DNA of 64,000 nt, taken from assembly GCF_045679555.1 (NCBI RefSeq), contig NC_092099.1, positions 12,786,076 through 12,850,075 of the forward strand. Direction: 5' to 3'. The stretch is from Salvelinus alpinus (Eukaryota; Chordata; Actinopteri; Salmoniformes; Salmonidae). The position numbers and the translations under genes are program-made. Each line of letters begins with the position of its first letter. Within the stretch, counting starts at the first letter, position 1. The notes under the pieces are model-generated. The model did no database searches. It was not told the DNA's origin and saw only the letters and a program-made list of their open reading frames with translations. Positions 1 to 64,000 of this stretch are shown piece after piece.

Positions 1-87
1 CGTCCCAAATGGTACCCTATTCCCTGTATAGTCCACTACCTTTATCGATTTCCAGTCAAAAGTAGAGAATAGGGTGCCATTGGGACG
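1..87. repeat. Hairpin (palindromic MITE-like) element, copy 1
   Basis: CGTCCCAAATGG...CCCTATTCCC at the left and GAATAGGGTGCCAT..GGGACG at the right form inverted arms. This is the first of about 18 copies of one family in the window, whose core arm reads TAGTGCACTACTTTTGACC. The loop is degenerate here. Confidence 0.85.
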
Positions 88-409
88 CTGAAATTGTTCC
101 ACATTTGGACCGACCGGCCCTCGTGTCAGTCAGCTAGTCAGCCATGGTGCGTTGTGACTCCCCCAAATACTATTGTCATAGTAATTAATCTGGTGTGAAT
201 TTGTAATTTGACTGACATCAGTGGGGTTTCCCCCTGGTAGATGAGCTTATGGTGAAGAGAACCCCCCTCTCCATTTCCAGAAACACACTTGGCCACATCC
301 TGACATTTTTCTGGCTCAGCCTTGTTCTACTAGCCTATATATCTCCTCTCTCACTACAAAGCCTGGGAATGGGGAAGGCAACTTCTATCCTGTCAAGGCC
401 CAGGGCTGC

Positions 410-518
410 ATTCCAAATGGAACCCTAATCCCTTTGTAGTGCACTACTTTTGACCAGAGCCTTATGGCTCCTGGTCAAAAGTAGTGCACTACATATGACA
501 TAGGGTGCCATTTGGTAC
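410..518. repeat. Hairpin element, copy 2
   Basis: The arms TTGTAGTGCACTACTTTTGACC and GGTCAAAAGTAGTGCACTAC are almost perfectly complementary around a short loop (AGAGCCTTATGGCTCCT). The outer arms are CCAAATGG..CCCTAATCCC and TAGGGTGCCATTTGG. Confidence 0.9.
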
Positions 519-1075
519 TCTTCCCAGGTGTGGCCGCTCATACTGAAAAATGATGCTGAGTTCACTGCTGGGCGGTTTCAACTAGTGATTGAGGCTTTGG
601 GCTCTATTTCACTATATTTTTTCTCCTAGGCCAGATAGGTATAATGAGAAGTATGGCTCAGAGTACATTTTCCCAGCTAAGTTGCTAGAGAGAAGAGAGT
701 GTGTTTACTAATAAGCTGAATCATTAAGAGAGAGGGTGGAGATGAGAGCTGGGGTGGTGTGGCATGAAAAACTGAAAAAGCTACTGCCTTAGCATTACAC
801 AGAATTGGAAATGAACCATGAATTAATTTCAATTAAGTCTTTAGCAGCTTAAATGTCAAACTCCAACGCGGATAACACAGAGTTTTTCTCTGAGCTCTCG
901 CTAGCAATTCCAGAGTGCCTGAATCATCGCAGTGGATCCCTATCTGTGCTGTGTGCTGCTGTGTAGTAGCTCCAGTGCTGTCACTGTGTGATGCTAATGG
1001 TGATTAGGGGTGACACACTGGGAGATGCACGAGGCCGGTGGCAGTCTCTAACCCTGAACTTGTACTACTGTCTTG

Positions 1076-1162
1076 GGCAATGTCCCCTATATAGTGCCCT
1101 ACTTTTGACCAGGGCCCAAAAACTAGTGCACTATATCAGGAATAAGTTGCCATTTGGGATGC
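1076..1162. repeat. Hairpin element, copy 3
   Basis: A degenerate copy: ATAGTGCCCTACTTTTGACC, loop, AACTAGTGCACTATAT, GCCATTTGGGATGC. It ends only 40 bp before the first ctnnd2 acceptor in the window. Confidence 0.8.
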
Positions 1163-1201
1163 AGACTTACGCTCCCTCGCCTCCCTCCCCTATCCCTCTA
1201 G

Positions 1202-1396
1202 GTATGCGGAGCTCGTACGCCAGTCAGCACAGCCAGCTGGGCCAGGACCTGAGGTCAGCCATGTCCCCTGACCGACACATCACGCCCATTTACGAGGACA
1301 GAACCTTCCATGGGCCCCTGTACCGCAGCCCCAGCCACCAGGGCCCCGTGGACCTCAACCATGCCTCGCAGAGCGCCATCTACAGGGGGCCCTCAG
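1202..1396 (+). CDS. ctnnd2: ctnnd2 exon (pre-armadillo segment, first in window)
   Basis: The acceptor is a pyrimidine tract ending CTAG at 1201 and the donor is CAG|GTACAG. The exon enters with two bases of a split codon and leaves in phase 1. It encodes [20 protein letters not shown] and then a Tyr/Ser/Pro-rich stretch (HITPIYE, LYRSPSH). This is the low-complexity region between the coiled coil and the armadillo repeats of CTNND2. The ATG at 988 in the same frame lies in the intron and is not a start. Confidence 0.94.
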
Positions 1397-1762
1397 GTAC
1401 AGTAACCACATGACCAGGGCTGCAAAATTCCTGGAACTTTCACAGAAATCCTGGTTGGAGGATTCCCGGATTTCCTGTTTATTCCTTCCTAATTCCGAGA
1501 ATCTTTCAACTGGGATTTTTGGAAAACCTGGGAATTTTGGGAGAGTTCCTGGAATTTTGCAACCCTATCGTCATCTTTGTGTGCACTGATGAGAACACTA
1601 ATGCAAACATTATGGTGTCAAGGCATTAATAAGCAGATTTGATCAGCAGTGAGGACAGACAGGCAGCATTAGTGAGAAACAGAGGTTGAGGAGAGAGCAG
1701 TATCCTTCATTTAAAATGATTCTGTCATAGTTTATATATGTTAGAGCCCCCCTCTAGCCCAG

Positions 1763-1802
<40 letters not shown>

Positions 1803-4800
1803 ACTCTCACTCTCACTCACTCACTCACTCACTCACTCACTCACTCACTCACTCACTCACTCACTCAATCTCACGCGGGAACACTTTGTGCCCAAGCCAG
1901 ACAGCCATCCAGCCCAGACAGTCTGCATGCTAGCCTGTCTCTCCATCCTTCCCTTCCTCCCTCCTCCGTCAAAGATGGGGCTGAGACAGGAGAGGAGACA
2001 GGCATGTGCTGATACTCAAGCCACAAAAGAGTCAATTACCTGTGTGTCACACTCATAATGAGAAGAGGGATGAGGGGCCAGGGGACAGCAGGATGTCCAC
2101 ACACAGGCCTAAAAGTAGGACATGCTATCCCAGCATGCCCAGCACGTGCCCCAAATGGCACCCTATTTAGTGCGCTACTTTTGACCAGGGTCCATAGAGA
2201 ATTGTGTGCCATTTGGGACGCAACCACTGCCAGCGTTTTGTGTTTGGATGTTAGCATTCTCTCCTCATCGTCCCTCCATTGTCCTCCATTGTCCTCCAGC
2301 ACTCACCCAATTCAGCATCCTCTATTCAGCAGACCTGAGATCCTCCCTGACCCATGAGTCCAGTAATAAATGGTATTGATGCTCAGAAGAAGCCTCTCAG
2401 ATAACGACAAGGGCCCATAATGTGCTTGCGCCCAGCTATATTGAGAGGAATAGAAAAAAGGACGTTTGGGCCTCATTAGAAGAAGAAAAAACTCATCCCC
2501 AAGCACTCTTTGTTACGGTGTAAAATTACATTTGAATGGCCCTTTTCCCCGGCTACATTCTTTATCTACAGTGTTTCTGGTGTATTTCTAGTGAGAACGA
2601 GGGTTATTTATGCTAAATGGCAATATTGATTTCTGGCGCAGAAAAAGAACATTGCCGAACTCGGGTACGACGAGAATGCAAATACTGATCAATGCTGATT
2701 TTGTAGCATTTTAGAGATGGAGTATTTTTTTTTCCACCTATAAGATTATTTTAGTAGACTTTAAAAGTGGTGGCTTGTAGCCAGGTTTTGTTTACTTAAG
2801 AAACTATGAGAATTGATCTGTAGTTACATAACGTATAACTTTGTTGATTAAGGGACACTTTTCTATATTTACATTTTAGTCATTTAGCAGATGCCCTTAT
2901 CCAGAGCAACTCATCCTTTCATCCTGAAGGGATACTGCAAGATTATTCTACATACCCAGAGTCAAATAAACCTGTAGATACCATGTCTATAGGTACTGCA
3001 TGCAGAGACATAGAAATAGTATGCACGGGTTCATCTGACTCTGAGTAAGTAGTCAATTGTCAAAATCTCGCAGTATCCCTTTCAGATAGCAAGGTGAGAC
3101 AACCACATATCACAGTCATAGTAAGTAAACAAATCCTCAATAAAACATCCGGCAGCAAAGTCCGTGCTGGTAGGAAAAGACAAATGTGAGTTTTAGTGAT
3201 ATTTCCGGATATTTGCAGTGGGAGTTTTTTCTGCGGTGTGCCAGTTGAGTTTCCCCCATTACCCACAGTGCATTCTGAAAGTATTCAGACACCTTGACTT
3301 TTTCCACATTTTGTTACGTTACAGCCTTATTCTAAAATAGATTTTTTTTTTAAATATTTAATTCTCAGCAATCTATACACAATACCCCATCATGACAAAG
3401 TGAAAACAGGTTTTTAGAAATCATTGCAAAAACTAGAAATATCTTATTTACTTAAGTATTCAGACCCTTTGCTATGAGATTCGAAATTGAGCTCAGGTGC
3501 ATCCTGTTTCCATTGATCATCCTTGAGATGATTCTACAACTTGATTGGAGTCCACCTGTGGTGAATTCAATTGATTGGACATGATTTGAAACGGCACACT
3601 CCTGTCTATATAAGGTCCCACAGTTGACAGTGCATGTCAGAGCAAAAACCAAGCCATGGGGTCGAAGCAATTGTCTACAGCATATATGTCAGAGTCAAGG
3701 CCCCTGGGTTTTTTACGGCCCCTGGGATGATCTTGATTTATTATTAGAACCGGCCCGCAGACCGCAGCAAGCCGGCAGCCCGCAGATCTTTTACACGCAC
3801 CAATACTACATTTCCCACAATGCAACGGTGACGCACCGAGCAGTAGGCTGCTGTGTAAATGAGATGGAGCTGCCTTGGGAAAAACTCGTGGGTTTGACAA
3901 CCGACGGAGCACCTGCGATGTGTGGACACAGGAGCGGACTGGTGGCGAAGATACGGGAAAAGATGCAAGAGGAAAACGCGACAGGTGAGCTGACAGCTTA
4001 TCATTGTATCATACACCAGGAAGCGTTGTGCGGTAAAGCCTTGAAAATGGAGCATGTAATGAGCATCATCACGCGCACAGTTAACTTTATCAGAGCCAAA
4101 GGTTTGAATCACCGCCAGTTCAAGGCATTTCTGACGGAGTTAGAAACGGAGCATGGTGATTTGCCTTATCACACAGAGGTGCGATGGCTAAGCCAGGGAA
4201 AGGTGCTTCAAAGATGTTTCGAGCTTCGTGAGGAGATTTGTCTGTTCTTGGACAGCAAAGGGAAAGACACAACACAACTCCGAGACGAAATGTTTCTGTG
4301 TGAAATGGCTTTTCTGTGTGACATTACGAGTCATCTGAATGCAATGAACTTGCAGCTGCAGGGTCGGGATCATGTCATCTCTGATATGTACAGTACAGTG
4401 AAGGCATTTAAAACCAAACTGACTCTGTGGGAGACGCAGATGCGGAAAGAAAATTTGAGCCACTTTCCCAGCTGCCAGACCATGAAAGAGAAGCTCTCTA
4501 CCAGTGCGTTCCCGAGCGCACAGTTGGCTGATAAAATAGGTATGCTTGCCGCTGACTTTCGACGCCGATTTGCTGACTTTGAAGCACAAAAAAGCAGGTT
4601 GGAACTGCTCGGTAACCCATTTGCTGTTGACGTGGAAAGCTCACCACCAAACCTCCAAATGGAGTTGATTGACCTCCAATGCAATGATGCACTGAGGGCA
4701 AAATATGCGGCAGTGGGTGCTGCGGAGTTCGCCCGTTTCCTCCCCGACACAATGCCCCAGCTGCGCATCCAGGCTGCTCAAACGTTGTCTATGTTTGGCA

Positions 4801-6799
4801 GCACATACCTGTGTGAACAACTGTTTTCTTTGATGAACCTGAACAAAACATCACACAGAAGTCGACTTACTGCTGAACACCTCCACTCAATTCTGAGGAT
4901 TTCCTCAGCTCAGAGCCTTACCCCGAACATTGATGAACTTGTGGAAAAGATGGGACACCACCAAGTATCACCCTCAACCTCAAACAAGTGAACATTACTG
5001 TGCAATCACATATTTAGAGTTTTTACTCAGTTCAAGTTTAAAAGTTAAAGTTTAATATTTGTTTTCACTGCATGTTACTTCTCCTTAAACAAAGTGTTGT
5101 TTTTGATTAATAGATTTTTGCACTTTATTTTATTGTATTTCAATCCAATTATATTTTAAAAATATTTCAGTTGAGTGGATGATAGAAAATTGCTATTATT
5201 GTTTTTTTCTTTGAAGTAAATTTAGCCCACTTTTGCTAAAATAGAAAATATAGGCTACTGATGGTGCCTTGAATACCGGTTTCTTTCATTTAATGTTCAT
5301 GTTATGGGGATTTTTATATAAAGGAAATTTGTCTTTTGTGTCTGTTGAAAATTAAAGATTACTGACAGAGCCATAAGAAAATATTGCTTTATTTATCTGA
5401 TCATATTGGAATATATTTGTTAGGTTTTCAGTAGGTTCAATTAGGTTCACTAGACTATATGCGTCATTTAAAAAATTTTCAATGAACATTCGAACAGTCC
5501 GGCCCTCGGCTTGTAGCTAAATTTTTTATTTGGCCCTCCGTCCATTTGACTTTGACACCCCTGGTCTACAGGATTGTGTCAAGACACAGATCTGGGGAAG
5601 GGTACCAAAACATTTATGCATCATTGAAGGTCTCCAAGAACATAGTGGCCTCCATCATTCTTAAATGGAAGAAGTTTGGACCGACACATCAAGTTTGGAA
5701 CCACCAAGATCTTCCTAGACCTGGCTGCCCGGACAAACTGAGCAATCGGGGGAGAAGGGCCTTGGTCAGGGAGGTGACCAACAACCCTATGGTCACTCTG
5801 ACAGAGCTCCAGAGTTCCTCTGTGGAGATGGGAGAACCTTCCAGAAGGACAACCATCTCTGCAGCACTCCACCAATCAGGCCTTTATGTTAGAGTGGCCA
5901 GACAGAAGCCACTCCTCAGTAAAAGGCACAGGACAGCCGCTTGGAGTTTTCCAAAGGGCACATAACAAGATGAAACAAGATTCTCTGTTCTGATGAAACC
6001 AAGATTGAACTCTTTGGCCAGAATGCCAAGCTTCACGTCTGGAGGAAACCTGGCACCATCCCTACGGTGAAGCATGGTGGTGGCAGGCATCCTGCTGTGG
6101 GGATGTTTTCAGTGGCAGGGACTGGGAAACTAGTCAGGATCGAGGGAAAGACAGAGAGATCCTTGATGAAAACCTGATCCAGAACGCTCAGGACCTCAGA
6201 CTGGGGCAAAGGTTCCCCTTCTAACGGAACAACAACCCTAAGCACACAGCCAAGACAAGGCAGGAGTGGCTTCAGGACCAGTCTCTCAGACTTGAATCCG
6301 ACCAAACACCTCTGGAGAGACTTGAAAATAGCTGTGCAGCAACACTCCCCATCCAACCTGACAGAGCTTGAGAGATTCTGCAGAGAAGAATGAGAGAAAC
6401 TCCCCAAATACAGGTGTGCCAAGCTTGTAGTGTCATAACCAAGAAGACTGGAGACTGTTATCGCTGCCAATACTTATGTAAATGTCATATTCCAGTTTTT
6501 TGTTTTTAATAAATTTGCAAATATTTCAAAAAACCTGTTTTTGCTTTGTCATTATGGGGTATTGTGTGTAGATTGATGAGGGAAAAAACGATTTAATCCA
6601 TTTTAGAATAAGGCTGTAACGTAACAAAATGTGGAAAAAGTGAAGGGGTCTGAATACTTTCCGAATGCACTGTATGCACAGCCTGAAGGCAGCGAGTCTG
6701 GACTGGCCTATGAACTGCCAAGCAGAGCGGGGCATTGATGTGAAAAATTTGATTTTTGGAGGGCCGCTTCAATTTGACGTCCTGTTTCTGGTGGGAGGG

Positions 6800-6859
<60 letters not shown>

Positions 6860-9800
6860 GAGAGTGTCGTTTGTGTGTGTGTGTTTGCAGCGTATGCAGA
6901 CCCAGTCCCTGCAGGATGTTAGGATAGAAATGTGACTGGAGGAAAGGAGAGCAGCAGTCAAGCTGTCACGCAGTCACGTGGGCTATGTGTGCTGCTCGGA
7001 GCAGGAAGGCGGTCAAGGGCCAGGCTGTGTGAGTGTGTGTGTGTGTGAGACAGTGTATGTGTGTGATATTGTGAGAGAAACTAGGTCACAATATCACAAC
7101 GCGAGGAGGAGAGAGGGGGCAGAAAATACATTGTTTTATGGACAGTGACACGGTCAAGATGCTCGACGACTAAATATTTGCCATTGCCTGGAAGATTCGA
7201 AGGAAGGATGTCCTGTTGGTGTGTTTATGTGTTAGCTTAGCTGGCGTTAGAGCCGGTGCGGTTTCACCTAGATAGGAAGGGCTGTGTGTGTCTATTCCTG
7301 TGCCGGACACTTGGCCGAGCTCACTGCACTGTGTGGAGCTGGCCTCAGACCACGCTGAAGCAGACAGGAGAGAGGGATAAGAAGAGGAGTGTTGCTGGAT
7401 CACCTACTACAAGACTGCAGCCCTGTGAAAACCTGCAGGATCTGGCTGGCTTAATCCTACCTCTTTAAAAAAAATAATAAACAGTTCCTTTGAAGAAGGA
7501 GACTTATATAGTGTGGAATCATGGGAGTGCTGTTTTACCCTCGTCGTTAAGTGGAACCAGATTGGAGGAATTGCTGTTTGAGTGAAAAAGCCTTTGTGTG
7601 TTTTCAGCTTGATGAGTTGAAAAAGGACTGCAGCAGCATGACAATTAACTGTCAGTCCACGAGGAAAGACATCAACACTGTCGGTGAATCGATGTTAGTA
7701 ATGACAGGGATACAGGCTTAACTAGATGGACAATCAAGGCAAAATAACATTGTTGTGGATGGAATCCCAGAGTCTCCAAACGAGACCTGGACGGAGTGTG
7801 AGGTGAAAGTGAGGAAAATGATTGAAGAGCTGCCGATAGATCATAAGAAGATTGAGGTGGAGTGCGCCCACAGGATTGAAAAACCTATCCAGGTGACAGA
7901 CCCAGGTCGATAGTGCTAAAGTTCCTGAGGTACAAAGACAAGGTGGCTGTTATGGACAGTGCCAAGATCTTGAGAGGAACCGACATCGTCCTCAACGACG
8001 ACTACTCTGAAACTGTGCGCCAGAGGCGAAGAGAACTGGTCCCAGCCATTAAAGCTGACAGAGAGCGTGGGGACATTGCTTACATCTGCTACGACAGGCT
8101 CGTTGTCCACCCTCCCACCCAAAAGCCTGAAAGGGGTGAGAGAACCAAGCAGAGGGGTTCATAGCTTAAGCCTCGCACCCGGATTGAGGCTTGCTTTGTT
8201 TGTGGTTTCCCACTTGATGCTTATCTCTGATAAGCTACCCAGGAAATGGCTAAAAAGAGCCCATATTAAAATAGGCAGCCTATGAAATAAGGTTCATGAA
8301 ATCAATAACTTGCTAACCGCAGATAACATTCATATATTAGCCATCGCTGAGACTCACTTTGATAATTCCTTTGACAACACAGCAGTAGCAATAGAGGGAA
8401 ATAACATCTATAGAAGAGACAGGAATGCATATGGTGTCGCTGTATGTTTTCAGAGCCAAATTCCTGTGAACCTCAGAGGAGATCTTACGCCAAAGGTTGT
8501 CGAAGTGTTGTGGTTGGTTGCAGGTTCACCTGCCACATCTAAAGCTTATTCTTTTGGGGTGCTGCTATCGGCCTGCCAAATGCAAACAGTCAGTATTTGG
8601 ATAATAAGTGTGAAACGCTTGATAGTGTATGTGATGTTAACAGACAGGTCTCTTTTCTGAGTGACCTGAATATAGACTGCTTCTCATTGAGTTGTCCGCT
8701 CGTAAAGAAGAAGCTCACTGTAACCAACGCCTGTCATCGAGTTCAGGTTATTAATCAAGCTACCGGGGTGTTTACAAACAGTCCAAGAACTATATCATCC
8801 ATGTGTATTGATTATATTTGTACTAATTCTGCAGAACTTTGTCCTGAAGATGTATCCACACTCGTTGGATGTAGTAACCGCAATATAATAGCTTTATCCA
8901 GAAAAGCCAAAGTTCCAAAGGCAGGGCCTAAAATAGTGTATAAGAGATCATACTAAAAGTGTGGTAGTGATTCCTATGCTGAAGATATAAAGAAGATGGA
9001 TGGGTCTGATGTGTGTAATGAGGAGAATCCAGACGCTGCACTTCAAGCATTTATGAAATTGCTCCTTCCAGCTATTGATGAACATGCACCTATTAAGAAA
9101 GTGACTGTTAGAACTGCTAAGGCACCGTGGGTCGATGAGGAGCTGAAGAACTGTATGGTTGAATGAGAAGGAAGCAAAAGGAGTGGGTAATGAGTCTGTC
9201 TGCACATCTGACTTACTGCAAATTGAGAAATTATGTGACTAAACTCAACATAAAGAAGAAGAAACTAAATTATTTAAATTATGATGGGGGAAAAAAAGCT
9301 TTGGAGAACTTGAAATGAAATGATGGGCAGAAAGACAAATTCAACACTGTTTTTTATTGAATCAGATGACTCGTTCATCACAAAACTCTTTGATGTGACC
9401 GATTATTTTGAAAACTACTTCATTGGCAAACTCAGGCATGAAATGCCAACAACAAACTGTTGGCCATCATATGCATGCATAAAATGCCAAGAAAAGCAAT
9501 GGCAATTAACATTTCATAAAGTTAGCGGGGAAGTGGATAAAACATTGTGGCTGGCCCTCAATAATTAGAAACCTGGTATTGACGACTTAGATGGGAAGCT
9601 GCTGAGGATGTTGGCGGAATATGTTGCCGTTCCTATTTCTCACATCTTCAAGATGAGCTCGGAGAAAAAAGTTTTCCCTCAGACCTGGAGGGAAGCTAAT
9701 GTCATTCTGCTACCCAAGAATGGTAAAGCTCCCTTTTCTGGTTCTATCAGCAGACCAATAAGACTACTGCCAACTCTTAGCAAAATGTTGGAAATAATTG

Positions 9801-12800
9801 TGTTTGATCAGATACAATGTTATTTATCTATGAACAAACAGACTTTTAGCAGTCCTATAGAAAAGGGCGTTCTACATGTACTGCACTGGCACGAATACCT
9901 GCTGAAATAAATGGTTTAATAAGAAGATGGTGGGAGCTGTACTGTTAGATTTCGGTGTAACCTTTGATACTATTGACCATAATCTGTTAGCGGAAAAACG
10001 GACGTGTTACGGCTTTACGCCCTCTGCCACACCCTATGCCAAAGAGTTGCAGTTAGTTTCAGAATGGGTGGGAAGCCATAAACTAGTCCTGAATATATCG
10101 AAGACTAAGAGCATAGTATTTCGTACAAATCATTCCTTAAGCTGTAGACCTAAGCTGGATTTGGTTATGGAAAATGTGGCTATAGAACATATATATAGAG
10201 CCATGATAGCATAGAACTCCCTGCCATTTCAAATCACTCAAGCAAGCAGCAAAAGTAGCTTTAAAGAAAAAACGCACATCACAGCACAACATCTCTGACC
10301 TAAATAGCAGTAGCATGTCCCTCTGCAGCACATCTGGTGTTTGGGTTAAAGTTCAAGATAAGATGTGCCTTTGGCATCAGGATATCAGGGCCTGCTGAGA
10401 GGAAGCGATTGTAAGCAACGACCTCGGTAGAGTAAGGAGGTACTCCTCCGTAATGCGATGTGATAGTCTCAAATGAAATCACATTTGATTTGTCACGTGC
10501 TTTGTAGACAACACGTGTAGACTAACCGTGAGATGCTTACGTCCCAACAATGCAGAGAGAAAGAAAATGGAGAAATAATAGCAAAGTAAAACACGTAATA
10601 ATAAAAGTAATAATAAATACACAATGACTAACGATAACTTGGCTATATACACGGGGTACCAGTAGCGAGTCGTTGTGCAGGGGTACGAGGAAATAATGCC
10701 AGGTACTCTGGTAAGCTTACTGTTATTCAGGAGAGCAACGTTTAATAGAAGTGTATGAAAGTGTATTCTTATTTTGTGTTTGACTGGTGGATGCTGCTGG
10801 GTGGGTGTGGTGCGGGGAATGAAAATGGAAAGGCAAAACAAGTTTCTGAGAACCGGAGGAAACTCCATAAGAGAACCAGAGGAAACTCCGTAAGAGAACC
10901 GGAGAAAAATCCGCAAGAACCGGAGGAAACTCCATATCAAGGGGAATTTATTCATTTTATGAATAAGTCCAGAGGACACGCACTATATCTTAGCTAACCC
11001 TTTACGGGTGGTAAACTGTAACACATTACACTATATCTTAGCTAACCCTTTACGGGTGGTAGACTGTAACACATTACACTATATCTTAGCTAACCCTTTA
11101 CGGGTGGTAGACTGTAACACATTACACTATACCTTAGCTAACCCTTTACGGGTGGTAGACTGTAACACATTACACTATACCTTAGCTAACCCTTTACGGG
11201 TGGTAGACTGTAACACATTACACTATATCTTAGCTAACCCTTTACGGGTGGTAGACTGTAACACATTACACTATACCTTAGCTAAGCATTTACGGGTGGT
11301 AGGTTGTAACACATTACACTATATCTTAGCTAACCCTTTACGGGTGGTAGACTCTAACACATTACACTATATCTTAGCTAACCCTTTACGGGTGGTAGAC
11401 TGTAACACATTACACTATACCTTAGCTAACCCTTTACGGGTGGTAGACTGTAACACATTACACTATACCTTAGCTAACCCTTTACGGGTGGTAGACTGTA
11501 ACACATTACACTATATCTTAGCTAAGCCTTTACGGGTGGTAGACTGTAACACATTACACTATACCTTAGCTAACCCTTTACGGGTGGTAGACTGTAACAC
11601 ATTACACTATATCTTAGCTAACCCTTTACGGGTGGTAGACTGTAACACATTACACTATACCTTAGCTAAGCATTTACGGGTGGTAGGTTGTAACACATTA
11701 CACTATATCTTAGCTAACCCTTTACGGGTGGTAGACTGTAACACATTACACTATATCTTAGCTAACCCTTTACGGGTGGTAGACTGTAACACATTACACT
11801 ATACCTTAGCTAACCCTTTACGGGTGGTAGACTGTAACACATTACACTACACCTTAGCTAACCCTTTACAGGTGGTAGACTGTAACACATTACACTATAT
11901 CTTAGCTAACCCTTTACAGGTGGTAGACTGTAACACATTACACTATATTGGTTAATCTGGTAAAACATTTGAATTTCTTCTATATGTGGATAATACTATC
12001 ATGTAAACAATTGCCCGACTGCTGACCTGGCTGTGACAAGGTTTTTACTGATTTAAAACACATACTTCAAGTTCTCGTAAGATTGTCTCAGATGGATCAC
12101 TTATGGGATGGTTCTATAATCAAACGAGTCCCCGTATACATTGACAATGATTTACCGTTTATAAAGAGATACGACTGAGCTTGTTAAGAAACAAATCTTG
12201 TCTCTCTAGGAATCAGATTTTGTTAAGAAACTTAAGATTTAAAGTGGGCTTTTTTTACAGAGACAAATCAGATTTTGCGGTCAACTTTTCTACCTGTTCT
12301 TGATTATGATACTATTGCAGCTGCCTCTTCTCTTACACTCTTGGATTTTCATAGTGCCCTTCATTTTATTCCAGGACACTGTTTTATTACTCTTCACTGT
12401 ATTCTTTACCAACATGTTGGCTGGACCTCTTTGAAGTCACGTAGATCACACCGAACACTCCCATCTTACCTAACATCACTGTTAGGATTGAAAATGACAA
12501 GTCATCAAGCCCGTTCACAGGGTTGGTTAACTCTGGAGACTCCTTTGGTGTCTAGAGAGTTAGGTAAATCAGACTTTAATTTCCTTGCACCTTACGTGTG
12601 GAATTATCTTACAATACACTTTCAAATTGGAGGAATTGGTGCCTCTAGGGCATTTCAGACAGTTTTCAGAAAACCTTTTCACTGAAGAATGTGTCTGTTT
12701 CTTATGATTGTGTTGAACTTTTCATGTATTGTTGCATATAATACCGTGTATTTTGATGTGTATATGAATGTGTAGTTTATTGTATTTTGATGTGTGGTGT

Positions 12801-15800
12801 GGTGCTATACAGGGCTTCTCCTGGAAAAGAGACCTTGATCTCAGCATCGACTTCCTGTCAAAATAAAGGTTAAATAAAAATACCTAGACGTGAAGACGGA
12901 CATAAGTGAAGCCCATCTGATGATAATTATGATTCTGTTGGAGTGATGGATCTCTAAAAAGTCCACGTACGTAGCTAAAGTGAAGGATTAAATTCAAACT
13001 TTATCTGGAGGAAACTTCAACGCGGTTGCTGAGGTAAGGGATTAAATTGAAGCCGTTAACGGGGAGAAAACTCCATCTGTAGCTCATTTATGAACGGAAT
13101 AGCACAGTTGCTAGGGTGAAAACTGTGGTTGAAGCCTTAGCTGGAGGAATTGTTGCATTTCCATTGTTTTCGTTGCACTTGCATTCCATAACATCTATGA
13201 ATCACATTATTATTAATAGTCTTGACGTCAAATGGGAGAACCAAGGACACAGGTGGCTCTTAATGTTGTGAAAGTCATCCTAGTGTTTACAGAACAACTG
13301 GTTCTGAGAGGATCAGGACCTACAAGTTGAACAGTAAGTAAATGTTAGAAAATGGATGGCTGCAGTGTAGCTGTTATTATGAGTACATGTTGTATGGATT
13401 GCTAAGGCATAAGAATATGAAAGTGTGTTATTCTTATTTTAAATGTACAGTATGTGGTTCTGTACCTGTCTATTAATGTTATGTATTATGTAATTTTATG
13501 TACTTCTGTCCTTCAGCTGTAATTGACTATTAATGTTGTGTATTATGTGATGTTTTATGTTTTGTGTGGACCCCAGGAAGAGTAGCTTTGGCTGTAGCTA
13601 ATGGGGATCCTAATATAACACTAAATACTCCAGTCAACACCAGTGGAGGGTGCTGAGGGGAGGACGGCTCATAATAATGGCTGGTATGGAGCAAATGGAA
13701 TGGCATCAAACACATGGAAACCATGGAAACCATGTCTTTGATGGATTTGATACCATTCCACCCATTCTGCTCCAGCCTTTACCACGAGCCCGTCCTCAAC
13801 AATTAAGGTGCCACCAACCTCTTGTGGTCAACACGTCTCTGTGTGTGTCTCAAATTGCACCCTATTCCCTATATATTGAACTACTTTTAACCAGAGCCCT
13901 ATGGGCCGTTGTCAACGGTAGTGCACTATAAAGGAATTAGGGTACGATTTGGGACACCTTCTCTGAGTCTAGGTGAAGAAGTTTGAACAACACTGCTACT
14001 CTTCGCTAACTCAGGCAGGTCTAGTGAAGTATAGGTCTGGAAGCTGGTGTGTCCCCCTCTGTCTCCCTGTTCAAATCAATCTGACTTGTTTTCCTTTGTA
14101 TTTCCAGGTGTGGGGACCCTCCAGAGGACCTCCAGCCAGCGCAATGCCATGACGTACCAAAGAAGCAACTATGCTCTGAACTCGACAGCCTCGTACGCCG
14201 AGCCCTACCGCTCTGCCCAGTACCGGCCCTCTGAGGGCAACTACGCCCGGCAGCCAGTCGTCATGGACGACGGGACCACCCGCTCGCCCTCCATAGACAG
14301 CATCCAGAAGGACCCAAGGTAAGCAGGTCAATAGGCACTAGGGTCGTATTCATGACTGCACACCATAGCAAAACGTTCTACAGCAAAAACAAAACGTAAA
14401 CTTTGGTTTCTTATTGGATGAATCCCGGTAGATCCCTCCCCGTTTCGGCCCGTTTGCTTCCGTTTGGTACCTACTGAATATGACCCACTGGCACTAACAG
14501 TGCTTACTGGGCTCCTATATAGTGCTGGGTCAACATTAGTGTCCTCTTACTAGTCAAACAGAAAGCCTCCCTGGGCAGACATCCAGAGCCTTAGCCATTA
14601 AGCTACACGTACCACTCTACAATGGACCCTCAGATTCAGTGGACTGCTGCGTCTGCTCTTGCTACGGAGGCATGTGTACTATGTTTTTTGACCCGGAGCA
14701 CCAAACCCCTCACCCGGCACGTAGGGAGCGCTGTTCACACCCCTGTGTGTTGCTCTAGCTGAGAGCGGTAGCAAAGTCTGTGTTGCACTGCGGACTGAGG
14801 TCAGATCGGTGTGCGTCCCAAATGACACCCTATTCCCTATATATTGCACTACTTTTGTCACTACTAGTGCACTATAAAGGGAATAGGGTGCCATCTGGGA
14901 CATATTCCGAGGCGGGGCTAACAGAGTCTGAGAGAAACATGTTCCTGCATCAACTGGGTCTCAACTCCGTACCAGGGGAAATGTAGCCAGGGGGTTGGTA
15001 TTGTCTGTTTGTGCCCCTCCCCTCCAGGGTCGTTTAGATTATAATAGTATTTGATTTGATTGGTGTCTTGCTTCATGTGGCACACACCGATGCAAGGAGC
15101 ATTACAGCCTGCGCCTCAGACATCAACACAAGTCTGTCACGATGAGGACGTGGTGTACCTCACGTTGCTACTGTCTCACTTCCATTTCTTTCGTTTCCTC
15201 CGTTTGTCAGAAGGCCAACGTGAAACACACGCGCTGAAATAGACGCAGACTTTGTAATCTATGCTTTTCTCTTGTCGTAAGGCTCATGGATTCCAGTAGA
15301 AAATTCTAGTAGACGTCATTGATATGGGCCTTGCAGATGAAATGAATGAAGCTCTATTAACCGGGAGAAGCTCATGGCAGTGATTGTCCACAAGGCAAGA
15401 CATACCTTTTAGAGTCTTCCAAATGAAACTCCCTCAGTGAAGTATCTTCCTTTATATTGGGAGAAAAGCAATAATCCTGGAGTGTAAATAGCCGTCGATG
15501 TCATTTCCTTATTGCAGTGTCCCAGCCCTGTGGTAAGGGGGAATAGTTGTTGCGTGATGTCATCATAGTGATATGTTTGTGTTTGTGTGTGTGTCTGTCT
15601 CTCTGTCCCCGTGTATCTCTATCCCCCTGTCTCTCTGTCCCCTATCCCTCTGTCTATCGGTCTATCTGTCTCTCTGTCCCCTATCCTTCTCTCTGTCTCT
15701 CTTTCTCCCTGCCTTTCTGTCCACCTGTCTCTCTTTCCCTCGGTCTCCCTGTCTGTCTGTGTGTCTGATATCTCTCTTTCTGTGTCTGTGTTCCAGGGAG

Positions 15801-18800
15801 TTTGCGTGGCGTGACCCTGAGCTGCCTGAGGTGATTCATATGCTGCAGCACCAGTTCCCCTCGGTGCAGGCCAACGCCGCCGCATACCTGCAGCACCTGT
15901 GCTTCGGAGATAATCGAGTCAAGGCGGAGGTACGTACGCACCACCGCTCTCCCCTGCTCCACATATCCTTCATCAGTGCCCAGATTGCAGTTCGCTGTGA
16001 CGTGCTGCCCATCCCGAAGGGGGTGAATCTCACCTGAATTTCCTCGATTCCTCACGTCCTCTCTCCTCGTCTTCATCTCAAAGTACAAAGGAGGCTTCTA
16101 TCGGATCTTCTCTGATGCGTTATAAGGAGGAGGTAAGCAGAGCAGATGCGAGGAATCAAGGAAATACAATTGAGATTCCCCCAGGGAGTGAGAGGACTGT
16201 TTTTGCAGAGGCTCTCTCCTTCTGTCTCTCTCTCTCTCCCTGACTGGGGTGGGTTGGGCTTACCACTCCATTCCCCTCCAGCTCCCTCTGGATTTTCACG
16301 GCTCAACAGGGTGCTGGTACTGCTGCCGGAGTCATCGGCTGAAAAAGCTGATCTCAGAATCAGTAGGGGCTTCATAGCACTTAACCTATAGTGAGAAACA
16401 CACACTTTACCGCACACACACACTAACACGTTTGTTTTACTATCCTTGTGGGGACCAAACTATTGATTCCCATTCAAAATCCTATTTTCCCTAACCCATA
16501 GCCCTAAACCTTTAACCTAACCCATAGCCCTAAACCTTTATCCTAACCCATAGCCCTAAACCTTTAACCTAACCCTAAACCTTTAACCTAACCCATAGCC
16601 CTAAACCTTTAACCTAACCCATAGCCCTAAAACTTTAACCTAACCCATAGCCCTAAACCTTTAACCTAACCCATAGTCCTAAACCTTTAACCTAACCCAT
16701 AGCCCTAAACCTTTAACCTAACCCATAGCCCTAAACCTTTAACCTAACTCTAACCCATAGCCCTAAACCTTTAACCGAACCCATAGCCCTAAACCTTTAA
16801 CCTAACCCTAACCCATAGCCCTAAACCTTTAACCTAACCCATAGCCCTAAACCTTTAACCTAACCCATAGCCCTAAACCTTTAACCTAACCCATAGCCCT
16901 AAACCTTTAACCTAACCCTAACCCATAGCTCTAAACCTTTAACCTAACCCATAGCCCTAAACCTTTAACCTAACCCATAGCCCTAAACCTTTAACCTAAC
17001 CCATAGCCCTAAACCTTTAACCTAACCCATAGCCCTAAACCTTTAGCCTAACCCATAGCCCTAAACCTTTAACCTAACCCATAGCCCTAAACCTTTAACC
17101 TAACCCATAGCCCATAGCCCTAAACCTTTAACCTAACCCATAGTCCTAAACCTTTAACCTAACCCATAGCCCTAAACCTTTAACCTAACCCATAGCCCTA
17201 AACCTTTAACCTAACTCTAACCCATAGCCCTAAACCTTTAACCGAACCCATAGCCCTAAACCTTAACCTAACCCTAACCCATAGCCCTAAACCTTTAACC
17301 TAACCCATAGCCCTAAACCTTTAACCTAACCCATAGCCCTAAACCTTTAACCTAACCCATAGCCCTAAACCTTTAACCTAACCCATAGCCCTAAACCTTT
17401 AACCTAACCCTAACCCATAGCTCTAAACCTTTAACCTAACCCATAGCCCTAAACCTTTAACCTAACCCATAGCCCTAAACCTTTAACCTAACCCATAGCC
17501 CTAAACCTTTAGCCTAACCCTAACCCATAGCCCTAAACCTTTAAACTAACCCTAAACCTTTAACCTAACCCATAGCCCTAAACCTTTAACCTAACCCTAA
17601 CCCATAGCCCTAAACCTTTAACCTAACCCTAACCCATAGCTCTAAACCTTTAACCTAACCCATAGCCCTAAACCTTTAACCTAACCCATAGCCCTAAACC
17701 TTTAACCTAACCCATAGCCCTAAACCTTTAACCTAACCCTAACCCATAGCTCTAAACCTTTAACCTAACCCATAGCCCTAAACCTTTAACCTAACCCTAA
17801 CCCATAGCCCTAAACCTTTAACCTAACCCATAGCCCTAAACCTTTAGCCTAACCCTAACCCATAGCCCTAAACCTTTAAACTAACCCTAAACCTTTAACC
17901 TAACCCATAGCCCTAAACCTTTAACCTAACCCTAACCCATAGCCCTAAACCTTTAACCTAACCCTAACCCATAGCTCTAAACCTTTAACCTAACCCATAG
18001 CCCTAAACCTTTAACCTAACCCTAACCCATAGCCCTAAACCTTTAACCTAACCCATAGCCCTAAACCTTTAACCCAACCCTAACCCATAGCCCTAAACCT
18101 TTAACCTAACCCTAACCCATAGCCCTAAACCTTTAACCTAGCCCTAACCCATAGCTCTAAACCTTTAATCTAACCCTAACCCATAGCTCTAAACCTTTAA
18201 CCTAACCCTAACCCATAGCCCTAACCTTGACCACTAACCCTAAATCTAACCCTTAAGCCTAAAATAGCCTTTTTCCTTATGGGGACTGGCGAAATGTCCC
18301 GACTTGTCCAAAATGTTCCTTGTTTTACTATCCTTGTGAGGACGTAAAACATAAATCTATTAATCTAAGTTTATTGGTCAAACAGTTCAGCAGATGTTAT
18401 AGCGGGTGCAGCGAAACGCTTACAGGATGATACTAACGCTTACAGTATGTTACTAACTCTTACAGTATGTTACTAACTCTTACAGTATGTTACTAGCTCC
18501 TAACAATGCAGGAAAATGTCAAACAGGTACACAAATAATCAATACAAATAAAAAAGCAGAAAGAACAGGAAATCAAGAAATGTCTAAACGAATCCAATTT
18601 TAACAACCCAAATAGCACTGCAACAGTGATCCAAATGCAGTTTATATGTATCTACACCGGATGAATTTACACTAGACATACTAGGAATGATGCAGCAGTA
18701 GATATATTAGCATGAGCTTTCCCGAGAATCCAGTATATGAATACATATGTGGCGGAGTGTATAAACAGTGTAACTTAAGTTCAATGTACAGCAGTAGATA

Positions 18801-19360
18801 TATTAGCATGAGCTTTGCCGAGATTCCAGTATATGAATACACTACAAAACCCCATAGCAAAATGGATACAATTGCAGGAAATATACAGTATATGTATGTA
18901 AATAGAAAAGGTGTATACAGCAGTAGTCATATAGGATGAGCCATGACTAGAATAGAGTATATACATAGGAAGTGGGTAAAACAGTGTGTAAACATGATTA
19001 AAGTGACCACTGTTCCATGACTATGTACATAAGGCAGCAGTCTCTAAGGTGCAGTGTAGAGTACCGGGTGGTAGCTGGCTAATGACAGTGTCTGAGGTTT
19101 AGGGCAGGGTGGAGGGTGCCGGGTGCCGGGTAGAGGCCGCCTAGTGGTGCCTCTTCATCAGTCAGATGGCCGGGAGGTAGAAGCTGTTTATCAGTCTCTC
19201 GGTCCCAGCTTTGATGCACCTGTCTCCGCCTTCGAGATGGTAGCGGGGGGAACAGGCCGGGGCTCGACTATTGGTCCCAAGAAGGATAGTAAAACCAAAA
19301 GCACACAGCCACAGACACGCACGCACGCGCAATGAAGAATTACTTTTTTATTTTTATTAA

Positions 19361-19440
<80 letters not shown>

Positions 19441-20258
19441 CTCTTTCTGTGTGTGTCTGTCTCTCTCACTCTCACTCTCTCTCTCTCTCTCTCTCGGTCA
19501 CACACTCATACATTACGAAGACACCCATTTCAAGTATTTCAAGGAAAGAACATTGAGTCTTTTCTAGGTTTTGATAAGAGGCAACTGTCAGCTCTGCAGA
19601 TGTGTTTTATTTTCTTCTTTCCCCCAGGTGCAGAAAGTCAACACGTTGAAATCTATTCATACGTCGAAAGATGCATGAGAATGCTGTTGTTTACTTCATC
19701 TCTTTAAGTTACTGCAGTACTTGCACTATGAGTTTCAGACCTTGTATCCACCCTATAGTTTAGGCATTCTATGTGAACACTAAAGATTTGCATGACATTT
19801 TCCATATTTCCTTCATCTGGTATGAAGAAAGCTATTCTCTCCGCATCCCGGCTTAGCTACATCAATAAATTCAAAGCCTAGATTTTGTAATGGAGACCAT
19901 CATCTTACCTTATAATATCCATCCACCTTAGAATATTCCCCCTGTTTGCTGTGGAATCCAATCCGTTTGTGTTCAGGGCATTCTTAATGACACTCCATAA
20001 CCCCACCTCTGCAGGTGTGCCGTCTAGGGGGCATCAAGCACTTGGTGGACCTACTAGATCACAAAACCCTAGAGGTCCAGAGGAACGCCTGTGGTGCTCT
20101 GAGGAACCTGGTCTACGGGAAAGCCACGGACGACAACAAGGTGGCCGTGAGAAACGCAGGTGGCGTCCCCGCTCTGCTCAGACTGCTGAGGAAGACTGTG
20201 GACGCTGAAGTGAGGGAGCTGGTCACAGGTAAGAGAGAGTGTGTGTGTGTGTGTGCGC

Positions 20259-20290
<32 letters not shown>

Positions 20291-23200
20291 TTGTATGTGC
20301 GTGGTGAATTCACACCGAGTATGTCTGTGTGCGTGCACGTGTGTATGAGCTTGCGTGCATGCATAGTGAATTCGCTCTGTGCTCACGTGCGCTTGCATAT
20401 GTGTTTGTGTCTCTCTGCCTCTCTGGGTGAGAAAGCTGTGTTCCTTTCAAATGGCCTCTTTAACTCTGAACCCCCTCGGACCGGGCCTTTCCACACCACA
20501 GCTCTGTGTGCTATTCTCTCGCTCTCTGCCATCTGGCGTATTCACAAAGGTCACATTTCCACAGTTCCATGTTGTTCCACTCATTCATTATTCAGTGACG
20601 CTTGCATGAATCAGATCCACGGTAGATCCACTCCAGGGTTTTTGTGAGACAGGAACATTACTACACAACCTAAAGTAGAGCTGTTCAATTATTCACCTTC
20701 TCGCCTGCCTGCCTGCCCGTCCTCCCCTTCACCAGTCAATTGGCATGAGTTACTGGTTGTGTCCCATCTGGCACCCTGTTCCCTATATAGAGCACTACTG
20801 CTGACCGGCCCTGGTGACAAGTAGTGCACTATGAAGGGAAAAGCCTCTGTGCATGCTAGTCTGGTCGCTAGTCGCTGTTGTTCATAGCAGGGGGGCGGAG
20901 TCCCTCGCTAGCCTCCCCTGGGTCGTGTTCGGTAGACACGAAATAGGCGATGGCGCTCTAGAAACGGAGGAGGGTACTGCCTGAACTTTCCAATGAGAAC
21001 ACAAATTTTTCCGTTCGCCGTTTTAAAACGTCAGATGTTTTTTTTTAATGCCTTGAACAGGGGCCTTGGGATGGGGAGATCAGAGATTCAGTTGCTGCTA
21101 GTTGTGTGATCACAAACCGACCTTGCCGTTTGAGCGGACACTCGTTTCCCAGTGCACACGGTGCAGTTTTCCCCGCGTGGCTGGAGCTCTGCAAACAGGG
21201 TATAAATCCAAGTTGTTTAGGATCAAGGAGGAGTATTACAGAAATAAGCCAAGATGTTTGGCTCCCAGGTGGCTGAATCAGCTGTTTGTATACAGCTCAG
21301 CTCCTGCTCTACTCGGTCTCTCGCCATAGCTCAGGTTACAGTGTAATGGGTCCTTCAGGCTACCAATACACGGGGAGCGCCAGCAAAATGCAACGTCCAT
21401 TTGCTCCTTTCTGTAGCAATACATTGTGGAAGTGAAGTGGAGATATGGCTTGAGTCTCATGCGATGTTCCCTCCACAACAAAATTCCGCACTGAGCAAAT
21501 TTCCTGTTTGCTGAGCGCGAAGTTGAACATTGTGAAGATTCTGTGCAACATCCGGCGCGCGTTGACTGTGAACACTGAGGCTGTACCCGCTTTAAGTTCG
21601 TTTTAACAGTGGCCAAGTAGGCTACTGTGGCTATTTGACCATAATGTAGGCCTACCAGAGTGGGCTACCATCAAAAACAATGGAGAAAATGCATCCCGTA
21701 ACATTTTAACATGGAAATAGCTGTTCTATGACTGAAAATGTTGTTGTGTTGTTTGATGCAAGAAGCTACTTTACACAATACAATGCATTATTATTCCCAT
21801 ACCATTATTACAGAGAATCAGACAAATGATGCTGCCCTCTGCCTATTGGCTACTTAGCTTATTCAAGCCTGTCTCAAAATACAACACTGCCCCTTTAAGA
21901 CATATTAAAAGCTATTTTCCTGACTGACTTTTCGAAGATGTCTAGAAATGTACACGATTTGTGCTCTTGTAGGAAGCAATCCCTCCCCTATTGCTGACTA
22001 CAAATGATCTATAACTGAGCTAATAACTCACTAACTAGCAAAGGATATGAACAAAATGTGCACACGTGGCTACATGCAGCTCTCACTTTGAACTGAAAAC
22101 AATCTACTCACATCTACTCATGCTGTGTAGAGTAAGGCTGAGTCGTATTTACGTGGCAAAGCAATAGAATCCTACTCCGATGTATTCTGCCTACAACAAA
22201 ATCTCTTGCATAGTTAGTTTTGTTTCGCTATGTTGCGTTGAAAGTGACTAATATTGCGTTGATTCGATCCCAATTGCCCACAGTGAAGGGAAACATTGAT
22301 AGTGTTAACTAAGGAGGAAAACTCTATAAAGTTGCGGGAAGTTCAATCTCGTGCTTCTCTGTGCGGGCTGATATATCTTCTGTGTGGCTGTCCCAAGGAG
22401 GGAGCATTGGTCTTATGTGTCAATCAAGTTGGTGTTTGTTTCATCTTCTCCAAGGAAAAGGAAGAGCCGGTTCTTCTTAGAGTCTCCTAAGCCCTGATAG
22501 GGCGAATTACAGAACTAACCCATCAGAACCACATGCAGCCCATAACAGAATGGATTATGGGGGATGGAACCACTGGCATTACAGTCACTTCTAGCCAGTC
22601 TTTTCCGTTGTCATTCAAAAGAGAGGCCAGTTCGAGGCAGATGTGTGTCACACAAATCTTGGACTAAATTGCTTTGACCTGTCGTGAGCACTCTTTACGA
22701 CTGCGTGTGTTGTAAAACCTCGGCAGCATGGTTAATTGGCAGTTGAAGACCCAGAATGCTTAGCATTAGAGAAGGTCATCGATCACAGTGTCACCTCTGG
22801 ATAATCACAACCAATCAGTATAATCCACAGGAGGAGTTTTCAGTTCTCTTCCTACTGGCCACAGCCAATGGGCTAATTGGAACCGACACGACTTACTCTC
22901 CAATTACCCTCCGACATATTTCTTCCCTTGGAAGCACGGTTGGCGTTGTAATTTAACCTTGTTTTTTAAGTGACATGTCCTGTATGTCTGTGTCTCAAAT
23001 GGCACCCAGAGCTCTGGTAAAAAGTACTACACTGTGTAGGGAATCAAATCAAATCAATTTGTCACATGCGCCGAATACAACAGGTGTAGTAGACCTTACA
23101 GTGAAATGCTTACTTACAAGCCCTTAACCAACAAGGTCGTTTTAAGAAAAGTGTTAAGTAAAAAATAGATAAGTAAAAAAATTCAAATGTAATAATTAAA

Positions 23201-26200
23201 GAGCAGAAGTAAAATAACAGTAGCGAGGCTATATACAGGGGGTACCGGTACAGAGTCAATGTGCGGGGGCACAGGTTAGTCGAGGTAATTTAGGTAATAT
23301 GTACAGTGGGGCAAAAAAGTATTTAGTCAGCCACCAATTGTGCAAGTTCTCCCACTTAAAAAGATGAGAGAGGCCTGTAATTTTCATCATAGGTACACTT
23401 CAACTATGACAAACAAAATGAGAAAGAAATATCCAGAAAATCACATTTTAGGATTTTAAATGAATTTATTAGCAAATGATGGTGGAAAATAAGTATTTGG
23501 TCAATAACAAAAGTTTCTCAATACTTTGTTATATACCCTTTGTTGGCAATGACAGAGGTCAAATGTTTTCTGTAAGTCTTCACAAGGTTTTCACACACTG
23601 TTGCTGGTATTTTGGCCCATTCCTCCATGCAGATCTCCTCTAGAGCAGTGATGTTTTGGGGCTGTTGCTGGGAAACACGGACTTTCAACTCCCTCCCAAT
23701 ATTTTCTATGGGGTTGAGATCTGGAGACTGGCTAGGCCACTCCAGGACCTTGAAATGCTTCTTACGAAGCCACTCCTTCGTTGCCCGGGCGGTGTGTTTG
23801 GGATCATTGTCATGCTGAAAGACCCAGCCACATTTCATCTTCAATGCCCTTGCTGATGGAAGGAGGTTTACACTCAAAATCTCACGATACATGGCCCCAT
23901 TCATTCTTTCCTTTACACGGATCAGTCGTCCTGGTCCCTTTGCAGAAAAACAGACCCAAAGCATGATGTTTCCACCCCCATGCTTCACAGTAGGTATGGT
24001 GTTCTTTGGATGCAACTCAGCATTCTTTGTCCTCCAAACACGACGAGTTGAGTTTTTACCAAAAAGTTATATTTTGGTTTCATCTGACCATATGACATTC
24101 TCCCAATCTTCTTCTGGATCATCCAAATGCTCTCTAGCAAACTTCAGACGGGCCTGGACATGTACTGGCTTAAGCAGGGGGACACGTCTGGCACTGCAGG
24201 ATTTGAGTCCCTGGCGGCGTAGTGTGTTACTGATGGTAGGCTTTGTTACTTTGGTCCCAGCTCTCTGCAGGTCATTCACTAGGTCCCCCCGTGTGGTTCT
24301 GGGATTTTTGCTCACCGTTCTTGTGATCATTTTGACCCCACGGGGTGAGATCTTGCGTGGAGCCCCAGATCGAGGGAGATTATCAGTGGTCTTGTATGTC
24401 TTCCATTTCCTAATAATTGCTCCCACAGTTGATTTCTTCAAACCAAGCTGCTTACCTATTGCAGATTCAGTCTTCCCAGCCTGGTGCAGGTCTACAATTT
24501 TGTTTCTGGTGTCCTTTGACAGCTCTTTGGTCTTGGCCATAGTGGAGTTTGGGGTGTGACTGTTTGAGGTTGTGGACAGGTGTCTTTTATACTGATAACA
24601 AGTTCAAACAGGTGCCATTAATACAGGTAACGAGTGGAGGACAGAGGAGCCTCTTAAAGAAGAAGTTACAGGTCTGTGAGAGCCAGAAATCTTGCTTGTT
24701 TGTAGGTGACCAAATACTTATTTTCCACCATAATTTGCAAATAAATTCATTACAAATCCTACAATGTGATTTTCTGGATTTTCTTTCTCATTTTGTCTGT
24801 CATAGTTGAAGTGTACCTATGATGAAAATTACAGGCCTCTCTCATCTTTTTAAGTGGGAGAACTTGCACAATTGGTGGCTGACTAAATACTTTTTTGCCC
24901 CACTGTACATGTAGGGAGAATTAAAATGACTATGCATAGATAATAAACAGACAGTAGCAGCAGCGTAAAAGAGGGGGGGTGCAAATAGTCTGGGTAGCCA
25001 TTTGATTAGCTGTTCAGGAGTCTTATGGCTTGTGGTAAGAAGCTGTTAAGTCTTTTGGACCTAGACTTGGAGCTCCGGTACCGCTTGCCGTGCGGTAACA
25101 GAGAGAACAGTCTATGACTAGGGTGGCTTGAGTCTTTGGCAATTTGTAGAGCCTTCCTCTGACACCGGTATAGAGGTCCTGGATGGCAGGAAGCTTGGCC
25201 CCAGTGATGTACTGGGCCGTACGCACTACCCTCTGTAGTGCCTTGCGGTCGGAGGCCGGGCAGTTGCCATATCAGGCAGTGATGCAACCAGTCAGGATGC
25301 TCTCGATGGTGCAGCTGTAGAACGTTTTGAAGATCTGAGGACCCATGCCAAATCTTTTCAGTCTCCTGAGGGGGAATAGGCTTTGTCGTGCCCTCTTCAT
25401 GACTGTCTTGGTGTGTTTGGACCATGATAGTTTGTTGGTGATGTGGGCACCAAGGTACTTGAAGCTCTCAACCTGCTCCACTACAGCTCGTCGATGTGAA
25501 TGGGGGCGTGCTCGGTCCTTCTTTTCCTGTAGTCCACAATCATCTCCTTTGTCTTGGTCACGTTGAGGGAGAGGTTGTTATCCTGGCACCACACGGCCAG
25601 GTCTCTGACCTCCTCCCTATAGGCTGTCTTATCGTTGTCGGTGATCAGGCCTACCCCCGTTGTGTCATCGGCAAACTTAATGATGGTGCTGGAGTCGTGC
25701 CTGGCCATGTAGTCATGAATTAACAGGGAGTACAGGAGGGGACTGAGCACGCACCCCTGAGGGACCCCCGTGTTGAGGATCAGTGTGGCAGATGTGTTGT
25801 TACCTACCCTTACCACCTGGGGGCGGCCAGTCAGGAAGTCCAGGATCCAGTTGCAGAGGGAGGTGTTTAGTCCCAGGGACCTTAGCTTAGTGATGAGCTT
25901 TGAGGGCACTATGGTGTTGAACGTTGAGCTCTAGTCAATAAATAGCATTCTCACATAGCTGTTCCTTTTGTCCAGGTGGGAAAGGCCAGTGTTGAGTGCA
26001 ATAGAGATTGCATCATCTGTGGATCTGTTGGAGCGGTATGCAAATTGGAGTGGGTGTAGGGTTTCTGGGATAATGGTGTTGATGTGAGCCATGACCAGCC
26101 TTTCAAAGCACTTCATGGCTACAGACGTGAGTGCTATGGGTTGGTAGTCATTTAGGCAGGTTACCTTAGTGTTCTTGGGCACAGGGATTATGGTGGTCTG

Positions 26201-29200
26201 CTTAAAACATGTTGGCTACAGACTCAGTCAGGGACAGGTTGAAAATGTCAGTGAAGACACTTACTAGTTGGTCAGCTCATGCTCGAAGTACACGTCTTGA
26301 GAATCCGTCTGGCCCTGCGGCCTACAGAGAGCGTGATCACACAGTCGTCCGGAACCGCTAATGCTCTCATGCATGCTTCAGCGTTGCTTGCCTCAAAGCG
26401 AGCATTGAAGTAATTTACCTTGTCTGGTAGGCTCAAGTCACTGGGTAGCTCGTGGCTGTGCTTCCCTTTGTAGTCTGTAATAGTTAGCAAGCTCTGCCAC
26501 ATCCGACGAGCGTCGGAGCCGGTGTAGTACATTTCAATAGTAGTCCTGTGTTGACGCTTTGCCTGTTTGATGGTTTGTCGGAGGGCGTAGCGGGATTTCT
26601 TATAAGCTTCCTGGTTAGAGTCCCGCTCCTTGAAAGTGGCAGCTCTACCCTTTAGCTCAGTGTGGATGTTGCCTGTAATCCATGGCTTCTGGTTGGGGTA
26701 TGTATGTACAGTCACTGTAGGGATGACGTCATCGATGCACTTACTGATGAAGCCAGTGACTGATGTGGTGTACTCCTCAATGCCATCGGAAGAATCCCAG
26801 AACATATTACAGTCTGTGCTATTAAAACAGTCCTGTAGCTTAGCATCTGCATCATCTGACCACTTCTTTATTGACCAAGTCACTGGTACTTCCTGCTTTA
26901 GTTTTTGCTTGTAAACAGGAATCAGGAGGATATAATTATGGTCAGATTTGCCAAATGGAGGGCGAGGGAGAGCTTTGTACACGTCTCTGTGTGTGGAGTA
27001 AAGGTGGTCTAGAGTTTTTTTCCCCTCTGGTTGCACATTTAACATGCTGGTAGAAATTTGGTAAAACGGGTTTAAGTTGCCCTGCATTAAAGTCCCCGGC
27101 CACTAGGAGTGCCGCCTCCTAGATGAGCGTTTTCCTGTTTGCTTATGGCCGTATACAGCTCATTGTGTACGGTCTTAGTGCCAGCATCGGTTTGTGGTGG
27201 TAAATAGACAGCTACGAAGAATACAGATGAAAACTCTCTTTGTAAATAGTGTGGTCTACAGCTTATCATGAGATAAGCTTATCATCACCTCAGGCGAACA
27301 AGACTCAAGACTTCCTTACGATTAGATTTTGTGCAACAGCTGGTGTTTACAAATATACACAGACCGCCACCCCTTGTCTTACCGAAGGCGGCTGTTCTAT
27401 CTTGCCGATGCAGCGTTAAACCCACCAGCTGTATGTTTTTCATGTCGTCGTTCAGCCACGACTCGGTGAAACATAAGATATTACAGTTTTTAATGTCCGT
27501 TGGTAGGATATACGTGATCGTAGTTCGTCTATTTTGTTATCCAATGATTGTACGTTGGCTAATAGGACTGATGGTAAAGGCAGATTACCCAATCGCCGTC
27601 AGAGCCTTACAAGGCACCCCGACCTATGTCCCCGATATCTCCGTCTCTTTCTCCTGCGAATGATTGGGATGAGGGCCTTGTCGAGTGTTTGAAATAAATC
27701 CTTTGCGTCCGACTCGTTAAAGAAAAAAATCTTCATCCAGTGCGAGGTGAGTAATCGCTGTCCTGATATCTAGAAGCTATTTCCGGTCATTAGAGACGGT
27801 GGCAGAAACATTATGTAAAAAATAAGTTACAAATAACGTGAAAAAACACACACACTAGCACAATTGGTTAGGAGACGGCAGCCGGCTCCTCCGGCGCCAT
27901 TGCCCAGTGCCATTTGGGATGGAGATGTTGTTTGAGACGGTTATAGGGTACTCAGTGTGCCCATCTCTGAGCAGGAAATGTTTGTTCCCCTGTGTGTCAA
28001 TGGCCCCTTATTCTGTTATTATTCCAGTGGATCATCAGCCATGCTCCATGTGAGCTACTAATGGAGCCGACACCTCTCTTCTCTTTTCTAATCAGGTCAG
28101 GGGTTCATGTTGTGGGGACATGTCAAGCCGGCTAGGCCTGGTCCCTGGCTCCCACAGCAGCTGTTTTGGTTATGGCCTGTCCTCACAAGGCTTCTGAGAT
28201 CAAAGTGCCAGGCCTCCCCTGGCTGTTGTCACCCCAGTGGCAGTACAGGTGTCACCTGGCGCCTACGGTGGGAGCAGCATCTGTACACACACACACACAG
28301 CCTGGCCCTTGCCCGACCTTGTTGCTCCGAGCAGCACACAGGGGCCCTGTCCTACAAAGCACTGTCTGTCCACATGTGACCCACTGTCACAACTACAACC
28401 ACCGACCAACCAGGGAAGGACCAACGACCAACCGACACAACCAGGGAAGGAACAAAATCACATTAGTTTTTGTGTGTGTGTGGGATCATTGCTCCTGTGT
28501 CCCTATGTAGCTTCCCTTAAATAGAAGTGTCTATGTTTAGATGGCAAAGCAGGTACAGGGCTAACCTTGGGCCTTGTGTTGAGTGTTTTTCCAGACAGCT
28601 GTAGGGAAATCAGCCCGACGGCGCTCATCTCTAATCAGCGTTCCTTTGAAATTGAACAGAGCTCATCAAGCGAGACACACTGGAGCTGCTGCAAAGCCTC
28701 CATTTCCTCAGATGTAGGGCAGAGTACAGATTGTCATCTTGCTCACCCTGCAGCCGCTCTGCATTCAGACTTCAGGCACACAGTTATACTGTAGTCAGCC
28801 ACACCCTACAGACTGGGGGAAAACAAAAACGATTTTCTACTAAACGCTAGTCTACACACAGCTCTCCGCTCTGCCCCCCACTGGCCTAGGGTCGAATAAC
28901 AGTGTCAAAGCTAGTCTTGATTTTTTAATAATGCATGTTGGAGCAAGCCTTCGGCTTTGAGCGGACACACGACTGTCCAGGGCTGCGTCCCCGAATGGCA
29001 GTGGCACCCTATTTCATATGGCCTCTGGTCAAAAGTAGTGCACTACATAGGGAATAGGGTGTTATTTGGGTCTAGTATCGCAATGGATCTACATGCTCAT
29101 CACAGCTGTATAGCAAAGAGCATGTAAACTCTCAGAGCCAACTGATGCCTGGCCTATGCCCATTCATCTACCCAATCAGAGCCTGTTCATACCCGACCAC

Positions 29201-29585
29201 ACCCTTACTCTGGCCAATCAGAAGCGGCTAAACACCTGACCCACACTAGCTCGGTACTGTAAGGGCTGTCCTGGCTTCAACACTTAAATCACGCAGACTG
29301 TAACTGAATAACAAGCTCGGTGGAGATTTCATTATGGGGCGGAATGGAGCCCTTTAGCCGGGTCACTGCTTTCCAAGCAATGAGAGAGAGACACACACTA
29401 CCCTCCCCATCTCTCTCTCTCTCTTACACACACACACTCCCTAACTTTATAAATCTAGGCCACAGTCAAATGATTTTGTCTTTCGAGGATTGATTCGAAG
29501 AAGGATGAATGGCTCCCGTGTCACAGCGTATTTCCTCTCCAGCTTGGGCATTCGTTTACATTGGGGCTATTGTTCCCGCACCTAG

Positions 29586-29635
<50 letters not shown>

Positions 29636-31581
29636 ACAGACAGTAGCGTGTATAGGACTAAGCCAAGATCTGAGAGATCAAGCCTCATTCACACAGGCTG
29701 TTCCCTCTGACTGTCAGAATGTGACACATGGGCGTTTACCCCTGTCAGTCACACCTCACTGGGCTCAGCTGCCCGATTTATCCCAAGACTGCGGCGGCCA
29801 GGCGGCTTCCACAGGGCCAGTTTAAAAGCTGGCCGGTTAGCGGCTTGTTCAAATAGAGCTTCGGGGCCGATGAGGAGGAACTAGGATGGCTACTGGGACA
29901 GACCTGGGACATTTCAGTTTGCCTGAAGTGCTAGACCAGCGCTGCGTGTGTGTTTGTGTTATCTCTACATTACAAGGCCCTCTGTCTGAGGGAATTCACT
30001 AAACAGCCATCGGAGAAAGACAAACTAGGCTATAGGCTAAGCTAGTAGAGAAAGGCGCTCAATCACCGCGGGGAGGTTTTATTGAAATGAATCCCAGGGC
30101 CTGAGCATACACGTTATAGCAGAGGTGATGTTATAGCGTCGGTATGCAGCCCGACATGGTCCTGGCAGAAGCAGATAAGAGGCTTCATCGGCTGAGTGTT
30201 AGCCGTGGAGAGAGATGCTTTCATGGGTAAACAGGGTAACTCAAAGATAGGGAAGGAACAGACACTATTTGGGCCACAGACAGATCTGTCTCTATAATGC
30301 CTTGCTGGCATCCTCTTTATATTGTGCCCTTGGGCTATAGTAATGGGCGCGATGATCTCCACTGGTTTCATTGGAGAGAAGATAAGAGAGACCAGTGTCT
30401 AGGAAACACAGGGTACACACACTGTGGTGGAAATGCGAGAGCTCAAGGAAACCACGAGGATTACTTGTACACACACACACCCACACAGCAACCCCATACA
30501 CCATACACACAAGCACACCAGTGTTTCCCCTATATTAATTTAGCAGAGGCGGGATGCCGCTGCTAAACCGTTGCCGCCACTCCAAAAGAAATGATTTCAG
30601 GATGGTAAAAAGTTTTCAGTGTAAACTTAAATGACTAAAACCAGAGATAAAGCATGTCGAAAATATAATGGAGCTATATATTGTTAAATAAGATCATCTT
30701 TGAGAACTAACAATCGGCAAAATAAAAACTACACGGTCAGCGAGAATCTACAATTCCCCAAAATGTCATGGCATGGGGCCCCTATTGATTTCGCTATAAT
30801 GTTTGAGTCACTCAGATAGCATAAGGACACGGGATAAGCCATGGAAAAATGTGTAGAATTTCATGTTTGCCTATCCTCACACACAACCAAAGAGATCCGC
30901 CAGTCAGCGGGGTGTAGATAATTCTCTATTGCTCTGCCCGCAGCAGGAGATAGCAGCTATACAAGCATCCCAAATGGCACCCTATTCCCTATATAGTGCA
31001 CTACTTTTGTCCAGGGCCCATAGGGTTCCCATAGGGATCTGGTCAGCAGTAGTGCACTACATAGGGAATAAGGTGCCATAGGGCTCCGTTCAAAAGTATC
31101 GCACTACATAGGGAACAGGGTCCCATTCTACGTCTCGCTCGCTGCCTGTGGTTAGATAGGAGCTGAGCTGCAGCCCTGTCCAAGGTTATTGACGCCCTGC
31201 AGAAATCAGCCTGTGCTTTCTGCTGCCAGTCACAGCCATCTGATATAAAGAACAGGCTCCACACTGGGTCATCTGGAGCAGATGAAGCATCAAATACTGT
31301 ATACTAGAAGTATCACTGGTTAGCGTACATGCATTTCAAATGAATAAAATTATGACATGATATCGGGAAGACATTATTCATACGATACGTTTTAAACCGC
31401 TGAGCCGGTGCCATATGCTGTTTGTGTTCATTTCGAGTGAAAAGTCTTCCTCAGTTGCCTGCAGGATATGTAATGCTTCTAAGGTTCTATTTGATCCAGA
31501 TGCCCGACGTCTCACAGCTGGAGGATGGGTTTCATTTGTGACGAGGGCTATTATTTTTCCTTTGGTCCTCTCGTCTCTTCT

Positions 31582-31617
<36 letters not shown>

Positions 31618-34600
31618 AGCTATAAAAAAAGCCCTGGTCCTCGGCAGCTCTGTGGGGCTAGCCTAACTGCACATGACAGCTGACACAACCAGGAGTTTGT
31701 GGCCCTGTCTCTCTCTCTAACATGTTCCCCCCCTCCCGTTCCTCCGTCTTCTCTGCAGGGGTGCTGTGGAACCTCTCCTCCTGTGACTCCGTCAAGATGA
31801 CAATCATTCGGGATGCCTTAACTACTCTGACCAACACTGTGATCATACCCCATTCCGGGTGGAGCAGCTCGACATTCGACGAGGACCACAAACTCAAGTT
31901 CCACTCGTCTCTGGTCCTGAGGAACACCAGTGGCTGTATGAGGTAACGGACATTTTGTGTATGATGATACCACCCCCTTCTGGATGTTTCAAGCTCCTGC
32001 AGCCCGGTTCATATTTGAACATAGCCTTCCAGCTGTTCTGTAAATAATATTACAAACACGAGTCATGACTAGGGAATGAGACGAACCTGCCCATGGGAAC
32101 TTACAAATAATGCATTGTAAACAGGTCATCTATGGCAGTATTCATTTTTAAAAAAATACACAGTGACAGAAAGTCTGTGTACCGTGTGTTTACCTATACA
32201 ATAAAGTCCCACTGGGCACTGACATCAGTTCAACGTCTAGTTTTGATTTACATTTGGTTGAGTTGTCACTTAACGTGAAGTCAACCAAAATTGTCAACCT
32301 GTCATTGGATTTAGGTTAAATGAGTCAGTCCGTTGTGGTTACACAGTCAGACAGTGTAGAGGGTAAAAGACTCCCCAGCCATAGGGAAGGGTATTCTGGC
32401 TCTCCAGCCACCCTCCCAGGGCCCTTCCTTTGAAGGCAGTGAATGCGTCCCAAATGGCAACCTATTCACTATTTCGTAAACTACTTTTGGCCAGTACCCT
32501 ATGGGCCCTAGTCGAAAGTCCTGCACGAAATAGGGAAGAGGTTGCCGTTAGGGACGGATGCCAGTCAGTGAATGCTGGAGTTTGTTCTCTAATTGGTGAC
32601 AGCAAATGGAGCTGTGCCTCTGAGCGCGCTCAGTTAGGCTCTCATTTCCCTCTCCAAAGCACTCATAACGGCATCACCCAGGCCGACCAGAGAGCCTCAT
32701 CCATTATGGATGAGACGGCGCAAGTAAAACCCCCACAACACACACCAGAGTCGCGCTAGGGGAACAAACACACACAGTTTGTCTATGTCGCAAATACTAC
32801 CCTATTCCCTTTATAGTGCACTACCTTAAACCGAGCCTTATGGGCCCTGGTTGAAAGTAGTGCACTGAGTAGGGAATAGGGTAGAATTTGGGACAAGACC
32901 TTTAAAAAAAGAAAGTGGCTGTTTGTTTATGTTGCTGGGCCGTCTTTGTGTGTGATTGTGTGTTATTGTGTGTGTGTGCTGTAGGGGCCTATATCCTGAC
33001 TGGTGTGTGTTGTTTTTAAAGGAACCTGAGCTCGGCGGGGGAGGAGGCTAGAAAACAGATGCGTTCCTGTGAGGGACTGGTGGACTCTTTACTCTACGTC
33101 ATCAAGGCCTGTGTCAACACCTCAGACTTCGACAGCAAGGTCTGTACACAAACACACGCACACACACACACCTACATGCACGCACACACACACACGTGCG
33201 CGCAAACACACACAGTGTCGACTAGATAACATGTTGTCACACGATGGCAGGCAGCTGTAGGGGTGAAGTAGAAATCCTACCCTACCAGTTTTGAATTGAA
33301 TAGATCATTTCTCGCTCACATTGACTTGCACAGCTCAGTTACTTGACTGGGAAGGCCTTCTATCAGCCCATATGTCTACAATGTTAATAGCGTCCACTTA
33401 AACGTTTATGGACTTCATCACTGGTCCCTTAGCCAGCTGTTACGGTTGAGTATCTCCCCTATAAATTTGGCCTGTCCTATATAGTGCACTACTTTTGACC
33501 AGTGCGTTTATGGGCCCGGGTCAAGAAAGGTGCACTATAAAGGGAATAGGGTGCTATTTGGGATACATCCAGTGTATTTATTGCTATGCTCATATCCCAG
33601 TAGTGGGCATCAAACAGTAAGGAATTAAACCCATTTGTTAAACCCAGATCTCTGTTTCTAAGTGGAGACATTTTATTCTGTTCTAACACCATGGGTCCCA
33701 TACCTAATTCATTACTACAGCAGGCCTGGGATGTCTCCACACCAACACACAGAGGCTGTACAGCTTATTGAGCACTATTTCACTGGAACAAACCTCTTAG
33801 AATGTATAGTGTACTTATTGAGATCTCTCTCTCACACACTCTCTCTGTCTCTCTCTCTCCAACCCTCTCCCTCTCTCTCTTTCTCAGACCTATAGAAACA
33901 TATCAAACCCGTAGAAACATATCAAACCTATAGAAACATATTAAACCTATAGAAACATATTAAACCCATAGAAACATATCAAACCTATAGAAACATATCA
34001 AACCTGTAGAAACATATCAAACCTGTAGAAACCTATCAAACCTATCGAAACCTATCGAAACATATCAAACCTATAGAAACATATCAAACCTATAGAAACA
34101 TATCAAACCTATAGAAACATATTAAACCTATAGAAACATATTAAACCTATAGAAACATATTAAACCTATAGAAACATATTAAACCTGTAGAAACATATCA
34201 AACCTGTAGAAACATATCAAACGTATAGAAACATATCAAACCTGTAGAAACATATTAAACCAATGAAGATGTCAATAAATCAAGTAAATGACCCTCCGCC
34301 CTTCATCTCTCTCTCTCTAGATTGTGGAGAACTGTATTTGCACTCTGAGGAACCTGTCGTATCGCCTGGAGCTGGAGATGCCGCCGTCGAGGCTGCAGGG
34401 AGCCCAGGAGCTGGACGGCCTGCTGGGAAGTGAGTCTCCCAGTAAGGATGTGGACTCCAGCTGCTGGGGCCGGAAGAGGAAGAAGAAGAAGGGTTCCCAG
34501 GAAGAGCAGGTGAGCTCGAGAATAACATCTTGGGTTGCATCTCAAATGGCAACCCTATACCCTATGTAGTGCACCCTATGTCGTCCACCCTATGGTTCTT

Positions 34601-37600
34601 GGTCAAAAGTAGTGCACTATAATGGGTGCCATTTGGGGACGAAACTTCAGTCTGAGGGTGGAAATATCACTTCCTAGGTGTTCAAAGGGAATGTTCACTC
34701 CAGCTGAGCTCCGGGATAACAACTCATCACTGAGTGGTGGAATTATAACACATGACACTTCCCTAGGCCTTAAGTGATTGTTCATTCCAAATGTTTGTCA
34801 AACGTTTTTTTTAAGATCTCAACAGTGGTCTAGTAGCAAGAGTCCAAGTCCCCCCACATCTGTTTTGTCTGACATGACGAAGTTAGATGACGGTGCCTGC
34901 CTGTCTTTTCAAATCATTTGGGACCGAGGCGCCGTATAGCTGGATCTACGCAACAGATGGCATGATGGGACGTGGACTCATTTCTCCCTTCTGAGAAATG
35001 GAAAACATTTGCCGACTTTGATTTTGGAGTGAACTATTACTTTGATTTTATTTTATTTGCATCTCTTTTAGTCCTTAAACATTAAAATACAATGTATAAT
35101 ACAATCACATTTTCACATATAACACACTGACATATTGCCTTTAACTCTTCTAGGAGCGCTCTAGAGAAGATCATGGCCCGTATTCACAAAGCGTCTCAGA
35201 GTAGGAGTGCTGATCTAGGATCAGGTCCCGCCTGTGCATATAATCATCTTCGTTATGATCTAAAAGGCTAAACTGATCCTAGATCAGCACTCCTACTCTG
35301 AGACACTTGATATATATATATAGTCAAAATTGTATTATGAACTGGGTGGTTTGAGCCATGAATGCTGATTGGCTGAAAGCCGTGGTATATACAGTGTACC
35401 ACGGGTATGACAAAACATTTATTTTTACTGCTCTAATTACGTTGGTAACCAGTTTATAATAGCAATAAGGCACCTCAGGGGTTTGTGGTATATGGCCAAT
35501 ATACCACGGCTAAGGGCTGTATCCAGGCACTCCACGGTGCATTGTGCATATGAACAGCCCTTAGCCATGGTATATTGGCCATAAACCATGAGGAATATGG
35601 CCAATACTCCTCGGGCCTTATTCCTTAATTAGAACCTCTAATCATGATCATGTGTTTGTAATGTGTTCTCAGTGGGACGGAGTGGGCCCCATCCCCGGCT
35701 TCTCCAAGTCCCCCAAGGGGGCAGAGATGTTGTGGCACCCAGCCGTGGTGAAGCCCTACCTGACCCTGCTGGCTGAGAGCTCCAACCCTGCCACTCTGGA
35801 GGGCTCGGCGGGGTCCCTACAGAACCTGTCTGCTGGGAACTGGAAGGTATGGCGAACACTACGGAGTACACACTACACAGCACCCAGGACAGGAGATGAC
35901 GAGAACACTAGTCTACTGTGTGTTGTTTTCCCCTGTACAATGAATAGTCTATTAGCTATGTAAAGTGAATACATTTTAAAGGGGAACTCTCCTCAGTGAA
36001 ACAAATGTCAAAAGTCACTTTTAGTGCTTTCTCCTAAACCCCCTAGTTGTTCATGTTTAGCTTCTGGGACAAGGAAGGATGCTAGGTCAAGCTAGATATC
36101 CAGCTGAAAGTCGTGTGTCAGTGGCTCTTGGTTATTTCAGCTCTAGGACATTTATCACAGGGGCTATGACATCATTGTTGTCTGGTTTTCTGAAGAAGAA
36201 AAAACATGTCTTTAGTACTATGGCTGTACTACAAATTTCACTGCGCCTATCCGGTGTATGTGACAATTAAACATATATATATATATATCAAGTGTACACT
36301 CTTAAGTTGATAGAGTCGAAATGTCCTCTCTGTGTCGTCTCTGCGTTTGTACTAGTTTACGGCGTACGTCCGTGCGGCGGTGCGTAAGGAGAAGGGTCTG
36401 CCCATCCTGGTGGAGCTGCTGAGGATGGACAACGACAGGGTGGTCTGCTCTGTGGCCACCGCCCTGAGGAACATGGCCCTGGACGTCAGGAACAAGGAGC
36501 TCATAGGTGAGGACCAAACACTGGCTCCATTACAGATGCCGGACAGATCTCACAACACCTGGCTAGGTGTTTAACGTATCAGATGGATAGGTGTTTAACG
36601 TATCAGATGGATAGGTGTTTAACGTATCAGATGGATAGGTGTTTAACGTATCAGATGGATAGGTGTTTAACGTATCAGATGGATAGGTGTTTAACGTATC
36701 AGATGGATAGGTGTTTAACGTATCGGATGGATAGGTGTTTAACGTATCAGATGGATAGGTGTTTAACGTATCAGATGGATAGGTGTTTAACGTTTCAGAT
36801 GGATAGGTGTTTAACGTTTCAGATGGATAGGTGTTTAACGTTTCAGATGGATAGGTGTTTAACGTTTCAGATGGATAGGTGTTTAACGTATCAGATGGAT
36901 AGGTGTTTAACGTATCAGATGGATAGGTGTTTAACGTTTCAGATGGATAGGTGTTTAACGTATCAGATGGATAGGTGTTTAACGTATCAGATGGATAGGT
37001 GTTTAACGTATCAGATGGATAGGTGTTTAACGTTTCAGATGGATAGGTGTTTAACGTATCAGATGGAAAGGTGTTTAACGTATCGGATGGATAGGTGTTT
37101 AACGTATCAGATGGATAGGTGTTTAACGTATCAGATCACCACATCATATGATATAACAGTTTGATGCCGACTGCGCAGTCGATAGGGTGGCGCCCAACCA
37201 TTGGTTGATACAATGCATCTGCAATGTAGTCGGTATGGAACGCAACCAACCAGTACAGTAGGCTATGTACATGTGCTATACAAGCACAGATCAAATAAAT
37301 GGTCAACCAACACTATACACTGAGTGTACAAAACATTAGGAACATTTTATTATATTGAGTTGCACCCCTTTTGCCTCAATTAGTCGGAGCATGGACTCTA
37401 CAAGGTGTCGAAAGCGTTCCACAGGGATGCTGGACCGTGTTGACTCCAATGCTTCCCACAGTTGTGTCAAGTTGGCTGGATGTCCTTTGGGTGGTGGACC
37501 ATTCTTGATACACACGGACACTTTTGAGCATGAAAAACAGCATCAAAAACAGTTTTTTGACATACTCAAACCAGTGCACCTGGCACCTACCACCATACCC

Positions 37601-40600
37601 TGTTCAAAGGCACTTAAACCTTTTGTCTTGCCAATTCACCCTCTAAATGGCACACATACATAATCCATGTCTCAATTATCTCAAGGCTTTAAAATCCTTC
37701 TCTAACCTGTCTCCTCCCCTTCATCTACACTGATTGAAGTGGATTTAACAAGTGACATCAATAAGGGATCATAGCTTTCACCTGGATTCACCTGGTCAGT
37801 CTATGTCCGGGATGGGCAACTTTGATGGGGGTGGGGGCCACAAAAAAACAAACTCATCATGAAGGGCCCCACTGGTTCATGGGTCTGCGTACCCACATCC
37901 ACCCCCCACCTTGCAAGCAAAACCTTTTAGCGGCCCCCCTTGGGACGGAATATACAAATATACGTTTTAAAGTTAATTTCTTGCAATTCTGCTCATTTTG
38001 CCATGGGGCGTAGAGAAAATCTTGCCATTTTAAAGCACGTTTGCTGCAATTCTACACCTTTTTCCATTGGGCAGAGAGAAGATTTTGTCATTTTATAACT
38101 CATTTCATCCAATTTTACTAATTTTGCCATGGGGTGGAGAGAAAAATGTGTAGTTTGGAGTTAAATGTTTGACGTTTTTAACACGATAACTGATGATCGA
38201 TGGGCCCCACCCCGGTCAGTAATTCGACTATGCTTACTACAGTACATGTTTAGATAGCTGGTCGCTAGAGTAACTTACCAATCTAAAATAAATTAGCTGA
38301 CATGGGCTAATTGATGGACTGCTGATGAACAACCAAATTTAGAAATTGCACCTTGTGTATTCTATTATTCTAACTCTCAACAGTAAGTTGAGACCCCGAA
38401 TGAGTTGGGTGAAATTGGGGGTCCGCATGTGGCCGGTGGGCCGCCAGTTGCCCATCCCTGGTCTATGTCATGGAAAGAGTATTCTTAATATTTTGTACAC
38501 TCAGTGTATTAAAAAAAAGGGAAAAGATGAAATGGAAAATAAGAGGTTTCAGATGAAGTAGAACCAGAAGATCTATGTTCACGTCTAGTAATCTAACTGC
38601 TGATTATATGCCCAGATTGCTACCCTTCATCCCAGTTCTTCTTGTTTTTTGTGAAATCACCCCTTTTCAGGGAAACCAGGTTTTTATGGGCTAGCTATGT
38701 GGAAATAATAATGAGTTAGTGTTCCAGCGAGGCAGAGGCAGCAGCAGAGCTTGCAGCCTGAGAGATGGGGGAGATAATGGGGGGGAGAGGGGCTGTGGGG
38801 TGTGGAGAGGTACTCTGGAGGGGCTGATCTTCTGAGGGAGACTCAGGGGGAAAAACAAGTGATTTTAACGCAGGGTCTGGGGGGCACTAATGCTATGTCC
38901 TATAGGAAAGGTACATGGCAGGCTGTGGCAGGACAACTCAAGGTGAACAAATGTAGCATCAGCAAAGTACAAAAGTACACGGTGTACTCTAGGTCTCCTG
39001 CCCTAGAGGAAGGCATCTGCAGTACAAATACATTATGTAAGACACGGTATATCAAAAATGCAATGAATGTCTCTTTATTTCCGTTTTGTCTCTCTCTCTC
39101 TCTCCCTGTTGCGTTCCAGTTTTATTTAAAGGTGTAGCTAGTTCATTTATTTGCTGTTAAAAAGTCAAATAGAACAAAATGTCTGTGGAGGTAAGGATGA
39201 GGAAGCAAGAGTGGGTTTATAAAGAAGCCTTGCCATAATCTCGATCGTAAATTCGTAACAGAAATTATAAGTACATAATACCCTCCCTCCCTCCCTTCCA
39301 GGGAAGTATGCGATGAGGGACCTGGTGAACCGTCTCCCTGGGGGGAACACCACCCTGCTCTCTGACGAGACGGTGGCGGCCATCTGCTGCACCCTGCACG
39401 AGGTCACCAGCAAGAACATGGAGAACGCCAAGGCACTGGCCGACACGGGCGGCATCGAGAAGCTGGTCAACATCACCAAGGGCAGGGGAGAGAGGTGAGA
39501 GAGAGGCTTCAGCTGCTGCTCAGACAAAGGGTGCGTCGCAAATGGCACCCTATTCCCGTTATAGTGCACTACTTTTCAGTCTACTGCTACTACTTTAGTT
39601 GTTTACTATATAGGGGATAGGGGTGCCATTCGGGATGCACACAGAGAGCACGAGGAAGGACAACTTGTGCTTCCACACAGAAGCTTGCTCTAGGCTCATG
39701 TGCTGAGGTTACACCCCGGAATGGAGTGAGAGCAATTTCAAACAGTTGAGAGTAGACTCATTTTTTAACCACAGAAACATGCCATGCCATGTATTTGCCG
39801 TATAGTCCTAAGAGGACTCAGTTGTAACTTCTCAGGGGTAATGTGTGGTGACATGCATCTCTCTGTCCGCAAAGGTACTCTATGAAGGTGGTGAAAGCTG
39901 CTGCTCAGGTCCTCAACACACTGTGGCAGTACAAAGACCTGAGAACTATCTATAAGAAGGTAAGGGAATGACCAGTGTTGGGATGAGGAGGCTAAATACA
40001 GTAGGGCTACGTCCCAATTATCTCTCCTTCCTGCCAAAGTGTGCACTTGTTCACTTCCCTTCATTGAAAGGAAATGGCTGGTGTATGAGATATGGCGGAA
40101 ACTCCCACAAGCCCGTGTCGCCGCCAATCCAATGCTTTTCGATTTGTGGGAAGTAGTGAACAAGTGTACACTTCAGGAGAAAGGAGATATTATTGGGACG
40201 CAGCCCAGGTTTTTGTGGCTCAAACTAACCACTGTCTCCTTTCTCTGCTGGCCTTTAGGACGGATGGAGCCAAAACCACTTCATCACACCGGTATCCACT
40301 CTAGAGCGCGACAGGTTCAAGTCTCAGCCCACCCTCCCCACCAGCAACATACAGATTTCACCGGTCAACCAGTCAGGTCAGCCTAGCCACATAAACAATA
40401 ATTCACCTAGATTGCGTCCCAAATGGCACCCTATTCCTCAGTTTTTAAAAAATTATTCCTGGTCCACATTTTTGTTTTTGCCCTAGGTTAAAAACTCAAA
40501 TGTGGACCCCTTTGGGGGTGCAGGATTAAGAAACACTGTCTTAGTGCACTATTTTTCACCAGGGCCCACAGGGTTCTGGTCAACATGAATGCACTAGATA

Positions 40601-43600
40601 GGAAATGTGGAGCCATTTGGGACGTTGCCCTAGATAAGGACACAAAGACGGTTCAATTCAAAAATGTCATCCTTCTTACCTCCGTGTTCTGTTGTCCACA
40701 GCTGGTAGTTTCATCCTTCTTACCTCCGTGTTCTGTTGTCCACAGCTGGTAGTTTCATCCTTCTTACCTCCGTGTTCTGTTGTCCACAGCTGGTAGTTTC
40801 ATCCTTCTTACCTCCGTGTTCTGTTGTCCACAGCTGGTAGTTTCATCCTTCTTACCTCCGTGTTCTGTTGTCCACAGCTGGTAGTTTCATCCTTCTTACC
40901 TCCGTGTTCTGTTGTCCACAGCTGGTAGTGCCACCTCTTCTCCTGCAATACTGGGAATCAAAGAACACCGTTCTGATTATCAGAGGGCACCGTCAACTAT
41001 GCAATTTTATAATAACCAAGGGGACAACAATGTTCATAAATATCAATATACAGGTAAGCGATGTGCGGACAGAATTCTCATGATCTCAGAATTATTACTG
41101 TACATAAAACACAGTATATCATGTGAGACTTTGGAATGTGATTGAGAATGTGTCAGCCATGTACACCAGACCGTGATTAAAGTATCCCCTAGGGTTATTT
41201 TCACCTCTATGTAGGCCGTAATCCATTTATCTCCCCTCACCACTCCCAGGAATCCCATTCCATGCCCCCTCTCCCCCAGCTCCACCACGACCACCCTATC
41301 TCCCTCTTTCTTATCGCTCTTATTGGGAGCTGGAGGCTCTTGGACGATCGGCTAAGTTCAAAAGAGCACTTGAGCCTTTTTGTTGCGTTTAAGTGGGTCT
41401 GCTGATCAATAGAGTTGCTGGTCCACCCGCATTGTGAGCCACTTGGCTGTGCAGCCACTACAAAGCGGCCGTTGTCAGTTGCCCTGAGGAACAGTAGGGC
41501 TACTTCCCAAATGGCACCCTGTTCCCTATGTAGTGCACTACTTTTTGACCAGAGCCCTGGTCAAAAGTAGTGCACTGCATAGGGAATAGGGTGCCATTTG
41601 GGACGTAGGCTAGGTATGCAGGGCACCCAGACTCGCCGCTGCCAGATGGACAACCCTCAATGGGGCGCTGAGTAAACAGAGCTGCAGCCTCATCCACATT
41701 AACTCCGCCTACCCCTACGGTCTACCCAGCCACACTCTTTGGGCCAGCCATGAAAACCCAGAATGCTGGGAACAAGAGTGGAAAATGACTTTCAGGATTC
41801 CTCTGGCTTGAAAATGGGCCAAGGAAAATACCATCCCACAGGCTTTGCAAACAATAAGACATTGGTGCCCAACCATTTGACTGTATGTTCTTAGTCTGTT
41901 CTTTCCAGCGTAGCTGTATTTGACCGTTATACAGAGATCATGCCTATGGGAATGTGTGGAATGGGATATTTGACATACTGTACGCTAACAAGTCAAGTTC
42001 ATGGCGAAGCTGAAGTTATACCATTATGTTGTGCATTTCTCTGCCAGGGACTGGAAAGCCGCCGCCATATTATATCGGATCTTACTCCTCGCCTACAAGA
42101 GAGGACCCCAGAAGAACACAGGTAAATACAATAGAGACTCTAAATCAATCCCTTCTGGTCGGACATCCATCTCCATCTAGGAGACATCCATCTCCATCTA
42201 GGAGACATCCATCTCCATCTAGGAGACATCCATCTCCATCTAGGAGACTAGGAGACATCCATCATATCAGCCATTGTGTGAGTTAGAGTGGATGTGACTG
42301 CTGTGAGAGGGAAGGGCTGGGCGTCTCAGTTACCTAGATAGCACCCAGGGAGAGGGAGCTCAGTTCCCTCCCTCCACTCCCTCTCAGACTGGACAATCAG
42401 GATATTACACCCAACTAGAGATCAACCGATTATGATTTTTCAACACCGATACCGATTATTGGAGGACCAAAAAAGCCGATGCATCGGCCGATTAAAAAAA
42501 ATGTTTTTGTAATAATGACAATTACAACAATACTGAATGAACACTTATTTTAACTTAATATAATACATCAATAAAATCAATTTAGCCTCAAATAAATAAT
42601 GAAACATGTTCAATTTGGTTTAAATAATGCAAAAACAAAGTGTTGGAGAAGAAAGTAAAAGTGCAATATGTGCCATGTAAGAAAGCTAACGTTTAAGTTC
42701 CTTGCTCAGAACATGAGAACATATGAAAGCTGGTGGTTCCTTTTAACATGAGTCTTCAATATTCCCAGGTAAGAAGTTTTAGGTTGTAGTTATTATAGGA
42801 ACTATAGGACTATTTCTCTCTATACCATTTGTATTTCATATACCTTTGACTATTGGATGTTCTTATAGGCACTATAGTATTGCCAGTGTAACAGTATAGC
42901 TTCCATCCCTCTCCTCCCTCCTCCCTGGGCTCGAACCAGGAACAACGACAACAGCCACCCTCGAAGCATCATTACCCATGCAGAGCAAGGGGAATAACTA
43001 CTCCAAGTCTCAGAGCGAGTGACGTTTGAAACGCTATTAGCGCGCACCCCGCTAACTAGCTAGCCATTTCACATCGATTACACCAGCCTAATCTTGGGAG
43101 TTGATAGGCTTGAAGTCATAAACAGCGCAATGCTTGACGCACAACGAAGAGCTGCTGGCAAAACGCACAAAAGTGCTGTTTGAATGAAGGCTTACGAGCC
43201 TGCTGCTGCCTACCACCGCTCAGTCAGACTGCTCTATCAAATCATAGACTTAGTTATAACATAATAACACACAGAAATACGAGCTGTAGGTCATTAATAT
43301 GGTCGAATCCGGAAACTATCATCTCGAAAACAAGACGTTTATTCTTTCAGTGAAATACGGAACCGTTCCGTATTTTATCTAAGGGGTGGCATCCATAAGT
43401 CTAATATTCCTGTTACATTGCGCAACCTTCAATGTTGTCATAATTACCTAAAATTCTGGCAAATTAGGCGGCCCAAACTGTTGCATATACACTGACTCTG
43501 CGTGCAATGAACGCAAGAGAAGTGACACAATTTCACCTGGTTAATATTGCCTGCTAACCTGGATTTATTTTAGCTAAATATGCAGGTTTAAAAATATATA

Positions 43601-44673
43601 CTTCCGTGTATTGATTTTAAGAAAGGCATTGATGTTCATGATTAGGTACACATTGGAGTAACGATACGCACCGCATCGATTATATGCAACTCAGGACACG
43701 CTAGATAAGCTGGGAATATCATCAACCGTGTGTAGTTAACTAGTGATTATGATTGTTTTTTATAAGATACATTTAATGCTAGCTAGCAACTTACCTTGGC
43801 TTACTGCATTCGCGTAACAGGCAGTCTCCTCGTGGAGTGCAATGAGAGGCAGGTGGTTAGAGCGTTGGACTAGTTAACTGTAAGGTTGCAAGATTGAATC
43901 CCCCGAGCTGACAAGGTGAAAATCTGTCGTTCTGCCCCTGAACGAGGCAGTTAAACCCACCGTTCCTAGGCCGTCATTGAAAATAAGAATGTGTTCTTAA
44001 CTGACTTGCCTAGTTAAATAAAGATTAAATAAAGGTGTAAAAAAAAATTTTTGCCCAAATTGTTATGAAAACTTGAAATCGGCCCTAATTAATCGGCCAT
44101 TCCGATTAATCGGTCGACCTCTACACCCAACCCTATATAGCCATGCAGCTTGAGTTTCGATACACATTGCCGGGCACATATTAAGCCTAGTCCTCGACTA
44201 AAAAGCTTTTTTTAATTGAGATTCTCTATTGATCTTGTTTTTTAGGACTAAGTTTAATCTGTGTCTGGGAAAGTGCCGAAAGAGTGTAAATTAGCTGTTA
44301 CTAGAATTTCAACCACAAATGACCCATAAATCAAACAAACACTGGACTTCGAAGTAGATATGTTCCTGCCTTTCACATAAACAGACCTGATTTAGTGTTG
44401 CTCCTCTCGTCTCCACAGCAGCAGGTGTACTACACCGAGGAGCCGAGCAGGCGGAACTACGACACCTACAGAATGTACCTGCAGTCTCCACACGGCTACG
44501 AGGAACCCTACGCGGAGGAAGTAGTTACCTTCCCCCCCACGGCAGACTACAGCTCTCAGTCGCATGGCCACGGACTCAAATCCACCACGAACTACGTGGA
44601 CTTTTACTCCACCACCCGGAGGCCTTCCTACAGGGCGGAGCAGTACCCAGGTTCGCCAGATTCCTGGGTATAG
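1202..44673 (+). CDS. ctnnd2: delta-catenin (catenin delta-2), 3' part of gene, 15 coding exons
   Basis: Joined exons 1202-1396, 14108-14318, 15797-15929, 20015-20228, 31759-31942, 33022-33139, 34321-34509, 35673-35846, 36356-36506, 39302-39494, 39875-39959, 40259-40376, 40922-41053, 42048-42121 and 44419-44673 total 2426 nt. They encode about 807 residues with matching phases and AG/GT borders throughout. I recognise the protein from memory of vertebrate CTNND2: [18 protein letters not shown], armadillo motifs such as [12 protein letters not shown] and [10 protein letters not shown], and the end YPGSPDSWV. Delta-catenin is a p120-family armadillo protein that binds the cadherin juxtamembrane region and, through its C-terminal PDZ ligand, synaptic scaffolds; it is chiefly neuronal. 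The human protein is about 1225 residues, so roughly the first 420, including the coiled coil, lie outside the window. No frameshift or stop is seen, so the gene looks functional. Which fish paralogue (a or b) it is cannot be decided here. Confidence 0.96.
1766..1866. repeat. TC / ACTC microsatellite
   Basis: About 30 bp of (TC)n pass into (TCAC)n/(ACTC)n tetranucleotide repeats. The Leu/Ser- and His/Ser-rich reading frame across it is an artefact of the repeat. Confidence 0.95.
2148..2220. repeat. Hairpin element, copy 4
   Basis: CCCCAAATGGCACCCTATT-TAGTGCGCTACTTTTGACC, with right arm AATTGTGTGCCATTTGGGACG. The left arm is well preserved and the right inner arm is decayed. Confidence 0.82.
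2221..3265. other. Intron sequence, mostly unique
   Basis: No exon or complete mobile element is seen. At 2873-2925 a short antisense L2-type LINE tail is recognisable (ACATTTTAGTCATTTAGCAG, then ATGCCCTTATCCAGAGCAAC), the complement of the standard fish L2 3' end. Confidence 0.5.
3681..5563 (+). mobile_element. hAT transposon inserted in the Tc1 copy
   Basis: It is flanked by a perfect 8-bp duplication GTCTACAG (3673-3680 and 5564-5571). The right terminus reads TTTGACTTTGACACCCCTG; the left (CATATATGTCAGAGTCAAGG) is a diverged inverted match. At 1883 bp it carries the C-terminal half of a transposase. The TSD fits the nnnTAnnn preference reported for Buster-type hAT elements. Confidence 0.9.
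3858..4991 (+). pseudogene. hAT transposase, N-terminally deleted (GTF2IRD2/Charlie-like)
   Basis: An uninterrupted frame covers the middle and C-terminal parts of a hAT transposase: [57 protein letters not shown], and the dimerisation region [34 protein letters not shown]. The family resemblance is to the Charlie8-derived domain of GTF2IRD2. The BED zinc finger and first catalytic Asp region are absent, the left end having been joined directly to the middle, so it is a deletion derivative and not autonomous. The frame stays open upstream to 3624 through Tc1 sequence, but that part is chance. Confidence 0.85.
5546..6470 (+). pseudogene. Tc1 transposase pseudogene
   Basis: After the hAT insertion the Tc1 coding sequence resumes with [38 protein letters not shown] (helix-turn-helix) and [20 protein letters not shown]. 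Near 5960 the frame is broken, and later pieces ([31 protein letters not shown]) lie in other frames with stops. Hence it is inactive. The N-terminus lies on the far side of the hAT insertion. Confidence 0.85.
6801..6856. repeat. (GT)n microsatellite
   Basis: About 28 uninterrupted GT dinucleotides, followed by shorter GT runs near 6869-6885 and 7030-7065. Confidence 0.97.
7611..8163 (+). pseudogene. LINE ORF1-like fragment (L1 ORF1p / transposase_22 fold)
   Basis: The frames encode [33 protein letters not shown] and then [20 protein letters not shown] and [16 protein letters not shown]. The pattern of a short RNA-binding (RRM-like) protein with GIPE, AHRI and FxxYxDKxxIL motifs is typical of ORF1 proteins in L1-like and other fish LINEs. 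One frameshift lies near 7905. Confidence 0.7.
8300..10214 (+). pseudogene. LINE endonuclease-reverse transcriptase remnants
   Basis: Broken frames at 8310-8560 (APE endonuclease: AETH, YRRDRN), 8597-8956 ([14 protein letters not shown]), 9320-9568, and 9608-9910 (RT entry: [36 protein letters not shown]). No complete catalytic core is present. Confidence 0.75.
10440..10725 (-). mobile_element. 5'-truncated antisense LINE tail
   Basis: ATCACATTTGATTTGTCACG, GAGATGCTTACGTCCCAACA and GGGGTACCAGTAGCGAGTCG are diverged matches to the 3' end of the antisense LINE at 23045-27895. It is a short dead copy inserted in the older sense LINE. Confidence 0.65.
10840..10935. repeat. Imperfect ~30-bp tandem repeat
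   Basis: GAACCGGAGGAAACTCC recurs about four times with variants (AACCAGAGGAAACTCCG, AACCGGAGAAAAATCCG). Similar GGAGGAAACT phrases recur at 13003-13015. Confidence 0.7.
10979..11948. repeat. 48-bp minisatellite, ~20 copies
   Basis: The unit contains CTTAGCTAACCCTTTACGGG followed by TGGTAGACTGTAACACATTA. Because 48 is a multiple of three and the unit lacks stops in one frame, a 315-residue frame (11008-11955) of 16-residue repeats stays open; I regard it as non-coding. Units differ by TATATC/TATACC and by a rarer AAGCATTTACGG..GGTTG type, which recurs eight units apart. Confidence 0.95.
12275..12685 (+). pseudogene. LINE ORF2 C-terminal region
   Basis: An open frame of 136 codons encodes a stretch ending [32 protein letters not shown] and [20 protein letters not shown]. 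This is the post-RT domain seen at the C-terminus of L2/CR1-type LINE proteins (the LPPYL...R motif followed by an aromatic W-N-L segment). Confidence 0.7.
13640..13815. repeat. Palindromic MITE-like element (second family)
   Basis: The left arm GGGGAGGACGGCTCATAATA..GGCTGG and right arm CCAGCC..ACGAGCCCGTCCTC are inverted, with ATGGAATGGCATCAAACACA and TTGATACCATTCCACCCATT inside. The outer ends are CCAGTGGAGGGTGCTG and AAGGTGCCACCAACC. Confidence 0.8.
13847..13955. repeat. Hairpin element, copy 5
   Basis: GTCTCAAATTGCACCCTATT..TACTTTTAACCAGAGCCCT, loop, GTAGTGCACTATAAAGG, GGTACGATTTGGGAC. It lies about 150 bp before the 14108 exon. Confidence 0.85.
14108..14318 (+). CDS. ctnnd2: ctnnd2 exon (pre-armadillo segment)
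   Basis: The acceptor TTTCCAG ends at 14107 and the donor AAG|GTAAGC follows 14318. The exon enters in phase 1 and leaves in phase 2. It encodes [12 protein letters not shown], a Tyr-rich stretch ([14 protein letters not shown]) and [18 protein letters not shown], which in CTNND2 immediately precedes the first armadillo repeat. A 12.7-kb repeat-filled intron separates it from the previous exon. Confidence 0.95.
14341..14486. repeat. Short interspersed element with GGGTCGTATTCAT termini
   Basis: It begins GGGTCGTATTCATGACTGCA and ends CTACTGAATATGACCC, an inverted terminal match. Inside are AGCAAAACGTTCTACAGC and CCCTCCCCGTTTCGG. Fragments of the same kind occur near 20930-21010 and 50204-50220. 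It is probably a MITE. Confidence 0.6.
14813..14901. repeat. Hairpin element, copy 6
   Basis: GCGTCCCAAATGACACCCTA..ATTGCACTACTTTTGTCA and ACTAGTGCACTATAAAGG..GAATAGGGTGCCATCTGGGA. The loop is very short. Confidence 0.88.
14902..15589. other. Intron sequence without recognised element
   Basis: Unique-looking sequence. The 60-75 codon frames here show no family resemblance. It leads into the polypyrimidine tract of the next acceptor. Confidence 0.5.
15590..15790. repeat. Polypyrimidine tract (TCTCTGTC-rich)
   Basis: About 200 bp of C/T-rich low complexity with CTGTCTCTCTGTCCCC phrases end directly at the 15797 acceptor. It probably serves as an over-long polypyrimidine tract. Ser/Leu/Pro-rich frames across it are artefacts. 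Confidence 0.85.
15797..15929 (+). CDS. ctnnd2: ctnnd2 exon (armadillo repeat 1)
   Basis: The acceptor is a long natural polypyrimidine run (15590-15796, TCTCTGTC-type) ending TTCCAG. The donor is GAG|GTACGT. It encodes [16 protein letters not shown], then [19 protein letters not shown], the start of the p120-family armadillo domain. It leaves in phase 0. Confidence 0.96.
16480..18235. repeat. Telomere-like minisatellite, 26/32-bp units, ~1.75 kb
   Basis: The unit CCCTAAACCTTTAACCTAAC plus CCATAG (26 bp) is mixed with longer units carrying an extra CCCTAA. The G-rich strand contains TTTAGGG and GGGTTAGG. Marker variants (CTAACTCTAACCC..AACCGAACCC) recur about 467 bp apart and a TTTAAACTAACCC variant about 335 bp apart, showing block duplications within the array. 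Confidence 0.95.
18360..19270 (-). mobile_element. 5'-truncated antisense LINE fragment
   Basis: It starts with TTTATTGGTCAAACAGTTCA, GTGCAGCGAAACGCTTACAG and ends with AGAAGCTGTTTATCAGTCTC, TCGGTCCCAGCTTTGATGCA. The middle holds local duplications (AGATATATTAGCATGAGCTT twice, near 18698 and 18791). It matches the 3' non-coding part of an abundant fish LINE lying antisense to ctnnd2. Confidence 0.75.
19362..19496. repeat. (AC)n and (TC)n compound microsatellite
   Basis: About 37 AC dinucleotides (19362-19436), then GTGTGTCTGTC, then (TC)n to 19496. Confidence 0.97.
20015..20228 (+). CDS. ctnnd2: ctnnd2 exon (armadillo repeats 2-3)
   Basis: The acceptor CTGCAG ends at 20014 and the donor ACAG|GTAAGAG follows 20228, next to a GT microsatellite. 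It encodes [20 protein letters not shown], then [19 protein letters not shown] and [20 protein letters not shown]. These are canonical armadillo helices. Phase is 0 in and 1 out. Confidence 0.96.
20229..20410. repeat. GT-rich microsatellite at intron start
   Basis: Imperfect (GT)n with TGTGCGCTTG phrases begins within 12 bases of the 20228 donor and extends with decreasing purity to about 20410. Confidence 0.9.
20760..20841. repeat. Hairpin element, copy 7 (right end lost)
   Basis: GTCCCATCTGGCACCCTGTT, CCCTATATAGAGCACTACTG, loop, AAGTAGTGCACTATGAAGGG. The terminal GGGTGCCATTTGGGAC arm is missing. Confidence 0.8.
20842..22990. other. Intron sequence, no gene recognised
   Basis: About 2.1 kb with no coding similarity. 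It includes a fragment at 20925-21040 (GTAGACACGAAATAGG..CGCTCTAGAAACGG) that resembles the 14341-14486 family. Small frames on either strand lack motifs. Confidence 0.5.
22991..23044. repeat. Hairpin element, copy 8, left part (split by LINE)
   Basis: GTCTCAAATGGCACCCAGAG, CTCTGGTAAAAAGTACTACA and CTGTGTAGGGAAT then stop where the LINE begins. The missing right arm (AGTGCCATTTGGGAT) reappears at 27906-27920. Confidence 0.8.
23304..24905 (-). mobile_element. Tc1-like transposon (TIR CAGTGGGGCAAAAAAGTATT)
   Basis: Perfect-looking long terminal inverted repeats start CAGTGGGGCAAAAAAGTATT and end in the complement at 24905. TA dinucleotides flank at 23302-23303 and 24906-24907. It is 1602 bp, the full length of a fish Tc1. 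The transposase is on the minus strand. It is inserted in the 3' region of the antisense LINE and so is younger than that LINE. Confidence 0.95.
23518..24540 (-). pseudogene. Tc1 transposase with one nonsense codon
   Basis: It starts [20 protein letters not shown] with two helix-turn-helix motifs ([36 protein letters not shown]). The DDE catalytic motifs are visible: [16 protein letters not shown] and DLNPIEN. The full length is 340 residues, usual for Tc1. The only frame break I see is a TAA at plus-strand 24067-24069, right after WSDETKI; the frame then resumes unchanged. The NPIEN motif is followed by IG where Tc1 proteins normally have LW, so a conserved Trp has become Gly. It is inactive as it stands but a fairly young copy. 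Confidence 0.93.
25006..27720 (-). pseudogene. LINE endonuclease-reverse transcriptase, broken frames
   Basis: Reading 5' to 3' on the minus strand: endonuclease end ([20 protein letters not shown], 26272-27087), the RT entry block ([20 protein letters not shown] and [19 protein letters not shown], 25931-26182), the RT core with FADDT and [20 protein letters not shown] (25481-25909), then [20 protein letters not shown] (25272-25481) and a C-terminal piece in another frame ending at 25006. The catalytic Asp pair is kept, but several stops and frameshifts separate the parts. Confidence 0.85.
27906..27920. repeat. Hairpin element, copy 8, right end
   Basis: AGTGCCATTTGGGAT is the missing outer arm of the copy begun at 22991. 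Confidence 0.75.
27921..28984. other. Intron sequence, no gene or known repeat
   Basis: GC-richer than its neighbours, with a short CA run at 28284-28298. No exon-like conserved frame is found. Confidence 0.5.
28985..29072. repeat. Hairpin element, copy 9
   Basis: GCGTCCCCGAATGGCAGTGG, CACCCTATTTCATATGG, GGTCAAAAGTAGTGCACTAC, ATAGGGAATAGGGTGTTATT. The left inner arm is missing, so the fold is asymmetric. Confidence 0.82.
29586..29640. repeat. (AC)n microsatellite
   Basis: About 24 AC units with one interruption near the end. The rest of 29073-30520 shows no recognised element beyond short CA/CT runs. Confidence 0.97.
30523..30850. repeat. Possible truncated hAT-like or other interspersed repeat
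   Basis: It begins CAGTGTTTCCCCTATATTAA, a typical hAT-like terminus, followed by TGCCGCTGCTAAACCGTTGC and a sequence I recall as dispersed in fish genomes. No matching right end or target duplication is found. Confidence 0.4.
30965..31136. repeat. Hairpin element, copy 10, with duplicated right arm
   Basis: A complete hairpin (GCATCCCAAATGGCACCCTA..ATAGGGAATAAGGTGCCAT) is followed by a second right arm: GTTCAAAAGTATCGCACTAC, ATAGGGAACAGGGTCCCAT. Confidence 0.88.
31137..31758. other. Intron sequence with a short GT run
   Basis: Unique-looking sequence with (GT)n at 31585-31612. The end (CCTCCGTCTTCTCTGCAG) is the acceptor of the next exon. Confidence 0.5.
31759..31942 (+). CDS. ctnnd2: ctnnd2 exon (armadillo domain)
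   Basis: The acceptor CTCTGCAG ends at 31758 and the donor GAG|GTAACG follows 31942. It encodes [20 protein letters not shown], a loop with [15 protein letters not shown], and [12 protein letters not shown]. It follows an 11.5-kb intron that holds the nested LINE/Tc1 insertion. Confidence 0.95.
32445..32556. repeat. Hairpin element, copy 11
   Basis: GCGTCCCAAATGGCAACCTA..AACTACTTTTGGCCAG, loop, CTAGTCGAAAGTCCTGCACG, GAGGTTGCCGTTAGGGACG. Arms are diverged by several substitutions each. Confidence 0.84.
32787..32894. repeat. Hairpin element, copy 12
   Basis: GTCGCAAATACTACCCTATT, ATAGTGCACTACCTTAAACC, loop with CTTATGGGCCC, GAAAGTAGTGCACTGAGTAG, GAATAGGGTAGAATTTGGGA. It lies about 125 bp before the 33022 exon. 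Confidence 0.87.
33022..33139 (+). CDS. ctnnd2: ctnnd2 exon (armadillo domain)
   Basis: The acceptor TTTTTAAAG ends at 33021 and the donor AAG|GTCTGT follows 33139. It encodes [20 protein letters not shown], then [16 protein letters not shown]. Phase is 2 in and 0 out. Confidence 0.95.
33471..33564. repeat. Hairpin element, copy 13
   Basis: CTGTCCTATATAGTGCACTA, CTTTTGACCAGTGCG, GGGTCAAGAAAGGTGCACTA, TAGGGTGCTATTTGGGATA. The left outer arm is shortened. Confidence 0.82.
33893..34262. repeat. 19-bp minisatellite, ~19 copies
   Basis: The unit CTATAGAAACATATCAAAC has variants TTAAAC and CTGTAG. The array ends about 58 bp before the 34321 acceptor, so it lies where the branch point is normally sought. 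Confidence 0.95.
34321..34509 (+). CDS. ctnnd2: ctnnd2 exon (armadillo repeat and basic insert)
   Basis: The acceptor is a CT run ending CTAG at 34320; the donor is CAG|GTGAGC. The exon is a whole number of codons (63). It encodes [20 protein letters not shown] followed by an acidic/Ser stretch and the basic cluster [14 protein letters not shown]. That lysine-rich insert between armadillo repeats is typical of the p120 family and could act as a nuclear-localisation or lipid-binding patch (inference). The 19-bp minisatellite ends only about 60 bp upstream of this acceptor. Confidence 0.95.
34537..34641. repeat. Hairpin element, copy 14
   Basis: GCATCTCAAATGGCAACCCT, CCTATGTAGTGCACCC, TTGGTCAAAAGTAGTGCACT, GGGTGCCATTTGGGGACG. 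It begins 28 bp past the 34509 donor. Confidence 0.86.
35181..35308. repeat. Palindromic MITE-like element (third family)
   Basis: The left arm GCGTCTCAGAGTAGGAGTGC + TGATCTAGGATCAG and the right arm CTGATCCTAGATCAGCA + CTCCTACTCTGAGACAC are nearly perfect complements, with a 55-bp loop. A decayed relative may lie at 49598-49645 (AGAGTAGGAGTGC..CTACTCTGAGATG). Confidence 0.88.
35330..35635. repeat. Interspersed element with internal inverted repeats
   Basis: CCGTGGTATATACAGTGTAC, TGTGGTATATGGCCAATATA, CCACGGCTAAGGGCTGTATC and the inverted AACAGCCCTTAGCCATGGTA, TATTGGCCATAAACCA form a foldable module. I recall similar elements in many salmonid introns; the borders are approximate. Confidence 0.6.
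35673..35846 (+). CDS. ctnnd2: ctnnd2 exon (armadillo domain)
   Basis: The acceptor TTCTCAG ends at 35672 and the donor AAG|GTATGG follows 35846. The length is 58 whole codons. It encodes [20 protein letters not shown], then [20 protein letters not shown] and [10 protein letters not shown], a strongly conserved armadillo segment. Confidence 0.96.
36272..36290. repeat. (AT)n microsatellite
   Basis: About nine AT units in the intron before the 36356 exon. Confidence 0.9.
36356..36506 (+). CDS. ctnnd2: ctnnd2 exon (armadillo domain)
   Basis: The acceptor TACTAG ends at 36355 and the donor ATAG|GTGAGG follows 36506. It encodes [20 protein letters not shown], then [20 protein letters not shown] and [10 protein letters not shown]. 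It leaves in phase 1. The 24-bp minisatellite starts about 55 bp past this donor. Confidence 0.96.
36560..37136. repeat. 24-bp minisatellite, ~24 copies
   Basis: The unit GGATAGGTGTTTAACGTATC + AGAT has variants TTTC for TATC and CGGAT for CAGAT. It starts about 55 bp past the 36506 donor. The 24-bp period keeps a 193-codon frame (36583-37164) open; this is a repeat artefact, not a gene. Confidence 0.95.
37318..38506. mobile_element. Tc1/mariner-like non-autonomous element, split by a hAT element
   Basis: The termini CACTGAGTGTACAAAACATT (left) and TTTTGTACACTCAGTG (right) are inverted. TA flanks both ends (37316-37317, 38507-38508). No transposase is recognised. Without the nested 654-bp hAT copy it is about 530 bp. 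Confidence 0.88.
37807..38460. mobile_element. Non-autonomous hAT element nested in the previous element
   Basis: It is flanked by the perfect 8-bp duplication GTCTATGT (37799-37806 and 38461-38468). The left end is CCGGGATGGGCAACT and the right end AGTTGCCCATCCCTG. The TSD fits nnnTAnnn, as for the hAT copy at 3681. The interior has repeated TTTTGCCATGGGG-type phrases and no coding frame. Confidence 0.92.
38510..39301. other. Intron sequence, no element recognised
   Basis: Unique-looking sequence ending in a C/T-rich acceptor tract (CCCTCCCTCCCTCCCTTCCAG). Confidence 0.5.
39302..39494 (+). CDS. ctnnd2: ctnnd2 exon (armadillo domain)
   Basis: The acceptor CCTTCCAG ends at 39301 and the donor GAG|GTGAGA follows 39494. 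It encodes [16 protein letters not shown], then [20 protein letters not shown] and [20 protein letters not shown]. Compared with my memory of the human protein, the loop after LPGGN is about two residues shorter. Confidence 0.96.
39533..39638. repeat. Hairpin element, copy 15
   Basis: GCGTCGCAAATGGCACCCTA, TTATAGTGCACTACTTTTCA, loop, TTACTATATAGGGGATAGGG, GTGCCATTCGGGATGC. It lies 38 bp past the 39494 donor. Confidence 0.87.
39875..39959 (+). CDS. ctnnd2: ctnnd2 exon (last armadillo repeat)
   Basis: The acceptor CCGCAAAG ends at 39874 and the donor AAG|GTAAGG follows 39959. It encodes [20 protein letters not shown], then DLRTIYKK. This small 85-nt exon is phase 2 in and 0 out and matches the end of the CTNND2 armadillo domain. 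Confidence 0.95.
40010..40200. repeat. Palindromic MITE-like element (fourth family)
   Basis: CGTCCCAATTATCTCTCCTT, GTGTGCACTTGTTCACTTCC at the left pair with GGGAAGTAGTGAACAAGTGT, AGGAGATATTATTGGGACG at the right. It fills most of the 299-bp intron between the 39959 donor and the 40259 acceptor. Confidence 0.88.
40259..40376 (+). CDS. ctnnd2: ctnnd2 exon (C-terminal tail)
   Basis: The acceptor GCCTTTAG ends at 40258 and the donor TCAG|GTCAGC follows 40376. It encodes [20 protein letters not shown], then [10 protein letters not shown] and ISPVNQS. It leaves in phase 1, which fits only an acceptor that restores the downstream frame. Confidence 0.94.
40414..40624. repeat. Hairpin element, copy 16, with nested insertion
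   Basis: The outer arms GCGTCCCAAATGGCACCCTA and GGAGCCATTTGGGACG are kept, with AGTGCACTATTTTTCACCAG inside. About 105 bp (40439-40543) interrupts the left arm. That insert carries its own inverted repeat, GGTCCACATTT/AAATGTGGACC, and ends CAGTTTTT/AAACACTG. Confidence 0.85.
40667..40928. repeat. ctnnd2: 44-bp tandem repeat of the intron 3' end and exon start (six splice acceptors)
   Basis: The unit TCATCCTTCTTACCTCCGTG, TTCTGTTGTCCACAG, CTGGTAGTT is present about six times, identical by eye. It puts TCCACAG|CTGGTAGT acceptors at 40701, 40745, 40789, 40833, 40877 and 40921. Only the last runs on into the conserved exon. The unit is not a multiple of three, so using the nearest upstream acceptor shifts the frame. 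Confidence 0.95.
40922..41053 (+). CDS. ctnnd2: ctnnd2 exon (C-terminal tail) preceded by duplicated acceptors
   Basis: The last of six identical acceptors (TCCACAG ending at 40921) gives an exon reading [20 protein letters not shown], then [19 protein letters not shown]. It matches the CTNND2 tail (GIRDPRSEYDRT and YYNSQGD in human, from memory). The donor is ACAG|GTAAGC. Only this acceptor, or one three units upstream, keeps the frame; the latter path meets an in-frame stop, so 40922 is the chosen start. Confidence 0.93.
41054..41501. other. Intron sequence, no element recognised
   Basis: Unique-looking sequence; nothing coding. Confidence 0.45.
41502..41605. repeat. Hairpin element, copy 17 (near perfect)
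   Basis: CTTCCCAAATGGCACCCTGT, CCCTATGTAGTGCACTACTT, TTTGACCAGAG-CCCTGGTCAAA, AGTAGTGCACTGCATAGGGA, ATAGGGTGCCATTTGGGACG. With almost no loop, the whole 104 bp can fold on itself. Confidence 0.93.
42048..42121 (+). CDS. ctnnd2: ctnnd2 exon (C-terminal tail)
   Basis: The acceptor CTGCCAG ends at 42047 and the donor ACAG|GTAAAT follows 42121. It encodes [20 protein letters not shown], then RRTQ. The SYSSP(T/A)RE motif is conserved in CTNND2 tails. A 21-bp minisatellite begins about 40 bp past the donor. Confidence 0.93.
42158..42260. repeat. 21-bp minisatellite, ~5 copies
   Basis: CATCCATCTCCATCTAGGAG + A is repeated from about 37 bp past the 42121 donor. Confidence 0.93.
42886..43085 (-). 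mobile_element. tRNA-derived SINE-like segment, minus strand
   Basis: On the minus strand a box A-like TGGCTAGCTAG and box B-like GGTTCGAGCCC are in the right order. The copy reads to GTAACAGTATAGCTTCC on the plus strand. A second copy lies at 52968-53195. Confidence 0.7.
43830..44040 (+). mobile_element. tRNA-derived SINE, plus strand
   Basis: Box A TGGTTAGAGCG (43854-43864) and box B AGATTGAATCC (43891-43901) are spaced as in tRNA genes. A conserved body (CCTAGGCCGTCATTGAAAAT) and an L2-like tail ACTTGCCTAGTTAAATAAAG follow, then A-rich sequence. Confidence 0.85.
44419..44673 (+). CDS. ctnnd2: ctnnd2 last coding exon with PDZ-binding C-terminus
   Basis: The acceptor is CTCCACAG|CAGCAG, and the exon is 84 codons plus TAG. 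It encodes [31 protein letters not shown], then [20 protein letters not shown] and [12 protein letters not shown]. The terminal DSWV is the class I/III-like PDZ ligand used by delta-catenin to bind scaffold proteins (family knowledge). The repeated CAG leaves the exact acceptor ambiguous by one or two glutamines. Confidence 0.96.
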   Translation, partial: QQVYYTEEPSRRNYDTYRMYLQSPHGYEEPYAEEVVTFPPTADYSSQSHGHGLKSTTNYVDFYSTTRRPSYRAEQYPGSPDSWV

Positions 44674-45365
44674 GGACTTCTTCTTTGGAGCCCATCTGAT
44701 GAACTCGACCATGAACTTTTATTTGTGTGTTTGTTTAAAAAAAAAAGTGAATCTGAATGTGGGGGAGGAAGTGATGGCAGATGGAGAAACAGAACGTTAA
44801 GCCAAAGAAAGAAGGAAATCAAGGAATGTGGTTGTTGTTTTAAACGAAGAGAGGGAATCATGCAGTGGTGTGTTTGGGGAATGGTCGGCGTTTGGACATC
44901 ATTGTGAGCGACGTTCTGCTCGGTCTAGATGTTAGTTTTTATTTTGGAAACCCGTTGCTGTGGTAGCATGGTGAAGGTGTGGGATATGTGACGGAAGGTT
45001 TGAGTCAGATGGGGAATGTGTATGTGTATGTCTGTAGGCTAAAATGGATCATGAACTCATATCTGTAAAAAAAAATTAAAAAATAAAGTAATCTAAAGAT
45101 GTTAGTTTGTACAGAGGGATCACATTGTATTTGTTCTTAATGTTGAGATTGTGTATGCCATGGAGTGTTGTACATTTCCGTCATTTAATTGTAAATACAG
45201 AAAAAATGCCACCTGGTTTACGCTCATCAGCACTGGTAAAGACTTGTGCCATGTCAAATCTATATTATAGATCTATAAATACAGTATATGAAGAAGGAAA
45301 GAGAGGTGGGAAAAGATTACATCATAACACAAACTTGCAAAGTTAATAAAAGTTGACTTTTGTTT
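44674..45365 (+). other. ctnnd2: ctnnd2 3' untranslated region with polyadenylation signals
   Basis: AT-rich non-coding sequence follows the stop. AATAAA hexamers occur at 45082-45087 and 45345-45350, and another at about 45494. The second is followed within 30 bases by a T-rich stretch, so a transcript end near 45370 is likely (inference). No repeat family is recognised inside it. Confidence 0.6.
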
Positions 45366-45597
45366 TTTCAATGAATTGTGGAATTGCAGACATTTTTGTG
45401 ACTTTGCAGATATTCTCTTTATTTTTCCATTTTCTGTGCTGGACCTTTCATGGGATGGTTCACTGCCATTTTCTTTGCACACCAACCAACAGAAATAAAT
45501 GTGAACGTTTGGTCCATGAAGAGCTCTACAACTCCTCCCTTCTGTTGCTCATACTCCCGTCGTTGCATGCATAATGTAGAAAATGAAGGCAACTGTT

Positions 45598-45758
45598 GCA
45601 TCCCAAGTGCCACTCTATTCCCTACATAGTGCACTTCTTTTGACCACGGTCCCCAAATGGCACCCTATTCCCTATATAGTGCAATACTTTTGACCAGAGA
45701 CCTATGGGCCCTGGTCAAAAGTAGTGCACTATATAGGGAGTAGGGTGCCATTTGGGAA
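45598..45758. repeat. Hairpin element, copy 18, with duplicated left arm
   Basis: A first left arm (GCATCCCAAGTGCCACTCTA..GTGCACTTCTTTTGACC) is followed by a complete hairpin (CCCCAAATGGCACCCTATTC .. GTAGGGTGCCATTTGGGAA). It lies between ctnnd2 and dap. Confidence 0.92.
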
Positions 45759-46375
45759 ACAACCAACATGATAAAGACTGATCAGACACTCAGCATTTGC
45801 TTTGTCTTATTTCAGGACTAGACAATAGACCTTTTCAAATAAACACTTTAAAAGTTGTTAGAACTGACAAAAAATACTGACAATGCAGGCATTGCTTTTT
45901 GTCAGGATGTCAAGTTGTTTTAAACTATTTATTACATAAATAGCAAGCATGTTCCACTAAGATAAATGTGAGATGAGTTCTGTTCAAAAATAATCTCTTG
46001 CCCCTCCCTGTACTCTAGGTCCTTCTTTTAAAAAGTCAAATAGCAATGTATATGCTCCACACAACCAGATGGTGAATTACCATATTGCTTACTTCTATCC
46101 TGCTTTATTCAGATCTGCAAACACAGAGGGGAGTGGCTGAAGGTTGTTTTTGAACTAGGCAATGGTGTTGTATAAACGACAGGATTGGTAGGTAGGAAAT
46201 ATGATTCGATCATAAACATCCTCAATGCGCACCACAGACACAAATGCGCCAATCGATACACTAAATAAAACAATGTAACTTTTTGAGGCTGCTCACGCCA
46301 TATGTCTGGTCCACTCATGTGGAATAAATGAGTCTGCTGCAGCCCCATATGCTGATGCTTGCTTCCTGCATCAGC
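45759..46375. other. Intergenic spacer upstream of dap
   Basis: No exon or mobile element is recognised. It is presumed to hold upstream regulatory sequence of dap. Confidence 0.45.
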
Positions 46376-46405
46376 TACGTCATTTTCCTTTCAGCAGTAT
46401 AAAAG
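46351..46405 (+). promoter_or_regulatory. dap: dap core promoter: inverted repeat, CRE-like site, TATA box
   Basis: GCTGATGC and its exact complement GCATCAGC are separated by 9 bp (46351-46375). TACGTCAT, a CRE-like site on the opposite strand, follows at about 46376-46383, and TATAAAAG lies at 46398-46405. Transcription would start near 46430, giving a short leader to the ATG at 46463. The site identities are inferred from consensus only. Confidence 0.6.
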
Positions 46406-46462
46406 CAACGGAGTTGGTATTGCGCCAGTTTGTGTTCTGTTATTGTTGTTCAGAAGTCGAGA

Positions 46463-46529
46463 ATGGTTCAGCTATCTAAATCTGAAATGAGAGAGAGTCT
46501 TGAATTGAAGGCTGGCCATCCTCCAGCAG
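46463..46529 (+). CDS. dap: dap exon 1 (coding part)
   Basis: Encodes MVQLSKSEMRESLELKAGHP and PA, then a split codon before the donor GCAG|GTATAT. The bases before the ATG read TCGAGA; it is the first ATG downstream of the TATA box. Confidence 0.9.
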
Positions 46530-49500
46530 GTATATTGTTGATTAATTCATACTAATTCGTAATTGTCACTAAACTGCGTATTTTCTTTGTAAAACAATGT
46601 GTTCGATGTAATGGGTTATTTTGAGGAAGTAAGTGTGGTCTACATTCAGTGTATTTACCATATAGGTCTACTCTTCCTGTTGAATAGATTTTTGTTTTCG
46701 TCTTGTGCAAACATTCTGCTACAGTGTTGTTACGCACGCTCAAACCTCAAGTGCGTAGGGGGTAAACTAATACAATATGGAAACTCTTAACGATTGCATG
46801 CAGTAGTAGGCCTAAATGCTCTCATCCTTGCTACTTTAATTGTATTTACCGTCACAATGCGGTATGAAACTTGAATCAGTGTATAGCATAGCCTATTGTT
46901 CAACTGTGGTACATTCTGTGCTCGAGGAACAGGATGGCCAGCATTGAGGTTCATGTAGTTAAGTGAATATTTTCCATGCAGGTTCTTGCTTATACATATG
47001 TTTTTGAGTCATAGTCAGTCAACAGTTTATTAAAATGCTAATTAACGGGATTATTGCGATGCCGCCTTACTTCACAAAGGCGGAATGTCTCTTGGCAGTG
47101 TTGGGGAAGCTAACAGTGCCCTGAAAATTGTTTCCCATGGGACCAGTTCCTTCACACTGGAAGAAATGAATTTACACTAAAGCTACCCTTAAAGATGCAC
47201 TTTGCAGAAATCACTCCGCCATTTCCTGGTTGCTAAAATTCTAATAGTTCGCTCAATTTAAGTTTGTGACAAAGCAAGTGTAGTGTAGAGAATCATTGTA
47301 CCATCTAAACAGCTGTGAAAATATATGATCCATAACCCCAAATATTGTATTTTCAGGTGTTTGAAGCTGTCGTACAAAAGTAAAAGATGCAGAAACTTAA
47401 ACGGAAAGCATAGAAATAGAGCACACAGAACATATCTCCCGCTTATAGGCTAGGTGTCATTGTGAATGATATCTATAACTTAGTTCTATTAATTGTGTTA
47501 GGTCGTCACAAAAGTTACATCCAAACTATAAAAAAATGGAAAATCTGAAATGTCAGACTACAAATTGCAAGAACAGATCACTCTGGAGTCAGATGTTAAG
47601 AGAATGTGTAATTTAGTGTCTTAAAACAATGTGAGAATGAGGCTCAGTGTTTCAAGTAAGAATTGGGCAGGTCTGATGCTGAAAGGGAATTATTGCCTAA
47701 TAAAAAGTGTAGTTCCAGTAGTTGGCTACATGACAAAAGTAATTAACTACTAAAAACGTTTCCAATGCTGAACTAAAATATAAACACAACATGCAACAAT
47801 TTCAACGATTTTACTTAGTTAATGTTCATAAGGAAATCAGTCAAATGAAATAAATGCATTAGGCCCTAATCTATGGATTTTACATGACTGGGCAGGGGCC
47901 CTCTCACTTGAGAGCCAGGCCCAGCCAATCAGAATAAGTTTTTTCCCCACAAAAAGGTTTCATTACAGGCAGAAATACTCTTCAGTTTCATCAGCTGTCC
48001 AGGTGGCTGGTCTCAGACGATCCCGCAGGTGAAGAAGCTGGATGTGGCGGTCCTGGGTTGGCGTGCGACATTTTATTTCAGCTCATGAAACAAGGGACCA
48101 GCACTTTACATGTTGCCTTTATATTTTTGTTCAGTATAGATTTGCATTAGTTCAACTACCACCAAGCTACTGCAAAATGTAATAACATTATTAGTTGAAT
48201 ATATGTACATTGCCTTCAAAGTATTCACACCCCTGGACTTTTCCCACTTTTTGTTACAGCCTGAGTATAAAATGGATTAAGTTAGATTTTGTCACTGGCC
48301 TAATTTCGAAGTGGAATTATGTTTTCAGACATTTTTTTTTTTAATGAAAAGCTTAAATGTTTGCATCAAGTATTCAACCCCTTTGTTATGGCAAGCCTGA
48401 ATGTGCTTAAGTTGCATGGACTCCCTCTGTGTGCAATAATGGTGTTTAACATGATTTTTGAATGATCTCATCTCTGTAGCCCACACATAGAATTATCTCT
48501 AAGGTACCTCAGTCGAGCAGCGAATTAGACCAGGGATGTTTTCCAATGCCTCGCGAAGGGCAATTATTGATAGATGGGTTAAGAAAGACTGATCCCTTTG
48601 ATCATGGTGACGTTATTAATTCAACTTTGGATGGTGTATCAATACACCCAGTCACTACAAAGATACAGGCTTCCTTCCTAACTCTGTTGCTGAAGATGAA
48701 GGAAACCTGCTCCGGGATTTCACCATTAAGGCAAGGTTGACTTGACACAATTACGGAGTGTAATGGCTGTGGTAGGCGGAACAACATTGTAGTTACTCTA
48801 ACCTAATTGACAGCGTGAAAAGTAAGCCTGTACAGAATAAAAGTATCCCAAAACATGCATCCTGTTTCCAATGAAGTAAAACTGCAAAAAATGTGCCAAA
48901 GAAATACATTTCGGCATAAATACAAAGCATTATGTTTGGGGCAAATCCAACGACACATCACCGAGTACCAGTCTTCGTATTTTCAAGCATGGTGGTGTCT
49001 GCATCATGTTATGGGTATGCTTGTCATCAGTAAGGATTATTTTTTTTTAATTATGGATAAAAATGAACTAAATAGAGCTAAGCACAGGCAAAATCGTGGA
49101 GTGGGTGGGAAACCTGGTAGTCTGCTTTTCAACAGACACTGGGAGACAAATCCACCTTTCAGCAGGACAGTCACTTAGAACACAAGGACAAATATACACT
49201 GAAGTTGCTTACCAAGATGACTTGAATGATCCTGAGTGGCCTAGTTACAGTTTTGACTTAAATTAATGGCAAGACTTAAATGGCTGTCTAGCAATGATCA
49301 ACAACCAACTTGATCAAGCTTTTTTTTTTTAAGAATGCAAATATTGTACAATCCAGGTGTGCGAAGGTGATTCAAAAATGTATTGACTCTGGTGTGAATA
49401 CTTATGTACATTTAGAAAACATGTTTTCTCTTTGTCTCTTGGTGGGGGGGGGGGATCAATTTTGAATTCCTTCTGTAACACAATGTGGAATAAGTCAAGT

Positions 49501-50759
49501 GGTATGAATACTTTCTGAAGGCACTGTAGTTCACTGCCTGTTGACTAGACTTATGGTGTGACATGATGTCCTCGAAAATAAGTTCTGGGGCCATATCAAG
49601 AGTAGGAGTGCTTTAGCATCCACTTTGCCCTACTCTGAGATGTGCTTAAAACATACGGACCCTGAAAGGGACACTCGCGGTACAAATTAAACTATTTCTC
49701 TGATCAGAGCTGCACATTGTTTGGCTATATGCGCTTGTTGCTTTGACAGGATGTGGGTAAAGTATATTTATTTTTGATGAACCCTGCCTATTGCAAGCAA
49801 CTGAGGAAAATAAAAAGCAGACACAATGCTTAACTGTATTCTCACTGCAAGTGCCACCTCTTGATCGGTCTACCAACACTGATAGTCTTACAATCTACTT
49901 CTATATTGAAGTAAACCAACTGGTATTAAAACATGCACAGTAGTTTAGTCTTACAGTAACTCTGAATAGTTTTAACTCCGTTCTGAACAAGTGAAAGAAA
50001 AGAAGGAGAAAATGTTAACAATATTTTAAACGGTTCCACTCTGTCTCCACAGTGAAGGCTGGGGGGAAACGAGTGGCCAAGAAGAGCTATGAGGAGAGTC
50101 ATGCCACCCACCATGTGAACCCAGAGAGGGAACACAAGGTTCCCAAACCCAGGTACAGTACAGTTCAGGTAGTCCCTACCTGTTTTGTTCCATTAGAGTA
50201 TTGGGTCGTATTCATTAAGTACCTATCTACAGGGTCTCGCTGATTGACAGAGTTTGGATGATATTTGTTTTTACATTGAGACAACATCCAGGAACACTTT
50301 TAACTGCAATGTTGAGTTTTGTCTTTAAACATGTAATACTGTTCTAGATCTGCAGCCACCTCCAGCCGAATGCAGCTAGTCAGTGTCTTGATGTCAGGAA
50401 CACTTGACAAGGTAAGGATATCTGACTTAAAATAATGGCTGCATCCGTGTCCCACGAGTTGGCCAAGAAACAGGTTTTGCTGTAAACTACAATAATTTGG
50501 CTTCATTTGTAATGATCATGCAAGTCAACCATTTACTCATAGCCTACCTACTACAGATTGGCATAGTAAAATAGTTTCTTCCAGGTTGCTTGGTAAACCA
50601 TGATTTTACAAAATTATTTCTTAATTGTTTCAGTTGGGACATGACTTCCCAGAGACCCCAGTAAGTGTGAAACACAGCAGACTCAGACCTGCTTTGGAGA
50701 AGGCACACTCGCCAGCTTTCAAGTCTACCTTCTGCATCCAGCAACCAAAAAAGTTCTGA
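46463..50759 (+). CDS. dap: death-associated protein 1 (DAP family), four coding exons
   Basis: Exons 46463-46529, 50053-50152, 50348-50411 and 50634-50759 join in frame (357 nt) to give 118 residues; all borders are AG/GT. The first ATG after the TATA box begins MVQLSKSEMR. Hallmarks of the DAP/DAPL1 family are KAGHPPAVKAGGKRVAKKSY near the N-terminus and ALEK..SPAF..IQQPKK at the C-terminus; the human protein has KAGHPPAVKAGG and ends HIQQPRK (from memory). DAP is a small basic, proline-rich cytosolic protein linked to negative regulation of autophagy downstream of mTOR and to interferon-gamma-induced death. Human DAP is 102 residues; this version is longer in the middle. It follows ctnnd2 in the same orientation, as in human. 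It could be named dap1b-like; DAPL1 is less likely because of the synteny. Confidence 0.9.
46530..47767. other. dap intron 1, first part
   Basis: AT-rich sequence with no recognised repeat or exon. Confidence 0.45.
47768..48134. mobile_element. Deleted Tc1-like element (CTGAAC..AAAATATAAA termini)
   Basis: The left end CTGAACTAAAATATAAACAC and right end TTTATATTTTTGTTCAG are inverted, the latter followed by TA. The interior keeps TTAGGCCCTAATCTATGG and TCATCAGCTGTCCAGGTGGC from a longer fish Tc1 family, but the transposase has been deleted. Confidence 0.85.
48208..49526. mobile_element. Tc1-like element (CAxTGCCTTC termini), transposase not recognisable
   Basis: The left end CATTGCCTTCAAAGTATTCA and right end TGAATACTTTCTGAAGGCACTG are inverted, with TA on both sides (48206-48207, 49527-49528). 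Its 1.3-kb interior holds decayed Tc1-like phrases (AAGCATGGTGGTGTCTGCAT) but no intact frame. It sits in dap intron 1. Confidence 0.88.
50053..50152 (+). CDS. dap: dap exon 2
   Basis: The acceptor CTCCACAG ends at 50052 and the donor CCCAG|GTACAG follows 50152. It encodes VKAGGKRVAKKSYEESHATH, then HVNPEREHKVPKP. The VKAGG motif continues the conserved N-terminal block across the splice junction. Confidence 0.9.
50348..50411 (+). CDS. dap: dap exon 3
   Basis: The acceptor GTTCTAG ends at 50347 and the donor AAG|GTAAGG follows 50411. It encodes RSAATSSRMQLVSVMSGTLD plus K. It is 64 nt, phase 2 in and 0 out. Confidence 0.85.
50634..50759 (+). CDS. dap: dap exon 4 with stop
   Basis: The acceptor TGTTTCAG ends at 50633. 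It encodes LGHDFPETPVSVKHSRLRPA, then LEKAHSPAFKSTFCIQQPKK and F before TGA. The IQQP(R/K)K terminus is the family signature. Confidence 0.92.
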   Translation: MGHDFPETPVSVKHSRLRPALEKAHSPAFKSTFCIQQPKKF

Positions 50760-51195
50760 AGCAACATGTGTTGAAGTTGCCTGAAGGAAACATGTGAAGT
50801 CAACTGTGAAAGACTAGCAGGAAGGGTTAGTTACATGCATGAGAGGACCAACATGAGATGTCAGAAAAGACTTGAATGTTTAATGTTTAGTACTCTAGAA
50901 TCCATTCATCTACTTTGAATTGGTTGCAATTTGTAACTGCTTTTAGGTGAGAAAGTGGAGCTTTGTGGGGATATGGGTGGTGTTCTGCTTACTACAAACC
51001 AGCATTTACTGTGCCTTTTATTAATGAGTGTATGCACGTGAACTAAAACGCACATGGTGGCGATTTTGGAATTGGTATGTTGCACAAGAGGGTATAAGGT
51101 GGATGACTGACTGTTTCATCAGTGTCTGTTTTCATAGTGAAAAGCTTAGCATTTGTTTACGGCTTGAATAAAAAGAAGTTGCATGGCGTTAGAAA
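50760..51195 (+). other. dap: dap 3' untranslated region
   Basis: Non-coding sequence with an AATAAA at 51167-51172. A transcript end near 51190 is likely. Confidence 0.6.
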
Positions 51196-52967
51196 CATGT
51201 CCTTTTTTGTTTTATGGTTAACAAGATTCACATTTCTAATCAGTTCATTGAATAGTTTGTTTGAAAGTGTTTATTTATCATGCTGCAAATGTTGTCGTGA
51301 CCACAGGGTGGTGACAAGTACATTGTCAGCTTGAAGGATTTTTTTCTTTATGCGTCACACTTGTATGTCGTGTTCAAGACAACTGGGACAACTCTGAAAT
51401 CTTTGACTTCAGTAAGTTCAAGTCAACTGGCAACTCTGGAGGGGGGGGGGGTTCCAAGTTAGAAACTCTGCTCATCCTACCTGAAGATCTGATGTCACGA
51501 ACACTATTGCCAAAGGTCTTTGGGTGCATTTTCCCTGTCGTGAGGTATTTTCTGGCTCGCTGGCCTATCATATTGACAGGAGCTGCTCTTCCACATGAGC
51601 TTGAACACTAGCCTACGTCTCTAGACCATTTCCATAATCTACATACTTTAATCATGTTACTACAGCATACAATACCACGGTTTCTGAGAGTGAAACTTAA
51701 TCTGGCACGTCTCAGGGAAGCTTTGCATCACTGTGTCTCCACAGAAACTGACCCACAGCAGACTGTCTTTGAATGGAAGTGCTTCTTTGGAAGACGTTCT
51801 CGGCATGTGTAGACCTCTTGAGGTGCACTCACAAAAGTTCTGAGGCTGAACCCAGCAAAGCACTGAAGAGGACTTCTTCCAGATCCACCATAGAGTATCT
51901 AGGGGCTCTTATTGTCTGATATTAACCGGAGTTGTGCTCCGCTCTCAGTTATTGGGTAGTTGGCTGTTTTAAGATAGGAACAGGCAGCAAGTCTATGAAA
52001 TTGCTTGAATTATATCCTAAGAGTTTGTATGACGTCGACACAGTTTAATAATTTTATTCCTGACAGTTGTACTATACATGTATTTTTATTTAACTAGGCA
52101 TTGCAGAGTATAGGCACATGAAGTTGATGCCTACAGCTGTATATAGTGGTAATATTTGAGGAATGCAGAGAAGTTATGGCTTGGTGTGAGAGGTCTTACT
52201 GACCATGTGTAAGATTATGATCTGGAATGTGTGGGTGAGTTGTTCGTGTGGGTGGGGTGGGGGGGACTACTGTAGGAGTCAGAACCGGATCTCAAACCAT
52301 TTCATTTGGGCCCCACGTTCCAGGCTCCTCGCGGCTTATATTTCATCTTTTGTCTGTCTTTGTGGCGAGGAAGTCAGCTGTCAGTGACAGTGAAGGCCTT
52401 TTATGGCACACAGGAAGATGATATGCCATGTTAGCCTTAGGCATTTTGTAAGATGGCGGTAGACAGTAGAATAACCTTGGAATCAAATGCTTTTACAACA
52501 GCTGGCAGCCTTTGCCAGCTTCCATTCTAGCAGATGGTGAGGTTGAACAGATTTGGAATATGAGAAGGTACTGGCTTTGTTCCCTCCTTCAGCTGTGTTG
52601 AGGCTCTTTGATCCGCTGGGATTTGGCTGGTTACCTGTGCATGCATAATGAGGAGACTGGAGGACAGAAATATGCAATGCACACACACACACACACCCTG
52701 TCCCAAAGTCCAGGGCATCTGGCTGTGTTACAGGAATGAACCAAAGCATGAAGTGATTCATTAATATAACAAAATGGCATGTTTGTGTAGACTTAAGTAA
52801 ATGTTTTGATACTCAATATACAGTAAATGTAAATCGTTGCATTATTAATTATAGCAATTAGACTGCGCATTTGCTTTGCTGTAAAATAAATAAATATGCC
52901 ACATTCAGTTATCTACAATCCATTTAGACTTCCTTTTCATTTTGTTTATGCATTTGTAACTGTTTAG
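51196..52967. other. Intergenic sequence 3' of dap
   Basis: No gene is recognised. G-runs at about 51441-51450 and 52258-52264 and a short CA run at 52680-52696 are the only simple features. Confidence 0.45.
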
Positions 52968-53195
52968 CTTCCGTCCTTCTCCTCACCCCTACCTGAGCTC
53001 GAACCAGGGACCCTCTGCACACAACAATTGACACCCACGAAGCATCGTTACCCATCGCGCCACAAAAGCCACGGCAATTACAGAGCAAGGGGAACAACTA
53101 CTTCAAGGTCTCAGAGCGAGTGACGTTACCGATTGAAACGCTATTAGCGCACACCACCGCTAACTAGCTAGCCATTTCATATCGGCTACACATAG
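52968..53195 (-). mobile_element. tRNA-derived SINE-like element, minus strand
   Basis: The same sequence as 42886-43085: GAGCTCGAACCAGGGACCCT (box B complement), CACGAAGCATCGTTACCCAT, GAAACGCTATTAGCGCACAC and CTAGCTAGCCATTTCATATC (box A complement). This copy is fuller than the one in the hAT-like element. Confidence 0.78.
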
Positions 53196-53470
53196 CACAG
53201 CACTTTTATGACACAAATCTTGATACAACACTATCTAATTGTGGCGAATAACCTTTGTCAAGGAAATGTCAACCCTGAGGTCATTGTTTCAGTTCCCAAT
53301 ACAATTTCATTACTGCAACTGGTTTCAATTGAAAAAATATTTGTATTTAACCCATAAGAGTCTAAAAAGTCCTGTCTAAAGGGGGGGGGGGGTCTATTAA
53401 CCTATATGGAATCGTTTTAAGAAGGTCATACCAAGGTTAATAATAACCTTAATAATAACCTATCTGATAA

Positions 53471-54426
53471 CCAGGTGGTGAATCGCATCTCTGCATGTCT
53501 GGCAGACATATCAGTGTGGATGACGGATCACCACCTCAAGCTGAACCTCGGCAAGACGGAGCTGCTCTTCCTCCCGGGGAAGGACTGCCCGTTCCATGAT
53601 CTCACCATCACGGTTGACAACTCCATTGTGTCCTCCTCCCAGAGTGCTAAGAACCTTGGCGTGATCCTGGACAACACCCTGTCGTTCTCAACTAACATCA
53701 AGGCGGTGACCCGTTCCTGTAGGTTCATGCTCTACAACATTCGCAGAGTACGACCCTGCCTCACGCAGGAAGCGGCGCAGGTCCTAATCCAGGCACTTGT
53801 CATCTCCCGTCTGGATTACTGCAACTCGCTGTTGGCTGGGCTCCCTGCCTGTGCCATTAAACCCCTACAACTCATCCAGAACGCCGCAGCCCGTCTGGTG
53901 TTCAACTTTCCCAAGTTCTCTCACGTCACCCCGCTCCTCCGCTCTCTCCACTGGCTTCCAGTTGAAGCTCGCATCCGCTACAAGACCATGGTGCTTGCCT
54001 ACGGAGCTGTGAGGGGAACGGCACCTCCGTACCTTCAGGCTCTGATCAGGCCCTACACCCAAACAAGGGCACTGCGTTCATCCACCTCTGGCCTGCTCGC
54101 CTCCCTACCTCTGAGGAAGTACAGTTCCCGCTCAGCCCAGTCAAAACTGTTCGCTGCTCTGGCACCCCAATGGTGGAACAAACTCCCTCACGACGCCAGG
54201 TCAGCGGAGTCAATCACCACCTTCCGGAGACACCTGAAACCCCACCTCTTTAAGGAATACCTAGGATAGGATAAAGTAATCCTTCTAACCCCCCCCCCCC
54301 TTAAAAGAGTTAGATGCACTATTGTAAAGTGGTTGTTCCACTGGATATCATAAGGTGAATGCACCAATTTGTAAGTCGCTCTGGATAAGAGCGTCTGCTA
54401 AATGACTTAAATGTAAATGTAAATGT
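53471..54426 (+). mobile_element. 5'-truncated L2-type LINE with intact 3' frame
   Basis: It begins around TGGTGAATCGCATCTCTGCA and ends with the L2 signature TGTAAGTCGCTCTGGATAAG, AGCGTCTGCTAAATGAC and an (AAATGT)n tail. The low number of disruptions suggests a recent insertion. Long C (54289-54300) and, upstream, G runs (53382-53393) lie near its ends. Confidence 0.9.
53475..54269 (+). CDS. L2-type LINE ORF2 C-terminal part (RT end and C-terminal domain)
   Basis: This is an open frame of 264 codons, but the ATG is internal to the parent protein. It starts within the late RT domain (ISVWMTDHHLKLNLGKTELL, SAKNLGVILDNTLSF) and continues with ISRLDYCNSLLAGLPACAIK, LQLIQNAAARLVFN, SLHWLPVEARIRYKT and a C-terminal region ending FRRHLKPHLFKEYLG. 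These are hallmarks of CR1/L2-clade LINEs. The catalytic FADD block is absent because of the 5' truncation, so it cannot be an active enzyme. Confidence 0.88.
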   Translation: MVNRISACLADISVWMTDHHLKLNLGKTELLFLPGKDCPFHDLTITVDNSIVSSSQSAKNLGVILDNTLSFSTNIKAVTRSCRFMLYNIRRVRPCLTQEAAQVLIQALVISRLDYCNSLLAGLPACAIKPLQLIQNAAARLVFNFPKFSHVTPLLRSLHWLPVEARIRYKTMVLAYGAVRGTAPPYLQALIRPYTQTRALRSSTSGLLASLPLRKYSSRSAQSKLFAALAPQWWNKLPHDARSAESITTFRRHLKPHLFKEYLG

Positions 54427-54676
54427 TAATTTTGCTATTTGATTTAGAATTTTAAGATCCCTTGGAGTATTCCAAAAATATCTAAAAAATATTTGATGAC
54501 ATTTTTTTGGGCCTTACTGCTGTTACCCATACAAACGCATTGAATAACAGATTCACTACATGGACCAGCAGATGGTCCCCCCAAAAAATCTAAGGTTTGT
54601 TTGTTCTGAAGTGTCTGTCCTATACCTGAGAGAGAATTATTTTGCATGTATTTAACCCTTTGTTTTTGGCACTATA

Positions 54677-55543
54677 CAGTGCATTTGGAAAGTATTCAGA
54701 CCCCTTGGCATTTTACAAATTTTGTTACGTTACACCCTTATTCTAAATGGATACAATTATTTCCCCCTCATCAATCTACACACAATACCCCATAACTGAT
54801 AAAATCAAGATTTAAATCTTTGGCTTGAATGTCACGTTTGGATGAAACTTGGCACCATCCCTACGGTGAAGCATGGTGGTGGCAGCCATCATGCTGTGTG
54901 GATGTTTTTCAGCGGCAGGGACTGGGAGACTAGTCAGGATCGAGGAAAAGATGAACAGAGCAAAGTACAGAGAGATCCTTGATGAAAACCTGCTCCAGAT
55001 CGCTCAGGACCTCAGACTGGGGCAAACATTCACCTTCCAAGAGGACAACGACCCTAAGCACACAGCCAACATAACGCAGAGGCTGCTTCGGGACAAGTCT
55101 TAATGTCCATGAATGGCCCAGCCAGAGCCCGGACTTGAACTCAATCGAACATCTCTGGAGAGATCTAAAAATAGCTGTGCAGAGACGCTCCCCTTCCAAC
55201 CTGACGGAGCTTGAGAGGATCTGCAGAGAAGAATGGGAGAAACTCCCCAAATACAGGTGTGCCAAGCTTGTAGAGTCATAACCAAGAAGACTCGAGGCTG
55301 TAATCGCTGCCAAAGGTGCTTCAACAAAGTACTGAGTAAAGGGTCTGAATACTAATGTAAATGTGATATTTCAGTTTAATACATTTGCAAACATTTCTAA
55401 ACACCTGTTTTTGCTTTGTCATCATGGGGTATTGTGTGTAGATTGATGAGGGGAAAAAACGATTTAATCCATTTTAGAATAAGGCTGTAACGTAACAAAA
55501 TGTGGAAAAGGGGAAGGGCTCTGAATATTTTCTGAATGCACTG
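54677..55543 (+). mobile_element. Tc1-like element, internally deleted
   Basis: The left end CAGTGCATTTGGAAAGTATT and right end ATTTTCTGAATGCACTG are inverted, with TA at 54675-54676 and 55544-55545. It belongs to the same family as the copy at 3266-6672. It keeps the C-terminal half of the transposase region (TGGCACCATCCCTACGGTGA, CACCTTCCAAGAGGACAACG) with frameshifts; the N-terminal half is deleted. Confidence 0.92.
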
Positions 55544-55639
55544 TATACTTCCATACATTTTTTTCAACTGGTACCTGGGGACCTTCAGACGAAACTTGCT
55601 AGGCCTGTGGGCATCCGAGAGAAAAACAACCGACATGTA

Positions 55640-55895
55640 CATGTATGTGAGAGTTCCACCTTTCCATATTAGTGTGTAGCCCAAACCGTTCTGACGCTAA
55701 CAGACGATTTTGTGAGAAGACCGGTTTTCGGGATGTCTCATGGTCTGACAAACACCACTCTAGCTTGCATGCGTGCATGTGCATACGGATGCGGTGGATT
55801 GAGACGTATCCAATGCAAAAAAAATCTATAACTGACAGATTTTTATGGGAATATGTATTATTATGCTAATTTGATTTCCGTGGGGCGCGGAGGTC
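55640..55895. repeat. Interspersed repeat, inverted relative to 61085-61260
   Basis: GCGGTGGATTGAGACGTATC, CTGACAGATTTTTATGGGAA, TTATTATGCTAATTTG and GGGGCGCGGAGGTCAACC correspond in reverse complement to the 61085-61260 copy. It is a dispersed element of unknown class. Confidence 0.65.
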
Positions 55896-56354
55896 AACCT
55901 TATTAACAGGGAAGCTATATCTATTTTTTTCAAGAGGTACAAAAGTTTATATATGTGATTCTCCTCACACACTTTTCACCCAAACCTTTGGTACCTTCTG
56001 TGTATGTAATTCTGAGGCCTCATAGTCTCTTGTGGAGGGATGGAGTGGTTGATGGTATGCTGAGTTGCAGATGGACAGGGCACATTTCCCTGCCAATGAC
56101 TGCCCATTCCCAGCCATCTGACAGGGTCGATTGCCCCTCTGACGTCTGCTGTACTGCTGAAAAAACACTTGAGTCCAACAATAACCTTGCCTCACAGAGG
56201 GGAGGAGGAGTAAGAGGGACTGTTGCTTTCTTAAAAATCATATTCTGTTATATTTTAATAAAACACAACATTTATTCTGCTCAAGAAAATAATTATAGGC
56301 ATTGTAAAAAACGTAATTTGTATTACTAATAGTTTTTTTTTACCAATTAGATCT

Positions 56355-57183
56355 GAAAAAACTCTGATGTGAAAAAATCGAATGTGACAGGACTGGCAAA
56401 AAAGTGCTCTTCACTGATGAGTCGCGGTTTTGTCTCACCAAGGGTGATGATCGGATTCGCGTTTATTGTCAAAGGAATGAGCGTTACACCAAGGCCTGTA
56501 CTCTGGAGCGGGATCGATTTGGTGGTGGAGGGTCCGTCATGGTCTGGGGGCGGTGTGTCACAGCATCATCGGACAGAGCTTATTGTCATTGCAGGCAATC
56601 TCAAAGCTGTGCGTTACAGGGAAGACATCCTCCTCGCTCATGTGGTACCCTTTCTGCAGGCTCATCCTGACATGACCCTTCAGCATGACAATGCCACCAG
56701 ACATACTGTTTGTTCTGTGCGTGATCTCCTGCAAGACAGGATTGTCAGTGTTCTGCCATGGCAAGGGAAGTTCTGCCATGGCAATCCCATTGAGCACGTC
56801 TGGGACCTGTTGGATCGGAGGGTGAGGGCTAGGGCCATTCCCCCCAGAAATGTCCGGGAACATGCAGGTGCCTTGGTGGAAGAGTGGGGTAACATCTCAC
56901 AGCAAGAACTGGCAAATCTGGTGCAGTCCATGAGGAGGAGATGCACTGCAGTACTTAATGCAGCTGGTGGCCAAAGCAGATACTGACTGTTACTTTTGAT
57001 TTTGACCCCCCTTTGTTCAGGGACACATTCCATTTCTGTTAGTCACATATCTGTGAAACTTGTTCAGTTTATGTCTCAGTTGTTTAATCTTGTTATGTTC
57101 GTACAAATATTTACACATGTTAAGTTTGCTGAAAATTAAACGCAGTTGAAAGTGAGAGGACGTTTCTTTTTTTGCTGAGTTTA
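56355..57183 (+). mobile_element. 5'-truncated Tc1-like element with transposase remnant
   Basis: The right terminus GAGGACGTTTCTTTTTTTGC, TGAGTTTATA is present; the left end is missing. The coding part holds the Tc1 catalytic region: FTDESRF and then, in another frame after a break near 56560, LQHDNATRHT and NPIEHVWDLLDRRVRARAIP, ending at TGA 56984-56986. A small duplication, TTCTGCCATGGCAAGGGAAG before TTCTGCCATGGC, lies near 56753-56782. It is a pseudogene. Confidence 0.88.
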
Positions 57184-57589
57184 TATTGTGGCCAATGACC
57201 TTGGGCCTTCTTGGAGGGGCACTTCTAATGTAACTCTATGGCAGCACCCAAGGGGCTTGAATTTTCGAGCTCTCCCAGTAGATTTTACAGTGACGTAATG
57301 TCCCCGTGAGTGACTTTACACTGAGTCAATCTCTGCGCAACTAGAGAGCATTACCAACCGCTGCGCTCCGTATTTTCCACTGGCTGCCCCACCACCACAG
57401 AAAGCACTGAGCTGGGCTGAAACACCTGCATTTTGGAACTGCCTTACTGAAGAAAGTAAAAAAGAGACCATGTTTAAATGCAACTTTATTGAGTCAAGAA
57501 TTATTATTTTTTGTACATTATTTGCAAACTGATATATGACATGTATTATGCCAAAAGAACATGCACAACAATGATATGTGTTTTATTTT

Positions 57590-57645
57590 GTACCGACCTG
57601 TCATTCAGGGCAGGTGGGGCAGAGCCCTGAATGACAGGTCGGTAC
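57590..57645. repeat. Perfect 22-bp inverted repeat with 12-nt loop
   Basis: GTACCGACCTGTCATTCAGG + GC (57590-57611) is exactly complementary to 57624-57645, and the loop is AGGTGGGGCAGA. It is not part of the hairpin family seen elsewhere. AATAAA follows at about 57657. Confidence 0.9.
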
Positions 57646-58299
57646 TGTTTGCCTTTAATAAATGGACAAAAGAAGCAACCAAAGATCTACGTTTGTTTTC
57701 CACTGGTTCATGAACATTTGGTATCCCACCTGTTGGTTGTCAGGAACTTTTGACTAGGTTTGCATTAGCGGATGCCAAGTGTCATGAAAAGATTGTTTTA
57801 AAGTTGCACATAAAAAATCGTTTATAATAGGTGTTTTGATTTGCTTTCAGACCGGTCACTCCCATCTTGAAAATACTAAGAAATATAGTGGACTAGAGAG
57901 TTTTCTTTGAATGTTATTAGTTTGTGCCTCACGGTGTCGCCATACACCTGACTATAACGGGTACAATGAGCAAAGCCATAACCACATTTGATTTACTTGA
58001 AATTAAATCATCACTCAACGAAGGACTCATCCAGTAATCCTCGTTTAACAAATAATTCTACACTACGTCACCACATCAGATACATGTAATATAATGTCAT
58101 ATAGATCAATTTCATCGTAAACACAATACAAAAATATAAGTCGTTTTCTTCCCATCATCAATGTGCATCGTCACTACTGTAGTTTGATTAAATAAGAGCA
58201 TGCACATGAGGCATACACTGCACATAGGGTTAAAATTGCTTGGTTACAAGTCCGGTGCTGTTGATGCGCAGTTGCGTACCCGACCAGCTCTAAATGACC
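57646..58299. other. Intergenic sequence, nothing recognised
   Basis: AT-rich; no frames with family resemblance. Confidence 0.4.
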
Positions 58300-58425
58300 T
58301 CATGGAGTAGCCTACTAGTCTAGAGAGGGAGGAGCTCGCGCCCTACCTTTGGTCCATCAAGGGATTCATGTGGAGATAAGCTGTCGGAAAACTTTTTCTA
58401 CTTGGATATCCATGACATTTACCAG
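58300..58425 (+). promoter_or_regulatory. Possible promoter or 5' non-coding exon of a downstream gene
   Basis: GC-richer sequence (GGGAGGAGCTCGCGCCCTAC) is followed by ATTTACCAG|GTAAATATT, a strong donor at 58424/58425. No TATA box and no conserved frame are seen. The call rests on composition and donor alone; if real, the gene continues beyond the window. Confidence 0.3.
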
Positions 58426-59741
58426 GTAAATATTGGACTTTTAAGTTCAGTGTTTTCGTCTTTATTCAAATATCAAGTACAGCTTGGACTGTGTTTAGTT
58501 AGTTTTGAGGAGAAAGTAGCATAACTAGCTATATGGAGAGCTTTTCTTCGGCTGTCTAACGTTACTAGCTGACGTTAGTGAAGGAAGAGCTAGCAAGGAG
58601 AATATGTTGGGACATGTCTCAGACTGGAAGCGCTGTGAGTTCACATTGAAGAGAGAAACAGAACGTTAAATAAAGGTCTACTATTATACGGGAAGAAGTG
58701 TGTTTATTATAGTGAGCGATATGGCCTCACTTTAAATACATGATTGTTGAGCAAAGGGCTCTTGTGAAGTGCCTTTGACAGCTTGAGCTTCTCCGCAAGC
58801 TGTCAAGTCTTAGAAAAAATCTTCTTTAGACATTTCTATTGAGTCCAACCATAACTGAAACTTCTGAAAAGTTCTAAAACTAGATGTGCAACGTGTCAGG
58901 TTTTGTCGCTGTTATCAATCAGTCCACTCAGAACTTTGACTACCTAAATCATTTTGGCCTTATTTGATCTTAGTCGCACACTTAAACTGCCGCACATTGA
59001 AACTGCCGCACATTGGTGTGCTTAGGAAATGTGTAAAATGTCAGCAATGCATCCCTACGAGAAACTAAAAAAACACTTGTTGACTTTGCTACTATAACAT
59101 GGTAATGCCATAGTAACACCTTAGTTACACACCACGAAAACATTTGGCCAGACACCAATTAATTTAAGTACAGTATAGGCAAGTTATATTTTTTCAGGGT
59201 AGCTAGAACACCAAACACTGTGTAGAATAACGGTTAACCCCATTTTCAGCCTTATCCTCAAAGCCTTTCTTCCATTTTACCATACTGTTCTTGTGTTGTT
59301 ACCCCTCTATAACAAAACAAAGTAGTCCTATGTGGTGTATTACCCTGAAACAAGATACTCAAATTGTATCAATGTCACTGAGAAACTAACTTGTTACTAT
59401 ACTATTACCAATGTTATTGCACTTTATTCTGTACTGTAATGTAAAGTGCTAAAAATTATATCCTGTCCTTAGTGGATCCGATTTGTTTTATTATTACATA
59501 GTAATGTGGTCTTGTTGATGCTTGAACTGTATTCTTAGATGAGATGTGGTGGTTTTGAAATCAAGACCTAAGCCATATGCAGTAATCTTGCTCACCCACA
59601 TGGGTTTGAGTCATGTTGAAGTAAGGTCGTGGTCATGTTGAAGTAAGGTCGTGTCTACACTTGACACTTACATGCGACTTCTGCTATCAGAATACGAAAA
59701 TTGCATTGAAAAGACGGGTCTAGACACACAAAAGTCACTTT
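58426..59741. other. Non-coding sequence, nothing recognised
   Basis: The only small feature is a direct duplication of CATGTTGAAGTAAGGTCGTG (two copies, about 59611-59652). Confidence 0.45.
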
Positions 59742-59743
59742 GT

Positions 59744-59745
<2 letters not shown>

Positions 59746-59787
<42 letters not shown>
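59746..59787. repeat. (TC)n microsatellite
   Basis: About 21 TC units. Confidence 0.95.
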
Positions 59788-59788
<1 letters not shown>

Positions 59789-59967
59789 CGCACCTGCTGT
59801 CTCTAACTCTGAATGCTCGGCTATGAAAAGCCAACTTACATTTACTCCTGAGGTGCTGACCTGTTGCACACTCTACAACAACTGTGATTATTATTTTACC
59901 CTGCTGGTCATTTATGAACGTTTGAACATCTTGAAGAACGATCTGGCCTTAATTAATGGCCATGTAC

Positions 59968-60185
59968 ACTTATAATATCCACCCGACACAGCCAGAGGAG
60001 GACTGGCCACCCCTCAGAGCCTGGTTCCTCTCTAGGTTTATTCCTAGGCTCCTTCTTTTCTAGGGAGTTTTCCTAGTCACCATCTGGATTGCTTGATGTT
60101 TGTGGTTTTAGGCAGGGTTTCGGTATAAGCACTTTGTGACATCTGTTGATGTAAAAAGGGCTTTATAAATACATTTGATTTGAAT
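59968..60185 (+). repeat. LINE-type 3' end repeat, copy 1
   Basis: ATATCCACCCGACACAGCCA, GAGGACTGGCCACCCCTCAG, CACTTTGTGACATCTGTTGA and GGGCTTTATAAATACATTTG match a dispersed fish retroposon tail. Copy 2 is at 60820-61042 in the same orientation. Confidence 0.75.
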
Positions 60186-60819
60186 TGGTCTGATTGTGTT
60201 CAGATCTGGCTGACCACTTCAGGTGGTCAGGGATGCATTGTGTGTGGATTTATCCTCATTCTGGGCGCAATCAAGCTACCGAAAGCGCATACAGTGGGCG
60301 ACGTCATCAGCACTCCTCCCACAAGTCTCTAGAAAACTTGTGTTTTGGGACCGAGAGGCACCTTTTCATTATAACGTTGGAAGAAATACATTCCTAGAGT
60401 GTGAGGAATGTGTTTGCTGGCCTCGTAAATGCTAGCAGCTAGCTAATATTTAGAAAACATATTTTCTGTGTGGCTAGAGTTATGCTAACCTGTTTGCGAT
60501 CCCTTTAGCGTTGCTTGCTAGTTTGTTGGCTAGCTACAGAGGTTAGCTGGATAGTTAGCTACAGTAGTAAGCTACAAAGGTTAGCTACAGTAGTTAGCTG
60601 CTGCCGTCAGTTGTTGTTGTGTCATTTTCATATTTTGCCTATTCCACCATTTGTAGAATGCATACTGGCATTTAAATATAGTGCGGGAAAAGGGAATCCG
60701 GACACACTGTGGACACGGTAAACACATGTAGGTGTAGATGCATGATGCGTTTGGAATTCCATGATCAGAACTCTACGATCAGAAAACTAAAACGGCATGA
60801 TTTGTCAAGTCATGGACTC

Positions 60820-61042
60820 TTATAGTCTCCACCCAGCACAGCCAGAAGAGGACTGGTCACCCCTCAGAGCTCTAGCTTTCTTCCTAGGTTCCTGCCTTTC
60901 TAGGAAGTTTTTCCTAGCCACCGTGCTTCTACATCTGCATTGCTTGCTGTTTGAGGTTTTAGGCTGGGTTTCTGTATAAGCACTTAGTGACATGTGCTGA
61001 TGTTAAAGGGGCTATGGGGCTTTATACATACATTTGATTTGC
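60820..61042 (+). repeat. LINE-type 3' end repeat, copy 2
   Basis: AGTCTCCACCCAGCACAGCC, GAGGACTGGTCACCCCTCAG, CACTTAGTGACATGTGCTGA and GGGCTTTATACATACATTTG. It diverges from copy 1 by roughly a tenth to a fifth of positions by eye. Confidence 0.75.
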
Positions 61043-61084
61043 TTTAGACACGGCCTAAGTTTGTTTTGTGCTTACATAAGACGC

Positions 61085-61260
61085 TTACTTGCTTGTTGGA
61101 ACACATGTTGACCTCAGATGCTTTAACACCCCCTAGTGTCGATGTCCGCGCCTCTATGATTAGCATAATAAAAAAATCCCCATCAAAATCTGTCAATTTA
61201 AGCTAGAGATATCAGATTTTTGTATGGGCTGCGTCTCAATCCACCACATCCACCGGTGTA
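61085..61260. repeat. Interspersed repeat, inverted copy of 55640-55895
   Basis: CATGTTGACCTCAGATGC, GATTAGCATAATAAAAAAAT, ATCAAAATCTGTCAATTTAA and TGCGTCTCAATCCACCACAT. Confidence 0.65.
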
Positions 61261-61335
61261 ACCCAGTGTTTCTATGGGCTAAGACAGTAAGGCCAAATTC
61301 AATGTTTCATCAAATACATTTTTGTGATACCTTAA

Positions 61336-62777
61336 TAACTTCTTGAGAATACAGGGGGTGCTATTTTCCCATTAGCATAATTTGCTCTACAGATTAAACT
61401 GCCTCTTATTCAATTATTGCTCTTACTATATGCATATAAATAATACCATTGGAAAGAAAACAATCTCTAGTTTCTAAAACCGTTTCAATTTTGTCTCTGA
61501 GTGATACAGAAGTCATTTGACAGCACTTTCCATGACCAAGAAGAAAAAAGCAAGATGTGTATGCCAGCTTCAACGCTCTGCCTATATATGGTCGTGCCCC
61601 CTATGACCCGAAACACACCTCATTGGCCTTCCTCTGGGTGTCAAGAGGACGTCAGAGGAAAAATATCTTGTTTATCTGGGACTGACGTGAAATGAGAGCT
61701 AATTCTTTGGCGTGACCGACAACTTCCGGTTGTCTAAATCGTGCGACTTGTAGCTGCGATTGTCTTCTGTTGTGCGGCCATTATGGATGAAAACTATCTC
61801 CGTCTCGAAGTTTGTTTGATACATGTGACCAGATCATCGTAATGTATGTTTTTTCAATATAGTTTAATCAGATTATTTGAATTTTTTCGGGAGTTTTGTG
61901 GTGTTCCGTTGTCTGAATTTATTTACGTTTGAGAGATCCGTGCCACTCGACCAGTACCTGTGCTAAATGGAGTGGGAAAGGAACAATTCTGAACGGAACC
62001 AACGACTCATCTTGACAAAGGACACTTTGATCAACATTCTGATGAAAGATCAGCCATAGTAAGACCCAATTTACGATGTTATATCATATCTGTTGTGCAT
62101 GTGAACTGGCCGTGGGCGCCTAGCCGAATCTGCCTGGTATAGCTATGCTAATTTAGCGCTACATTTTGTTTTCGTTATAAAACATTTAATAAATCTGAAA
62201 TATTGTTTGGATTCACCAGATGTTGGGCTTTCAATATCTGTACGCTGTGTATTTTTCTGAAATGTTTTAAGATGAGTAATTCGTTATATGACGTTGGTCT
62301 CTGTAATTGTTCTGGCTAGGTCAGCACTATTTCAGATTGCAGCTGCAATGTAGAACTGTGATTTATACCTGAAAAATGCACATTTTTCCCAAAAAAAACT
62401 ATGCTATACCATAAATATGTTATCAGACTGTCATCTTATGAAGTTGTTTCTTGGTTAGTGGCTATATATATTTTTATTTAGTCGAATTAGTGATAGCTAC
62501 TGACGCAGGAAAAAGCTGTTGGGAGTAAAAAAATCGTGTCCTTTGCTAACGTGGTTAGCTAATAGATTTACATATTGTGTCTTCCCTGTAAAACATTTTA
62601 AAAATCTGAAATGGTGGCTTTATTCACAAGACCTGTATCTTTCATCTGGTGTCTTGGACTTGTGATTTAATGATATTTAGATGCTACAAGTTACTTGTGA
62701 CGCTATGCTAGCTATGCTACTCAGTGGTGGGGGGGGGGGGGTGCTACCGGATCAGGGTTGGTGACTCGTGAGAAGTT
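61336..62777. mobile_element. Candidate DNA transposon with TTAA flanks
   Basis: TTAA (61332-61335) precedes TAACTTCTTGAGAATACAGG, and CTCGTGAGAAGTT precedes TTAA (62778-62781). The ends are imperfect inverted repeats (AACTTCTTGAG / AACTTCTCACGAG). The 1.44-kb interior has no transposase frame and includes a G run of about 14 at 62728-62741. TTAA flanks suggest piggyBac-type mobility, but this is inference. Confidence 0.45.
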
Positions 62778-62781
62778 TTAA

Positions 62782-64000
62782 GGGGTCCTAAAATTCCAAA
62801 TCAAATAGCAAAGTGATCCTTGCTATGACCATCTTAAAACAATTCCATATGTTAGCTTAGTAGAACCCCCCTCCCCTGGCTTAGACTCTAAAGGATTAAA
62901 ACAAGTTACTGTAGTTCTTTCTAAAAAGTTCTTCATGCTGAAATGTCAGTTTCCATTTAGATCAACAGGGGCAGATGAAGTTGATGAACCTAGCATGTCC
63001 TCACTGAACTGTGTGGTGCTACCTGGAAAGGACCTCGAGTCTGACACAAAAAGTTCAGAATAATTGAAACCAACAATTTTTGTTGTTACCTACTCAGTCA
63101 CAGTCAGCTGTCAGTTGACTCTACATATGATACAAGATAAGGTGAATAACCGATGATAAAAATTAGCCCAGTTTTAACTTTATAGGACAATTTCCTCTAC
63201 AGTTTGTAGGACAATTTCAAACTTGTCTCTTCTCTATCAAACATTTCTACATTCATAACCTTTACAGAATTAGTCTATTATCCATTTCTCAATCATGAAA
63301 TATATGCTTAAATAGATTTTCAGCTCCACAATATGCAAGGTAGAGCTAACTGTGCAGCTGACAGGTGCTTGCTTGTGATGACTGGACTGAAGTGTGAACT
63401 GTCATAATAGTTTATCTGAAGAAAAAATATTTTATCATGCATTTGTGAAGTTATGTAGGCTAGCCTTTGAAGTGCCAACAAGGTCTGTAGTCACAGCAGA
63501 GAACCTGGTTCCCATGGTTCATAGCCAGTTGGCCAATAATAGGTGCTTGCACCAAGGAGACAATGTTGGGGCTGAGGAGTCAATGGAGCCACTGACCAGA
63601 GAGTGTTCAGGGGGCTTTGAATCAGTGTCCAAACAGCATCCACACTGTGGCACATTATTCAAGTAATAAGGAATGGTATTGAATGTCTACTGACTTGAAG
63701 AGTTTAATTAATATAATAATGTATGGCATTTAGCAGATGCTTTTCTCCAAAGTGACTTACAGTCATGCATAGAAATGTGTACACCAGAATTGTTTTGTGT
63801 GGCAAAGACTGTAAAGTGTGTGGAGTTTGCAGAGCTCTCTGTGTCAGTTTTTGTTTTGTAAAATGAAATGTTATTGGAAGGATTCTGCTCTAATCTGGTT
63901 GTGTGCTAATGTCTATTGGGTTGACACCAATAACAAATGTGGCTGAAGGAGGTCAGTCCACCCTCCAGAGGCAAGAAGTTAGGTGGGATGGAGTGTTTGT
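62782..64000. other. Non-coding sequence with an L2 tail fragment
   Basis: No gene is recognised. GCATTTAGCAGATGCTTTTC, TCCAAAGTGACTTACAGTCA (63726-63765) is an L2-type LINE 3' fragment. The 90-codon frame at 63394 lacks any family resemblance. Confidence 0.5.

Follow-up and report, generated by a model that had tools for sequence, protein, structure and literature searches.

The analysed window, the whole 64,000-nucleotide stretch of Salvelinus alpinus DNA, carries a gene of the delta-catenin (p120) family on its forward strand, and one coding exon of this gene is preceded by six tandem units of 44 bp. Judged from its bases, each unit would form a full 3′ splice site, followed by the start of the exon (Table 1).

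Table 1. Positions within the window of the exons and acceptor units around the array.
Feature	Position	Strand	Description
Upstream coding exon	40259..40376	+	Peptide ending NQS; donor CAG/GTCAGC; conserved in the C20 duplicate
Six-unit array	40667..40930	+	44 bp per unit; each unit a predicted complete 3′ splice site plus 8 exon bases
Unit 1 acceptor	40667..40701	+	CTTAC with A at −24, pyrimidine tract, CCACAG
Unit 2 acceptor	40711..40745	+	
Unit 3 acceptor	40755..40789	+	
Unit 4 acceptor	40799..40833	+	Its use, or that of any earlier acceptor, leads to the same TAG
Unit 5 acceptor	40843..40877	+	Its use gives a frameshift, open until a stop in the last exon
Unit 6 acceptor	40887..40921	+	Leads into the conserved reading frame
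Affected exon	40922..41053	+	132 nt, symmetric phase; also in the C20, C38 and C10 copies
Next coding exon	42048..42121	+	74 nt
Last coding exon	44419..44673	+	Runs to the stop

An earlier note on this DNA had described a unit made of a polypyrimidine tract, CCACAG and the first eight exon bases, amplified into six identical 3′ splice sites 44 bp apart (40701 to 40921) behind a donor at 40376, and this architecture was borne out base by base. Every unit contained CTTAC (A at −24), 12 pyrimidines among the 16 positions from −20 to −5, CCACAG and then CTGGTAGT, which equals the first 8 bases of the exon; the CTTAC motif suggests that each unit could supply its own branch point. The acceptor AGs ended at 40701, 40745, 40789, 40833, 40877 and 40921, and the donor boundary of the upstream exon was located at 40376/40377. 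TRF reported 6.0 copies of period 44 at 40667–40929, with 100% matches and 0 indels. When the units were compared base by base, five agreed at 44/44 positions and the sixth at 43/44, its sole mismatch being the last base, where the array passes into unique exon sequence. With a 44-bp unit, six copies and 100% matches, the array falls in the unit range of VNTRs (10–100 bp) and is a candidate for one and, as in human CBS 844ins68, a whole acceptor with its pyrimidine tract and the exon start is tandemly repeated. The 35-bp acceptor part occurred 6 times in the window, versus a mean of 0.00 in 100 shuffles. Allowing up to 2 mismatches, the 35-bp core was found 6 times in the 2.37-Gb genome (928 contigs), and all of these occurrences lay within the array, so that an origin as a copy of a dispersed element was rejected; a 394-base query (array and exon) likewise matched only the array locus and its C20 duplicate. 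The perfect identity of the units could also point to an assembly artefact with a true copy number of one or two, but the array (264 bp) is shorter than one long read, the genome search gave no second version of it, and short-read assembly errors usually collapse such arrays, which counts against an error of this kind. We consider an artefact highly improbable.

The translated exons of the window matched the Pfam Arm family (1.3e-07), and their best solved chain was catenin delta-1 (1.4e-38); armadillo repeats nearest to catenin delta mark the gene as a member of the delta-catenin family. The name ctnnd2, given to it previously, did not hold. The CTND2 C-terminal peptide printed in a passage of PMC9490041 was used as the ctnnd2 test, and in the whole-genome search the CTNND2-tail pattern matched at four loci (C8, C10, C23 and C30), none of them on the contig of the window. 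All four read the CTNND2 tail, from which the tail of the window gene differs, and ctnnd2 was rejected on both grounds. The ctnnd2 gene on C23 and the window gene agreed by about 54–81% in the armadillo exons, but by only 28–34% in the exons after them. Translation of the mouse Pkp4 primers listed in a passage of PMC6924960 gives NLSYRL and SPSKDSE; the corresponding residues are NLSYRL...SPSKDVD in the window exon and NLSYRL...ANGKDAE in ctnnd2 on C23. At the DNA level the two primers matched at 17/20 and 15/21 positions in the window and at 15/20 and 15/21 on C23, the second primer being non-discriminating with the same best match in both. Pkp4 was thus separated from ctnnd2 by the protein reading of the primers and not by the DNA count. 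The window gene is apparently pkp4 (plakophilin-4, p0071), a name tentatively preferred over arvcf on the basis of the primers and general background.

The peptide of the last exon retrieved at least seven loci, namely the window's own copy (C14, 100%), its close duplicate (C20, 92%), C10 (61%), C38 (60%) and three of the four ctnnd2 loci. We interpret the C14, C20, C10 and C38 loci as two pairs of pkp4 copies, the pattern of a salmonid genome. Collinear blocks linked C20 and the window from end to end, interrupted by gaps and with a single short block out of place, and the coding exons of the two corresponded. One acceptor preceded the affected exon in C20. One acceptor was also found in each of the C38 and C10 pkp4 copies, as well as in ctnnd2 on C23, the one of the four ctnnd2 loci examined. 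TRF detected no array in a 9.9-kb stretch around the affected exon of C20; read on the other strand, this stretch gave two weak TRF repeats with two to three copies each, scoring 55 and 53, away from the acceptor. The single acceptor of the other pkp4 copies marks the array as a derived feature of C14. In this copy the last four exons were open and conserved, and the C20 copy was intact over the same exons; for these four exons the pairwise dN/dS between C14 and C20 was 0.225, and for the affected exon by itself it was 0.19, values that include the time before the array arose.

The unit differed from the C20 acceptor at 9/44 positions, and the units did not differ among themselves. If each lineage changed about 10% of its sites, the last amplification or homogenisation would fall within roughly the last tenth of the time since the C14/C20 split, given no change in 264 bp and a 95% Poisson bound, which constraint on the splice signals loosens. 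The array was judged young on the identity between its units, although identity alone is no proof of great recency.

Tandem arrays were abundant around the gene. Those of period at least 10 occupied 5,287 of the 64,000 bases of the window (8.26%), versus 897 of 79,901 (1.12%) in the C20 region. About 14 exons were seen in the window, and one of the 8 acceptor positions checked lay in an array; with about 8% coverage, one array over an acceptor is roughly what random placement gives, and its position needs no special cause. A 24-bp repeat (24 copies, 97% matches) at 36560–37136 started some 50 nt downstream of an armadillo-exon donor in the same gene, and a 21-bp repeat (4.1 copies, 100% matches) at 42162–42248 started about 40 nt past the donor of the 74-nt exon, so that several arrays lie close to splice sites of the pkp4 gene. 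A long intragenic array at 16490–18240 consisted of CCTAACCC-like units of 26 or 58 bp, resembling degenerate telomere repeats. Much of the intron directly before the six-unit array was filled by an element (40407–40625), partly common to C20, which we take to be a common salmonid inverted-repeat element. Further downstream, a 268-residue open frame at 53463–54266, presumably reverse-transcriptase-like, shared 99% identity with a copy that lies out of collinear order in the C20 region, and this similarity suggests a recently active element. The two frames of 45001–59000, out of six, that were compared with Pfam yielded one match, a weak DDE_3 transposase hit at 55093–55212 in one of the frames (24.7 bits versus a cut-off of 28.6).

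The consequences of each acceptor choice were derived by conceptual translation. The last acceptor led through the normal frame to the C-terminal DSWV and, as had been stated before, it was the only one to lead straight into the conserved frame, its upstream neighbour shifting the frame. Use of this fifth acceptor adds 44 nt, and the shifted frame stayed open through two exons and ended 118 codons after the upstream exon, at a stop within the last exon; NMD of such RNA is not predicted, and the DSWV tail would be lost. For the acceptor three units up, the earlier note had reported a run into a TAG. This was correct for that acceptor but not as a lone case, since those two, four and five units up also ended at that TAG, 31 codons beyond the upstream exon. 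With the first four acceptors this TAG precedes the last junction by 199 to 331 nt, and NMD is predicted for RNAs made from any of them. The same outcome persisted for longer arrays, as computed for up to nine extra units. All acceptors beyond the second from the end therefore give one product, and a copy number above three adds no new proteins and shifts proportions only. Skipping of the 132-nt exon, an alternative missing from the earlier reading, keeps the frame and removes 44 residues, and an RNA that retains the intron likewise runs into a stop. In passages from three papers of the open-licence PKP4 literature, the affected exon was not described as alternative. A form of human PKP4 probably lacks an in-frame exon near its end. 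Splicing back inside the array through the CTG/GTAGTT of each unit would create a tiny in-frame exon, CTG; this idea, weighed on the bases only, was set aside, as the donor is presumably poor by the consensus.

We propose, with a probability of about 0.55, that the array is a young minisatellite whose unit is a whole pkp4 3′ splice site and whose last acceptor is used most. Its origin would lie in a series of tandem duplications, starting from a single ancestral acceptor, in just one of the four pkp4 copies detected. All six acceptors are probably competent, being identical and each having its own branch-point-like motif, and with six sites of equal signals position decides the choice. RNA structure masking the upper acceptors received no support from the folding of 431 nt (z = +1.43, with 96 of 100 shuffles at least as stable). 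Passages of PMC9225289 state that the upstream acceptor is generally preferred in pairs at least 20 nt apart, that this preference drops significantly once both introns are longer than 250 nt, and that with long introns the site nearest across the exon is favoured, reversal in every case not being stated there. The introns flanking the affected exon measured 325–545 and 994 nt, above this limit, which supports the last acceptor. Recognition would then operate across the exon and mostly pick the last acceptor, which lies closest to the downstream donor and gives the shortest exon. A passage of PMC2630376 describes human CBS 844ins68, a duplicated intron 7/exon 8 junction in which the distal site is strongly favoured and normal mRNA is made; this passage speaks of a donor, while the title of the work that it cites speaks of a 3′ splice site. 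The distal preference in CBS also leans towards the last acceptor, although the analogy is limited to two sites, not six, and flanking elements may decide the choice there. Taken together, our analysis leans towards the last acceptor being favoured with some leakage. Leakage to the first four acceptors would introduce the stop after 31 codons and expose the RNA to NMD, whereas leakage to the fifth would yield a protein with a different tail, without DSWV.

The upstream preference in widely spaced pairs would, if it prevailed here, turn the array into a partial or complete loss-of-function allele of one duplicate. The upper acceptors are transcribed first and lie nearest to the donor across the intron; were they to win, most C14 transcripts would carry the TAG, far enough before the last junction for degradation, and the intact C20 duplicate could cover the loss. 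The long introns, the use of the distal site in CBS and the still open and conserved last four exons of this copy speak against such an outcome, which we regard as unlikely, though the most serious of the alternatives. Under the preferred reading, that of a young minisatellite with a favoured last acceptor, gain or loss of whole units would leave the last acceptor joined to the exon, so that copy number could drift at little cost, cushioned by the intact C20 duplicate. The array would then be a largely tolerated acceptor repeat, probably with little effect.

A regulated or polymorphic switch was also considered, in which the balance among normal, tail-swapped, NMD-bound and exon-skipped products depends on the number of repeats or on a splicing factor bound to the pyrimidine-rich array. 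Three product classes and an in-frame skip are indeed encoded, perfect copies easily change in number, and a 31-bp repeat at an exon end of human CBS, c.1444_1467+7(16_21), ranges from 16 to 21 copies in people according to a passage of PMC2630376. Against this, no conservation was seen, the array being absent from the other three pkp4 copies found, and a copy number above three adds no new product; a switch is thus rather improbable. We hold equally doubtful a copy-number-tunable poison-acceptor VNTR, in which repeat number would set the shares of normal protein, of a swapped non-PDZ tail (from the fifth acceptor only) and of NMD-bound RNA, with differences from fish to fish that the intact duplicate would permit.

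The six acceptors are identical and self-contained, and position is all that sets them apart. They provide a near-ideal natural experiment on acceptor choice, in which one can ask whether, at equal strength, proximity across the intron or proximity across the exon governs which acceptor is taken. The C20 duplicate offers a control within each cell, and junction reads can distinguish the product classes; C14 and C20 transcripts are separable by 9 differences in the 132-nt exon. Should the array vary in length between fish, it would show how a gene carries a hypermutable repeat over a splice site with its frame kept, since the exon retains the last acceptor whenever whole units are gained or lost.

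Among known systems, close tandem acceptors of the NAGNAG type likewise offer several possible AGs at one intron end. For competing acceptors up to 9 nt apart, the choice falls in the second step, according to a passage of PMC9225289, whereas the AGs described here are 44 nt apart, each with its own branch-point-like motif and tract. The open-licence literature, covered largely through listings, yielded no printed case of a six-acceptor array, nor a VNTR whose unit spans a splice acceptor/exon boundary. CBS 844ins68 resembles the array in that a whole intron-exon junction with its acceptor stands in tandem, but it has two sites 68 bp apart versus six perfect predicted sites 44 bp apart in the window. 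The CBS 31-bp VNTR is, by its notation, a minisatellite that straddles an exon end and extends into the intron; we read the notation as placing it at a donor, and it is polymorphic, whereas the window array lies at an acceptor and is represented by one assembly. The two CBS cases, 844ins68 and the 31-bp boundary repeat, are the closest known, and six perfect acceptors in a row would be a new variation on this theme.
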